The position numbers and the translations under genes are program-made. Below, in pieces: positions 1 to 64,000 of a DNA stretch of 64,000 nt; the stretch's first letter is position 1, and each line of letters opens with the position of its first letter. The notes under the pieces are model-generated. The model searched no databases. It had not been told where the DNA came from and saw only the letters and a program-made list of their open reading frames with translations. This DNA comes from Hydnum rufescens UP504. Lineage: Eukaryota; Basidiomycota; Agaricomycetes; Cantharellales; Hydnaceae. The stretch is taken from positions 1-64,000 of the forward strand of contig MU129187.1 in the NCBI GenBank assembly GCA_014904985.1, read 5' to 3'.

Positions 1-568
1 CAGGCGGGGTCTGAACCGTTGTCACAACGGTGAATTGGTGATAAAACGGCCAACGAATCTGTCGGTAGCGTGCCATTCGTTGAACTGCGATCGTCGTCAG
101 GTCTATTTAAAGGGAGGAACTCCTGAACATCAGCTAGTGAGGGGCACGGGATTGTCTCCATACTAGTATTGTTCGAGAAGTTTTCAAAATTCTCAACAGT
201 GAAAGATTTGAGTCTCCCAGTATCGTATCCCTTCTAAAGAGAGCCGACGTTAACATCTGCACTGACATCGCTTCGAAGATGTGTAGAAGCTTCACCGCGA
301 GCTGTTCCGTTCCAAGTTTGGGCCTATTGCGATAGTCCATCGGCACTCCTTCCGGGGGTCGGTGGTGTACCATGAGGGGAGGTGGGACCGTGTAATGATA
401 TAACCGATTAGTCAACGCCCCTTGATGCCTGATAATAATAGTCCAATTGAGTGATTCCAACTAAACAGTCGGTCCCAAAAAAACGGGCTAGAGGTGTGCT
501 TTGGAGGCTCCGAAGTCTTCGAAGTCTGGCTTCCGGCCCTTCGAGCACAGTGATGCGAATTGGCGCAA

Positions 569-1079
569 CAAACCCCTCAAAAAAACCGAAGCACGTGAGG
601 TTTCGGAAATGCCCGCGCCTGAACTCAACGCCAGTGCGAGTTGAGGGGTGCATAAGTTTGTAGATACAACATCTAGGTGCTGGAAATATACACAGCAGGG
701 GATATTTTAAAGCTATTTGGCAATTTTTGAGCAGATTGGAAGAAGATTCTTAGGAATTCCAAAAAAGGAAATTTTGGGCTTCTCGCGTGCGCGAGTGTGA
801 CAAGGGGGAGGGGGTGGTGAGGTGTCATCCAGAAGAAGCTGAAACAGGATTCCACAAAGGTCTTAGAGGTTCCGTGCCCCAGTACCAGATACACACTTAC
901 TTCAAAAATTTCACGGCACTTTGGCCTCAGCGGGATTCAAACCGGGGTAATACCACTACACAACCAACACAGCAGAATCTAATTTCTTATGAATATAACT
1001 CCATACTGATCCACTCGAATGCGCCGACACTATGCGGGTTTCCGGAAACTCACGTGCCTCGGTTTTTCTGAGGGGTTTA
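569..1079. repeat. Inverted-repeat (MITE-like) remnant
   Basis: Positions about 569-616 are the imperfect reverse complement of about 1034-1079. Both contain 'aaacccctca', a poly-A stretch, 'accga.gcacgtgag' and 'cggaaa'. A weaker match extends outwards on both sides (ggcccttcg versus ggcctttcg). The arms enclose about 420 bp with no convincing ORF. This fits an old foldback or MITE-type element; no target duplication was found. Confidence 0.45.
930..976 (-). other. tRNA-like Pol III box pair (possible SINE or tRNA remnant)
   Basis: On the minus strand an A-box-like sequence (TTGTGTAGTGGTA) is followed almost at once by a B-box-like GGTTTGAATCCCG. In a real tRNA the boxes are separated by the anticodon arm, so this would be an internally deleted tRNA or SINE head. 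It lies inside the inverted-repeat remnant at 569-1079. No cloverleaf can be drawn. Confidence 0.2.
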
Positions 1080-2290
1080 TTACATCAAATGTGATGCGAA
1101 AGGCCTCAGTCGCACCGACATTCGATATTGAAGGAGTTACAAGTGGCGCTGGCGTAGGAGCATATGCAAGTGATCGAAGATGTGGGGATACTTGTGCTCG
1201 TTGGAAGGTGAGACCAGTGTTACTGTTTGGACAGATATTGCTGGAGGATTGGCATTACGGCTGACCGGAGCTCCTGTCCTTTTCCTAATCAATATTACAT
1301 AATAACCATAAGTTTTCTTTCACGTCCCCCTTTATACGATGGTATCTGGGCCCGGGCAGCACATCATAGATACTTGTCTCTCCCACTCCCAGTGTCCAAG
1401 GAACCCACCCTTCGTGTGAGCTTGCTTCGAATTCGAAATTATCTGGATCAGCTGTTCGTATTCCGAGTATGGAGTCCTCCAGTAGTAAGGGTGTCAGGCA
1501 AAAAATGTTCAGAGTCCTCCGTTCAAACATCAGGTGGGAGTCTAAAGCCTGCGAGGGAGACATTGAATTTCCAGGAAGCTAAACAAAAACAGGTTAACAG
1601 GTTTAAGCCTCGGCGCGCAGGAGGGGCACCTGTGCGAATGCTATGCAGAACACACTTGTGTGATAAAAGAACCTCGGTGCAGGGTACGGTTGCGGAGGTA
1701 CAAACCAGTGGGGTATGTACATCAAGTTCCTATGTTATATATAGTAAAAGGGGGGGCGGCCATAGGATAGGCCGGACAAGCGGAGAGGGGTAGATTGAGC
1801 GGCACGTGACGTACGCCGTAGTCGATAACTGCCCATTTCAACACACACCAGCTCGGTCCGTTTCTCGTCGTCGAGTCCTTTTGTTTGCGGTAGCAAAAAC
1901 CAGTATAGAGGCTGGTTGAGAACCTGGCCATAGAACCCAATCTAGCATCAATCGCCAAGACAAGAGTCAGACAGACTCCGCACACTTCATGCGTGTTTCT
2001 TCGATTTGAACAGGCTATGCACATTTTACTTGAGACGACGTATAGTACTCTCCCTCTGGTCATCGCACGCATCACAGGTTACTTACAGAAAGGCATAACA
2101 CTACTATTATCTGCGTTCTGAGTAACAGGCATGATCCCGCGCATATTTCCCATCAAAAAATTAGGATTGCAAAGGGGAATAACAGGTTGAAGTTCCAGAA
2201 GCCTGGTTCCCTCCCTCCGGAGTGAAGAGACAAGCCGGATCCGCACAGATGACCCGATGTTACTGTTGTACCGTTCTAGGGCCACATATC
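1080..2290. other. No gene recognised
   Basis: Several overlapping open frames exist on both strands, but none has recognisable domains, codon bias or a conserved counterpart in the P2 copy. I treat them as chance frames in non-coding, transposon-flanked sequence. Confidence 0.5.
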
Positions 2291-2748
2291 CCCTATTTAG
2301 TCATGATGGCCCGCGCCCTTCGCCTAATCGTCAGCCTGGGGGTGTCCACTGTCACAAAGGAACGACGTCAGGAAAACGTGTGATAGACCCGAACCAGAGG
2401 CAATTATTGCTATCGACGCACGCACATGTTTGAACCTTGAAACCTCTGTAGTAGCGCTTTCACGCTTTGGCCACCTTTGTGGCACAAGACGAATCGATGC
2501 CCGCTATCGCCACAAGCAGACCCTCATATGGCAGGTGCCAATGTTCCGATCCTTGGGAACTAAATAATTCCAATGAGAACTGAACAAGAACCTGTTGTGA
2601 GATGACAACTCCATAGCGTAGCTGTCAGGATGTGCCAGACGACAAAGACCAGGGAGCGGCCCGGGATTTACCACCACCTTCGCATCGTCTCCAAGGGAAC
2701 ATAACCCAAAGAAGATTATGCCACATATCTGGAAGGAGACGGGAGAAT

Positions 2749-3322
2749 CTAAGTATATTCAATGCGACGGTTAGATGGTAATGTCAAGCAGATTATAGCG
2801 ACCGCATACGGGTGGTTGAACGATTGAGTCAGGTAAGAGAGAATCGGCTTCTCCAATAGATAGTCGGCCCTGTTATGCTCTACAATTTTAGAGAATATAC
2901 CCATGATACTCATGATGACATGAGACATGCTTGTATTGTGAAAGTCCCTGCGGACAACATCAGAGATGAGACCGTAAGGGGCGACATAAGGAGAGTGTGC
3001 TGACCTCAATGCCAAATACCGAGCAAGGGGGACCAGTAGTCTGCAGGATATTAATCGGTTGAGAAGGAAGGGGCTTTGAGGCCTATTCAAACATGAAGTC
3101 CGTAGGCGCTAGTCTCCGTTCCACCACAGACAATAAAACCCACTTGCGCATCAGCATGTCCCTCACGTACAATGACGCATCGCTCTTCAAGAAATATTGT
3201 CGAGACGTAGGATTGTGAGAGCAGAATCGCAGCACTAGGATCTCAAAATTGTCACAAGTCTCAGATGCTAAATGACTAAACCGGGAAATTAAAGATTGCA
3301 CAAAGATAGTGGGTACGAACAT
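2749..3322 (-). pseudogene. Unrecognised gene relic, P1 paralogue
   Basis: Two minus-strand frames encode a segment clearly related to 9582-10222. Both copies share a core of the form 'SRQYFLK..A..YV+D.L..KWV', preceded by 'FxSHNxxSRQYF' and followed by a 'TD.xF' motif. Conservation at protein level between diverged copies suggests a once-coding sequence. The family is unknown to me. Frames break between the two halves, so this is either a multi-exon gene or a decayed copy. A further shared segment ('GDDAKVV', 'LPGLCRL.H.DSY') lies downstream near 2640-2700, outside the long frames. Confidence 0.35.
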
Positions 3323-3344
3323 ACTAGTGACGACGGAAGATCCT

Positions 3345-3740
3345 AACCAAGACAGAATGGGAAAGATGATCCATGGGGAGGTGGTCCTCGGCCTCGGACA
3401 TCAGCCGCAAATCCACTTTGGTGGTCGTCAAAAACTCGGACATAGAGTCCAAAATGGCAAAAGGTGGTTTTGCCCCGGACATTTTCCAAAAAAAGGGCCA
3501 AAAAGTGGTCATCGTGGATGAGACCTATATCGGAGCTTTCCGGGGTCCTGGGCTTCGATTCAGTCGAAACTTGCCTGACACACGAGCTCGGAATCCCCAA
3601 TTTCCAGCTTCACTCTACTGGTGCGATCGATCCTGAATGATATCCTATTCACCGCAGGGTCTAAATCGTCCAGCAGAACATTTCGCCCCTCCGTTGTTCG
3701 GAGAGAAAACATCTGTGGCTTTAAATCCGAAGACGGGATC
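3345..3740. other. Spacer between P copies, no gene recognised
   Basis: Overlapping frames on both strands (for example 3373-3636 plus and 3343-3600 minus) have no recognisable motif, and no counterpart was seen in the other copy. Nothing here can be supported as a gene. Confidence 0.4.
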
Positions 3741-4475
3741 TTAACCATTGTGACAAAGGTGAATTAAAATGGCCAGTGAATCTGTCGGCAGCGCACCATT
3801 CGTTGCACGTGGATCTTATCTGGGCCTATTTGAAAGTTGGGATTCCCAAACATTAGGGGGGCAGTTGGGTATTGGGTTGACTGTTGAGACGGATATACGC
3901 TTGATTACATAATGTAGGTACTTGGTGTTCTCTCTTCTACATGTGCGTTAAGCTTCCGCCGAACACCGTCGCTCATTATTGACTACATACCAGTAATGGT
4001 CAAAAATTTTATGAAATCCAAAACACTGAATGATTTGAGCCTTGGACCATCATTCCCCGCTAGTGAGAAGGTTTGAGTTAAGGTCTATATTGAGATTTTT
4101 GAGTATTGACACGCATGTAGAGGATTCAGCAAGTGTGATTTTCTTCCAAGTTTAAGCCCATTGTGATAGTGTGTCAGTGGTGCATCTGATGGTGGGGGCA
4201 CTGGTATGGGGGGTGTCAGAAAGGAGGAGAAACAGGTACTGCTTCCATGTGGAGGCTTTAACTCATCATATAAATGTTACATATCATCAAAAATTGGTTA
4301 TGCACATCACACAGAATCTCTATGGAGGAATTAAGACTTTATACACCTCCCGATATACAGTTGCAAGAATGTTGCCAAAACTCGACTTGGCATGTGAGAG
4401 AGAGAGAGAAGATCTGGTTTGTATCCGGAATAGGCATGGAAGGCATGCTGGATAATAAGTTCTATCTTCAGAATT

Positions 4476-4607
4476 GGTGGGATAGCTCAGTTGATAGAGT
4501 CTCTGTTGATAGAGGCTCAGTTGATAGAGCCTTGGTTGATAGAGTCTTGGTTGATAGAGTGCCTGGTGAGAAGGCAGGAGGTCCTAGGTTCAAATCCTGG
4601 ATCCACC
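4476..4607 (+). tRNA. tRNA-like pseudogene with D-arm expanded as 15-bp tandem repeats
   Basis: The ends form a tRNA frame. The acceptor strand GGTGGGA (4476-4482) faces ATCCACC (4601-4607), then TA, D-stem GCTC, and a T-arm CTAGG-TTCAAAT-CCTGG (4585-4600) with a canonical B box. The D-arm motif GTTGATAGAG occurs five times, at 4490, 4505, 4520, 4535 and 4550, exactly 15 bp apart. Removing four units leaves 72 nt, a normal tRNA length. A run of five T at 4612-4616 fits a Pol III terminator. The anticodon arm is ambiguous (TGCCT/AGGCA with loop GGTGAGA, or a shifted stem) and position 33 is not T, so no amino acid is assigned. It could instead be a tRNA-derived SINE head. Confidence 0.55.
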
Positions 4608-4619
4608 ACAATTTTTAGT

Positions 4620-5853
4620 CAAATAACAAGGCACTCAGAGTGGTCTATGGTACACAAATACAAGCTGTGACAGAATGAACCATTGCAACCAAGCAGGAAA
4701 TGGGGAACTCTATTCAGCTCTGGTGCTTTGTGACTTCTTGTGACTTGTCCAAGTCTGAGCCGACCCGAAGTGACTCGACCCGACTTCGGAGCAACTTTGT
4801 GAGACACTTTCTGCAACACTGACGAAGGGGTTGTTGCCATGACATACCCCTCAAACCAGTATGATAGTAATTCTTGTATGCTCAGGTTTGGCCTGAGAAG
4901 TGAGGAAGAGTGATGTCACATCATGACTGAGCCAGATGAAACACGGATGGGTGGACGACGAGAAACAAGGGGACAGTGATGGAGCCACAAGCGAGGTCGC
5001 TGGGAAGTGCATTGATAGTCCCTGATCGTCTGAGAATTGGAACGGGATTCGGCGGACTCGTCGGTCCAGTGTGGTTGAGGCACCTTGTATTTGTCTTCCC
5101 CACACGACGCTGTCTCCGACTACCTCTTTTCTCGCTGGCCACATCAGGAATAACCAGCATCATTTACTAACCAGCATCGTTTACGTCCTTCCACTTTAGG
5201 GAAATGTTTTCTCAAGGACGAGTAACATTGATAATCCCTTCTATTCTTCATTCTTCCATATCTTTACGTTACATAGCCACTATACACCTTCCCAGCTCGA
5301 GCTCTCTACTGCAACCCTTGCACCCGATCCTAGCACTAGTGATACGGACCAAAGGGTGCCCGAATAATTTGGCCCCCACCGCCACGAAACAAGACTTCAG
5401 ACCCCTCTATTACATTAGAACCGGATTTGACAGACATCATGTCTAAGCTATTCCGCCATCCGCCTACGAATCAACCGACATATCACGGACCAGTGACAGG
5501 CGAGGCATTGTAGGGCTTCACTATCTACATCCCGGCAGGACAGTAAGGAGACATACATAAATACGACGCAATTACACTGCTTCCCAGCAAACATTCGGCC
5601 CTCGCACTACAAAAGGAGAATACCAAGTCCGGGAATGCCCGTTCCTGGCTGTTGAGTAACAAACTGGATGCGCGTAGATACGACCAGACGCACCGTAATA
5701 TTACAAGACCTCTAGGTCTTCGACCTGGTCATCATGGCCCGTGTCCTTCCCCATATCATGGGCCTGGGTGCTTCCACTGCCAAAAATGAACAATGTCAGG
5801 AAAACGCGCAATGGCAACCTCCTTGCTTGGGCTGGGGGAACATCATTCATCCT
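4620..5853. other. Intergenic, no gene recognised
   Basis: Around 4731-4800 there is a GACTT/AAGTC-rich stretch that resembles the subterminal repeats of the hAT element at 5862-9311, possibly a decayed end of a related element. From about 5500 the sequence is P-unit sequence matching 2085-2300. No supported gene. Confidence 0.4.
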
Positions 5854-5861
5854 ATTGACGC

Positions 5862-8800
5862 TAGTGTTGCCGAAGACTTGACCTGAAGTCGGCTTAAGTC
5901 CGGAGTCAGTCCGCTTTGGGTCGAGTCAAGTCAAATCCTTTGATTACCAATCTTTGGGCTTGACTTGACTTGACTGGGGCTTGAGTTCGACTTGGGGTGT
6001 AGTTAGGTAAACCAATATGTACATAGATATAATCCTTGGGGGACACTATCCTGTGTGCCACACAGGTAGGGTATTAAGGGCCCCATTGGCAGGCGGTAAA
6101 TCACCGGAAAAAAAAATGAATACAATTTGAATTCCGTGTCTTTTCCCCCATCCTATGTCAACCTCCAGGAAGCGCTCAAGTGATGAGACTCAATCTGGCA
6201 CCCGCAAGGTTCTCTGTATCGATCCTCAGCTGAATCTAGAGCTTGCATCAGCAACAGCAAAGACAGCCATGCCATTGGGCATACCTGGGCATGATCTTGG
6301 GGAGTTGCTAGATGTACCCAGAACTGCCGAAACTGAGCATGAAGTTGTAATGCCCCCACAACTCAAAACACCTGTGCCATCACGACGTCGCCGACATCAG
6401 CCAAGCACTGCCTCGCCTCAAGCCATTCGGAATTCACCCATCATTCGCTCCCTCACAAAAAAGCTGAAAAGGGGTACCCTAAGACTACCGACATTGATCA
6501 TTTTTTTGAAAGATATGAATCCGAGAAGGGAGGTTGAGGGGGGGCAAAGTGTAAATCTTGCAAGTACGTCTGTCCCCTAATTCTAGGAATACAAAAAATC
6601 TTGATTGTTCAACAGATCTCTCTTTTCACAATCAAATGGCATGAAGCCCGATGATGGCCGTACTTGGGTTTATCAGAATTCAGGCACGGGGACACTCCGT
6701 ACTCACATTGAGAAATACCATGCGGATGAGTATCTCGAGGCATGCCAGACACATGGCTGGAAGATTGGGATTCAATCTCTCTGCGAAAAACAGAAACTGG
6801 TGAAGGGCCCTAACAGAAGGGGCACATTCACAACAGAAGGACTCATTCAGCATCTTGTCCGTTGGATAGTGGCAGATGATCAAGTGCGTCAGTGACTCAA
6901 ATTTAATGTATATCCAATTTAACACAGCTCCTATTTTGAGTCTCTAAATGTAGTCGAATGTCCCGAGTTTCGAGAGCTCCTCCTGTATGTGAACGAGAGT
7001 CTTGCTGACAAAGATATACCCCACCGTACAACCATCCGAAACATCGTTGTCAAGATGTGGAGTGAAGAATTTTCAAGGCTGAAATGCGAGATGGCAGTAG
7101 GAATCAAACCAACTATTTATATCACCACATGCCCCTACTTATTATCACTTAAGACCAGTTTAGGGAAAATATCGTTTACTGCCGACATATGGACGGACAG
7201 CCGACTTCGCCCTTTCTTAGCTATCACTGCTCATTGGATACAACGCCGAGAAGACCATACACTAGCTCTTCGAGCTGATCTCATAGCCTTCCACTATCTG
7301 CCAGGAAGCCATGATGGAAAATCTCTATGTACCGCTGCGATGAAAATGCTCGAACGTGCTCACGTAATAAACAAGGTGAACTTAGAGTATGATCCACCCG
7401 CTCCGTTGGCTGATATCTAGTATTTCAAGATCGGTTGGTGGACACTCGATAATGCATCAAACAATAATACCTTCATGGTTGAGCTTGAAAAGGTATTGAG
7501 TGGGGCGGGTGTCGTGTTCTCTTCGGAAAATAATAGAGTCCGGTGCGTGGAACTCGTCTGGTTTGCACCAAACCATTCCTTACTGCTACATGTCACGGCG
7601 ACTAGATGCTTCGCCCATGTCATTAATATTGCTGTTCAGCATGTACTCGCGCTCCTGAAGACGGCACCTGAGGGTGACATCATGGCCCGGCTGCATGGAC
7701 TTGTTAACGCAATCCGAACATCCAGTGACCGTCGTGTGGCATTCCTGGATACCGTACGACAAGGAAATGCCTCGAAACTATTCCAGCCACCCGTCCCTGA
7801 AGTAGAATTGCTTCGAGAGGTCGAGACAAGGTGGGACTCGGCACATGGTATGTTAAGAACAACAATACCCGCACGGCCAGTAAGTGCTCCTTTTCAAAAG
7901 GACAGTCTAATACTGATTTTTTTTTGAGGCCATCGAGGCCATGATGATACAGAAAAAATATCGTGAAATACGGAGCAAGAACTTGACCGATGAGCAGTGG
8001 ACCATGGCCCAGAAGATTCTGGATATCTTAGATGTACGTTGGTGTCCCCTGACCATTCCATGGCCTATCCGTACCACATACCAATCGTCTCACTGCTTTG
8101 GAATAGTATCCACACTTGTTCCAGCACCTAATGACCGGCGAGGCCACCCCTACCCTCAGTAGTGCCTTACCCGCCTTCCAGTGCCTTCAAGATCGCTGGG
8201 AGGACCATGCAGGAAAACACCCTGACATGGCAAAACACATATTAGGAGGAATGGAACGGTTGGATAAGTACCACGAAAAGGCAGGAAGGACGCGCGCTTA
8301 TGTGATAGCCTTAGGTAAGTAAATCTTCACATTCCGCCGACCATCAAGCTTATGTCCATCTATATCCTCTTAGTTCTCAATCCAACCATCAAACTATCAT
8401 TCATACGAAAGCATTGGTCCCCAATAGAACAAGAAATGGCCGAGATATGGATCAAGGATGAGGTAAGCATTGTACCACCACAACGTCGGTGGTGGCTCTT
8501 ACCTGTGGTACAATCTAGCTTCAAAAGTATCGAGTGGATAGCCCTATGAATTTGGGCACAACACCACTCACCAAGCTTTCCGACTCTGCCCGTGTAAAGC
8601 TTGGTCTTATTGACGTGGATGATGACCTTGACGGTGAAGAAATCAGTGTGGATGATGAGTACTCTGCGTATATCGGTAGTTCGACACGTCGGATTCAAGC
8701 CACGCAACCCGTCCTTACATTCTGGCAGGTCTGCCCTTTTCGTTCAACTTTTGGTTCTATTATCCAAATATATTTTGAGCACTCGTCTGTATAGGAACAT

Positions 8801-9311
8801 GAGCATACCTACCCAACGTGGTTCCGAATGGCATTAGATTATCTACCTATTCAAGCATCATCCGTTCCGTGCGAGCGGGTCTTTTCTTCAAGCTCGGAAA
8901 CCATGACAAAAAGACGAAACCGCCTGAAGCCCGACGTTATGGAGGCTCTTCAAATGCTTAAATTTCGGCTTAAGAAGGACCGACTAAATTTCACGAAAGA
9001 TTGGGAGACTCCGATCACCGATATGACAGTCGACCCGGACAACAGTGACGTGCTTGGCGAAGTCTTAAGTACCCAGTCGACAGAATTAGACAGTATGCTG
9101 GACCGTCTTTTGGGGGAAGAAGATTAGAGCTCTTAACCGACTTAACATTATGTACATAAAGAGTATGCCGAGTCTTCTTCAAGTCAACTCTGAGTCCAAG
9201 TCAAATCCGAAATATGACTTGACTTCGGACATAAGTCAAGTCTCACGGAAATCTCGCCAAGTCGCCCGAAGTCGAGTCCAAGTCAGTTCAAGTCAAGTCG
9301 CGGCAACACTA
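5862..9311 (+). mobile_element. Complete hAT DNA transposon, copy 1
   Basis: The element starts TAGTGTTGCCG (5862-5872) and ends with its exact reverse complement CGGCAACACTA (9301-9311). It is flanked by a perfect 8-bp target duplication ATTGACGC at 5854-5861 and 9312-9319, the hallmark of the hAT superfamily. Both ends carry dense subterminal AAGTC/GACTT repeats (about 5875-6000 and 9175-9300), probable transposase binding sites. The internal gene has a BED zinc finger, a hAT catalytic core and a hAT dimerisation domain. The matching P1 sequence near 2415 is an unoccupied site. Total length is 3,450 bp. Confidence 0.93.
6155..9127 (+). pseudogene. hAT transposase (BED finger + DDE core + C-terminal dimerisation), copy 1
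   Basis: Multi-exon transposase for cut-and-paste transposition. The N-terminus starts at ATG 6155. A BED finger has C-x2-C at 6550-6561, an intron 6564-6615, then TWVYQNSGTGTLR and H-x4-H. The core has 'FTADIWTD' near 7180-7200 (catalytic Asp), 'WWTLDNASNNNTFM' near 7440 and 'RCFAHVIN' near 7600. 'LNPTIKLSFIRKHW' lies near 8380, and 'LPIQASSVPCERVFSSSSET' (8840-8900) is the hAT dimerisation signature. Several GT..AG introns are evident (a T-run near 7920 lies in one). The only clear frame break is at a G7 run (6538-6544), just before the BED cysteines, so the copy may be nearly functional, or that base may be a sequencing error. Confidence 0.85.
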
Positions 9312-9581
9312 ATTGACGCACACCCATGTTTGAACCCGAAAGCCTCGGCCGTATCGCTTTCGCGCTTTGGTTACCTTTGCGGCACAAGATGGATCGATCT
9401 CCGCTATGGCCGCCAGCAGATCCTCATACTGCGCGTGTTCCGATGTCTGGTCACTAAATAATGTCAATGAGTACCAAGGAAGAGCCCCTTGCGGGAAGAC
9501 GACTCCTACTTTGTATTGTAGCTGTCACGATGTGTCAGACGACAAAGACCAGGGAGTGCCCCGGCGTTCACGACCTTCGCA

Positions 9582-10222
9582 TCATCTCCAAGGGTACATA
9601 AGGATTTGAAGATTCCTCCGCATAGAAAAAAGGCAGAACGAGAGATCCTGAGAAAGTTTGATGTGAGGATTAAGTGGCGGTGTTAGCCTGGTTACACATA
9701 TAGCTGACGGATGATTTAATGATTGAGCGAGGTAAGAGAGTGTCCGCCTTGGCATCAAATGCTCTCCCTGGTTATGCTCTATCGCCTTGATGAATATAAC
9801 CAGAATTGTATACATCTGTTTATTGTAGTAGTTTCTGTGAACAATAGCCAAGGTGGGACGGCAAGTCAGGATGCAACAACGGAATGCTAACTAACGTCAA
9901 TGCCAAACATCGAGCCAGTGGGAGGAAGACGTCGCAAGAGATTAGTTGATTGAGGAAGTCGACAACACTCTCCAACAGTAGAAGAAAAGCAAGCCCGGCC
10001 AGAAGGAATGGAGGTCGAGATCTGTTGAAAGATGTAGTCTGTGAGTGGTACCCCCAGCTCTACGGACCATTCTGAAACCCACTTGGACACGAGCACATCC
10101 TTGACATATGCTAGTGCTTTTCTCTTCAAGAAATATTGTCGAGACACAGAATTATGAGAGAAAAATCGCATGAATATCACTCCAAAAAGCTCCAGGCTCT
10201 GGCTCGTTAAATGACTACACAA
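9582..10222 (-). pseudogene. Unrecognised gene relic, P2 paralogue
   Basis: Counterpart of 2749-3322. The frame 9887-10222 contains 'HLTSQSLEL', 'RFFSHNSVSRQYFLK' and 'YVKDVLVSKWV', aligned to the P1 copy. The second frame, 9582-9851, continues in the same direction after a break. Family unknown. It lies just right of the hAT insertion. Possible introns cannot be fixed, so I call it a relic rather than a gene. Confidence 0.35.
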
Positions 10223-10289
10223 AACAAGAAATTAATCCTGAAACAAATAACAGTTAGTGTTCGCACACGTACCGTTCGTAACGGAAGAC

Positions 10290-10890
10290 TTTAAGCAAAG
10301 CGGAAAGGATATCCAAATTAATCTTCTCTTCCAGCTCGCGCTGGAAGCTCATAAGCTGGATGACAAGACGCAAGATCCCTTGAAGATCACCGTCATTTGG
10401 ACTGATGGACCTAGAAATTCAGTCGGGGTGAAATGAAGTGGAAAGTGGTCAAGACTTACAGATTCCCCTTGTTCAAGTATTCGACATATTTGGAGATGCA
10501 TGGAATAAGGTGGGTTCCAATGGATTCGGCGTACAAACCTGAATCCGCAGGAGTCCAACTGGAGGAGGCATAGATGCAAGTCATGGCGAGTGTATGCGCG
10601 TGCCTAATACCTGGCCTCAAAGCCATAAGAGAGCGATGCCTATTTAAAAAAATCGGGATAGGTGACTATCAAGCCTAACATCCAAAATGGCACATACGAG
10701 CCTATCGCAGAGAACTCTTCGATAAAGCGATGAAAATCGTCTCTCATGCTTGCCTCCAATCGCGCACCAGAATAGCGACCCGTACGCAGATGAACTGCAA
10801 CACTTGGTCTGACTGGTTTGCGAAGCCGGCTGGGGCTGCTGAGGAACTGACACAAGTGCTCAAAAGGAGCCCAAAACCTGCTCGGTCAGG
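10290..10890. other. No gene recognised
   Basis: Short minus-strand frames at 10349-10579 and 10640-10855 have no recognised domains. Nothing else stands out. Confidence 0.35.
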
Positions 10891-10962
10891 ATGACTTGTA
10901 ATCGCCGATCAGTTGGGTGCATAGTAATGGATTTGCAACTCACGAAAGGATGGGTGTTTCGT

Positions 10963-11196
10963 TGCGGCTGTTGGTTGACTCTTGTTCTCCCGAAGCCTTC
11001 GCCCGAAAACGATTACTGTACGCGACCCAATGAGAAGAAATTATTGGTCCCGAAAAGAATTTTGAAACGAGCTTTCGGATGCGGCTGTTGGTTGACTCTT
11101 GTTCTCCCGAGGCCTTCACCCGAAGACGATTACTGTACGCGACCCAATGAGAAGAAATTATCGGTCCCGAAGAGAATTTTGGAACGAGCTTTCGGA
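10963..11196. repeat. Two-copy 117-bp tandem repeat
   Basis: A 117-bp unit beginning TGCGGCTGTTGGTTGACTCT starts at 10963 and again at 11080, with only a handful of A/G and C/T differences. As 117 is 39 codons, the plus frame 10891-11361 and the minus frame 10940-11302 both stay open through both units and show a 39-residue duplication. There is no evidence that either frame is expressed. Confidence 0.8.
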
Positions 11197-11409
11197 TGGG
11201 ACCACGCGAGGCCCGCATTGCAGCCAAGCCTGCTGAACTCGATCGATCGAATTCGTATTGGAAATAATGCAACAGAATCAGATGCGATAAACTGGTACAC
11301 ATTATCCAACAATTGTTCCGAAGTAGATCATAGTGCTTTGGTCCCGGGGCATGTCAATTAATTGAAACACGAGTGCATATTCTGAAAGTAGCATACCTCG
11401 TTCAACTGG

Positions 11410-11657
11410 NNNNNNNNNNNNNNNNNNNNNNNNNNNNNNNNNNNNNNNNNNNNNNNNNNNNNNNNNNNNNNNNNNNNNNNNNNNNNNNNNNNNNNNNNNN
11501 NNNNNNNNNNNNNNNNNNNNNNNNNNNNNNNNNNNNNNNNNNNNNNNNNNNNNNNNNNNNNNNNNNNNNNNNNNNNNNNNNNNNNNNNNNNNNNNNNNNN
11601 NNNNNNNNNNNNNNNNNNNNNNNNNNNNNNNNNNNNNNNNNNNNNNNNNNNNNNNNN
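11410..11657. other. Assembly gap (248 N)
   Basis: A run of 248 Ns. Its left flank is unrelated to hAT, while its right flank starts in the middle of hAT copy 2 (equivalent to about 7227 of copy 1). If the gap size were real, copy 2 would lack its first 1.1 kb or more; more probably the gap is mis-sized or hides the left end. Confidence 0.95.
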
Positions 11658-13553
11658 TGCTCATGGATACAACGCCGAGAAGACCATACACTAGCTCTTC
11701 GAGCTGATCTCATAGCCTTCCACTATCTGCCAGGAAGCCATGATGGAAAATCTCTATGTACCGCTGCGATGAAAATGCTCGAACGTGCTCACGTAATAAA
11801 CAAGGTGAACTTAGAGTATGATCCACCCGCTCCGTTGGCTGATATCTAGTATTTCAAGATCGGTTGGTGACACTCGATAATGCATCAAACAATAATACCT
11901 CATGGTTGAGCTTGAAAAGGTATTGAGTGGGGCGGGTGTCGTGTTCTCTTCGGAAAATAATAGAGTCCGGTGCGTGGAACTCGTCTGGTTTGCACCAAAC
12001 CATTCCTTACTGCTACATGTCACGGCGACTAGATGCTTCGCCCATGTCATTAATATTGCTGTTCAGCATGTACTCGCGCTCCTGAAGACGGCACCTGAGG
12101 GTGACATCATGGCCCGGCTGCATGGACTTGTTAACGCAATCCGAACATCCAGTGACCGTCGTGTGGCATTCCTGGATACCGTACGACAAGGAAATGCCTC
12201 GAAACTATTCCAGCCACCCGTCCCTGAAGTAGAATTGCTTCGAGAGGTCGAGACAAGGTGGGACTCGGCACATGGTATGTTAAGAACAACAATACCCGCA
12301 CGGCCAGTAAGTGCTCCTTTTCAAAAGGACAGTCTAATACTGATTTTTTTTGAGGCCATCGAGGCCATGATGATACAGAAAAAATATCGTGAAATACGGA
12401 GCAAGAACTTGACCGATGAGCAGTGGACCATGGCCCAGAAGATTCTGGATATCTTAGATGTACGTTGGTGTCCCCTGACCATTCCATGGCCTATCCGTAC
12501 CACATACCAATCGTCTCACTGCTTTGGAATAGTATCCACACTTGTTCCAGCACCTAATGACCGGCGAGGCCACCCCTACCCTCAGTAGTGCCTTACCCGC
12601 CTTCCAGTGCCTTCAAGATCGCTGGGAGGACCATGCAGGAAAACACCCTGACATGGCAAAACACATATTAGGAGGAATGGAACGGTTGGATAAGTACCAC
12701 GAAAAGGCAGGAAGGACGCGCGCTTATGTGATAGCCTTAGGTAAGTAAATCTTCACATTCCGCCGACCATCAAGCTTATGTCCATCTATATCCTCTTAGT
12801 TCTCAATCCAACCATCAAACTATCATTCATACGAAAGCATTGGTCCCCAATAGAACAAGAAATGGCCGAGATATGGATCAAGGATGAGGTAAGCATTGTA
12901 CCACCACAACGTCGGTGGTGGCTCTTACCTGTGGTACAATCTAGCTTCAAAAGTATCGAGTGGATAGCCCTATGAATTTGGGCACAACACCACTCACCAA
13001 GCTTTCCGACTCTGCCCGTGTAAAGCTTGGTCTTATTGATGTGGATGATGACCTTGACGGTGAAGAAATCAGTGTGGATGATGAGTACTCTGCGTATATC
13101 GGTAGTTCGACACGTCGGATTCAAGCCACGCAACCCGTCCTTACATTCTGGCAGGTCTGCCCTTTTCGTTCAACTTTTGGTTCTATTATCCAAATATATT
13201 TTGAGCACTCGTCTGTATAGGAACATGAGCATACCTACCCAACGTGGTTCCGAATGGCATTAGATTATCTACCTATTCAAGCATCATCCGTTCCGTGCGA
13301 GCGGGTCTTTTCTTCAAGCTCGGAAACCATGACAAAAAGACAAAACCGCCTGAAGCCCGACGTTATGGAGGCTCTTCAAATGCTTAAATTTCGGCTTAAG
13401 AAGGACCGACTAAATTTCACGAAAGATTGGGAGACTCCGATCACCGATATGACAGTCGACCCGGACAACAGTGACGTGCTTGGCGAAGTCTTAAGTACCC
13501 AGTCGACAGAATTAGACAGTATGCTGGACCGTCTTTTGGGGGAAGAAGATTAG
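11658..13553 (+). pseudogene. hAT transposase, copy 2 (5'-incomplete)
   Basis: Starts inside the catalytic core ('HGWIQRRED' region, with one base missing against copy 1) and runs through 'RCFAHVIN', 'ETRWDSAHGML', 'LNPTIKLSFIRKHW' and the dimerisation motif 'LPIQASSVPCERVFSSSSET' at about 13265-13330, to the same stop as copy 1. Single-base deletions relative to copy 1 near 11662, 11868 and 11900 break the frame. All lie within about 240 bp of the assembly gap, which suggests low-quality sequence rather than biology. The BED finger is absent from the visible part. Confidence 0.8.
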
Positions 13554-13737
13554 AGCTCTTAACCGACTTAACATTATGTACATAAAGAGTATGCCGAGTC
13601 TTCTTCAAGTCAACTCTGAGTCCAAGTCAAATCCGAAATATGACTTGACTTCGGACATAAGTCAAGTCTCACGGAAATCTCGCCAAGTCGCCCGAAGTCG
13701 AGTCCAAGTCAGTTCAAGTCAAGTCGCGGCAACACTA
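11658..13737 (+). mobile_element. hAT DNA transposon copy 2 (left end in gap)
   Basis: Almost identical to 7227-9311 of copy 1. I count only two substitutions (for example 13040 T for C) and four single-base length differences over 2 kb. The right terminal repeat CGGCAACACTA is intact at 13727-13737. The next 8 bases, GTCATAGC, match a motif in the kinase-unit repeat ('gagagtcatagc' at about 20774 and 26955), so the element sits in that repeat and GTCATAGC is probably its target duplication. The left end is not visible. Confidence 0.88.
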
Positions 13738-14852
13738 GTCATAGCCAAATCGGATGATCTCCATTCAATTATCCGTTCCTCTTCTCGGTCAGCGCTTGCA
13801 TAATGCTTTCCTGAACATGGCTGGTCAACTCAAACCCCTCCTCAGCGAAAACTTTCAAGGGACTCATTAGCCTACACCCTTGCAATTTTCTCGTCCCCGT
13901 CATGGTGACCGGCTCCAAATCGAAGGACAGATACCCAGGCTGATCCTAAACATGTACGTGGACATCTCTTGCTGTGTGCCATATCGCTACAAGTTTGGGC
14001 ACATCCTCATGCCCTGGGCGTCAAGGTGGTCCCACAGCCACCACCTCAAGTCCTTCGACCATTCTCGCCAAGCACGTGGACGTGGTTCCTTTTTTCATTC
14101 TCAGGGACTAGGGAGGCAAGTCATCCTGCCACTCAGAAGACGACCAAGGAAGAATGAGTTACACAGCCCCTTGCCGCTCCGGGCTCTGATGTTAGCTGCA
14201 GGTGTCCTCGTCACCCATTTAGCGATGAGCAAATGAGGAGAGAGTGGATGTAGAACATACAGCGTGTGAGATCCAAAAGCTGAAACGACGCTCTTGTAGG
14301 CTGAATGATGGTGAAGCGCATGAAAAACCCAAGGCGTGAGAAAGGGGACAACCATCGTCCCGCGACGAACCTGGAGTATAGAAGTGATACAACGGCTAAG
14401 ACATGGACATTTGTTGCATCGACAGAATAAACGAGGCTCACAGATACTAAGCCCCCCCCCGGTTTACTCCCGTAAATTTATTTTACCCTCTTGAGATGGT
14501 CCGCACAACCTGTGTATTAAGAAAAAAAAATGGCCTACCGGGACGTGAGAGGGTGCGACCCGGAAGACCCGCCCCCGGCCCAAGAATTGGTGCTGATGGA
14601 CAGTTGCGAACACGACACCATCAAATAAGAGTCAAGCTTGAGAAGCGTACCTCCATACATCAGCATATACCATTACTGTACCGTAACTGGGCCTGGGCAT
14701 TCTTCCTCGGCCACGACAAAGTTTCGTTGGAAACTATGTCGTCTTCGGGACCATCACCGGGGAATATGCTGCTAGGTGCGGTTGAACAACTCTGTCAAGA
14801 TCGCTGGAGAAGAAGCGTGATGAAGGAAGCCAGTCGCAGATCAAGGTGCATC

Positions 14853-16388
14853 CACCGGCGCGAGGATCACATCTATGCGATCCCTATTTCTCAACACGTT
14901 CGACGACCACAAAAGCATAACGAGTCGTGCGACTGGAAACTCCAGTATGGGGGGTGTGTCAAGCCCGGTCACGTCCTGCGTCTCGTCAGAGAGCGATACG
15001 AGGGCATGGAAGAACAATGCGACAATATTTCCAAGGAGACGTGGGATCTGGGGCTCATCGATGCCTTGAAAGCCTGTGCCGCAAACCTCCGAAGTGAATG
15101 ATCGAGTCCAACAGGAGGAGACATGGAGCCATAAGAATTTTCAGGATCTCTGAATCTCTTATGGCTGAACCAGAATGCCGGTGCGTACGCTGGCCTTGGC
15201 TGCTCCCATCGGAGAAAATTACGGGCCACGAACTGGAACGCATTCCTGACACGTCCTCGATGGCTTGGGTCTTCATAAATCCGTGCCCGATAGCGCCTCA
15301 TGCATCTCGCGGGAATCCGCCAGGGGCTGCCAATCCCCAAGTCCAATCATGGGAGCCGCAAGTTTACGCGAATACGCCTGTCCTGTATCCAGAATGGGAA
15401 AAGTTGGAGAGACCCGGGGTTTCTGACGATTGGGTGGGAGGGGTGAATGAGAACGGAATGGGAGAAGGGTTAGATCTAATACACAAGGTTCTCTAGAACG
15501 CGAAGCAGCATTGAGTTTTACTCGTCCTTCTAGGGGTATGGCCGAATTTATAGCCGTTCAGGGGGCATAGAGGCAGTGAGAGACAATTCCCCATCCGTTC
15601 AAAACACCCCTGGTAACTCTAGTCCTAGAAATGCTGGAATGATTTGGTAAACCTGGCCACACTGCGACAAATCCTGGTGAGAATTCAATATGTGCGGATC
15701 AGGAATACACGTACAAATCCTCCTGAAAATGGAGAGGGCCCACAGCTCTCAAGGATGCCGAGGATAAAATTTCACCACAACGATTGGGAATGCTCTTTAG
15801 TCAACCCGGTGATCAAGCCCAGTAATACTGATCGTCCCTTTCGCGGATTTGAATTGCTAGGTGAAGGTCCAACTGACAAAACAAGGATTGGAATGAAAAC
15901 ACAGGGGGAGAGGGAGTAGTGATTACATAGGTGTGCGCCGAGACGAGTGAGATCTTGAGAATGGAATTGAGGCTGTGAAGAAAAAAAATCCCCAACACCA
16001 CTCCAGATTTCCGCTCGGATAGTATGAGTGCTGTTGACTTAGATGGCACCAAAACGCTCCGTGCTAGTTGTGGATCCGGTCTCCCACAAGCATCACGGTC
16101 AGTAAGATGCACACCTTTGGGACCTTCGCATATATCAGAGTCAAGCCACATTAGCCCAGTAGGGAGTCGGAATCCAGCTGACGCGAACATCGTCAGAAAG
16201 AAATATGAGCAAGGCGCGACCAAGGTCGAGTACTAGCTGTTGCTTCACTAGTATCAGCCATCACTTGATCCCCCGAGGTCAGACCTTCAAATGTGGCAGA
16301 AGCTCAGAGCATTAGAGGTGGGAAGCAGTCCCGAAATTTCGTCAGGAGACCGTTCTAGAAGCGGAGAGCACGTTCGGAACGCAAGGCA
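14853..16388. other. Unit-A-specific insertion, content unrecognised
   Basis: Sequence present in unit A but absent at the matching place in unit B (about 22390). GCATC occurs at both edges (14848-14852 and 16389-16393), a possible 5-bp target duplication. The ends show no terminal repeats. Frames such as 14969-15346 (minus) and 15813-16223 (minus) carry no recognised motif. Confidence 0.35.
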
Positions 16389-17775
16389 GCATCGCTAGTG
16401 GTGGTCTCAACGAGGCACGGCCCTGTCAAGTGATGTCGAGACACAGTGGATTGGTTGCACACAGCCACGATACAAAGCCCGCTTTCGAGTTGTTCGGAGA
16501 CTCAGACTGAGCTAGCGAATTCACTCATTCACAGCTCGAGGCAGGCTGTCACAGGTCACGGGTCACGCTGAACTACGAAAACGGCCGAAGTTGGAGCCGA
16601 CCTCCAACTAACCCATACAGTACGAACTGATAGTAACAGCTCACTGGGCGGACTACCAGTTTTGAGCGGCATAGGAATTTTGGGCGAATCTCCGGTCGAA
16701 GGAGGATGGAAGTCCGCACTCCGGATTCTTCGAAGGCGCCTACAACCAGGTGAGATAATTACTGTACATGCCATATGTTCGTTTTCCCACGGGCCCGCCA
16801 GCTACGTCTCTTCGATGAACTCTGGGCCTTTAATTGTATCTGAATGATGTGGTACTGTCGCTCCTGTTCTTTCTTCCAATTCGGTGTCGAGTGGGCCAGA
16901 AAATATCTTACCTTCACCATGTTCGCATGGTTCACGTATGTTTCTTTCTCTCCACTCCGTCTCGAGTCCTTACCGACAACATATGCAGGCACTGGCACAC
17001 TAAGCCTCACCGCTTCGAGTGGGCTCAGGCTGCTTCAGACTCACCGGGGCTCTGGTGTCGAGAAAACAACTGCGCGTGATCCCCCCCCTGCGGAATAGGG
17101 AAATAGCCTCATATAGATGCCCGGCGTATCTAGGCTGTCCGGAAGCGTCCTGTGAGTGTATTCCCCTGGAGTCCTCGTTGATAGAGTAGGGGAATGGCCG
17201 TCAAGTATGGATGAGGATGATCAGGTATGGACCAATCATTGATCGATTCCACGCCCAGGCCATATACGAGAAAGACCGAGAGCAGCCAGAAAGTCGGTGC
17301 GCCCCATTCTCGTTCCTTCAATGCCCTGTGTTATTATATATCATTCGGAGCCCCGACGGGTCCGGCGGAAATTGACTGAAGAAGCCGCCATGAATGTCTA
17401 ATTAGTATGACTGGTTTTTCCGCTGTCTTCGCGATTCTTGTTTCGCTCAATGTTGCGAAATTCGCTGTGGCGCCTGGTTAATTTCTCCCACTGGCACTAA
17501 TATCCCCTTGGGGAGTATAAATGTCATATTTGTCCAAGTATAATACACATGTACAGTGGTATCTTTTCCTCTCTCAAGCCGTACACGACAAGCGTCTAGA
17601 ATTGACATCTACATAAAAGTTGTCCCCGCCATATACAACATGACGCCCGTGATCAAGACAGAAAATAAGTAGTCGCAAGGACAGGTGATTGTGGCTAGGA
17701 TCACTGTGACTCGACGTTAGTCTCCAGCACATCACGGCCCAGTCCAATACCTGTTGAAAACTCCGGTGGCGACCA

Positions 17776-20743
17776 TTATACAGTTTCGAAAGTCGATTCG
17801 TTGTAGGGCTCATAGGACACCATCAATGAGTAGAGGAGGCGGAATTTCGCAGAATAATCCTTCCATTTTGAGACGTAGGGGGGGATCCCCGATGATGATG
17901 CAAACTTCCCCGTCAGGGAGGTGAAAGCAGTGAAAGGCGAATACTGGTGATTTGCTTTATGGTGCCAAGATACATCCAAGTCATCATCGAAATCTACCAA
18001 TACCCTATCAAGTTTGACTTCTGTTAAAGAATAAGGCCCAACGCACCCTTGAGGTTCCGCTCATCCATCAACTCCCATCGATAACGCTGATAGATCGGGA
18101 CTCGGTGCAGTGAGCTCGAGGACTCCACCACGATGCTCAGTCCGCCGTCGGCGACCGAGATCAACTTTGCTTCCTCAATCCCAGGAACGCACATAAATCG
18201 AACACGCATCCCCTGTAAATAAATAACCTAGGTGCATAATCCAGTAGAGTAGTATCTAGAAAGAGCACGTACGATCCCTTGCTGGACGTCCAAGTTTGTT
18301 CGATAGGTACGATACAGGCAGTGCTGTAGAGTGTCGATGATTAAGTCCACTGATGGCCGACGCGACCGGTCATGAGACCAGCAGCGTTCTAAGACTTGCA
18401 AAACCGAAGGAAACGTGCCGTCCTTGTTTGATGGTTTAAAAGGAGGCTGATGACTCCATATAGCACTCATGATGTGTGCCTCTTTGGGGAGTTCGGGATA
18501 CGGCTCCTGGTCAAACAGGATCTGCAGTGAATGGAGGATTACAAGTTAGACACAAAGCACAGCGTACGAGGAGAATGGACCCCACCGCAATACAGGTACA
18601 TGCATAAGCATATATGTCTGTCTCCACAGTTCTAGTGCTTTCGTGCAGAAGCTCAGGGGCTAGAAATCGCAGTGACCCGCCGAAGTTTGATGACGTATGG
18701 CCAGTAGGGTGCCCATCAAGAATTATAGACAGTCCGAAATCACAAATACTCGCCCTTCCTTCCCCGTCGATCAACACATTCGGCTGAGGATATCAGTTGA
18801 TCAGTAAGGCACCACCACTCGGGATATTGAAGCATACCCCTTTCAGATCGCCGTGTATGATTGGAGGGTGGTGTTCATGCAAGTATTGTAATCCCAGCGC
18901 GACATCGGCACACTGTAAAGATCAAGCTCAGTGGGCGATGGATGCCGAATTCGGGAGGAAGTATATGGATATAAACGCACGATAATCTCTCGATTGACAC
19001 TTGGATTCTTTGCTAGAAACCTCAAGACATTACCGTGGAGGTATGAAATTGAAACGAGACCAGGCCCTTCGGGTTCTTCAGTATGACCTAACAATCGCAC
19101 CACGTTCTCGTGATGCAACTGGGCCCATATCCGCATTTCGACATGCAGACGCTATACATGTCGTGAATGAAAGAGTCATGGTGCAATTATTAGATGAAAT
19201 TACCTTGTGGAGTTTCCGTTTGAGTATGTCCTCATCCGTATATGAGGCACGAAGGACCTTGATGGCGACCTAGGACATCAGCTGTTAACACAAGCACCGT
19301 GTAAGAACCATGAATTGAGAACAATACCTGAAGAGCTTGGTCAGGGTCGTCGCCGGAGGCAGAGAGCAAGCAGCCTCTCCAGACCGAGGAGTACCCACCT
19401 GTGGCCATGGGTGTTGAGCCTAAACGAACAACACGGCCAGTCAAGTTGGGAGTTTCGGGGGGACTGGGTTGGAGATTGGTAAATGGTGGGCTAGCTTGTG
19501 GGCCTTGTCCTGAAGCTTCTGCAGAAAGGGCCGTAATCACAACGCCTTGCAGAATGGATGTGGTCTCGTCTATTCCGGTGGAAGCCTCTTTAGGAGAGAT
19601 CACAGTGGAAGGAGTGGGAGTTGAAGATGGATTCGCGAGTTGCACCGGTCGCCTCTCGTCGGTTTGGTCAGATAAGGGCTCCCCGTTTCGGGATGTTGAA
19701 GGATGATGCAGATCGTACGGTGTCAGGGATTCGACGCGCTTTGAGGCGAGGACATTGGAGCGGGTAATTTCGCGAGCTCGAGGCGGTCCACCACCATTCT
19801 TCTCAGCGCCGGTCGCAGCAGCAGGTACTGCACCATTTTCATCGGGCGACTGCATTGGGTGAGGTCGTTGGCGATGTTCCTCCCGTAAGGTTGGTGCTGA
19901 GCCAATGTGTGCTATTTTCCCTTGCGTGCCTGGTAGGGTTAAATCGGCTGGTTGGGATAGAAAACCGGGCTCGTTTTTCCATCTCTCCGGGTCCCTGAGT
20001 GAGATCTTTCTCGCGTTAGGGTACTGGATAGCAAATTGGCGCTGCACGGATTCTATAGAGGCTGCGTGGGTTGCGAACAACGCGAGGGCACTCTCGAGCC
20101 AGCGCGGTGAGGGCGGTTTGACCCAAGATCCCCCAAAACCTTGATGAAGCGTTCCGAAGTTGATGCAAGTCCACAGCCAAGACCAGCCAGAGACATCAAG
20201 TGGGGTAGAGTAATATTATTGAGAAGGTCTATGACGTGACGAAACTTCAGGGTAGCAAACGTGGTGACCATGGTGTAATAGAGGAATGGTTCCCGGAGGT
20301 TAGAGCGGTCGGCGGAGAATTGGATTATAGCCGTGCTGCTATACGGCTGCCTCTCCGCCAGCAACCAGACAATTGGCACCCTCTGGTTCTGGATGTGGAC
20401 ACTCATGAGTAGACAGTTGCCCTGGAAGTTCATTCAGCCGCCGGAATGCAAAGACATGATAAACTATGCCAACCATGTAACAGACGATGTCCCGGACATC
20501 CCCTGATATAAATGCATGTAGGCTACCAAAAGTCTTCGTTATTGTGCCGCTGCACGCATTCAACAAGAGTACTCACACAGAGTCAGGAGAGGTAACTTCC
20601 TTATAGAAGAGAGTAACGGAACAAGCGAATGGAGTTTCTGCTTTTGCAAAAGCAGCAAGATCCGCATGGTCAACGGCAGATGACAACGCCCCTCTCCTTG
20701 GAGGTATGGGAGCGGGCGGCCAAGCTCTGTTCCCGTCTGCCAT
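17776..20743 (-). pseudogene. Protein kinase (TKL-like), unit A copy, frameshifted
   Basis: Minus-strand multi-exon gene. The first exon is probably 20577-20743 (MADGNRAWPP..., donor GTGAGT). A long N-terminal region of unknown function is followed by a low-complexity linker. The kinase domain has 'GSTPMATGGYSSVWRG' (Gly loop), then exon 19204-19269 with 'VAIKVL' (catalytic Lys) and 'RIWAQLHHENVVRLLGH'. 'YLHEHHPPIIHGDLKG' is a catalytic loop with HGD in place of HRD; 'CDFGLS', 'FLAPEL' and a W-H-D-R-S-x-R-P motif follow. A C-terminal tail of about 150 residues is conserved with unit B. A one-base deletion near 20199, relative to unit B, shifts the frame in the N-terminal region, so this copy is probably broken unless the base is a sequencing error. 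Confidence 0.75.
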
Positions 20744-20789
20744 CATGATCAGAAATGCGGACGATTCGGGACGAGAGTCATAGCATTGA

Positions 20790-21290
20790 GAGGGCGCTCA
20801 TTATTGATATTCAAGGAAAGATCCGCGCCGAAGTCAGTGTATTAGAGCCACTTCGCAAGGGGCAGGAGCGGTCCGGGGGCCGAGGAAGCAATACGACTGT
20901 ATTCTTACAATCCTCTTAGTCCAAAGGCACGACGACGCAGAGGAGGGGCTAGCGAATGTAGGAGTAGCCGAGTCGGCAAGAGCCGGATTGCTTCCGGCCG
21001 TCATGGCGCGCGTCTGGTCGGCTGGGACATTCGCGCTGCTGGGAGGGGGACTCTAGGCAGCTTCTTTCCCAACCCCCCACCCTTCATTTTGTCTACAAAC
21101 TGGCTTAGTCGTGAGAGTGGCAGATAATCCCACCCACCCGCACAGTCATATCTGCCGCCCTCACGCACCGAGATCGGCGAAGCAATTGCTTCGCAATCTC
21201 TCACACAATCATGCCAGTAGAGACAAGTGTTTTGCCGATGAGCAAACGGATACAAACTCGCTAGCCGGTTCCTTTTGATCAGAAACTATC
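20790..21290. other. Spacer between units A and B, no gene recognised
   Basis: Unique, CpG-containing sequence between the kinase gene of unit A and the start of unit B. The only long frame (21001-21255, minus) has no recognised motif. Confidence 0.4.
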
Positions 21291-23867
21291 TCTCAGCTTT
21301 CCTGAGGACCACGGATTAACTCAAACCTCGCCTCTTTGATGAAAACTTTCAAGGGACTCAAAACCTACGCCTACGCCCTTGAGTTTTCGTCACGGTTCAC
21401 AGAACCCAAGTACATATACCCAGACTGATCCTGAACATCATGTACACGGACATTTCGTATTGTGTGGCAGATTGCTGTAAGTTTGGACACACCTTCGTGG
21501 TATGCGGGTCGACGTGGCCTCGCCGTCATCCCCTCAAGTCTTCCAATGCTATTCTCACTGAGCATAAGACGGTGGAAGGTGGTTACCTTTTCATTCTCCC
21601 TGAGTAGGGAGGCGGTTCAGCGCTCTACTCAGAAGACGACCAAGGAAAGAATGAGCTACACAGGCCCCTTGCGGCTTGAGGCTCTGAGTTCTGATATTGG
21701 TGGTAGGTGTCTTCGCCACATATTTAGCTATGAACAAATGAAGAGCGTGGATAAAAAAATGCACCGTGTGAGCTCCGGAAGTCCAAAGGACGCCCTTATA
21801 GAACGATAGTGGAGTACGGGAGGGAGCTAAGGCACATGGAATGGGATGGGCGTGCGTCCTACAGTTTCCTGGGCTCCCGAAACGACGAGGTGAATCTGGG
21901 GGATGGAAGTGACACAACGGCCAAAACACACATCTATCACATACGTTTACCTGGACTATTGTATCGACAGAGGAAATGCGAGGCTAACTGGGCGGACACT
22001 AAGCTTCGCCCGGCTCGCCTCGTAAATTAATTTCACCGTGTTCATACGGTCCGCACGAACTGTATTAAGAAAAATAACGGCCTACCAGGACGTGAGGGGA
22101 CTTGGCTTGGAAGACGTATTTCCGATGTAAGAACAGAGCCATACTGGTGCTAAAGGAGGACCACAAAATGACGAGGCCGTCAAGTAAGAACCAAAGTCGA
22201 GCAGCGTCCCTCCATACATCCGCATATAGCGTACCTGTACGATTTGCTGCGGGAGGTTTTCATCCTCCACTGTGCGGGTTCATTGGACACCACGTCGTCT
22301 TCGGGCCCGTCGCTGGAGAATAGGATGCTATGCTGCCATTGAAAAATCCCGTAAGACCACTAGAGAAGCGTGACAAAAGAAAGGGATTGCAGATGAATGT
22401 AATAAACATCGTAGTGGTCCCCACGAGGCGCGGCGCGACGCTGTCGAGTCGCCCCGAGGCAAGATGAATTGTTTGCAGATAAGTACGACACCAAGTCCGC
22501 TTTTGAGTTGTTTGGGGATTGCGCTAGCGTTCTACATATCGTAGGTTCGGTGACAGGTCACAAAGGCTGTCACGCATCCCAGGTCACCGAGAACTCGAAA
22601 AGTGCCCTCAGGATTAGATGAGGTTGGAGCTCCGCTCCAACTTCCCCTCAGAATGAACTCCTTAGTCGAAGCTCAATTGGGACTGGTGAAATGATGAACT
22701 ACCCGTTTTGAGCTCACAAGAATTTCGTGCCGCGAACCTCCCATCGAAGGAGGACAAAATCCGCACGTCAGGAACTAGATTCTTCCCAGGTGTCCGCAAC
22801 CGGGTGAGTTAATGTAATTCCATACGTTCTTTCCTTCGCGAACCCACCAGCTACATTTTTAGATGAGCCGTGCACTTTCAGTTGCATCTGGATGACGCGA
22901 CCTCCGGGGACTCTTTTTTCTCTCTTCTTTGTTTTTTTCTCCCAATTCAGGACGAGCGGTATCGAGGGTACCCGATATTATCTGGACTCCACTGTGTCCA
23001 CCTATGTCTATTTCTCTGCACCCGGTCTTGAATAATTACTGACAACTTATTGTATGCGGGCACTGGTACACTAACCCTTGCACCATCGGGTGGGCCAATT
23101 CAGACTCTGATGTCGAGAATCACAACAAACAACTGGGCGAATCGCCTCTGTGGAATAGGCAATAGTCCCGTGGGGTTTTTCGGCGTATCTGGGCTGTCGG
23201 GTGGCGTTTTGTGAGTGCTCTGCTCTTGGATACCGATTGATAGAGTGGGGGTAGATTGGGGGGAATGGCCGTTAAGAATGATCGGGTACAAAGCCATCTT
23301 TGATGGATCCTACACCCAGGGGGAGAACAGGTGGTGCGTTCCGCTCGCGTTCCTTTAATGCCATTTACATTTTTCTATATCCTCGGGGCCCCGGGGGTTC
23401 CATTCCACAGACATCACATAAATTAATCTGCGCGAAGAGTACGGAAGTTGACTAAATATTCCGTCAAAAAGGTCTACTTTGTGCCGCTGATTTTTTCGCA
23501 CCCTCCTCGAGATTCTTGCTTCATTCGACGTTCCGAAATTTCGATTCCCTGTGGTTGATTTCTCGCATTAATCTTCCCCTTAGGGATGTAAATTAACCAA
23601 GTATCATGCCCAGCTGATATCCTTTCTTCCTCCAAGTCTGAATCGTACGCGTACATCTGTCCGAAATCGATATCTACACTTGTAGTCACATAGATACATC
23701 ATACATAAACAACATGACACCCATGAATAAGCCGGAAAATGACGGCGGGTCGTAAGGAAAGGAGATTGAGGCTAGAATGCCTGTCAACCTCCAGGGGGAA
23801 CGGCCCACTCCCATACGTCTATAAAAAGCTCCGGTATCAATTCTCAACCTAGCGTCCATTATACTGT

Positions 23868-26601
23868 TTACGAAGAAGATTTGTGGTAGGACTCGTAGGA
23901 CACCATCGACGAGTAGGGGAGACGAAATTTCACAGAATAATCCACCCATTCTGATATGTAGGGTGGGCTCTCTGATGACGATGCATTGTTCCCTGAGAGA
24001 GAGGATGAAGGACCGGGGTCATCTTCCGAATCTACCGAGACCTTATCAGCTTTTACTTCTGTTAGAGAATAAGGGCCTGAATGGTTGAAAGAATCCAGCT
24101 TCTTTCACCAGATTCTTTTTCAAATTCAAGAACCCAAAAGAATCTGGACTTTTGTAATAGTAGAATCTGGATTCTTTCAACCGTTCAGGCCCTAAGGTGC
24201 AACGCACCCTCGACGTTCTGGTTCTCCATTAATTCCCAGCGATAGCACTGATAAATCGGGACTTGGTAGAATGAGGTCGAAGATTCCACCACAATGCTCA
24301 GTCCATCATCATTGACCCATATAAGCCTTGCTTGTTCAACGCCAGGAAGGCACATAAATCGAACACGCCTCCCCTGTCAACGAATAATTTGGGTGCATAA
24401 TCCAGTAGAGTACTATCCAGAGAGAATGCGTACAATTCCTTGTTGGACCCCCAAGTTTGTTCGATAGGTATGGTGCAAGCAGCGCTTTATAGTGTCGATG
24501 ATTAAGCTCAATGATGGCCGAATCGATCGGTCGTGATCCCAGCAGCGCTTCAAGATTCGCAAAACTGAAGGAAAAGTGACATCCTCGTTCCCTGGTTCAA
24601 AAGGAGGCTCATGATTCGATATAGCACGTATAAGGGGTGCCTCTTTGGAGAGTTGGTGGTAAGGCTCTTGGTCAAACAAGATCTACAGGAAATAGAGGAT
24701 TACAAGCTAGATACAAAACATACCGCCTGGCAAGAATGGATCGCACCTCAATACAAGCGCATGCATAGGCATATATGTCCGTCTCCACAGTTCTAGTGTT
24801 TTCGTCGAGAAGTTCGGGTGCCAGGAATCGCAGTGAGCCGCCGAAGTTCGATGTCGTATAGCCAGTAGGTCCCCCGTCAAGAATTATAGACAGTCCAAAA
24901 TCACAAATACTCGCTCTTCCTTCCGTATCGATCAGCACGTTCCGCTGAGCACATCAATTCATCAGCAAAGCATCTCCACTCCGTGTACTCAACCATACCC
25001 CTTTAAGGTCACCATGTATAATTCGAGGCTTGTGTTCATGCAAGTATTGTAATCCCAGTACAACATCCGCACACTGTAACGATGAAGCTCAGTTGGGGAT
25101 GCGCCCCATATTCGGGTGAAAGTATATCGATGGAAACGCACGATAATCTCTCGATTGACGCTTGGATTCTTCGCTAGAAAGCTCAAGACATCACCGTGAA
25201 CGTACGAGATTGAAACGAGACCGGGCCCTTCAGGTTCTTCAGTGTGACCTAACAATCTCACCACATTCTCGTGACGCAATTGGGCCCATACGCGCATTTC
25301 TACATGCAGATGCTACACCCATTGTGAATGGAAGGTCCATGGTGCAACTATCAGATAAAATTACCTTGTGGAGTTTCCGTTTCACTGTGGACTCATCTGT
25401 ATACGGGACGTGAAGCACCTTGAGAGCGACCTAGGGAATCGGTTAGCAGATGCACCCTCCGGGAGCTATGAATTGACAAGAACACCTGAAGAGATCGGCG
25501 AGAGTCGTCAAGGGTGCCAGAGCGGAGGCTGCCTCTCCAGACTGAGGAGTACCCTCCTCTGGCCATGGGTGTTGAGCCTAAACGAACAATACGGCCAGTC
25601 AAGTTGGGAGTTTCGAAGGGACTGGGTTGGGGATTGGAAAATGGTGGGCTGGCATGTGGGCCTTGTCCCAAAGCTTCTGCAGAAGGAGCCGTAATCATAA
25701 CACCTTGCAGAATGGACGTGGCTACATCTATTCCGGTGGAAGCCTCTTTAGGAGACATCAGAGTCGGAGGAGTAGGAGTTGACGATGGATTCGCGGGTTG
25801 CACTAGTCGCCCCTCATCGGTTCGGCCAGACAGGGACTTCTTAGTTCGGGATATTGAACGATGATGCGGATCGTATGGTGTCGGGGAATCGACAGGCTTT
25901 GAGGCCAGCACATTGGATGGGTTAATTTCGGCACCTCGAAGCGGTTCACTACCATTCTTCTCAGCACTGGTCGCAGCAGCAGGTGCTGCACCATTCGCAT
26001 TGGGCAACTGCACTGGGCGAGGTCGTTGGAGATGTTCCTCCGGCGGTGAGGTTGGTGCTGAGCCAATATTAATATGTGCTATTTTCCCTTTCGTGCCTGC
26101 TAGGGTTAAATCGGCTGCTTGAGACAGAGGGGCGGCCTCGTTTGTCCATCTCTTTGGGTCCCTGAGTGAGATATTTTTCGCGTTAGGGTGCTGGATGGCA
26201 AATTGGCGTTGCACGGGTTCTATAGAGGCCGCGTGGGTTGCAAACAACGTGAGGGTGCGGTCGACCCAGTATAGGTTGGGCAGTGTGACCCAAGATCCCC
26301 CGAAGCCTTGATGAAGTATTCCGAAGTTGAGGCAAGCCCACCACCAAGAGTAGTCATAGCGATCCAAGTGGGGAACTGTAATATAATTGAGAAGGTTGAT
26401 GACGTGACGGAAATTCAGGGTAGCAAATGTGGTGGCCATGATGTAATCGTAGCGTTTCCCGAGCTTAGAGCGGTCAGTAGAGAATTGAATTGTACCCGGT
26501 CTGTTGCCATCGGCGTCCCCCTCCGCCCGCAACCAGACGGTTGGCACCCTCTGGTTCTGGATGTGGACACTCATGAGCAGGTAATAGTTCTGGAAATTCA
26601 T
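23868..26601 (-). CDS. Protein kinase (TKL-like), unit B copy
   Basis: Predicted Ser/Thr or Tyr-kinase-like enzyme of the kind expanded in Agaricomycetes. Coding exons on the minus strand: 25486-26601 (372 codons, N-terminal region of unknown function plus the Gly loop 'ARGGYSSVWRG'), 25365-25430 ('VALKVL'), 25142-25312 ('LRHENVVRLLGH'), 24999-25073 ('YLHEHKPRIIHGDLKG'), 24747-24944 ('NVLID', 'CDFGLS', 'FLAPEL', 'ETDIYAYAC'), 24434-24682 ('RCWDHDRSIRP') and about 24208-24373. All junctions are GT..AG and phase 0. HGD replaces HRD, but Lys, Asp and DFG are present, so it may be active. A conserved tail resumes at about 24069 and ends at the stop 23868. An upstream exon near 26750-26925 is similar to unit A exon 1 but its frame is unclear. 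A MITE lies at the end of the seventh exon. Confidence 0.78.
24073..24192. mobile_element. PIF/Harbinger-like MITE (120 bp)
   Basis: The ends GGGCCTGAAYGGTTGAAAGA form near-perfect inverted repeats of about 26 bp with one mismatch. The element is flanked by TAA on both sides (24070-24072 and 24193-24195). Unit A has the uninterrupted site at about 18030 ('gaataaggcccaacgcac'), so the insertion happened after the duplication. The GGGCCTG terminus and TAA target fit Tourist/Harbinger MITEs. It adds a TGA stop just after the conserved WELM region of the kinase tail. Confidence 0.85.
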
Positions 26602-26967
26602 TCAGCCGCCTGTAATGCAGGGACATGATAAACTATGCCAACCCCGCGCAGAGAACACGCGACCTCCCGGACATCCCCTGATATGAATGCACGCAGCCTA
26701 CTAAAAATATCTGTTATTATGCAGCTGCATGGATTCAACAGGATGAATTACCTAGTGTAAGGAGAGGTAACCTCCTTATAGAAGTCAGAAATGGTCCAGG
26801 AGACTGGGGGGACCGTTGCAGCGATAGCAGCAAAAGAGCCAGGGGCATCAGCGTCGGATTCAGCGGAGACAAGACCGTTGTCCTTTGAGGGATGAGAACG
26901 GGCAACCCCGCGCTGTCTCCGTGTGCCATCAGAAACGCCGGGAATCCAATATGAGAGTCATAGCCAC

Positions 26968-27705
26968 GTGTCCGAATAGATGATCACCATTCAATCCCCA
27001 TCGGTTTCTCTTCTCCGTCAGCGCTTGCATGATGCTGAACACGGCTTTCCTCCCCGCCTCTTCAACGAAAACTTTCAAGGGACTCATGTCATCCCCGTTA
27101 CTGTGGACAGCTCCCAGAATCTAAGGACATATACTGTACCCGGGCTGATCCTAAACATGATGCACGTGGCCTCTTGATCTTGCTGTGTGCCATATCGCTG
27201 CAAGTTTGGCCACATCTTCATGCCCTGGGTGTTGAGGTGGTCCCACACCCATCACCTCAAGTCCTCCGATACCATTCTCACCAAGCACAGTGATGGTGAA
27301 CACAGTTGCTTTTTCCATTCTCTCTGAGTAGGCAGACGACCAAGGAAAGGATGAGGTACACAGCCCCTTGCCGCTCCGAGTGCGCCCCCACCGCCTATTT
27401 AGCTATGAGTAAATGAAGGGGGGGTGCATGTAGAAAATGTACCGGGTGAGACCCAAGAGCTGAAACGATCTGAATGATAGTCAAGTACAGGAAAAACTCA
27501 AGGTGCGCGACACAGGACAGTCGTAGAATTCCAGTGTCCTTGATTCCCCCCAAAAGGAGGCGAATCTGCAGTATGGAAGTGACTGCAGCGGAAACACGCT
27601 TATATCACATATGCCCCCTACGTTACCGCATTGACAGAGTAAATGAGAGGCTCACAGATACTAAGCCTCCTGGGCTTGCCTCCGTAAATTTATTTCACCG
27701 TCCGG
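26968..27705. repeat. Kinase-unit duplication, partial unit C
   Basis: Matches the first 750 bp of units A and B ('aacgaaaactttcaagggactc' near 27064, 'agacgaccaaggaa' near 27333, 'tccgtaaatttatttcacc' near 27681). Similarity stops at about 27705, where LINE ORF1-like sequence begins, so unit C is truncated by that insertion. No kinase gene is present in it. Confidence 0.7.
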
Positions 27706-28985
27706 AGACTGATCCCTCTGACCCATCAATGTACCTCGCTGAAGTGTACAGCCTCATCCACAAGATTGGCGCGTCTTCGCTGGATGAATTTCACACTGCT
27801 CAAATATGGAACATACACAAGCTTGTTTTCGACGCTCACCCCAACTACCGTAAGCAAACACGTCAGATCTGCGCTCCACCTCATGAAGGTGAACACATGA
27901 CGACCTCGCGCATCCTTGCTGCCCTCACCGAAACGAACGCTGTGCTCACCGAAACGAACGCTGTGCTCACCGAAACGAACGCTGTGCTCACAAAAACGAA
28001 TGCTGAGCTTACGAAAACAATGCCGAACTGACGAAAACGAATGCTGAGTTCATGAAAATCAACTCCAGCCCCACCCCGAAAGCCAGTCAACACACTCGAA
28101 ACCATGCTAAAGACAACATTCCCACTCCCTCTGCCCCAGCGCATGGAGGCATTCCGAATGTCCGAAACCCATAACCCCGACAGGCCCAGCCAAAAAGCTC
28201 TTTCCCGCCCGCCCGCCCCCTCAAAGTCCAACATGCCGAAACCACCCAGGTCGCCTCAATATCCAAGTCTCGCCACCAATCCCGGCCGACAAGCGATTGA
28301 CCGCCAATGACGCAGTTACCAGCATCAATCGCAGCCTCCGTGAGGCACACGCCCCAAACAACATTACCGTGATGTCTGTGCTATACTCGATGGCTGGTAA
28401 CCCCATTGCCATTGCCCCCCCTTGCTCAGCCAATGATCTACAACCCTATGCGACCCTTATTGCCAAAGCCATATTCCCGCCGGTGGAAAAGGCTCAAGGA
28501 CGCCCTGACAGCCAATACTTTCGAGTGAAACTCGACCACGTCCCGTTGAGGCGGGGGGATGGAACTCAGATCACCCCAACTGAAGTCGAAGATGAGATTG
28601 CAATGAATGTCACTGAATTCCCCAGTTTCATATGCCCACTCCCTACATGATGGCTGATAGCTGCAGACAAGATCCCCCAAAGCAACTCTGCCTCATTGGT
28701 CTTTACATTCATGCACGAACCGGAAGCACGACGCTTCTTTGACGCTCACACCATTTTCGTCCTTGGTGAACCTTGCAAGACATCTCGATATGAAGAGCGC
28801 GCCCCCAAGAGGGACCCGAAGAGTGCTTCCACTCAGTACAACAACAACCAAGCACCCCATCAGCCTGCACCAGAGAACGGAATCGAGATCGATGACCAGG
28901 TGTGGACCCCACCCCATGCAGAGAGGAAACGAAAACTGTCAGAAAATGCAGAGGTCCGGCGCCAGCGCCCTCCTCCCGATACCTA
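27705..28985 (+). pseudogene. Non-LTR retrotransposon ORF1-like relic
   Basis: Frames encode 'LAEVYSLIHKIGASSLDEFH', then four to six 8-residue repeats of the type LTETNAVL (24-bp DNA repeats at about 27925-28050, predicted coiled coil). Further on comes 'LTANDAVTSINRSLREAH' and 'GNPIAIAPPCSANDLQPYAT', followed by 'FMHEPEARRFFDAHTIFV'. This order (coiled coil, then a nucleic-acid-binding-like region) is what I know from basidiomycete LINE ORF1 proteins. The assignment is by resemblance only. One-base losses (for example near 28020) break the frame, and no reverse transcriptase or zinc knuckle is seen. The 5' side abuts unit C. Confidence 0.42.
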
Positions 28986-29270
28986 GCTAGCCATCCACGT
29001 GCTCCCCGCGTACGAAAGCCTCACTCAATCTATGATATGTCCATGAAGACGAAGGGAAAGCAGACACGAGACAAATGCAGACTCTCAGACGATATTGGAC
29101 GTGGTACCTCAGAACGAAGGTGTTCGAGGTCTGCGGTTATGGACGCGGCTCTTATCTTACCTATACTGTGTATATACAATCCCTGGACCTTCGGTCCCCT
29201 GCCCTTGGCGCCCTTCGGGAGCAGCCGGTAGTTGCAGGTAAAATATCGAGATATTCATCATCATCATCAC
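28985..29270. other. Spacer between LINE relic and Helitron, nothing recognised
   Basis: Short frames here have no motif, and similarity to the second Helitron fragment starts only at about 29271. The 5' end of the first Helitron seems to be missing or replaced here. Confidence 0.35.
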
Positions 29271-32200
29271 CTGGTGCCCTCAGAGTCCACCTTGCCCGTC
29301 AGAACGAGTCTCCAGCTGATCGTGAGGTTCAACTTACCCGTGCACGCGAGCGTGCGAGAGTAAGAAGAGCTTTACAACATGAACAGTCTGTGCCATCGCA
29401 AGCCTCCCGCCCTCTGCCTCCTGCTTCTTCCCATTCATGATTTCGCCTTCTTACACCTCAGCGAATTACTGCTGCCTGGTGTCCTCATCCTTGCTGCCAC
29501 TGTGGTGCTCTTCTCCTAGAGGCCGAGGCCACCACTTGGTGCTGCAAGGGCGGCACGAAGGTTTTGCCGCGTCTCCCGCGTCTCCCTCCACGCATCCAGG
29601 CCCTCATTGATTCCTCACCTGCTGCCATGTCTGACCATTCTCAAGAACTCAACTACCTATTCAATTTCAGTGTGATAGGTGTATCCGAGGGCTTCTCCGA
29701 CTATCAAGGTAGCTGCCTTTTTGTTTGGTATCTTCCTGATTATTTTATAGTTATTTTTTTTAAATCTAATAGGTGGCTCCTACTGGCTGGCAATGTCAGG
29801 CCGCACCTACCACCGCATGTTTCCAACAGAGAGACCAGAACACCCGACTCATTGGTTCCTATATGATCCTGCCGGTCAAGCAAGAGCGGCTCAAAACCAT
29901 CATGTCCCTATTTCCATGGTTGATGCTGTGCGACTTGACATACAACAGTACAATCCACTATTACGTAGTTATACTAATTTTACTATGTTCCATCCTGCGG
30001 TGGAACATGCATACATTGAGCTCACTGATGCAGCCCCTGCGGCATCGGAGATTGCTGCTTTATATCATATTGGGAATGCACCGCGACCAAATGCACGTCA
30101 GTTATTTGTGCAGCGCGCTGCCGACACCACACCTACAAAAGTACCTATACTACACCCACTATATGAGCCATTACAATATCCTTTACTATTCCCTCATGCC
30201 ACATGTGGCTGGGGTTCTAATATGCGTAAACAATTTACTCAGCGTGCATACTATAAAGTGCGACTGCTCACAGAACCGCGTTTCAGCGCCTTGGGGCGTC
30301 TCGGTTGCGAATGGTCATGTGATATGTATTCGCGTGTCGAAGATGAAGTTCTTGAGTTCATCAAAAAAGGAAAACACGCAGAGTCGGATCGTTTTCGCAA
30401 TGATGAAACCAACGAGGATGATGATGGTGATGATGACAGTTTCACGCTTCCTGCGAGCTTCACCGGATCTCCCAAGTACTACTCCGACAAGGTAGCCGAC
30501 ACTCTCGCACTCACACGCCAGAAGGGCAAACCTGATCTCATGATCACGGTGATGTGTAATCCAAACTGGCAAGAGATAAGGGCCCAGCTGAGACTTGGTC
30601 AGTCTGCTGTCGAAGTGTCACATATAACAAACCGTGTGTTCAAGGTGTCAATTCGGGTGCATTCAGTGTTCGCGCTTAACCTTTCTCACCCCTTGCATCA
30701 ATAGGTGCGACTGCAAGCACTATTGGCTGAGATCAAGAAGCTCCTTGGGATACAGTACCATGTATATGTCATTGAATTCCAGAAACGTGGTCTACCTCAT
30801 GCACACATCATCGTGAAGGTACTGCTACCTTTCTTTGACCCATCGCCCTACTGCTTACTAATACAAGCAACATCCAGCTACGGAATGAGATGTGCCTTGA
30901 AGATATTGATTCTGTTATCTCAGCACAGGTTCCAGAGACCCAAGGTCGTCTTCGTGATTTGGTTCTCACACATATGGTGCATAGTTCCACCCACCTTGAT
31001 GGAACGTCATACAGTCGTTGCAATAAGAAAGGTCGCTGTGTGTACAACTATCCACATCCCCCCAATCTGTACACCAAAATTAACGAGTGCCAACGTGTTG
31101 ACTATCACTGTACCGAGCATGACACTTGGATTGTTCCATATTCTCCCCCCCTCCTACTACTTTGGGATGGTCATATCAACGTTGAAGCTATATTCACGGT
31201 GGACATATTCTTATACATATATAAATATTTATTCAAAGGCCCTGACCATGCATCATTCTCTATCTCGAGTGAGGACTCCAATGCCATTGACGATTACATC
31301 TGTGCCCGCTACATATCAACCCCTGAAGCTGTCTGGCGGATTTTTTCGTTCAACATTACTCGACAATATCCATCTGTACATTGTCTGTCTGTGCACGAGC
31401 AAGGTCTGAATCGGCATCAGTACCCTTCGAATTGTTCCACAATTTCTCAGGCCTCATCTCTCATATGGTACCTTAATCGGCCCCTCAATCCAATTTTCGA
31501 CGACATATTGTACACGACATTCTATGAACAATTTGTACACTGTCCCTACCCAGATAGTGAAGACAATACGATGGATGGTGTGGAGTGGTGGGATGAGGCG
31601 GCCATTTTACCTGACATGCCGCATAAAATTGTAAAGCATCGCAGTCGCAGTGAGAAGGTTGCACGCCTGCAATCTGTTTGTCCTGGCCATGGCGAAGTAT
31701 TCTATATTCGCTCCCTCCTTTTCCACCAATCTGCACGCTCCTTTGAGGATCTTCGCACGGTCAATGGTCACACATACCCTACATTTCAACGTGCGGCACA
31801 GGCAGCTGGCTTATTTGAAGAGTCAAGCGAGGGCCTCCTGGCAATGGAAGATGCTATATCCCAGTACAAGTCACCTGCCCAACTCCGATTTCTTTTTGTC
31901 ATGCTTATACTCGAAGGTTCTCCTGCTGTTGCCATCTGGGAATGTTTTGCCAATGACCTTTCATGAGATTTTGGTGGTAACGTGAATGGTTCAATGTCGG
32001 TGATCGCTCAAGAACTCGCCCTTGAGGCCATCGAGCAACTCCTTCAGGAGCGCGGTTGCTCCACAACTCACTTTTCACTACCGGCTGTTCATATCCATTC
32101 TGCTGAGATAGATGCTGAAAGGCACTATTTTGCTCCCCAATCCCATACTTTGCATGAATTCTCTTTGCGGAGCTTAACTTTGATGAACGCTGAACAGCAT

Positions 32201-33624
32201 GCAACCTATCACGCATTCCATTCCATCATTTCCACTTCTACAACACACCCTCAACTGTGTTTCCTTACTGGAAAGGCCGGTCGCGGAAAGACCTTTGTTG
32301 TCAAAGCTATTATTGCGGATGCTCGGTTGCGGGGTGACATTGTGGTCATAGTGGGTACTACTGCATTATCCGTATCTCACATTGACTGGGGACAGACTGC
32401 CCATAGCATGTTCCGCCTTCCTGTAACGTCTGACAACACAAACATCATATCCTCCATTGCTGATGAAGGGCCTCGCGCAGACTATTTGCGCGCAGCTTCA
32501 TTCTTAGTTTGGGATGAACTCCCAATGGCGAATGTCGCTGTTTTGGAGGCAGTTGACATTCTCATGCAGCGTCTCATGGGATCTTCATTACCTTTTGGTG
32601 GAAAAACTCTCATTGGGATTGGTGACTTTCGCCAGGTTGCCCCTGTGGTCCCAGGTGGAGGCCGCACCGCATCATATCTTGCATCAATATTATCTTCCCC
32701 TCTTTGGCACAAATTTCACATTTTCCAACTTATGCAAGCTATCCGAAATGCCTCCGATCCTGCCTATGCAGACTTTGTTGATGCGATTGGAGAGGATGTC
32801 AGTGGAGAGCGCATCAAATTGGATCAGATTATCCCATGGACCAACGACTTTGACTGCATTCAACACAAACTGTTTCCGGACAGTGTCCTCAGTGATCCAG
32901 AAGCCTGTGTTCGGCGTGCATTTCTCACTCCGCTTAACTTTGATGTTGATCAGTTTAACGCTATGATTCTTGACCGGTTACCAGGCCCAATATGTATGTC
33001 TCTAACGTTCTAAAACCTTTCTTGATGTGTCTAATTTTTTTTCATAATATCATCATAGCGACACATCACAGCTTTGACTCCATAGTAGAGGCCGACTCGG
33101 ATCCCGGTAGTAATACAGGGGGTCCTGAGCATTCGGAAGATTTTCTCGTGCAGATCACGTCATGAGAGGCACCAAATCATGATCTTCACCTCAAGGTTGG
33201 TGCAATCTGTAGTCTGATGCAGAACCTATCAGTTGCAAATGGACTGGTGAAAAACCAACGAGTCATCATTGTCGCCATGCGATCATGGTACATTGAAGTG
33301 CGACTCTTAGACCACGGACATCGCCGAAATATTACTCATTGCATCCCTCGGATCATTTTCGACTTCCATCCACCTTTCGTCTCCTACACAGTCCGCCGAA
33401 AACAATTCCCTCTGCGACTCGCATACTCCACTACTTTTAATAGTTGCCAAGGCCTGACATTTGATTTTGTTGTATTAGATGGAAGGAATGATGTATTTGC
33501 ACACGGGCAATTATACACTGCCATATCATGGGTGAGGTCTCGCAATGATGTACTCCTATAGATTGGTAGAGATAAATTGGATGTAGCAAATGTGGTGTAC
33601 CGACGGCTGCTATTACCATTCTAA
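29271..33624 (+). pseudogene. RepHel: HUH replication initiator + PIF1-like helicase
   Basis: Catalyses rolling-circle transposition of Helitrons. The reading frame follows introns 29709-29772, 30645-30704, 30819-30877 and 32994-33058. A Cys-rich N-terminus ('WCPHPCCHCGALLLEAEATT') leads to the Helitron_like_N region ('YWLAMSGRTYHRMFP'). The Rep domain has the HUH motif H-A-H at 30798-30806 ('RGLPHAHIIVK') and a two-Tyr-type 'YIYKYLFKG' near 31215. The helicase has Walker A 'GKAGRGKT' near 32270, 'WDELPMA', 'GDFRQ' and a C-terminal 'AYSTTFNSCQGLTFDFVVLD'. In-frame stops at 29438, 31964 and 33163 are TGA where Arg CGA is expected; one TAG at 33559 breaks the C-terminus. The copy is nearly full length but inactive unless these stops are read through. 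Confidence 0.88.
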
Positions 33625-33927
33625 TATACACACTTTGTTCTCAGGCCATGGGGCATGCTAACATTGTGCACCATTGGCTACTCCTACCACACACTTAACT
33701 GCGCACAAAATCCTCTAACGTCTCAGACACTCACTTGGTGTCAGAGACCCTCAATGTCCACACTGTGTGCCTGCTCATCTGACTGCCCCTTACTGTCTCC
33801 GCCTTTCCGTTCAATCCCCGGTCTGCCCCTTACCTTATTATTTATACTCACACTGTCTCCACCTTTCCATGCAATCCCCTGCAGCTGCGACATCACATCC
33901 TCTTGCCTACACTCAATCTACATTGTG

Positions 33928-34852
33928 ATGGCTTCAAACTCACCACTCTCCGTGTCTATTACCACGATCATGCCTGCGATGTCCACACCTTCTATACAAG
34001 CACAGCGACTCAGTTTTCCTTCTGCTATTGGTAGCGAGGGCGAAGACACGCTCCCACTGAACATTACTGCTTTCATGGGAAATGCTCCTCATTCCCTCAC
34101 TGAAGATGCGGTTGCATTCGTATCCGGATCCGTTAGGGTGCAAAAAATTGGCGATGACTTCATTGGCACAGTTGATGCCATGTCTGTCAACACAATACTC
34201 AACACCGACCATATCAGCAGCCTTGAACCCGATAATGAATCCACTGTGACTTTCCAGCTCACAGGCTCTGTCACTGCTGTTGCAGACCGCTCTTTCACTA
34301 TAGAGACAGGTCACTATGACTTCGAGGTATGTGTTCACCACATTCTCCATATACACCGCTTTGTGCTCACCTTGGAGTCCTCTCACATCAAAGTCCAAAG
34401 CCATTGTACGTTGGCGTGCCATATGTGATCTCCTGCCCACACGACGATGGCAGAATGTCAACCCGCCCACTGTTGGCTCTCATACAACCATACGCGCGCG
34501 ATGGACCCACAACACGGACCTTCCACACTTCTCTATTGAGGAGCTCACGTACCTCCCGTGCACTCCTACAACATCCACACCATCCCCCAAAAAATCACCC
34601 ACAAAAAAACCGCTCTTCAAGCGCAAAGCAGATGGTGACGGCGAGGGGACCTCCTGCAAGAAAGGACGCCCGACTCCTATAACGACAAACCTTCCCACTC
34701 CAGATACTCCAATCAATGTGCCACCTGACTTAGATGGTGATGCTCACAATGGCATGGCCAATAACGCAGCCTCGGCAACAGACAATGATGACAACATTGT
34801 GAAGATCGAGGGCGAGTCTGAAAAAAAGCATGGAAAACGGAGAGCAAAGTGA
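33928..34852 (+). CDS. Helitron-associated accessory protein (possible OB-fold)
   Basis: Two-exon gene 300 bp after RepHel on the same strand. Exon 1 is 33928-34326, the intron 34327-34393 (GTATGT...AG, phase 0), exon 2 runs to the stop at 34852. The protein is about 286 residues. The N-terminal half alternates hydrophobic and polar residues ('TVTFQLTGSVTAVADRSFTI'), which could be an OB-fold. The C-terminus is basic and low in complexity ('KKSPTKKPLFKRK', 'KKHGKRRAK'), suitable for nucleic-acid binding. Known plant Helitrons often carry RPA70-like ssDNA-binding genes; a similar role here is inference. The frame is intact, unlike RepHel. Confidence 0.55.
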
Positions 34853-35217
34853 TCATTTCCCATTCCCTTCCCTAACCCTTCCAGCCACAATGAAGTGTGC
34901 CATGTAATTCTTCACAATTTGTTTCATGTATGCCACGAGAGATTGAACACTAACGGCACTTCACATTTCGCTTAACTAAGATGCCAAGTACACCCAGTAA
35001 TCTCCAGTATCAGCATGACCTCTATCCACACAGATTGGTGTTGATTCTCACCTTTTGTTAACAGGCCCCACGGGTTGGCCTCGTCTAAAGGTATAATAAT
35101 TGCAAGGGAAATGAAGTGTTTGTACAATGCCTCTGATTGGTTGACATGCCTTGCTCCTTGCCAGTTCATCCTTGCTGTATATGTATTTTTTTTCTTCCTT
35201 TTGAATCCGCTCCTCAA

Positions 35218-35468
35218 ATGGCTCCTTTGTCTACTCCTGGTGCCCTCAGAGTTCGCCTTGCCCATCAGAAGGAGTCTCCAGCTGATTGTGAGGTTCAACT
35301 TACCCATGCATGTGAGCATGTGAGAGTAAGAAGAGCTTCACAACATGAACAATCTGTGCCATTGCAAGTCTCCTGCCCTCTGCCTCCTGCTTCTTCCCAT
35401 GCATGATTTTGCCTTCTTACACCTCAGTGAATTACTGCTGCCTGGTGTCCTCATCCTTGCTGCCACTG
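35218..35468 (+). pseudogene. Helitron copy 2, N-terminal RepHel fragment (part 1)
   Basis: Starts ATG 35218 ('MAPLSTPGALRVRLAHQKES') and aligns closely to 29271-29510 of copy 1. Nearly every CpG of copy 1 is TpG or CpA here, giving two TGA stops (near 35404 and 35428) where copy 1 or the protein expects Arg. The sequence stops at 35468, where an LTR-type element is inserted, and resumes at 36897. Confidence 0.8.
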
Positions 35469-36896
35469 TGTAATGAAGTGCCTCTTGGATTCAGGAGGGC
35501 ACTTGTTAGTGGTGTCTGGAGTCCCTTAGGCCACTCGGCAGACTCATGGGCAGAGCCATAGCTCTTGCCTCCTTTCTCTCTTTCTTTTCTCTTTTCTACT
35601 TCTTATTCAAACCCAGTGGAAAGCTTCTCCACTGGAGTTTGGTGCTGCCCTGGCTTATAGCTAGATTCGTCTCTTATTACATAATCAGTCTAGTGATAGC
35701 CAGCCACGGCAGAGCCCGGAAATCTATCTTTGCTACCATCATCAACTGTCCGACTCACAGAGTCGTGGACCTGTTGATTACACACTACACATTGTGCGAC
35801 TCCCAGCTTTATGACTAAACCTTCTTAGAAACCCTAACCCTCCAGGAACTGTTAGCCTGTTGGGCTAGACGGAATGGTCTCAGTCCCACGGACTGGACTA
35901 ATCCATTGGAACCGGAACCTCCTCCATCCTCCAGTCCCTCACCACTCCTTAATTCGGATACTACCGAATTAACAGCACTCATTGTTGTACTTGGACAAAG
36001 CAGAGTCAACAGATTGGGAGCAGGAATGAGGGGAAGGTGAGAAGAGGTAATCACACTGCCCTCAGCACTAGCTTTGGGCAGAGGAGCTGGACACAGAGCT
36101 AAGTAGTGAGAGTTACAGTATTTGTGTGAGAACAACCCCCTGATTACTAAGTGGGTGAGGATGAATTTGGTAGATCAGCAAGACTCGAGTCGCCCAGGTG
36201 AATTAAGCAGCAATGGTGGGAAGAACACACACAGAAGTCCTTGGGATTTTGAGGGCCAAAGCCCGTCTTTTATAGTATTTACAGGAGGCACAGAAACACA
36301 TAAAATGGGGTAAAACATGAAGTAAAAGTCCAATTGTCAATGATGGCAGCAAGAAAACAAAGGGGTAAAAGATTGCTGGTGAAACCTAGCTATAAGATCC
36401 AAACAGTAGATTCATGAATAATGATTGGCAAAGCCATCGGCATAGCCTTGCAGGGTCATGCTTGTCTCCATCAGCATGCCCGGTTGTTTCTGCAATTCCT
36501 CGCTCCAACACTAAGCACTGGCTTTGTCTGAGTCCAGGGGAAAAGAGTGCAAGGGAGTGGGGATCATGGTGAAAGACATAAAGTAGTGACTGGCCAAGTG
36601 GCACAGTCACTATCTAAGGAGAGGATGGGGGATCAGTGAGAGGAAGGGACTGTCCTACTCACTGCTTTCCTGCTAGGGTCCAGAGGTGTTACTCCCAGAC
36701 TAGGAAAGGCCTAGTATTAGTGGCTACTAGACAGGCCAACCAGACTACCAGATAGAAGAAGCAGAGACAAGGGGTTTCATGGTTTCTCACTAGGTGATGA
36801 AGATCTGGGCAAAGGTTAACTATTTGATCCTGTGGAATCTGCCCTATATACATGACTTTTGAGTCCTAACTTAATTACATAATACACTATATTACA
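35469..36896. mobile_element. LTR-type insertion (TG...CA, 5-bp target duplication)
   Basis: The insert begins TGTAATGAAG and ends ATATTACA, flanked by CACTG at 35464-35468 and 36897-36901. Removing it restores the Helitron reading. The inside holds a segment also present inverted at 57222-57760, with a short conserved protein ('LQELL.CWA.RNG.SPTDW') near 35835-35965. Its right part (36470-36896) resembles 37050-37548, the LTR of the Gypsy element. It is either a solo LTR of an unusually long type or a non-autonomous, internally deleted retrotransposon. A minus-strand TATAAA lies near 36272. Confidence 0.75.
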
Positions 36897-36938
36897 CACT
36901 GTGGTGCTCTTCTCCTAGAGGCTGAGGCCACCACTTGG
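36897..36938 (+). pseudogene. Helitron copy 2, N-terminal fragment (part 2)
   Basis: The 42-bp remainder after the LTR-type insert encodes 'GALLLEAEATTW', exactly continuing 35468 and matching copy 1 near 29510-29545. It is cut again at 36938 by the start of the Gypsy element. The rest of copy 2 is not in the window. Confidence 0.8.
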
Positions 36939-37548
36939 TGTAATATTGTGCTATCTGACTTTGAATATATGCAAGAGTTGTCATTGGACGAGATGGAGTT
37001 GACTTGTCTGTGAACAGAAAGGGAAAGGAAATCCTGCTGTTCTAAGCACTCGCTTCAAATGGGGAGACTGTGTACGAGGCTAGGCACTGGCTTTGCCTCG
37101 AGCATGGGAGAAGCAAGGGAAGGGAATAAGGGAATGGGAGGATGGAGTGGCAGCCATTGGCCAAGGGGCACAACAGCTGTCTAGAAGGTGGGAAGGGAAT
37201 GTTAGTGGTTGGAGGCTAGGGGATTGACTTACTGCATGAGTCACACTCGTATGCAACTCATACCCCAAATCCTTCATATACAGCTGGCTTGTGGAGCAGC
37301 CATGGTTGTACCTGTTTGTACATTAGTATCATGGCTGCGTGGCTGAGATGTGAGGCTAGACTGAGAGAGAGAGAAGGTCACAGTTTCACATGTTGCATAG
37401 AAGTCTGGGAAAAAGATAGATCTATTTATGGCTAGGCCCGTGGCTACAATCCTTGCAACTATGCTAATTACATCAGTGACTAGATTAGGAAGGAGGTTAA
37501 GGGTGCTTTGTGGGAGTGTGCGCAATAGCATTTGACCACTATATTACA
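36939..37548 (-). repeat. 3' LTR of the Gypsy element
   Basis: On the minus strand it begins TGTAATATAGTGG and ends ATAGCACAATATTACA (TG...CA, with an extended inverted match TGTAATAT/ATATTACA). Directly upstream on the minus strand lies a G-rich polypurine tract (ACTGGGGGGCAC, 37549-37561), as expected before a 3' LTR. Length is 610 bp. The left flank is Helitron copy 2. The matching 5' LTR is not found in the window. Confidence 0.7.
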
Positions 37549-37567
37549 GTGCCCCCCAGTGTAGATG

Positions 37568-40310
37568 CTAGGATTTGTAGTTGTGAGTTTCAGAATCATC
37601 TGAGTCAAGATCAAGGTCATTGAGAGTGATCTTGTAGTGCTCGTATGTGTTGTTCCAATGGAATTGTTTGCCTGCATAAGTACCTCAGGCCCCCATGGAG
37701 GTGGGATCGACCTCAGGGGTCTCATAGGCTAGCCAGACCAAGGTGTCATGATGATGGCCAACAAATGGAATGGGGAGGTTGAATTGTACTGGTTCCTTGT
37801 AGGACAAATGTCTCTCTAGGATAGCTAGTAGACTCTTCATGGCTTCCAGTAACTGAGAGGCTAGGGGAATGTTCATCTCTTGGAGAAGGTTGATTCTATG
37901 TTCTAGGAGACCCATAAATGCCACTGGCTGGACAAGATAGCATGACATGAGAGATTGGCTTGTCCCGTAGGTTCTAGGAAGGCCTTGAGGGTAGAAGAGT
38001 TTGACAAGGTGTGCTGACTTAAAGACCATCTCAGGAGGATGAGTCATGCTTCCTTGGACTCGAATTGGCTCAGGGATGGGGTACTTTTCAAGGTGGCCTA
38101 GGTATCTCAGCTCCACTGCTTCCTCATGCCATGCTATGGAACCTGCACTCCAGGGGCTGCACTGGTTTTCGACATAAGGGAGTGCTCGGGCTGATGGCTC
38201 GGAAGGATAGAATCTTGCAGCCCGCCACTGACCTTCCAAAGCCTGATGGGCTTGGTCCTGGTCTACAAATATGAGGATGAGACATGGTTCCTCATATAAC
38301 CATTCCACCATGCCTGAGGCATAGTGATCAACCAGTTCATCCTTGAGCTTCTCCCAGGAGCTAAGGTAAACGAAGGGGGCCAGTTCCACTGGGAACCTGG
38401 CCAACTGTGCTCCTGGGGAATCCCCTACCTCGTTTGGGTCTTGTGGGGTAGGGATGATCGGTGGTCCCATGGCCGCTGGGTCTGCTAGCAGGACTTCAGG
38501 GTCTTTGGGCAGTGTGAAGTCAGCTGACATGGGGTCATAATCCTTGTAAGGGGCCAGCTCCTCCTCTGGGAACATAGGAGCATTCTGGCGTGCTCAGACC
38601 TGTCTTTCTTCAGGCGATTCGGATCTCAACCTTCTAGTGGAACGTGGGACTGAGGGATAAAGGGGGTCAGGATCGCTCAGCTGGCCTAGTAGTGTAGGCA
38701 GGGCCCTGTAGGTGTGTAGTAATGGGTCCACCAAGTGCGCAGACAGTTCTTCCTGTACTGCTAGCTGTGGGAAGGACTCAGGCTCATGCCATTCAATTCC
38801 CTGATTCCTCATCCATTCGCAACACTGGGGGTAATTCTGATGGAGGAATGCTGGGAGAGGAGGGGATTGTTCCTGAGGCTCTAGCTTCATGAGCGGAAGA
38901 GTGGCTTCTCCCAGACAGGCTTGTATCTCTGCCAGTATTGTCAGGTAATTCCTGTCGTTCACTTGGGTAAGCCATCATGTGAGACCCTCGAGGTAAATCT
39001 CACCTGGAGGACCTTTGGGTTTATGAAAGTAAGTGGGATGATGGACATAGTATGGTCCCATCCACCTAGTTTCATGAGGGTGATCCTTCTTCATTATCCA
39101 AATGGTCTCTGGGGGGCCAATGAGATGCTGGTGTTGTTGAGTCTTGAGCTTTTGTTTGAATAGCTCTTGTATGGCTCATAGGGAGATCGCATCCCTCAAA
39201 TTCCAATGTGGGTGTCGGTCCTTAATCATTCACTTCACTTCTTCCCATAGAGGTGAATTCTGAGTGGTGCCTTGAGGGTATAACTTGAGTGGCAGAGTCT
39301 CGTCATCTACTCTGGCAGACCATATGGGGACTCCCAGTTGTGCTAGCCTCTCTCTGATTAGTCGAGAGCACTTGTCTCTCTTGAGAGCAATGAGACCAGC
39401 GAGTCAGACCATCGTCCTAAACTGGGGAGGGTGCAGCCTCTCTTTGAAGCATAAAAGATGGAGGAGGACATGAAAAGCCATGGAGACATATCCTGTCATG
39501 TTGAGGACCTGCCTCCTAAGCTCCTGTGCAACATGGATAGCTTTCCAAGTGGGGGCTGGAGTGGTTCCCTGCTGGAGGAGGAACATCCATGACTGTCTGA
39601 AGTGCCAATCAGGATCATAATTGGAGGGGAGCATAAGGTCATAGTGCTTGGTCATATGCTCAATCCCTCTGATACATCACAACATTGACTGCCCTGCCTC
39701 ATGGACAGCTTGCAGGTAGGTATTTGAGAGGGATCTGAGGCTGGGATTGGGACCTCTGGCCTGTAGGAGATTCTGGCAGGGGTTGAAATTGAATTGCTTC
39801 ATGTTGAATGGGATGAAGGCTCAGTGTAAAGGGAATGGGTGATTCATAGGGAGTAGCTGTGTGCAGTAAGTCCACTCGAACTTCCCAAGCCATCCCCATT
39901 CATCCAGATCCTCCCAACAGTAGCCATAAGGGTCCTTGTAGAATGAGGGAAATCCTTGAACTCACAGGAAAGCACTGGCTAGATTAAATGTGGTTAGCAT
40001 ATATACATAGAAGTATGCTGATCTCTCCAGGGAGAAGTATTCCGCAGGGCATTGTTCCAGATTGTCCTCCTCATCACTGTATTGAGCATAGTAAGGGTCA
40101 AGGGGATCAGCATCATTGCCAGGCATCGCATAGTGCCGGCTGTGGCGCACTCCCTTGTGTCTTCGAGGGCCAGGATGCTGCATCAGATTGGGGTCTGAGT
40201 TGAGGGAGGTCATAAAAACAAGGGGAACTTGATACTGGGAGGATGGGTGTAGAAGTGGCTGGGAATCTCTGCAGCAGCCTTGCGGACCCCATGGGTTACA
40301 AGCATGTCAC
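37568..40310 (-). other. Long C-terminal extension in frame with Gypsy pol
   Basis: After the chromodomain the same frame stays open (apart from TGA codons) for about 900 residues. It includes long stretches such as 37685-38575 ('LPKDPEVLLADPAAMGPPII', 'WEKLKDELVDHY', 'YLGHLEKYPIPEPIRVQGSM') and 38594-38962 ('NDRNYLTILAEIQACLGEAT'). Composition is that of a normal globular protein rich in P, L and W. Ordinary chromoviruses end shortly after the chromodomain, so this is extra cargo or a separate downstream gene fused in frame. Function unknown. Confidence 0.55.
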
Positions 40311-43300
40311 TCCAGGGTCTTTCGGTATTCCCTGAGCCACGCAAAGGCATTCTGTAATGCGGGTTCTGACTCAAACATGTCATGCTCCAGTCTGTATCCC
40401 TTCCATCGTACTAGATATTCCCTCCTCCTTGTCCGTGTGTTATATCAGTGGCCTACCAGCTTCTCTACTTCATACTCCTCTTCAGTGGATAGCTCTCTTA
40501 GCTCAGGGAGCTTAGCCCTTCCCTCTTCTTGTACATCTTGGTAGTACTTGGTTAGGTGCTGAATATTCATTATGGGATGCATTTTATACTTGGGTGGGAG
40601 ATGCAAGCAATAGACTATGGGATTTATCTTCTCCAATATAGTGAAAGGTCCAATATGCCTTTGGACTAGTTTCCTTCCTGTTCCTTGGACATTGATCAAC
40701 TCCAGAGAGTGAGGGTTCACTAGAATCTCATCTCCTTCCTTGAATTTGTCATCATGCCTCTTCTTATCATAGGCTCTGGCCTGCCTGGCTTGGGCCTTCA
40801 CTAGAGCATCTTGTGCTTGCGAGTGATGCACTTCCAGTTCATCCATGAAGGTTGATGCAGACGTGCTATTGAGCTCGAACTGCTCAATTCCTCTGGATAC
40901 TGGGTCTATCACTATGGCTTGCATTCAAGGAGAGTATCCGTGCAATAGGAAGAAGGGAGAGTATCCTGTAGACGAGTGAGGTGTGGCATTGTGGGCCATT
41001 GCTAGCATTCTGAGCCACTGGGCCCAAGAACTGTGATTCCCAGCTGTGTAGGTGTGTAGGGCTACTTCTAGCAAGTCATTTGCTTTCTCCATCTGCCCAT
41101 CGGTTTGGGGATGGTGCGAGGTGGACAGCATCAAATCTAAATCCAAGTGCTTGGCTACTGAAGCCCAGAAGGATTTGGCCCACCTAGCATCCCGATCTGC
41201 GATCATCTGGTGAGGGATGCTGTATTTTAAAATGACAGTTTGCATGAACAACTTGGTAAATCTGTCTTGCTTCAGGTGCAATGTGGTTGGGACATACTGG
41301 ATGAACTTGGTGAGTTTATCCACAATTACCAGGACTGCATTGTGTCCCTCTGACTTTGGGAGACCTGTGATCAGGTCTAGGGTCACTACTTCAAATGGAA
41401 GGAGGGGGATCGCGTGTGGGCATAACTTCCCTATTGGACCACACTTATCGGATTTGGTCTTCTGGCAAATGTCATAGGTTTTTGTGAACTCCACAACATC
41501 TGCCCACATCTTCAGCCAGTAGAACCTAGCTGCCAGCTTGTGAAACAGCCTTGAGGATCCTGCATGCACAGACTCCCACAGTGACTCATGGGACTCCATG
41601 AGGATTCTACATACTTCTGGTTTTGGCATGCAGAGTCTGGCAACCCAGTCCGCATCACGAAATATCAGGAGGCCTTCATCTGATTTATAGAATCATTGAG
41701 CTGCTGAGTGCTCTGATTTGCCAGCAATGGCCTCTTTCCAAGGCTGTTTGAAGCTGGGGTCGCTTTGGTATCCTTTGATGAAGGCTTCTATTCAGGAGGG
41801 ACTCACTGACATGTTGAGTGCCTGTGGCATTCATTCCTGGTTGGGTGGGTTTTCTGTCCTGTTTCTCTGTGGTACAGCTTCCGTTGTTCTTCCAGCTGCT
41901 GTTGGGGTGGTCCCCGCGGTCTGTTTCTTCATCTGCACTCATGTCAATAGGAATGTGGCTCACTCTGCGGGCTTTCTCTTGACTGCGTCTTCCCAGGCAA
42001 ATATTGGTTGGGATGGGAGCTGGCTGGGCAAGAGTGGGGATTTATCTTCTACAGGTGATTGATGCAGCAGTATCTGTCACAGCCTCGAGAGGGGGTCTAC
42101 ATTTGAGTGTACTATCCCTGCTCAATGTACTATATCCAAACCTGGATACACTGCGAACACTGCCCCCCATGCTGCGAGACACCTGTTGGAATTTTCATAT
42201 GTCCTTGCCCACTGTAGTGCTGTGTGATCCGTGATCACAATGTTTTTCTTGCCCTTGATGAAGGGCTGGAAGCGCACTAGCACTTCCTTCACTCCTAGGG
42301 CTTCCCTTTCTGTTGCCGAGTAGTTTCGTTCCACGGATTTCAAGGACCTGCTCCAGTAGGCGATCACTTGTTCGACATGCACTGTAGTATCTTCCACATC
42401 TGGGGCCCAGGAATCAGAGTTGGGCATGTCATCCATATTCTTTGAAGCTTGATGCGCTAGCTTCAGTATGGGTTCACCTTTGGTGTGCATGTCCAAAATC
42501 CTGTCATGTAGCTTTGTACCCTTTAGATCTTTTACCATTATGGGCTGTACCTGCTGGAGGCTAGCTCCCAATGCTACATCTGAAGCATCAGAGTAAATGT
42601 GATATGGTCTTGAGGGCATGGGATGACTGAGCACTGGGGCAGAAACCAGGCCTTCCTTGACATCTTTGAAAGCCTGTTCCTGATCTGCCCCCCAGTTCCA
42701 TTTTACATCCTTGCACAGAAGCTTGAATAGGGGTGCTGCTCTCTCTGAGTAGTGCAGTATGAAGTGTGAGAAGTACACTGCCATTCCCAAGAACGTTTGA
42801 AGTGTCACTCTATTATGAGGACAGGCTATGTCTATGATGGCTTTGATCTTCTCCTTGTGTGTAGAAAGTCCCAGCCTGGAGACTTTTTGGCCCAGGAGGA
42901 GAATTGATGTGTACATGAAGTGGCACTTCTTTGGCACTAGTGTCAATCCTGCTTCAACACATGCTTGTAGAACCTTATTGAGATGCTCTAGGTGCTCCTT
43001 GTAGGATTTCGAGTATACTACAATATCGTCTATGTACACCAACAAGAAAATCCACAGAAAGGGGGCGAGGATGGATTGCATCATCCTTTGGAAGGTTGAG
43101 GGGCTGTTTCTTAGACTGAAGGGCATCCATTTGAACTGCCAAAGCCCTCTGTGAGAATGAAAGGCCATCTTTTCTTTATCCTCATCCTCCATTTCCATCT
43201 GGTGGAACCTGGCCAGTGCGTTGAGGGTGGATAAGACTTGCAATCTGGATAAGGCTTGCAGGATTTCTGTTTGCTGTGGAATTGGGAACTCATCTGGTAT

Positions 43301-44895
43301 GGTCATAGTGTTGAGTTTCCTGTAATAGACGCAAAATCTGGGCTTCCTGTTTCAGTACACTATGACCACGGGGGCAGCCCAGGGGCTTTTCAAAGGTTCT
43401 ACAACTTCTTGCCAGATCCATTTATCCATTTGCTCATCAATCACTTGTCTCTTTTCTGGTGAAACTCCATACATAGGCATTGAGACTGGGTGAGCTTCCT
43501 CTTTCATATGGATCTTGGCGATTGTTTCCAACATTCCAAGTTGGTTGTTGAATCTGAACACTCTAATGTGCTTTTTGATCAATTCCAGGGTCTTCCTTTT
43601 TATTTCTGGAGGGGTGTCTGGTGCGATGTCCATCAACTCGTCCAGTTTCTTGGAATCGTAAGTCATTGGGTCCCCAGGTTCTGACATTTTCGGACCCCAA
43701 AGCTCGTCAGGGCCATCTGGCTCTGGAGGGATCTCTACCACTTGCAACTTTGCTAGCATCTGATCCAACAGGTCTTGGCCCCCTAGTGATCCGTGGGTGA
43801 TTTTCTGTACCATGCGGGCATAGGCTTTCAACTGTTCAGACTCCTCATCATTCCTGCTACTGTCTAGGTAGCATTCCAGGTTGTGCAGAATGCCTAGTAC
43901 ATTGCCCTTCCTGATCCATTCTGTGGAAGGGGATGTGTTGGCTACAGCTACTGCAGGCTTCTCAGATTTAATCAGCATCAATGGAGCTGCTAGGAAGCAA
44001 CTGTTGTTCATGGGGAGTGTGACTCACTCCATGAACCACTCCTCCCAACCTGTAGTTGGACCTTCTACAGGAACCCTGGTGACCCACCTCGCACAAATCT
44101 TCACATCTGCCGCTGCTCGCAGTAAGTGCATCATGGGAGTTCTGCTTTTCTGTGCATAGCCAGGGTTTCTGGAAGCGGCCAAGTATGCGGCATGATTTCT
44201 TATCTCTGGGGGGTGACAGGGTCAAACTTGGAAATCCTCGGTCAAGGGGGAAGTCAAGTGGGCTGGAATGTTGAACCTTTCCCCTGGCTGGTTGATCAAC
44301 AGGTGTGTTCCTTGTGCCGATCTCAGTATGGATATTTCATAGTTGACCTGGAAATCCTCCCCTAACAGCACTGGGATGTTCATTCCTGGGATCACATAAG
44401 CTTCTTTGATGAATTCCAGCACTCTATCACCTGCCGCGGGCATGAAGATTTGAAGATTTATAAATCCTAAGATCTTCGCCTGATTGGTGAGTTTGAAGAG
44501 GTGAAGCTTCATACCCTTTCACAGTTTTGGCCGATGCTCTAGGGCATTGTAGCAGTCTTCCAAGATTAAGGTGATGTCTGCCCCTGAGTCCAGGCATAAC
44601 TGTATGGGGGAACTTGAGAGTGTCCCTAAATGGCCATTGTGTATGCTTAGTGCTGTAATCCCCAGCACTGACTTTCTGGCAGGCATGGTTCTGGCTTTAT
44701 GACAGTGAATGACCCTCACTGGAGGGGTATCCTGTGTTGTCTCAGGGTGGTGTGAAGCCTCTACTACAGGCAATGACTTCACGGCCATGGCCACGAGTTT
44801 TTGCACTCCTTCCTGCTGTTCATCTTCAGCTGACTCATCAGGTGGTTTCCTAGGTTGCTCCCGGCCTGGACAGCCATCTTCAGTACCTAAGATAG
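37568..44895 (-). pseudogene. Gypsy pol polyprotein, broken only by TGA codons
   Basis: One reading frame runs from about 44895 to a TAG at 37568-37570. Reading it by hand I find 23 in-frame TGA codons, no frameshift and no internal TAA or TAG. Several stand where Arg is expected. Protease: 'LCLDSGADITLI' near 44600. Reverse transcriptase: 'VSPEKRQVIDEQMDKWIWQE', 'MPFSLRNSPSTFQRMM' and 'YIDDIVVYSKS' near 43020. RNase H: 'IYSDASDVALGASL'. Integrase: 'FYWLKMWADVVEF', then D, D and E in 'TLDLITGLP', 'DRDARWAKSFW' and 'TDGQMEKAN'. Chromodomain: 'YLVRWKGY' near 40405, ending near 40315. About 900 further codons to 37568 match no domain I know. Confidence 0.88.
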
Positions 44896-45420
44896 GCCCA
44901 AAAATGAGTCACAGGATGGGCCTAGTTAGGGTTACAAAACCAGGGGCCCCAATGGGACCCCAAAACAATATCAAAAAACATGCAGTAGACTGATTTGGGC
45001 CCCAAATTTGGGTATTTTAGGCCTCTGGGGCCCCAATATTCTTAGGCCTATTGGCCCATTGGGGCCCCATCAAAGTTAGGTGCCCTTTGGCCTCTGGGGC
45101 CCCACTTAGTGAGGAACTTGGTCAAATTTTTCACTAGCCAACTTCAATCCGAAGTAAAGATTCTTTATATCTACCCAAAGTACAGAATGTAGAACCACAA
45201 AATTATGCAGCATGAAACCAGGAGTCTATATATGGCTTTATATCCATCAAGGTGCTGAAATACAAAGGTCACTAAAAACACCCCTTGGGGCCCCAATGAT
45301 CCAAAGCCTGCTTAGGCCCAAATAGTGCCATGTTTTTGGGCCTAACTAGGGCTGATTTTGTGGCTGACCAAGGTGGGCTGCGCATACTGGGGGCTCACCC
45401 GTGTGCTCATCAGGTGGGTT
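44895..45420. repeat. GGGGCCCC-rich spacer
   Basis: Between the Gypsy remnant and the hairpin array the octamer GGGGCCCC or a one-base variant recurs (for example 44942, 45026, 45062, 45095, 45285), usually followed by AA. No gene recognised. It may be the eroded gag/leader part of the Gypsy element or an unrelated repeat. Confidence 0.4.
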
Positions 45421-45438
45421 TTCATGGGGGGAAGGAAC

Positions 45439-46693
45439 CTAGAACAATAAATAATAATACATTAGTAAAAAAAGAAAACAGAGGTGCCAAAAGAGCAGCT
45501 TCTGCTGCTCTTTTGGCACTGATGCAATTAGACATACCTAATATTACCACACACCTGCTGAAGTGGGTGTGTGGTACACAGGTTCACCAATTGTCATTTC
45601 GGGGGGCAGGCCCTTTGGGCTTGGGTGGCTGTGCATACTGGGGGCTTGCCCATGTGCTCATCAGGTGGGTTTTCACAGAGGAAAGGAGCCTAGAACAACA
45701 AATAATAATCCATTAGTAAAAAAAAAGAAAATAAAGGTGCCAAAAGAGCAGCTTCTGCTGCTCTTTTGGCACTGGTGGGATGAGACGTACCTAATATTAC
45801 CACACACCCACCAAAGCAGGTGTGTGGTACTGATTTTGCACCCTGGTCGCATGCTTTGTACTTGGTTTTGCATATGGAAGGGTGTCCATTGGGGTGGGTC
45901 ATCATTTCAGGAGGCTTGATTTGAATCCTACAATGATAGTGTATGTTAGTAAAAAAATTTGAAGCGACACAAAAGGAGCAGCTTGTGCTGCTCCTTTTGC
46001 ATTGCTGTGCATATAGAAATTTAACAAAAATTTACCTTGTTGTACCACACACCCACTTCTGTGGGTGTGTGGTACTTGTTTGTGCCACGCGTTTGGTTTT
46101 GGTCTGGGGGTTGGCAGGGGTTGTAGGCAGGTGAAAATCTAGGAATAATGTGTTAGTAACAGAAAAAAATAAAAAATAAAGCCACACAGCAGGAGCAGCA
46201 TACACTGCTCCCTTTGTGCGATTATACTTATCTTGAAATTACCACACACCTGCCAAAGTGGGTGTGTGGTTTGTCTGGGGTCCCTGGGCCTTGTTGTGCA
46301 TCCTTGTTTCTGGGTTTCGTTTTGTAAGTTGCGTTTGCAACTCTCTGTTGGCAGGTGCATTGTCATTTCCAATGGGGGGGGTTCGTTTGGCATGTGGTTC
46401 GGGTGAGAGGCTAGAATAAAGAATTATTAGTTAAGAAATTAAAAGCAATGCAAAAAGAGCAGCTTTCACTGCTCTTTTTGTGTGGCTGCATCTATTAGGG
46501 GGGAGGAGACTCACCTTAAATATACCACACCTGCCACGGCAGGTGTGGTTCCTGGCCCAACTCATTGGGTGGCCTGTCATTGGTTTTGATCTGGAGTAAT
46601 AAAGGCTATGTTAGTATAAAGATTCACACCAGCACAAAAAGAGTAGCTTGTGCTACTCTTTTGCACTATTGTATTTACTGAGACAAAAATTAC
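45439..46693 (-). repeat. Exon-intron-hairpin module array, left arm (six modules)
   Basis: On the minus strand six intron-like segments follow one another: 46591-46693, 46411-46514, 46139-46227, 45928-46035, 45690-45790 and 45439-45537. Each has a GT donor (GTATGT, GTACGT, GTGAGT or weaker), a CTAAC/CTAAT branch motif and a YAG acceptor, and each encloses a hairpin of the AAAAGAGCAGC/GCTGCTCTTTT type. Just before each donor lies a second hairpin (CCACACACC.../...GGTGTGTGG). The spacers between introns (about 125-185 nt) can encode related Pro-rich peptides ('HENPPDEH', 'CENPPDEH'). CpG-poor. No protein family recognised. Confidence 0.8.
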
Positions 46694-46769
46694 CTTATGA
46701 CACACCCACATCAGCGGGTGTGTGGTCCTGTGCTTGTGGTCGTGCGGTCATGGTCATGTGGTCGTGGTC

Positions 46770-46776
46770 ATGTGCT

Positions 46777-46856
<80 letters not shown>

Positions 46857-46900
46857 TGCTGTTGCTGCTGTTGCTGTTGCTGTTGTGTTGTGGTTGTGCA
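46770..46900. repeat. Expanded (CTG/GCT)n trinucleotide repeat
   Basis: About 35-40 interrupted GCT/GTT triplets, giving open frames of poly-Leu, poly-Cys or poly-Ala (plus) and poly-Gln or poly-Ala (minus) that are almost certainly not genes. It lies in the left arm of the large inverted repeat; the right arm (47600-47660) lacks the expansion. Confidence 0.92.
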
Positions 46901-46939
46901 GTTGCATTTCTGTTGCTGGGTGTGGTTGTGTAGTTGCAA

Positions 46940-47586
46940 ATTCAATGCCAGCAATTGCCAATACTCAAGAAGTGCCCAAGCACTGGCACTGCAAGCACAG
47001 CACACAATAGTACCCATGTATATTTAAAATAAATACTATATAATAAATATTTGTCCAGGAAAACCCAAAGAAGGCAATGATAATGAGTCAGAACCCAATA
47101 AGGCATGAGATGGCAAATTGCAGAGTGGATTAGGCCACTTCTATGCATCAGAATTGGTCCAAATTTAAATATAGTAGTGTTATATATACACTCTACATGG
47201 GTGATTGATTATTTCAGACAATCCTTGCATTTTTCAATTTTTCACACCTTCAATTCCCTAAATAGGGAATTGAAGGCATGAAAAATTGAAAAATCCAAGG
47301 ATCATCCAAGATAATCACTCACCCATATAGAGTGTATATATAACACTACTATATTTAAATTTGGGCCAATTCTGATGCGTAGAAGTGGCCCAATCCACTC
47401 TGTAATTAGCTATCTCATGCCTTATTGAGCTCTGACTCATTACCATCATCTTCTTCAGGTTTTCCTGGACAAATTTTCATTATATAGTATTTATTTTAAA
47501 TATACATGCTTGGTGCTATTGTGTACTGTGCTCCCAGTGCCAGTGCTTGGGCGCTTCTTGAGTATCAGCAATTGCTGGCATTGAAT
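46940..47586. repeat. Central palindrome, arms of about 320 bp
   Basis: 46940-47260 and 47263-47586 are reverse complements with few mismatches. The symmetry centre is AA at 47261-47262 within TTCAATTCCCTAAATAGGGA. The outermost match is 'attcaatgccagcaattgc'. Outside it the two module arrays face away from each other in mirror order, so the palindrome is the core of an inverted repeat of about 3.4 kb. No gene recognised inside; AT-rich blocks include TATATATA-type sequence. Confidence 0.92.
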
Positions 47587-47684
47587 CTGCATCTTGCTTC
47601 CTATCTCCACAACCACAACAAGCAACCACCCAAAAAGGCAAGCACACAACCACACACCCACTGCTGTGGGTGTGTGGTCACAAG

Positions 47685-48747
47685 GTGAGTGTTTTTTCTA
47701 GTAGATACAATGGTGCAAAAAGAGCAGTGAAAGCTGCTCTTTTTGCGCTGCTTTGGAACATTTTACTAACATCTCTTTATTTATTTTAGATTGAGGCCTT
47801 GTCCAATGCATGACGAGAGCCCAAACAGCCATGCAACATATGGAAACACAACACAGCAACACGACATCTGGCAATGCAATACAGAAATGCAACACATGAC
47901 AGTGTGACACAGCAATGTGCCAAACAGCAACACACCAAATGGCAACGCACCAAACGAAGACATGACACATGGTAATGTGACACATGGCAATGCAACCTAT
48001 GGCAACGCACCAAACAAGGATGCAACCATGCCAAATGAGGCCCCAGGAACCACACACCTGCCATGGCAGGTGTGTGGTACTATATAATGTGAGTCCCCCC
48101 CCAGTAACTACAGGCATGCAAAAAGAGCAGCAAAAGCTGCTCTTTTTGTGTGGTCTTTATCTTAACTAACATACAATCTTATATTCTAGGTCATTGCTTC
48201 CCACATGAATGAATACCCATGTGAGAACCCCTGTAACCCTGCCCATCAACACCTGAACGATGGGCCCCATACAAACTGCTGCACCCATGAGCCAGAGTAC
48301 AGCCCCAGTACCCCACACCCGCAGCAGCGGGTGAGGGGTACTGCAAGGTAAGGTTTATTTTTTTATTTTTTATTCTTTATGCTTGTGGTGCAAAAAGAGC
48401 AGTGTAAGCTGCTCTTTTTGTGCTGCTTTAGAATTTTTTTTTACTGACACACTTTATTCTATATTGGAGCCCGCCCAACGCATGACAATAACCCGCGAAA
48501 CAATGAACAACATGGTACATGGCAACACGACATGGCAATGCGACACGGCAACATGCCAACAATGTGACATATGGCGCCACACCAAATAAGGGCCTGGAAT
48601 CACACACCCACCATGGTGGGTGTGTGGTTCTATATAAGGTAAGTCCCCACCCCCCTCACTAGCTACAGCCAAGCAAAAAGAGCAGCTTTCGCTGCTCTTT
48701 TTGTGTGGCCCTTATTTCCTAACTAATTTAAAAATAATATTTTGTAG
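47685..48747 (+). repeat. Exon-intron-hairpin module array, right arm (four modules)
   Basis: Intron-like segments on the plus strand: 47685-47789 (GTGAGT...TACTAAC...TTTAG), 48089-48189 (GTGAGT...TAACTAAC...CTAG), 48348 to about 48470 (GTAAGG...CTGAC; acceptor AG mutated to AT) and 48639-48747 (GTAAGT...CTAACTAA...GTAG). Each contains GCAAAAAGAGCAG.../...CTGCTCTTTTTGC (for example 47715-47727 with 47734-47746, loop 6 nt). Each is preceded within 10-15 nt by a CCACACACC/GGTGTGTGG hairpin. The intervening exon-like parts are related to each other ('NEYPCENPCNPAHQ' and 'NEYRQRTPHNPAYQ'), so whole modules were copied. Confidence 0.82.
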
Positions 48748-48920
48748 GTTTCAACTGCCCTTGCAAATGAATACCGACAAAGAACCCCCCATAACCCTGC
48801 CTATCAACCCCCAAATGATGGGGGACCCACACGAACCACCATGCGTACGAGCCAGCATATGTATGCACCAGCATATGGATGAGCCAGCATGCATGGCCCC
48901 AGTATCCTACACCTGCAGTG

Positions 48921-50466
48921 TTGGAGGGAAAAATCCCTACCACATAGAGTTCCATTTCAGCGTTGAATTTTCTGATGAACAAATTAAAAATGTACCAATA
49001 TGTCGTTCCAATATCAAGCCTTTCGTCTGTTCATGGATGAGCATGAATTCCATATGCCTGAAAAGATGTAAATGGAATGCTCATTTCCTTGTACATGAGT
49101 CAATCTCCCGGGGTCTTCAACAGGCCACAGGGACTGTATTCATTTATGCCCTACCATAAGCCATGATATGGTGGACCCGGCAATTCAACTTGCCCTTCTG
49201 TATATCGTCTTGAATTCTCCTTCAATCTGCTCATACGGATCTTGCTGCCTTAAGGGCGATCCTAACGAATGGTGATTATGTAATACAATGGATTACACAC
49301 CCGGGCCTTCATTCCTACTTGCGGATGCATTACATAATCAAATAGGGGCAAATGCGGCACTCTCAAGGAGTATTCGTTGAATTTCTCTGTCAGTTTTGAT
49401 CGGATCGGCTCGGAAAAGTAGCGCCCAGAAAGATACGATTCATACCTATCTGACGATACCAAGTACGAGTCAATCCGATGAAAACTGCACGTTCTAGAAC
49501 GATTTTACTATGGAATCCATGCTCTTAAGGAGTATTTTCCGCTTTTCGAAGTCAATTCGTATTCGATCGACTCGTAAATATAGCGCCCTGAAAGCTGTGA
49601 TCAATACCTATCGAATGATACCGATTAGGTGTTCATCGGATCAGAACTAAGGCTTCTGGAACGATTTCACCTGCTCATTCATAATAAGAAGGTGTATTTT
49701 TCGAATTTCTCCGTCAGTTTTGATCGGATTTGCATGAAACGACCGTGCCTAGAAAGGTATTGAAAATGCCCATCCAGCGATATGAAGGGCGTCACGAACG
49801 AAGAAGAACTCGGTGTTCTACATATGAATTTCCCCCTTGTCTCAGGAGAACATCATTCCCCCTTCCAATTTTCAAATATCGAATATTGTCTGGCAGCCTT
49901 ATATCCGAAGGATAGGACGTTCAGGACGACTCATTCCACCATTCCTCAAGGGAATCTGTCCAAAAGGGAAGGAGAAATAGTCATTTTGTGCTCTATCCTA
50001 TCCCCAGACTTGTAAATTGAATATCTCTGTCAGTTTTGAAGCTTTTGACTTGATTCCTTTTTCTACATATTTCCCCTATCCTCCTGCTTCCGTCGGATAT
50101 TGGATCTCATAGCCGGGTTGTATATTAAGCAAATTGTGTTGAAAATTCCATTGTCTTCCCCCTCCCCAGTCTGAAGCACTGAAGTATTGCTGCTGGATTC
50201 CCGGGCGAATTCCATCTGAGCACATTGCTACTACTACACTTTGTCTAAGGCCACAAGACTAGGACCTTGGAGTGTGGGATTTGTGGCATAATTTCCCCTT
50301 TTATTCATCTGCTTGGGCAACTACTGCTGACAGCGGATTATCTTCTATCCTAAAGACCCTCCTACACTCGGACCTGAACATTCGGATTATTTTGGTGGCC
50401 CCCGTTCTTCGTTCTCGATTCCATATCGCGGACTGTGGCAGAGATCTCCCCTTTTTCTTCTGCTTA
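48921..50466. mobile_element. Insertion splitting a module hairpin (CAGTG duplication)
   Basis: The left half of an exon-end hairpin (CTACACCTG, before 48916) and its right half (GGTGTGGGG, after 50471) are separated by 1,546 bp with CAGTG at both edges (48916-48920 and 50467-50471). Overlapping the edges are TGTTGGAGGG and CTTACA, which would suit an LTR, but then no target duplication remains, so the class is open. The inside contains three 160-bp repeat units (49363-49845) and no recognisable gene. Confidence 0.5.
49363..49845 (+). repeat. 160-bp tandem repeat, three units
   Basis: Units start near 49363, 49523 and 49684. Each begins like 'aaggagtatt', then 'tttctcygtcagttttgatc', then 'gcgccc.gaaag' or 'gtgcctagaaag' and 'tacctatc..atgatacc'. 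A fourth partial unit lies near 50015. The family recurs in reverse orientation at 52950-53345. Confidence 0.7.
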
Positions 50467-50486
50467 CAGTGGGTGTGGGGTACAAG

Positions 50487-50800
50487 GTATGTGTTATGTT
50501 TTTTATTTTATTTCTTAGTCTTGTGGTGCAAAAAGAGCAGCATAAGCTGCTCTTTTTGCATTGCATTAATGTTGTACTAACATTGAATTCCTTATTTCTA
50601 TAGATCCTTGACCAGAATCTGCATGAACCCCCTCTGAACCCACCAAATGACATGCTGGGAACGAAAACCACGAATGAGCCCCCATGAATGAAAACCCACT
50701 CCCTTGAGGGAGTGCCCAAATGGAACTGGCCCCAACTGGGGCGAATGAACCCCACCTGCTGCAGCGGGTGTGGTGGGTATATGCAGGTGTGTGACTGGCA
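50487..50800 (+). repeat. Fifth right-arm module after the insertion
   Basis: Intron-like 50487-50603 (GTATGT...TACTAAC...TATAG) with hairpin GCAAAAAGAGCAGC/GCTGCTCTTTTTGC at about 50527-50558. It is followed by an exon-like stretch rich in Pro/Asn codons ('NLHEPPLNPPNDM') and a hairpin ACCTGCTGCAGCGGGTGTGG near 50750. It is the continuation of the right arm beyond 48921-50466. Confidence 0.72.
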
Positions 50801-50834
50801 GGAACCATGCCCCCCCTGTGGTGGCAGACCCCAG

Positions 50835-51045
50835 GGGGGGGGGATAATATATATATAGCATGTATATAATTATAGTAGTAATAATAATAATAATAAATAA
50901 ATATATAATCTACCACAGCCATGGATTGGCTGAAATGAATTGGAATGGCTGTATTTTGGCTGTATTTCAGCCATACTGTCTGGGACCTATTAGGTACCAT
51001 TTTCTGCCCCAAAAATGGTACCTAATTAGGTCCCCAATTTGACTG
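50835..51045. repeat. AT microsatellite and 11-bp hairpin
   Basis: (TA)n and (TAA)n runs at about 50847-50905 are followed near 50993-51025 by a GGTACCATTTT/AAAATGGTACC hairpin, with further matching GGACCTA/TAGGTCC outside. No gene. Confidence 0.7.
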
Positions 51046-51059
51046 ACCAGCCTGGGTTC

Positions 51060-51860
51060 ACGCAAGAGATGGCATGGATAATGGTGACTGCAGATGAAAC
51101 TGTGGTGTGACGCTACCTGATGCTTTGAGGGAGGGCAACAGGATGATGTACAGGCAAGGTAACACTTGAAAAAAGAGCTAGTTCATGCAAGAGATGGCAT
51201 GGATAGTGGCAACTGCAGACAGAACTGTGGTGTGACACTACCCGATGCTTTGAGAGAGGGTGATGAGATGGTGTATGAGCAAGATAACAGTTGAAAAAAA
51301 AAGAGCTGGTTTGCTCAAGAGATGGCACAGATAGTGGCGACTGCAGACAAAACTGTGGTGTGACACTACCCAATGCTTTGAGAGAGGGTGACGAGATGAT
51401 GTATGGGTGAGATAAAAAAGAGCTGGTTTGCACAAGAAGTGGCACAGATAGTGGTGACTGTGGACAAAACCACAGTGACACTACCCAGTGCCTTGAGAGA
51501 GGGTGATGAGGTGATGTGTGAGTGAGATAATGCTCGGAAAAAGAGCTAGTTTGTGTAATAAATAGCATGGATAGTGGTGACTGCAGTTGAAACTGCAGTG
51601 TGACACTACCCAGTGCCTTGAGGAGGGTGATGAGGTGACATGTGAGTGAGATAATGCTTGAACAAACAGAGGATCCACACAAGAGATGGCATGGATAGTG
51701 GTGACTGCAAAACTGTGGTGTGACACTACCTGGTGCCTTGAGAGAGGGTGACAAGGTGATGGGTGAGTGAGATAATGTTCAAAAACAACAGAGGATCTGT
51801 GTAAGAACACAGATAGTGGCAACTGCAGTCAAAACTGCAGTGTGACACTACCTGGTATAG
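51060..51860. repeat. Minisatellite of about 120 bp, seven units
   Basis: The unit contains 'gagatggcatggatagtgg', 'actgcag..aaaactg', 'gtgtgacactaccygatgc' and 'ttgagagagggtgatgag'. The 'gtgtgac.ctacc' block recurs near 51105, 51229, 51357, 51475, 51599, 51719 and 51839. Minus-strand open frames across it (51113-51754 and others) are repeat translations, not genes. One more unit lies at 53465-53590. Confidence 0.88.
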
Positions 51861-52044
51861 AAGAAGGGTTGGGAGCTCCGATGACTGTCAAATCAAAATA
51901 TGGTTCAGCCAGTGTGTAGATGGGAGACTGTGTTTCTGTTTATTCAGATGGGTTGGTTCACTTCAATGGTTGATCACTCTCTGCAAGATATGTATGTGTT
52001 TATTGGAAAATGGAATGTGATATGGACTAGGAATAGTCAATGAT

Positions 52045-52135
52045 ATATCGTAGATGCTTATAGAAAGGCTTATATGTGGGGGATGCTTATGGAAAGGCTT
52101 ATATGTCTGGGATGCTTATAGAAAGGCTTATATGT
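52045..52135. repeat. Three-copy 32-33-bp repeat
   Basis: The motif 'gatgcttatrgaaaggctta' followed by 'tatgt' occurs three times in a row with near identity. Confidence 0.85.
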
Positions 52136-52830
52136 GTTCGTGTTGTATTTGTTCATTTACTGATATTTGTGTGTCTTTGTTTACATCCTCCTAGTCAAAA
52201 TGCGGATATCTGTGGGCTATAGAATGGTCAGTGCTTGGTTAGTTTTGTTAGTATGCTTCAATCTTCTTTCCTGACTCATATTTCATTATGCTTACTTTTA
52301 CCTTGGATGTCCAGCAACTCTAACCTTAGGTTCTGCAACTATCCTTGGCTTCAGTATTTCACGTAGATGGCTTCCAGTAGCTTGGTCTCAACAACCTTGA
52401 AGATGACTTAGCTCCAGATGGCTTTAGATAGACAGTTCTTTAGATTATAAGCAGAATGGTTGACAGTAGTAGACAGTGGTTGATTTCCAGAGTGAGGAGA
52501 TGGGGGGGTACAAGAAAATCTGCCAGCTTATATACCTATCTGAAGGTGGCTGTGCATGGAGCAAGAACAAAAGAGTAATAAAGCTATGAGATCATAGTGG
52601 AGTAGAACAAAAGAGAAATAAAGAAATGATGTCATAATGCGGTCATAGCTGAGTCATCCATAGAGTGTGATGTCATTCATAAAGAGAACAAAAGGATTCA
52701 TAGAGGAAATGATGTCACTAATTTGCTGAGCTTGTGGAGTAGTTGGAGCATGATGTCACTGGTCTTGTGATGTGTCTTGGAGCTCATAGGAAGCGAAATT
52801 AAGGGACATCTCTGGGTTTTGGAGATTAAT

Positions 52831-52912
52831 CTGAGCCTAGTCCAGTGGTTAAGGTGTTTTTGTTACTGGTTAATAAAAGGAACAAGTGCATGGTGTGGGA
52901 TTCAATGCAGAG
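52831..52912 (+). other. Possible tRNA-derived SINE head
   Basis: An A-box-like TAGTCCAGTGGTTAAGG (52838-52854) and a B-box-like GGGATTCAATGC (52897-52908) are about 43 nt apart, as in a tRNA. The stems are poor. The following 'gtttgtatccgtaataggca' is nearly identical to 4418-4437, which lies just upstream of the tRNA-like sequence at 4476, hinting at a shared SINE-type family. Confidence 0.28.
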
Positions 52913-52949
52913 ACAGCAGTTTGTATCCGTAATAGGCATTATTGGTACC

Positions 52950-53345
52950 ATTTGATGCAGATTTTTAATAGCTTTCTGGGCACAGTGGTTTCGAGCAGAT
53001 TGGATGCGAACTGACAGAGAAATTCGTTTTTTACTGATGGGTGTTGATTCTGATAGTAATATCGTTCTGTAGAGTTCAGTTTTGATTTGTTCTTCACATG
53101 CTCAGTACTGTTGGATATGGATTCTTTATATCTTTCTAGGCACGGTTGTTTCAAGAAGATTGGATACGAACTGACAGAGAAATTCGTTTTTTACTGGAAG
53201 TCCCAGATTCTGATAGTAAACTCAGCCTGGAGAGTGCAGTTTTTGTCCATTCGACTTGTGTTTGGTATCATTCGAAAGGTGTAAATTGTGGCTTTCCAAG
53301 TGTCATATGGGTGTACCTCTCCGATCAAAACTGACGGAGTTATAG
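52950..53345 (-). repeat. 160-bp repeat, inverted relative to 49363
   Basis: The CTGACRGAG block occurs at 53011, 53171 and 53331, exactly 160 bp apart. The reverse complement matches the 49363-49845 units, including 'gtgcctagaaag'. Frames through it are repeat translations. Confidence 0.78.
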
Positions 53346-53798
53346 AATGAATTTGGTTTCTGCATATAGCCATAATTAATTTTGTAATTGGTCATGTGAT
53401 TGTTCAATGGTTAGAAGTGGTGTAATTTCGCATTTTCTGATACTGGATGTTTTTATCTTCCACACCAGTGCCTTGAGTGAGATAATGCTGGAAGAAAAAA
53501 AGGGGATCTGTGCAAGAGAAGGCATGGATAGTGGCAACTCAGTCGAAACTGCAGTGTGACACTACCCAGTGCCTTGAGAGAGAGCAGCAATGTCACATCA
53601 ACATTACTACTAATAATATTGCACATCATGACAAATCCATATGCTACATTTTTGCACAGGAATGAGTGGAACGATAGCACCAGGATGTCACACAGGTGGG
53701 GAAGTGGCAAAGGTGGGAAAAGAAAGGCTATTAAAAAAAAGGGGGTACAGTAGAAAGGGGTGGAAAGAAGGGGCCACGGATTTGAAAAGGGCCATAGC

Positions 53799-54563
53799 TC
53801 AAGGAATAAAATACTGTCGGGGTAGACAATGTGTGCAGATGCCATCAATCATGCCCTTCACACTTGCATCACTGCCCCCATTGGACCAAACCAGAACCAT
53901 GGGGTCCCAGTGTTTCTTCTGAAACTTCAGAAACCTCAATTGCATTGCTGCAGAAGCTAAATCAGTTGAGCTAGATTCAGCACTCAAAGCCACATTGGTG
54001 GCAGGTGATTCCCCCTCACTCCATACACGCTTTGCAGTAGAGTCCTTTTCCATGGACTTGGTCGCCTTCTGCTTCAAGTTCAACATCTCGATTGGGCAAA
54101 CATGGGGCAGCTCCTTTCCTGTCATCCACAAGCTCCACAAGGGGGACACCCGTGCAAATGAAGAGATTGGATAACTCGACCATCACAAGAAACAAGGGGC
54201 TAATGCAAAGCAGTGAATTTCGCACTGAGCCTGGGCTTGTGGTAGATTCTCAGACTTCAAGGAGAGTACTGTATGGTAGAGTGTAGACAGCCTGAAGTCA
54301 AGAAAGAATTTTGAATCCGAACTGATCCAAAATGGAAAACCAGACTGAGCTAGGTTGATGAAATAATGTACATACCATACAGCTTGCAAACAATTTTGGA
54401 ATCCAATACACCTGTTCTGCTCAAATTCTACTGAAGAAAAAGCCACAGAAGCCATACCAGAATCCAGTCCACCCACATAGGAACCAGAACCACCATCTCT
54501 GCTGATTGTAAAGAATGAAGCAGAAATCCTCAAATTATGGGTCTCCTCAAGGTAAACACACAC
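53799..54563 (-). pseudogene. Unrecognised relic on the minus strand
   Basis: Two frames, 54183-54563 ('SFFTISRDGGSGSYVGG') and 53799-54149 ('MQLRFLKFQKKHWDPMVLVW'), lie in the same direction and look more protein-like than chance frames. They have no family I know. CpG-poor. They may be exons of one decayed transposon-borne gene together with 55092-55358. Confidence 0.28.
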
Positions 54564-55091
54564 ATTACTGAATATTCAATTTCCTCTTTTATTTAAAAAA
54601 AAGATGACAACAAAATTAGAATTGGTTGCTACAGTATATACTTGACTGTGGACTTCCAAATCCTCAGTGGATAGTGGAGTGTGAAAAACAACAGGCAAAC
54701 ATCCACCATTTGCCACTGACTTGCTCATGACTGTTAATGTCTTGGGGTTCACTGTTCCCTCAGACCTACACTTGGACCTGAGCATGGAACAGTGGATGAA
54801 GCCATGAAACTGGAGAATGATCAATTGATGACAAAGGTGAAGTCAGGGGATAACTGCAAGTGTGGGAGGGGAAATACAGGTGATCACTTGTTCCATGGTC
54901 TCCAAATGGTGGGGCATCCGGGTTGGGGTGTTTCTTTGGCATCCAATTCCCATAGGGGGATGGGTGAGAGGTTGTCCTGGATGTTGAATGAAAAGTTCAA
55001 GAGGGAGTTGGGTATATGTTTGTACTGAGTAGTTGTAGAAAGCCTGGATGGCTACAGGGTGGATTTAAGAATCATGTACGCCCAAATATGT

Positions 55092-55358
55092 TCATGAGCA
55101 CCTACAAGAAGTTGGTATCCACCCCTGCTTGCTTTGTTGAATGATATCCAATGCCTCTTTCCAAAGAGCATAATACCTGCACATGACCTCCCTGCCAGCA
55201 TCCTCCTCCCAGTCAGCAATGTACACTTGTGGTTCATGAGCTTGCAAGAACTCAAAGTGTGTAGAAGGGACAGTGGACACAATACCAGAGAGGCTACTGC
55301 CCAAGGAATATGGTGATGAGTAGAGTCCAGGGACTTCTTCTGCAATTGTCTTGACCAT
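55092..55358 (-). pseudogene. Unrecognised coding-like fragment
   Basis: The frame encodes 'YIADWEEDAGREVMCRYYALW', of balanced composition, on the same strand as the 53799-54563 fragments. The longer overlapping frame 55052-55591 has poorer composition and is probably its shadow. No family recognised. Confidence 0.25.
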
Positions 55359-55762
55359 AGAAGATCAAGAGACAGATGTCCCCATGATCTAATGTGGGTA
55401 GAACTCATGCTTAGAGGCCGAAATGTGTCCCCTGCACTAAGCATTGTAACATCAATGCTTGGCTGAGACCCTGACTTGTTACAATCCATCACCAGGGGGT
55501 ATTGGGAGACATGAAGATAACTGTCACTGAACAGGATGTGGTATGGTTCAAGGTGATGCTCTGAGTAAATGTTTGGTTGAATTGCAGCCAACAGAGGCTG
55601 GGTATACTCAGAAGAAGACCCTGATGGGGTGAGTGTAGGTTGACAATTAGGGTGTGTGGTACAAAATGGCTCGAAAGGGTTGACACTTCAATCCAAATCA
55701 ACATGATGCAATGTTTGACCAGAAGCAGAATTTGGTCAGAAGCAAAATAACTTACTGCTACT

Positions 55763-57226
55763 ATGGAACCTACGTCGACCTCAGGTACCCACACACAGCC
55801 TTCCACCCTCATGGAAAATCACAGCAAGCTCAGTCAGCTGTCTGGGCCTGACACAGTTCCATGTCAGCACTCTCAGGATGGGGCTCCAGATTCTGAGCCT
55901 GCTTCTGACCTTGCTCTCTGGAGTGGGCAGAGTTGCACCTCTAATCAAGAATATTCTGGATCGAGCCCTATGACCTGGTCCAAGGATGGAGATGCTGAGG
56001 CAGCGCCAGTCAATGCCACTTGGAGTGATCTGTTCGACAATCAGGAGAAGCTCAAAATGTATTCAAGAAGCTGACAGTTGCTGTTGAAACATAAGTCATA
56101 CTGTTGGTTCCCAAGTTTTTTTTAAATTTGTTAGCTGAATATGAATCATTTGGTGGATGCAGCATCAGCATGCTGTTACTTGCAGAAGGAGTGGTCATTG
56201 GTGTTCACAAGTAGCCAAAGGCACTTCCAATATTTCAGCATCTCCTCAACACTCCACCCCCCTGTTCATCAAGCAGGGGTCCTGTATTCAGGTGATTATA
56301 CTCTCAGGCCAACATTATTGGATGCAAATGCCCCCAATTGTGCATTCATAACCCATACTCAGTTGGACCCACCTTCCTATACCCCTGCAATGAATGTGCA
56401 GAACAATGGAGTCAAGATGATTTTGCCTTACTATCAATTGTTATTCACCAAATTTTTCTCATTGTGTTGTTGTGCTCTTGAACACTGGTCTTCCGTCACA
56501 AGGTACCTTAAAGTGCCAGATGTCCCCCTTCCCCCTACGAAACCAACTAGTCTTGGTTGCTCCACCTCACTCGAATTCATACCCAACTCCATTTGGGCAA
56601 GTGGGGATGTTCACTTGAACATACTCATGAGGTTTGCTTATGACTGCCGAGGGTACACTGAATACATGATGCATCTTGCCATCAACCACATTGCCCGCAC
56701 CTACAACCTGGACCTTCCTGTCTTTGGGATAGATGATCAATGAGTAGGGGCTGTATATCACTTACCTCTTACTCCTGCAGATTGTCAAGCAGTAGATGAT
56801 CTTGTGCGAATGGGTACACCAGTCTTTGGTGTCATGGAGTATCTGCATTGCGACCATCATGATACTGTGCCTGATCATTGTCCTGACTCTCCCAAGGCAG
56901 CCACAGCTGCAGTGGCCAAATATTTTGCTGCAATGAAGAAGTGGGATGAGCAGAATGTCGATGTTGCCAAGTATATCATACACATCGAGGTTCCACTGGT
57001 TCATGTGCAGCACCTGGTCAATTGGTTCATCAGGCCGCATTTGGGATATCCTGGTGAACTTGATCACAACAATCATCCTCTCTGTGAAGCTGCATTGTGT
57101 GTTTTACCTGCTGGCAAAATTTGTGAGACTGATGTGGTCACTTTACAGGACTTCCTTGGTCGTGGCCTATGGCCTGCTGCCCAGGCATACAAGGTGCCAA
57201 AGTTCTATTACAAATATGAATGTTAG
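55763..57226 (+). pseudogene. Unrecognised multi-part gene relic
   Basis: Three successive plus-strand frames (55763-56074, 56141-56743 and 56804-57226) look like parts of one gene. Protein-like stretches are 'SGDYTLRPTLLDANAPNCAF', 'MMHLAINHIARTYNLDLPVF' and 'HVQHLVNWFIRPHLGYPGEL'. Breaks between them include a TGA at 56741 and a possible GTAGGG...CTGCAG intron near 56744-56779. The region is CpG-poor and follows transposon sequence. I do not recognise the family; a transposon-borne gene is likely. Confidence 0.35.
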
Positions 57227-57760
57227 TTCGGTCGTATCTGAACTAAGGAGTTGGGAGGAACCGGAAGGGGGTGGAGGTTCCGGGTCCAATGAATTAGCCC
57301 AGTCTGTAGGACTATGGCCATTTCGTATAGCCCAACAAGTTAGTAGTTCTTGAAGGGAAAGAGTCTCTATGCCCACAAGGGCAAAGTAGGTGGGCTTAGT
57401 CATCAGGACTGGGGTCACACAGTGTGTGGTGCGTAATCTGTAAGTCCGCAACTCCGCGAGACGGACAGAGGATGGTAGAAAAGATGGATTTGGGTCCTGC
57501 CATAACTAGCTATTAATGGACTGCTTATGTAATGAGTAGTGAATCTAGCTAGAAACTGGGGCAGCACCAAACTCCAGTGGAGAAGCTTTCCACCAGGTCA
57601 AGGGGGAAGAGAAAAGAGGAAAGAGAAAGGGGAAGGGTAGACACAGACTACTACTTTCCCCAAGGTTTAGCCAAATGGTCTAAGGGACTCCCAACACCAC
57701 TAACACAGCCCCCCAGTCCCTTTGGCCATGAAGGGATGATTTCCTCTGTTGTAGTGTTGG
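57222..57760 (-). repeat. LTR/gag-like fragment shared with 35471-35967 (inverted)
   Basis: The reverse complement of this stretch aligns over more than 500 bp to 35471-35967, including 'ggaaagcttctccactggag', 'tttggtgctgcc' and the coding-like end. Here the frame has a good start, 'MTKPTYFALVGIETLSLQEL', then 'CWAIRNGHSPTDWAN'. Both copies lose similarity at the same point after 'SDTTELT'. Differences between copies are often at third positions, which suggests past protein constraint. Confidence 0.6.
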
Positions 57761-57933
57761 ACCGAACATGGGGATGAAGAGGTTGATCCAGTGAGGAGGG
57801 TGACAGCCCTCCTTTTGACCTGGGTTGAGGTACTTGTTTACAGCTGGACTGGTGTGAATGGATTATTTTTACGGGGCCACACATCAAGACTCCATAGCAC
57901 TGCGTGACCATAATACTGAAGGCAGGTTGTAGA
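57761..57933. other. Spacer, nothing recognised
   Basis: Between the inverted LTR-like fragment and the HECT array. No motif or gene found. Confidence 0.3.
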
Positions 57934-60900
57934 TTATTGACCAATATAAGGAGGTTGTAGGTGGTGTGTCGGTGCAAGTCGAGTCGAAGCTCCTGGCAGA
58001 CCCGAGCGTTGAGGCATAATATACAAGTCCCACATTTGGTCCTGATTCTGGACTGTAACAGCATGGAACATGGATGGTGACGGCACTATTACCCAAGTTG
58101 TATGGTGGGCAGTCCCAGAGTCATAGCTCGATGTATGTCCAGGCGTAAAATCCGATTTGTTCTGCAGAGTACCGGTATGGCAACATTTTGCCTTCCCTAG
58201 GTAGGCGACCTTTGGAGCTGTATGGGTTGTGAGCTTCGTACATGCAAATGGTGACTGTGATATGATGTTTGCCTCCATTGACCCCATGGGGGCAGGCTGG
58301 GATGATGGTGATTCCTCTACTCCAATTGTCATTCTAGTGTGGGGTTGGATTCGTCGGCTAGGTCCAGACCCTCGTCTGTGGAGCTTCGGTAACCTCCAAT
58401 GCAAAACTTGACCTTGAGCGTGATATCCAGTTACTCCGGACAGTTTGGATTTGCACATTCGGGGCCCTTCAACAGGATCGAGGACTGGCTCTGTATCGAT
58501 CTCGTCACCTCGAGTCATCACAGGGTCCGTCCCCAAATGACCGGCGTTGGGCCATGCACGATGTCGAGGTACTGGTACATTCTTGTAATGCCTGTTCATC
58601 TTGCCCCATGTGTCCAGATGCTCGGAGCGGGACCAGCTCGTCTTTACTGATGGACCCATCTGCATCAACAGTGTTTCCTCACCCTCCGGATGGCCTAAGA
58701 TCCATGGTCCACCCCACGTGAACCAGTCCACCCTGTGGACTAAGGTACGTTCTTCGTCACCATATTCGGCTACATTGTATGGAAGTTCTGTGAACTTGTT
58801 TGGTCGCAAAGGTGGCTGCGTAGCAGCATGCCATCCCACTCAAGGATAGAAGCTGGACAGATTTGAGGCCTCTGGCTGGACTCGATGGCTAGACGTCCCT
58901 GACACGACTCCATACACAATGCTAACTTTGTCCCATTGAGCCATAACAAGGTCCTTTTTAGGACGGCAGGTTACAGACTCTACTATGGGTCCTGAACATT
59001 GTAGAAGAGACCGAGGGTCGAAGATGGGGTACATTTCTGGTTTGCTAGGTGTAACCAGCAACTCTATACTCAAACCTAGTGTTCTTAAGTCCCCAACAAA
59101 TAGGGTCATGGCCACGCAAGCACAGTTGCTCAGGTGAGGGTTCGAGGCAATATCCTGACCAGTCGCTGTTTTTACAACGACGATTACAGTCGTTCTAGGA
59201 CACCATTCGGCTACGTCGTGGTATGGACTACAGACCCTGGACCTGACTGTGGGTCCGTGATATGGGCTGTTAACTGAACCCAAACTGGGGAGGATCACAG
59301 TACTCCATAGGAACTTGTAAAATGGGCCCTTCTGTATGTCAATGCCTATGATCATGGCAGAGTAATAAGCGTGTCAGAATCCCGTGCTCATCTCTGAATT
59401 CACAGCAGTAAGCTGATTAAATAACTGGCTCTGTCCGGTCCCTTGGATATTGTCGTGAGGTGTGACCCTTCGGAGCTCGTCCTTTGGGCTGTTGTAGGCC
59501 AACAACGTGAGATCACGGCCACTTATCCATTGGTAGGCTTCTAGCTGTTGAAGCACTTTTGTCCTGGGCATAGCTTTTCTCGTTATAATGCCATGTGACA
59601 TCCTCATAGCATTATTTGACCATGGGGTTTGTGCGCTGTTGTTCCTTTCTATTTGTCGAGGGAGATACCGCAATGAGTACTCGTCCTCCCCGACTGTGAT
59701 GATGCTCGACTGGGTTTTGCACAACCGTGAGGGCTTATCATCATTGGTATTGGATCGAAGGTAGGTCTGTGGCATCATTTCATAGTCCGGTGAGTATCGC
59801 CACAGTAAGCCTAGAATCAGGGTGTCGTCATACTCTTCGTCTCTAGTTGGAACCGTCCAGTAGAGGTATGATGGAATCTCCATACGGATCCATCGACGGA
59901 GTTCTGACAGTCCCCTAATGTGGATCTGATCAAGCCCCAACTGTCGGAGGCTGTCAAACATCGGCTCAGGCATTCCTTTAGAAGATTCATCAAGGTCTCC
60001 AATGATGGATGTCTGTGACATTCTTATGACGAATAGTAGCAACCGAGGTTTGCACTCGATGGGCCAACTTTGGATTGCTTGCCAGAACTTCGGAATGACC
60101 TTGTCGTTCATTTCGCATTCCCAATAATCTGTGGATTTCATCCAGTCATCGATGTCGATACCCGGCTTGCCACCAATGAGGAGCCTGAGTTCGCGCTCGT
60201 CGAAGACATCAATGGAACAACACAAGTTACGGTACTTGATGACAGTCTTGACGTATTCTTCCTGGTTCTCCTCGGCGACAGGTATATCGTTGCCGCCTGG
60301 CTTGAACTCAGTAGTAACCATTTCATTGGAATAGTCTTCAGCAGGGATGAATGTTTCAAAGGCGGCATCAACAGTGTTGTTTTCCGAAGTTCCAGTCATG
60401 TCACGAAAGAAGTCTACATCGATACTCTCGAAATCAGGGAGTACAATCTTTTTTAAGGTCGTCCTGCAGAAACTGACATTGAAGTAGGCATTCAAGACTT
60501 GTTGGTTAGAGGTGGCCAGACCGGGACGTCTGTTCTGTTGGACCAGGTTCATCTGTGGGGGTGACAGCGTCATATCACCGTTCCATCCTCCTCGTGGATA
60601 ATAGTTTTGTGCTGGGTGGTCGCCTCTCCCAGTACCGGCAGTTTCATCAATTCGACGATCCCGTACCAGGACCCTTTGAGATCTTTGAGTCACCTTTTCC
60701 TGGTCATTGCGAGTGAGTAACTTGGGGTCGCAAACCCCTTTACGCATTCTTGGCTTAGGCATCGGACTTCTGCTGGTTACGTTGTACGGAAGCACCAGAG
60801 ATTCAATCAGTTGCAGAGTCAGCTGTGTAGTGGGACTCCTAGGCAATACTTCTTGAAACCCGTCCTTGCCCCAATTCTGGGCTATGATGAAGTTTGAACG

Positions 60901-61155
60901 ACTATCTCGAATCGGGTCGTCGAACTTGAAATCTCGCTTAGGTTTGACCTTGTACGTCCTCATGAGGTCATCTCCTGTCATGTCTTGACTGTCTGTTTGA
61001 ATTGGGACCTGGTGTTTGCGACTAAGTGGGAGAGCCGTGGTTGCTCCTGGGAGTGATCCGTAGTTTCATTCCTCTTCCTTATTTGGGGCGGAGCTTGAGT
61101 TCGGGGTACCATTTTGCGATATATACTCGTCCTTTCTGGCTATGACAGCACTCAT
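57934..61155 (-). pseudogene. Degenerate HECT (NEDD4/Rsp5-like) tract, unit H1
   Basis: Minus-strand frame from ATG 61155 to 57934. The stops I identified are TGA (61069 area, 59372 and 58838). The part 60550-59950 matches a HECT E3 N-lobe: 'NAYFNVSFCRTTLKKIVLPD', 'FESIDVDFFRDMTG', 'TEFKPGGNDIPVAEEN', 'FDERELRLLIGGKPGIDIDD', then 'FWQAIQSWP'. About 25 residues between 'VIKYR' and 'FDERE' are missing. The catalytic C-lobe motif (HTCFN in the family) is absent, so it cannot act as a ubiquitin ligase. The rest of the tract is unrecognised. The neighbouring unit H2 repeats the same layout. Confidence 0.6.
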
Positions 61156-61190
61156 GGTCACTACAGAATATTCGGGTTGCAAGAATTCCT

Positions 61191-62678
61191 CTATCTGTTT
61201 GGGTCTTGCAGTCTGTGAGTCATAGGAGCTCCGATCGGCTTGGTCACGTCACATTGAGGCTCTGTACTGTTCACGAATAAGATTTCTGGGGTCATTTCAG
61301 TAGTCGTACAGACTCCGGCTGACTCTGTTGATCCGTGTAGGAGTACAAGGCTCCGCAAGGCTACATGGTAAGGATTCTTTGTATCCGTGCTCCCTTTGGG
61401 CGCGTTGGTGGAGGCTAGCCTTTCTAAGGTTCGAATGGCATTTTGTAGAAGTTTGCGAGATCGGTTCCTTTTGACCCCACTCGTGATTTTGATGGAACGC
61501 CCATACTTCACCATTCCTATTACCGGCTGGCCTGGTCGGGATACAGATCCAGAAGGTTTAGGCATATCCTTAGGAGGTTCCCCAACATCGGTATCAAACA
61601 TGCTGTTGGTGAACTCAAACTCATGCTCATTGAAGGCACTAGTGAGCTCCCATGGGGTAAGCTCATTTAGTCCAGACACGAAGGTGTCAAGTGGTACATA
61701 TGTGCAGCGTGGAGTATGGTACTCAATGACGGTCTCGAAGACGAGATCGACTATATTGCCTTCCCAAGTACGGGTCCTGTCGCGATGGAGGCCTGTGTCA
61801 ATGTTCTTGAAGTTGGAGAGTATAGTCCCTCTATTCTGGATCATCTTGTAGAAGTTGACAACAAAGTAGGCATCCGAGAATCATCGATGGAAGCTGACCC
61901 GACCATGACATTGTTCGTTGGATTTAGAGTCATTTCCCAAAGCCGTTTGCTTAATAGACTTCGTTCAGGATCTGGACAGCTTGACATCCTCTGGGGTTTT
62001 TCGTCTGGGACGGTCTCGGGGCCTTGGCTCCAGGGCGTCCAGGGTCTGGCTCCCTTGATTTCTACTGATGAACAATGCTAAGGATGAGGAAGGAGTGCGT
62101 GGACAAGACTTCATATTTGGGCCCACGTTTACACCAGGATTACATATCCTTGTATATCGATAGACATGCCACCATAACTCTCGGGATTCGTCATCAGTCT
62201 TATTGTCCCCAATACCCCTTCCGGGCCTGTATTTTCATTCGGGTCTGATTGCGGGGTGTGGAAACTTCAAGAACTCATTTGACCACATATGTGGTGGTGT
62301 AGTGACATCCCCTCCCGGATCAGGTTGAAAGCAGTTCCATAACATCATCCTTCATCCGAGAAGTATGTCCTTTATCATGGTTTGCGACCTCCTTTGGCTT
62401 CTGTCAAAGTAATCCTCTGTGGGCCAGCACTTTCTAATTGAAAGCTCTATCCCTGGGCGCGGAGTTCTCGAATGACCATATGTGATCCTCATGAGGCCAC
62501 CCCCTGTCGTATCTTGCCTGTCCGTACGAATTGGGACCTGGGGTCTGTGACTAGGCGGGAGAACTGTGGTTGTTCTTAGGAGTAATTCATAATTTCGTCC
62601 CTCTTCCTTGCTCGTAATGGAGCTTGAGTTCGGGGAACCGTCTCGCGACATATACCTGTCTTTCCTGGTTACAGCAGT
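61191..62678 (-). pseudogene. Degenerate HECT (NEDD4/Rsp5-like) tract, unit H2
   Basis: Starts 'MSTAVTRKDRYMSRDGSPNS' at 62678, parallel to 'MSAVIARKDEYISQNGTPNS' of H1 at 61155, so the repeat period is about 1.52 kb. The HECT part, 'DAYFVVNFYKMIQNRGTILS' and 'NFKNIDTGLHRD', is followed by 'FNEHEFEFTNSMFD' (from FDERELELL). The C-lobe Cys motif is missing. In-frame stops (about 62350, 62230, 61935 and 61890) are all TGA. At the codon where H1 has TGA ('EEE*NYG'), H2 keeps CGA ('EEGRNYE'). Confidence 0.55.
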
Positions 62679-62705
62679 GCTCATAGCCACCATGGAATGT
62701 TCAGG

Positions 62706-63761
62706 TCACGAGAATCTCTCTATTTGCTTGGTTTTCGTGGTCCTGAATGAGTCGGACCACCCGTTCCGTTTAGACTCTTGGATACCATTCCCAAGTATGA
62801 CGGTAATGCCCACTTGATGAGCTGTGGGAGCCCTGATCGGCTCAGCCTCGTTGTGCTTGTTATCAATAGTTACGTTGCCTTGGTATCTAAAGGCTGGAGC
62901 TCCCCGAGTCGCATTCAACATGCCTTGAATACCCGGCGGATCTTCAGTCCAGCCTGTTGAATGGTGGTAGGCCTTATGGTCTTGTTCGTTGTCTTGATCT
63001 GTTGTGGCGCCTGAGCTTGAAGGGCCAGCGCCATTTTCGAAGGGAAGGCAATCCGTTCCTCTTCGAGTCCCTTGGGGGCGTATTAACATCATGCAGACTC
63101 TGATCAGAATTAGTTGTCCAGATTCAACAGTCTCATTGTCTTGAGAATCCAATCCCGGGTCCTTTCGAGTCTCGTCCGAAACAATTCGAACACCCAGATG
63201 ATTTGGGTTCCGGAATTTATGCCACGGAAAGGAATAACTCGATTGGAAGACCATAGTGACTGCTTGGAACAAGCCCCAACTTCGTTCACCCCGTGTTAGC
63301 GACCAACTAGGGACTCCCTTGAGAGCATCAATCTTGTGGTCTAAGATCCGGAGTGCGTTCCATCGGAGTGGGTGTAGTGGGCAGTCGTCATCTCCGGTAA
63401 CGACGATTCTTGGCTGATCATTACTTGTGGGTAGGTCCAAGACATGTTGTATGGTGCCATGGCAACGCCCCCCAGTCTTGACTGCAGCACCCGACTGGAT
63501 AACAGTGAGATACCTCCGCTTGTCCCCTGTCACAGGAACAGGTTTGCTCTCATAAGGGTCATTACACATGTCCCTGTATTCGGGGATGAACCGTCCTGTA
63601 GCTAGTTTGGGCATTGTTCTCCCATGGCTCATGAATATGATTCTGACGGCTGTTACTCTAGCTGCACTAACTTTGGCCGGTCTGATTACGTTGTGCGGGT
63701 GCCCCTCAAGATTGGGCTGGAGACTGACACGCGATATGGCCTTTTGACAATACAGGTGCAT
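62706..63761 (-). pseudogene. Tail of a third unit (H3), unrecognised protein
   Basis: A 351-codon frame in phase with H2 and separated from it by one TGA. Its end ('EAEPIRAPTAHQ') and the DNA around 62820 match the end of H2 around 61220, so it is the tail of a third tandem unit whose HECT part would lie further right. No domain is recognised in the visible part. The sequence from 63762 to the window end continues the same frame after a TGA, without a recognised motif. Confidence 0.4.
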
Positions 63762-64000
63762 TAACCATATGCCTCATACTATGGGTTCAAGATGTCTTGT
63801 GCCCTCCGGAGAAACAGTTCTTAATAGATCCATGTCGGCTTCGACGGATTCACTAGCGACATTTGTCCAGGGTTGCCAATGAGGTCTTGACAATCTTTCA
63901 ATCTTTCGCGACACTATCGGCACGGGGTTTTGGGCAATAGGTTCTATGCTAGATCCGAGTCCAGGCCTTCATCTAGTTCTGACCTCGTGGGCCTTAGAAT

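Follow-up and report, generated by a model that had tools for sequence, protein, structure and literature searches.

A palindromic transposon of Hydnum rufescens containing arrays of hairpin-bearing, intron-like modules

An array of intron-like segments in the basidiomycete Hydnum rufescens UP504 is probably the interior of a single degraded copy of a palindromic, non-autonomous transposon that carries terminal inverted repeats (TIRs) and divergent, spliced, presumably non-coding units. The array lies in a stretch of 64,000 nucleotides from contig MU129187.1, which we refer to as the window. TIRs and target-site duplications reveal the mobility of the element. Its copies are palindromic, their intron-like segments point outward from the center, and hairpin stems and splice signals are conserved between them.

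The array comprises 11 intron-like segments that range from 93 to 122 nt in length, six on the minus strand and five on the plus strand, which agrees in number, strand, and position with the original prediction. The minus-strand segments lie at 45439–45537 (inner hairpin 45484–45519; outer hairpin 45545–45576), 45690–45790 (45737–45772; 45798–45829), 45928–46035 (45970–45999, of the AAAAGGAGCAGC form; 46042–46075), 46139–46231 (imperfect inner hairpin; outer hairpin 46241–46270), 46411–46514 (46451–46480; 46524–46549), and 46591–46693, the first segment of the left arm (46637–46662, of the GAGTAGC form; 46697–46726). The right arm begins on the plus strand with 47685–47789 (47715–47746; 47649–47678) and continues with 48089–48189 (48119–48148; 48049–48078), 48348–48469 (48391–48420; 48310–48339), 48639–48747 (48674–48703; 48599–48628), and 50487–50603 (inner hairpin 50527–50560). 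The loop of the inner hairpin at 48674–48703 lies in the opposite orientation to that of its C2 counterpart. A single acceptor has been lost (48469), as predicted; the GT donor was thought to be universal, but is mutated to AT in segment 46139–46231. Similarly, the perfect inner hairpin ascribed to every segment is present in 10 of 11 (at least 10 bp) and fails near 46201, and the outer hairpin precedes every donor except that of the last plus-strand module, where only its right half directly precedes the donor.

The inner pattern GAGCAG..CTGCTC matched the window 10 times against 0.05 expected from shuffles, and the outer pattern ACACACC..GGTGTGT matched 8 times against 0. A covariance model, proposed earlier as a check, was trained on 10 of the 11 modules; it recovered the eleventh at 67 bits and, apart from the modules, detected nothing above 60 bits in the window. 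Predicted RNA folds of four modules yielded z values of −5.3 to −8.5. A search of positions 44800–51900 against Rfam produced 16 weak matches, none of which reached the gathering score.

The mirror arrangement is borne out, and a palindrome occupies its middle (46889–47654; center near 47261), with arms that are 84% alike overall and 89% alike in the core. We judge correct the view that whole exon-intron modules multiplied in mirror order. The palindrome presumably acts as a divergent promoter. An LTR-like insert of 1.55 kb, TGTTGGAGGG..CTGCTTACA (48919–50468), splits the outer hairpin of the last plus-strand module and is foreign to the element. An AT-rich stretch with AATAAATAAATA (50840–50910), which likewise occurs near the ends of the copies read, presumably provides a 3′ end signal. 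The minus-strand TIR CAGGCTGGTCAGTCA (51040–51054) places the outer end of the window copy at 51054. On its left side the array adjoins a terminus that belongs to a different but related TIR element (CACCTTGGTCAGCCA; 45361–45375, minus strand); the window copy's own left end was looked for and not found, leaving the right end only.

Copies elsewhere in the genome define the mobile unit. The 15-nucleotide TIR CASSYTGGTCAGTCA has 716 matches in the genome compared to 3 for a reversed control, and it occurs in opposite orientation at both ends of 17 end pairs, chosen by eye among the more closely spaced ones. The elements measure 4.4–7 kb, nested copies excluded, and are roughly 5 kb long. Target-site duplications of 7–8 bp flank 9 of the 17 pairs (exact 8 bp in four, exact 7 bp in four, 7 bp with one mismatch in one, none seen in eight), the 7-bp cases being read by hand from the flanks. 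Modules are known from 12 of the pairs, and 7 of these 12 have a duplication; among the matches listed, the pairs at C5:231315 and C16:14367 contain no modules, and those at C17:333520, C17:345935, and C20:23181 fall outside these matches. A 33-base end pattern occurs 47 times, with different flanks in the 20 occurrences read. One copy (C5:102535–108997) has inserted into an intron of an older one and is flanked by TTACTGTT at either end; a related, uninterrupted intron contains TTACTGTT once. Well-preserved, full-length copies are found at C7:13086–18342, C14:423351–427908, and C9:457544–462079. The modules are abundant as well. Genome-wide searches gave 3038 exact sites for the outer hairpin, 1030 matches for the outer half joined to AAGGTRAGT, and 854 for the inner hairpin with CTAAC, each with a control of 0. 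Covariance model R1 yielded 120 matches scoring 80 bits or more from 15 sources, 110 of them beyond the ten training modules. A search for processed (spliced) copies, using a pattern with the one exon start GTCATNNC, returned 0 genome matches.

The original prediction had hinted at introners or double-hairpin elements, whereas the mobile unit is a TIR transposon of ~5 kb that encloses the modules. Fungal introner-like elements and sister stwintrons are multiplied spliceosomal introns that show internal symmetry or a predicted stable fold (PMC8469720; PMC9860276), and the introner-like elements are described as having a predicted stable secondary structure (PMC8469720). The segments described here resemble them in being intron-like and multiplied, with symmetry or a stable predicted fold. 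This structural likeness to introner-like elements, together with the hundreds of similar introns in the genome, might indicate that the hairpin intron itself is mobile and spreads into genes. We consider such a model highly improbable and rejected the introner as the mobile unit, because target-site duplications bracket the whole element and all eight isolated-looking module sites (hand-picked, no listed neighbor) held at least two modules, none being a lone intron. Moreover, exon ends are conserved along with the intron. Introner-like elements and sister stwintrons occupy single, new gene positions; here, in contrast, the introns are components of a transposon that is larger and has exons of its own, most of which end in a second hairpin.

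Spliceosomal donor, branch, and acceptor signals, as predicted from sequence, follow one another in the right order and spacing on a single strand. Good signals were present on one strand for 119 of 173 inner hairpins, on both strands for 1, and on neither for 53 (hairpins less than 120 bases from the end of a stretch were dropped). The spacings are 37 nt from donor to hairpin core (quartiles 34–40), 26 from core to branch (25–27), and 24 nt from branch to acceptor end (23–25), for hairpins located by exact core. In 13 copies, whose intervals and centers were set by hand, 78 unambiguous introns point outward from the palindrome and none point inward (32 are ambiguous). That the spacing is constant and confined to one strand, with an outward direction in 78 of 78 clear cases, speaks against an unlikely alternative. 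In it, the hairpins of a palindromic TIR transposon act as DNA, whether bound by transposase or host proteins or serving as replication signals that form hairpins, and the splice-like signals are left over from a captured gene and are now unspliced.

Sequence conservation bears on the same alternative. In three old copy pairs, with hairpins located by exact core and counts pooled (two copies each occur in two of the three pairs), 6 of 260 sites differ in the inner stem (~2%) and 19 of 240 in the outer stem (7 without CpG-type changes); ~25% differ in the surroundings. The rest of the intron differs at 145 of 568 sites (127 without CpG-type changes) and the exon at 361 of 1389 (274). Splice signals have diverged less than the sequence around them, with differences at 9 of 85 donor, 13 of 70 branch, and 3 of 30 acceptor sites, which argues against unspliced relics. 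Signals were taken as the best within a search interval and introns were located by hairpin core, a procedure that inflates both signals and cores in each pair's first copy. Loop letters, read along the transcript strand, also lean toward the GNRA type (51 versus 7 among 99 listed), a point against a DNA role, although the lean is 6 versus 4 when distinct loops are counted.

The record of base pairing is more equivocal. Across 10 aligned modules, standard pairs make up 96.9% of paired cells, and two-sided changes affect 6 of 26 pairs (shuffle mean 2.5; 0 of 500 shuffles as high); the 11 further pair types are not unusual compared to 9.7 in shuffles (72 of 500). The argument from compensatory changes holds in part. 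In the outer hairpin, the changes claimed at its inner CpG pair (CCCGC/CCCAC/CCTGC) are poor evidence of compensation; other double changes are real, namely AU to GC at alignment positions 101/120, CG to UA at 105/116, and AU to CG at 97/124 and 16/39. The CpG pair, typed at 50 places, is intact in 14, a paired double in 10, a mispaired double in 8, a single wobble in 11, and a single A-C in 7, which looks like independent CpG decay. The typing parsed 50 of 68 listed places, dropped 18 that did not fit, and omits C5:572694 and C6:1390, neither of which fits the parsed form.

Several observations favor the view that the hairpins act as DNA. In 46 distinct inner hairpins found by one exact arm, 494 of 506 stem pairs are intact, and the transcript strand carries no G-U bias: G-U versus A-C pairs number 2 versus 3 in this set with the closing pair excluded, 27 versus 35 in 116 inner hairpins located by exact core, and 27 versus 24 in 55 outer hairpins (37 without orientation dropped). 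An excess of 44 versus 23 in 97 hairpins, closing pair included, was discounted because CpG decay itself yields U-G at the closing pair; that pair alone gives U-G 8 versus 1 in the 46 distinct hairpins. Comparison of 48 loops between copies, again located by exact core (3 hairpins whose partner had no core were dropped), revealed 2 that are exactly inverted and 3 closer to the inverted form; such inversion is a DNA-level event. Palindrome arms are 74–98% alike within the 14 palindromes listed compared to mostly 69–80% between non-sister copies, an argument limited to non-sisters, as sister copies reach 97%. Taken together, the appearance of CpG decay, the flipped loops, and the lack of a G-U excess over A-C indicate that the pairing record is partly of DNA-level origin. 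This serves as a warning that compensatory changes in hairpins can arise through CpG decay and through events in palindromes at the level of DNA.

We also considered whether the exons code. Those in the window match no recognizable gene. It is distinctly unlikely, in our estimate, that exons of active copies encode a repetitive protein and that the copies examined seem non-coding through CpG decay to TGA stops. This idea draws on open reading frames above the 95% shuffle value in two of four spliced arms (188 versus 127; 140 versus 111), on the share of TGA among the stops that 79 exons contain in their three frames (336 of 460; introns scoring below 9 dropped), and on 146 frames free of TAA and TAG compared to 107 in dinucleotide shuffles (5–95%, 99–118), an excess that would equally result from avoidance of acceptor and branch words. 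In addition, neighboring exons of the distant subfamily L084 contain Asp-rich frames, but the frame at L084:3616–3843 yielded no homologue. Frames were open through both exons at 5 of 46 junctions compared to 7 (4–10) when partners were dealt anew, and at 35 compared to 36 when TGA was ignored, which counts against continuous coding. So does the absence of an open frame from 42 of 79 exons, though shuffles gave 49–50.

With respect to class, Helitrons lack terminal inverted repeats and target-site duplications; the element has both, which rules out this assignment. TIRs at both ends (17 pairs) and 7–8 bp duplications (9 of 17) are traits of cut-and-paste transposons. TIRs, 7–8 bp duplications, and many copies are shared with non-autonomous transposons of the hAT, hAT7, and KDZ/Zisupton families, in which we know of no intron-module array. 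One source (PMC12730594) assigns Zisupton duplications of 8 bp, hAT usually the same length, and hAT7 of rust fungi 7 bp; 4 of the 17 end pairs have an 8-bp duplication. KDZ transposase is abundant in the genome (154 matches; 584 first-look candidates), and hAT domains are present as well. Nevertheless, inspection by eye of the first 100 end places on C1–C20 found no KDZ or hAT match between element ends among the matches listed, and linked no transposase to these ends.

These findings suggest a model in which a cut-and-paste transposase moves the transposon in trans. Each arm would constitute a transcription unit, probably a non-coding one, in which transcription begins at the central palindrome, proceeds outward through several exon-intron modules, and ends in the AT-rich region close to the TIR. 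A hairpin would form at the end of nearly every exon, a few bases 5′ of the donor, and a second would form in every intron, 3′ of the donor and 5′ of the branch point; if this second hairpin were looped out, donor and branch point would lie ~50 nt apart. The arms probably grew through tandem module duplication and palindrome formation. It is tempting to speculate, though we regard it as doubtful, that success of the transposon depends on a structured, multiply spliced non-coding RNA from both arms of the palindrome, with selection acting on the exon-end and intron hairpins on either side of each donor. If true, this would represent an RNA-bearing transposon without its own protein and a natural set of hairpin introns numbering in the hundreds to thousands.

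Other systems share individual features with the element. Foldback (FB) and Galileo-type elements likewise have long inverted arms built from repeated units, to our knowledge without intron modules. Double-hairpin elements of fungal mitochondria resemble it in having two hairpins per unit; here, the units reside on nuclear contigs with splice signals and a TIR transposon. In the yeast RPS17B intron, pairing segments 3′ of the donor are reported to help splicing (PMC2536676); that is an intron of a host gene, whereas here the array belongs to a transposon and the exon carries a second hairpin. A literature search that covered titles, openings of abstracts, and few subscription papers found no such element described.

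Known links between transposons and introns are those in which a transposon becomes a single intron, as with introners. Here, intron modules make up the larger part of a transposon and seem to work in its service. If the modules are spliced, the question becomes why a transposon without a recognized protein would retain many splice signals, and one genome would offer a large set of hairpin introns for testing the effect of donor-adjacent structure on splicing. If they are unspliced, the question is what preserves the order of donor, hairpin, branch, and acceptor.

The array in the window comprises eleven intron-like segments, in agreement with the original prediction; they measure 93–122 nt. 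Six lie on the minus strand in the left arm (45439–46693) and five on the plus strand in the right arm (47685–50603). The predicted donors, CTAAC- or CTAAT-type branch motifs and YAG acceptors are present, except that one donor reads AT (46139–46231); the acceptor at 48469 is lost, which had been noticed from the sequence. An inner hairpin lies within every segment, but it is perfect over at least 10 bp in ten of the eleven rather than in all, as had been proposed. Similarly, the outer hairpin said to precede every donor is complete at ten, while the eleventh retains its right half alone. The outer hairpin of this segment is split by an inserted 1.55-kb LTR-like sequence (TGTTGGAGGG..CTGCTTACA; 48919–50468). 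Two of the five copies of this insert with flanks read sit in outer hairpins (that in the window and one at C5:526.4–527.7 kb), and at C35:188890 (locus L060) a transposon end is joined to half of an outer hairpin; the hairpins may be insertion targets. Shuffled windows fail to reproduce the hairpin array.

Genome-wide searches were run on the 63.2-Mb assembly (539 contigs). A protein encoded next to one copy of the array resembles Hydnum rufescens UP504 proteins at up to 89% along its full length and 97% along half of it, which makes this Cantharellales strain very probably the host; the main text of the corresponding genome paper (PMC7550596) mentions it a single time. The exact outer letters of the outer hairpin occur at 3038 sites, the inner hairpin followed by CTAAC at 446 + 408, and the outer half followed by AAGGTRAGT at 508 + 522; each control returned 0. 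The covariance-model check suggested earlier was carried out with ten window modules and yielded 120 matches scoring 80 bits or more from 15 sources, 110 of them beyond the training modules. Module arrays repeat at other genomic places with order and spacing unchanged. In four matches at locus L085, a distant subfamily with different stem letters (GGGGCAGC/GCTGCCCC and CCACACCCCAGC/GCTGGGGTGTGG) scores 36–81 bits, which indicates that stems have been altered on both sides over long times.

Comparison of copies revealed a shared terminal motif, the 15-mer CASSYTGGTCAGTCA, with 716 occurrences compared with 3 for the reversed pattern. Flanks were read at 17 convergent end pairs picked from the first 100 places listed. 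Target-site duplications were exact over 8 bp in four pairs, exact over 7 bp in four, 7 bp with one mismatch in one, and absent from eight. Modules are held by 12 of the 17 pairs (by search listings or fetched sequence), seven of which have a duplication; the pairs at C5:231315 and C16:14367 have no module among the inner-hairpin-plus-CTAAC matches listed, and three of the 17 lie past the last match listed. One copy lies inside an intron belonging to an older copy and is flanked on either side by TTACTGTT, which a related uninterrupted intron contains once. Terminal repeats, duplications and the doubling of TTACTGTT around an inserted copy together mark the element as a DNA transposon of the cut-and-paste type; by the features tested, it is a TIR DNA transposon. 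The likeness to introners, which the original prediction raised without claiming a match, did not hold, because the unit inserted is not the intron. No description of such an element was found in the literature searched.

The 8-bp duplications fit both hAT and KDZ transposons, and duplications of 7 bp have been classed as hAT7 among rust fungi (PMC12730594). KDZ transposase domains abound in the genome, with 154 matches (150 of 584 first-look candidates were scored); among the KDZ matches and element ends listed, none of the former lies between the latter. In-frame stops among the KDZ matches listed are mostly TGA, as expected from CpG decay of CGA. The element would be non-autonomous and mobilised by a transposase encoded elsewhere.

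The right end of the window copy lies at 51054; its left end was searched for and not found, and another TIR-like end adjoins at 45375. Directly after the transposon end is a tandem repeat (51068–51852) of six or seven units of ~120–128 bp. The window also contains Gypsy-type retrotransposon pol pieces (40925–44900, minus strand; reverse transcriptase, RNase H and integrase zinc domain) and Helitron remnants (29751–33013, plus strand) with Helitron_like_N and PIF1 helicase domains in adjacent frames. Two hAT dimerisation-domain pieces ~4.43 kb apart (8795–8965 and 13221–13391), with one hairpin sequence recurring at 9216 and at 13642, are perhaps a duplicated hAT-like element.

The arms of the 14 central palindromes listed are 74–98% alike, and palindromes of different copies are mostly 69–80% alike in non-sisters and up to 97% in sisters. 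It follows that, in non-sisters, the two arms of one copy arise or become corrected together. In 13 copies, with intervals and palindrome centres set by hand, 78 of 78 unambiguous introns point outward; 32 were ambiguous. Spacing within the introns is tight: median distances in 119 of them are 37 nt from donor to core, 26 nt from core to branch and 24 nt from branch to acceptor end. An AT-rich stretch with AATAAA-like words is found close to the copy ends, in the ends read. At loci L076 and L081, a shared gene-like sequence adjoins the first module at the usual position of the palindrome centre. A 2.7-kb palindrome (L003/L004; C10:416777–419516) with arms 97.7% identical and one hairpin intron per arm is a small relative of the element.

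We infer that transcription would start at the palindrome and run divergently through the two arms, each arm being a unit whose transcript is spliced. In yeast, paired segments lying between donor and branch point are known to aid splicing (PMC2536676); here, with the inner hairpin looped out, these two sites would be some 50 nt apart. Our guess is that the outer hairpin holds the exon end away from the donor. The unspliced junction occurs 1030 times genome-wide and the spliced junction has no match with the single pattern used, so amplification seems, from these sequence counts, to proceed at the DNA level.

The exons are probably non-coding. In composition they favour A and C (33% and 31% over 79 exons, with T at 14%). 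No open frame exists in 42 of the 79, somewhat fewer than the about 50 in shuffles, and open frames cross exon junctions in 5 of 46 cases compared with 7 of 46 when partners are redealt, i.e., without excess. Of four spliced arms, two carry an ORF that exceeds the 95% value from shuffles: 188 versus 127 in L075 plus, where one of the intron calls is doubtful, and 140 versus 111 in L074 minus. The other two fall below it (121 versus 124 and 131 versus 138). Frames free of TAA and TAG number 146 compared with 107 in dinucleotide shuffles. The scarcity of TAA and TAG, which extends to every frame, could equally arise if exons avoid the words used at branch points and acceptors, or it could be a trace of coding; a coding origin of the exons is possible.

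Three pairs of old copies were pooled by hand, with two copies used twice. Inner stems differ at 6/260 sites and outer stems at 19/240 (7 without CpG-type changes); among splice signals, differences affect 9/85 donor, 13/70 branch and 3/30 acceptor sites. The remainder of the introns differs at 145/568 sites (127 without CpG-type changes) and that of the exons at 361/1389 (274). In five recent pairs, inner loops differ at 25/115 sites, which exceeds both background (403/5337) and exon remainder (466/4119). Among 48 loops compared, inversions were found between CAAAAG and CTTTTG and between CTTTCG and CGAAAG, with flanks 93–95% identical, together with three further partial inversions. Such inversions between copies require the hairpin as DNA.

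Overall support for RNA structure is mixed. Ten aligned window modules have standard pairing in 96.9% of paired cells. Six of their pairs have both-sided changes, where shuffles give 2.5, and the number of additional pair types shows no excess. The compensatory changes predicted in the stems hold in part, the outer series CCCGC/CCCAC/CCTGC being poor evidence for them. At the inner CpG pair of the outer hairpin, paired doubles barely outnumber mispaired doubles (10 versus 8), and the series is thus explicable by CpG transitions alone. If pairing were retained as RNA after insertion, G-U would be expected to exceed A-C on the transcript strand. No such excess is seen with the closing pair excluded: the respective counts are 2 and 3 in inner hairpins, 27 and 35 in a second count, and 27 and 24 in outer hairpins. 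GNRA-type loops lean to the transcript strand (51 versus 7 among 99 listed), although distinct loops number only 6 versus 4. We read this as neutral decay of copies once inserted, with CpG decay and palindrome events at the DNA level, and as maintenance of stems and splice signals along the line of active copies.
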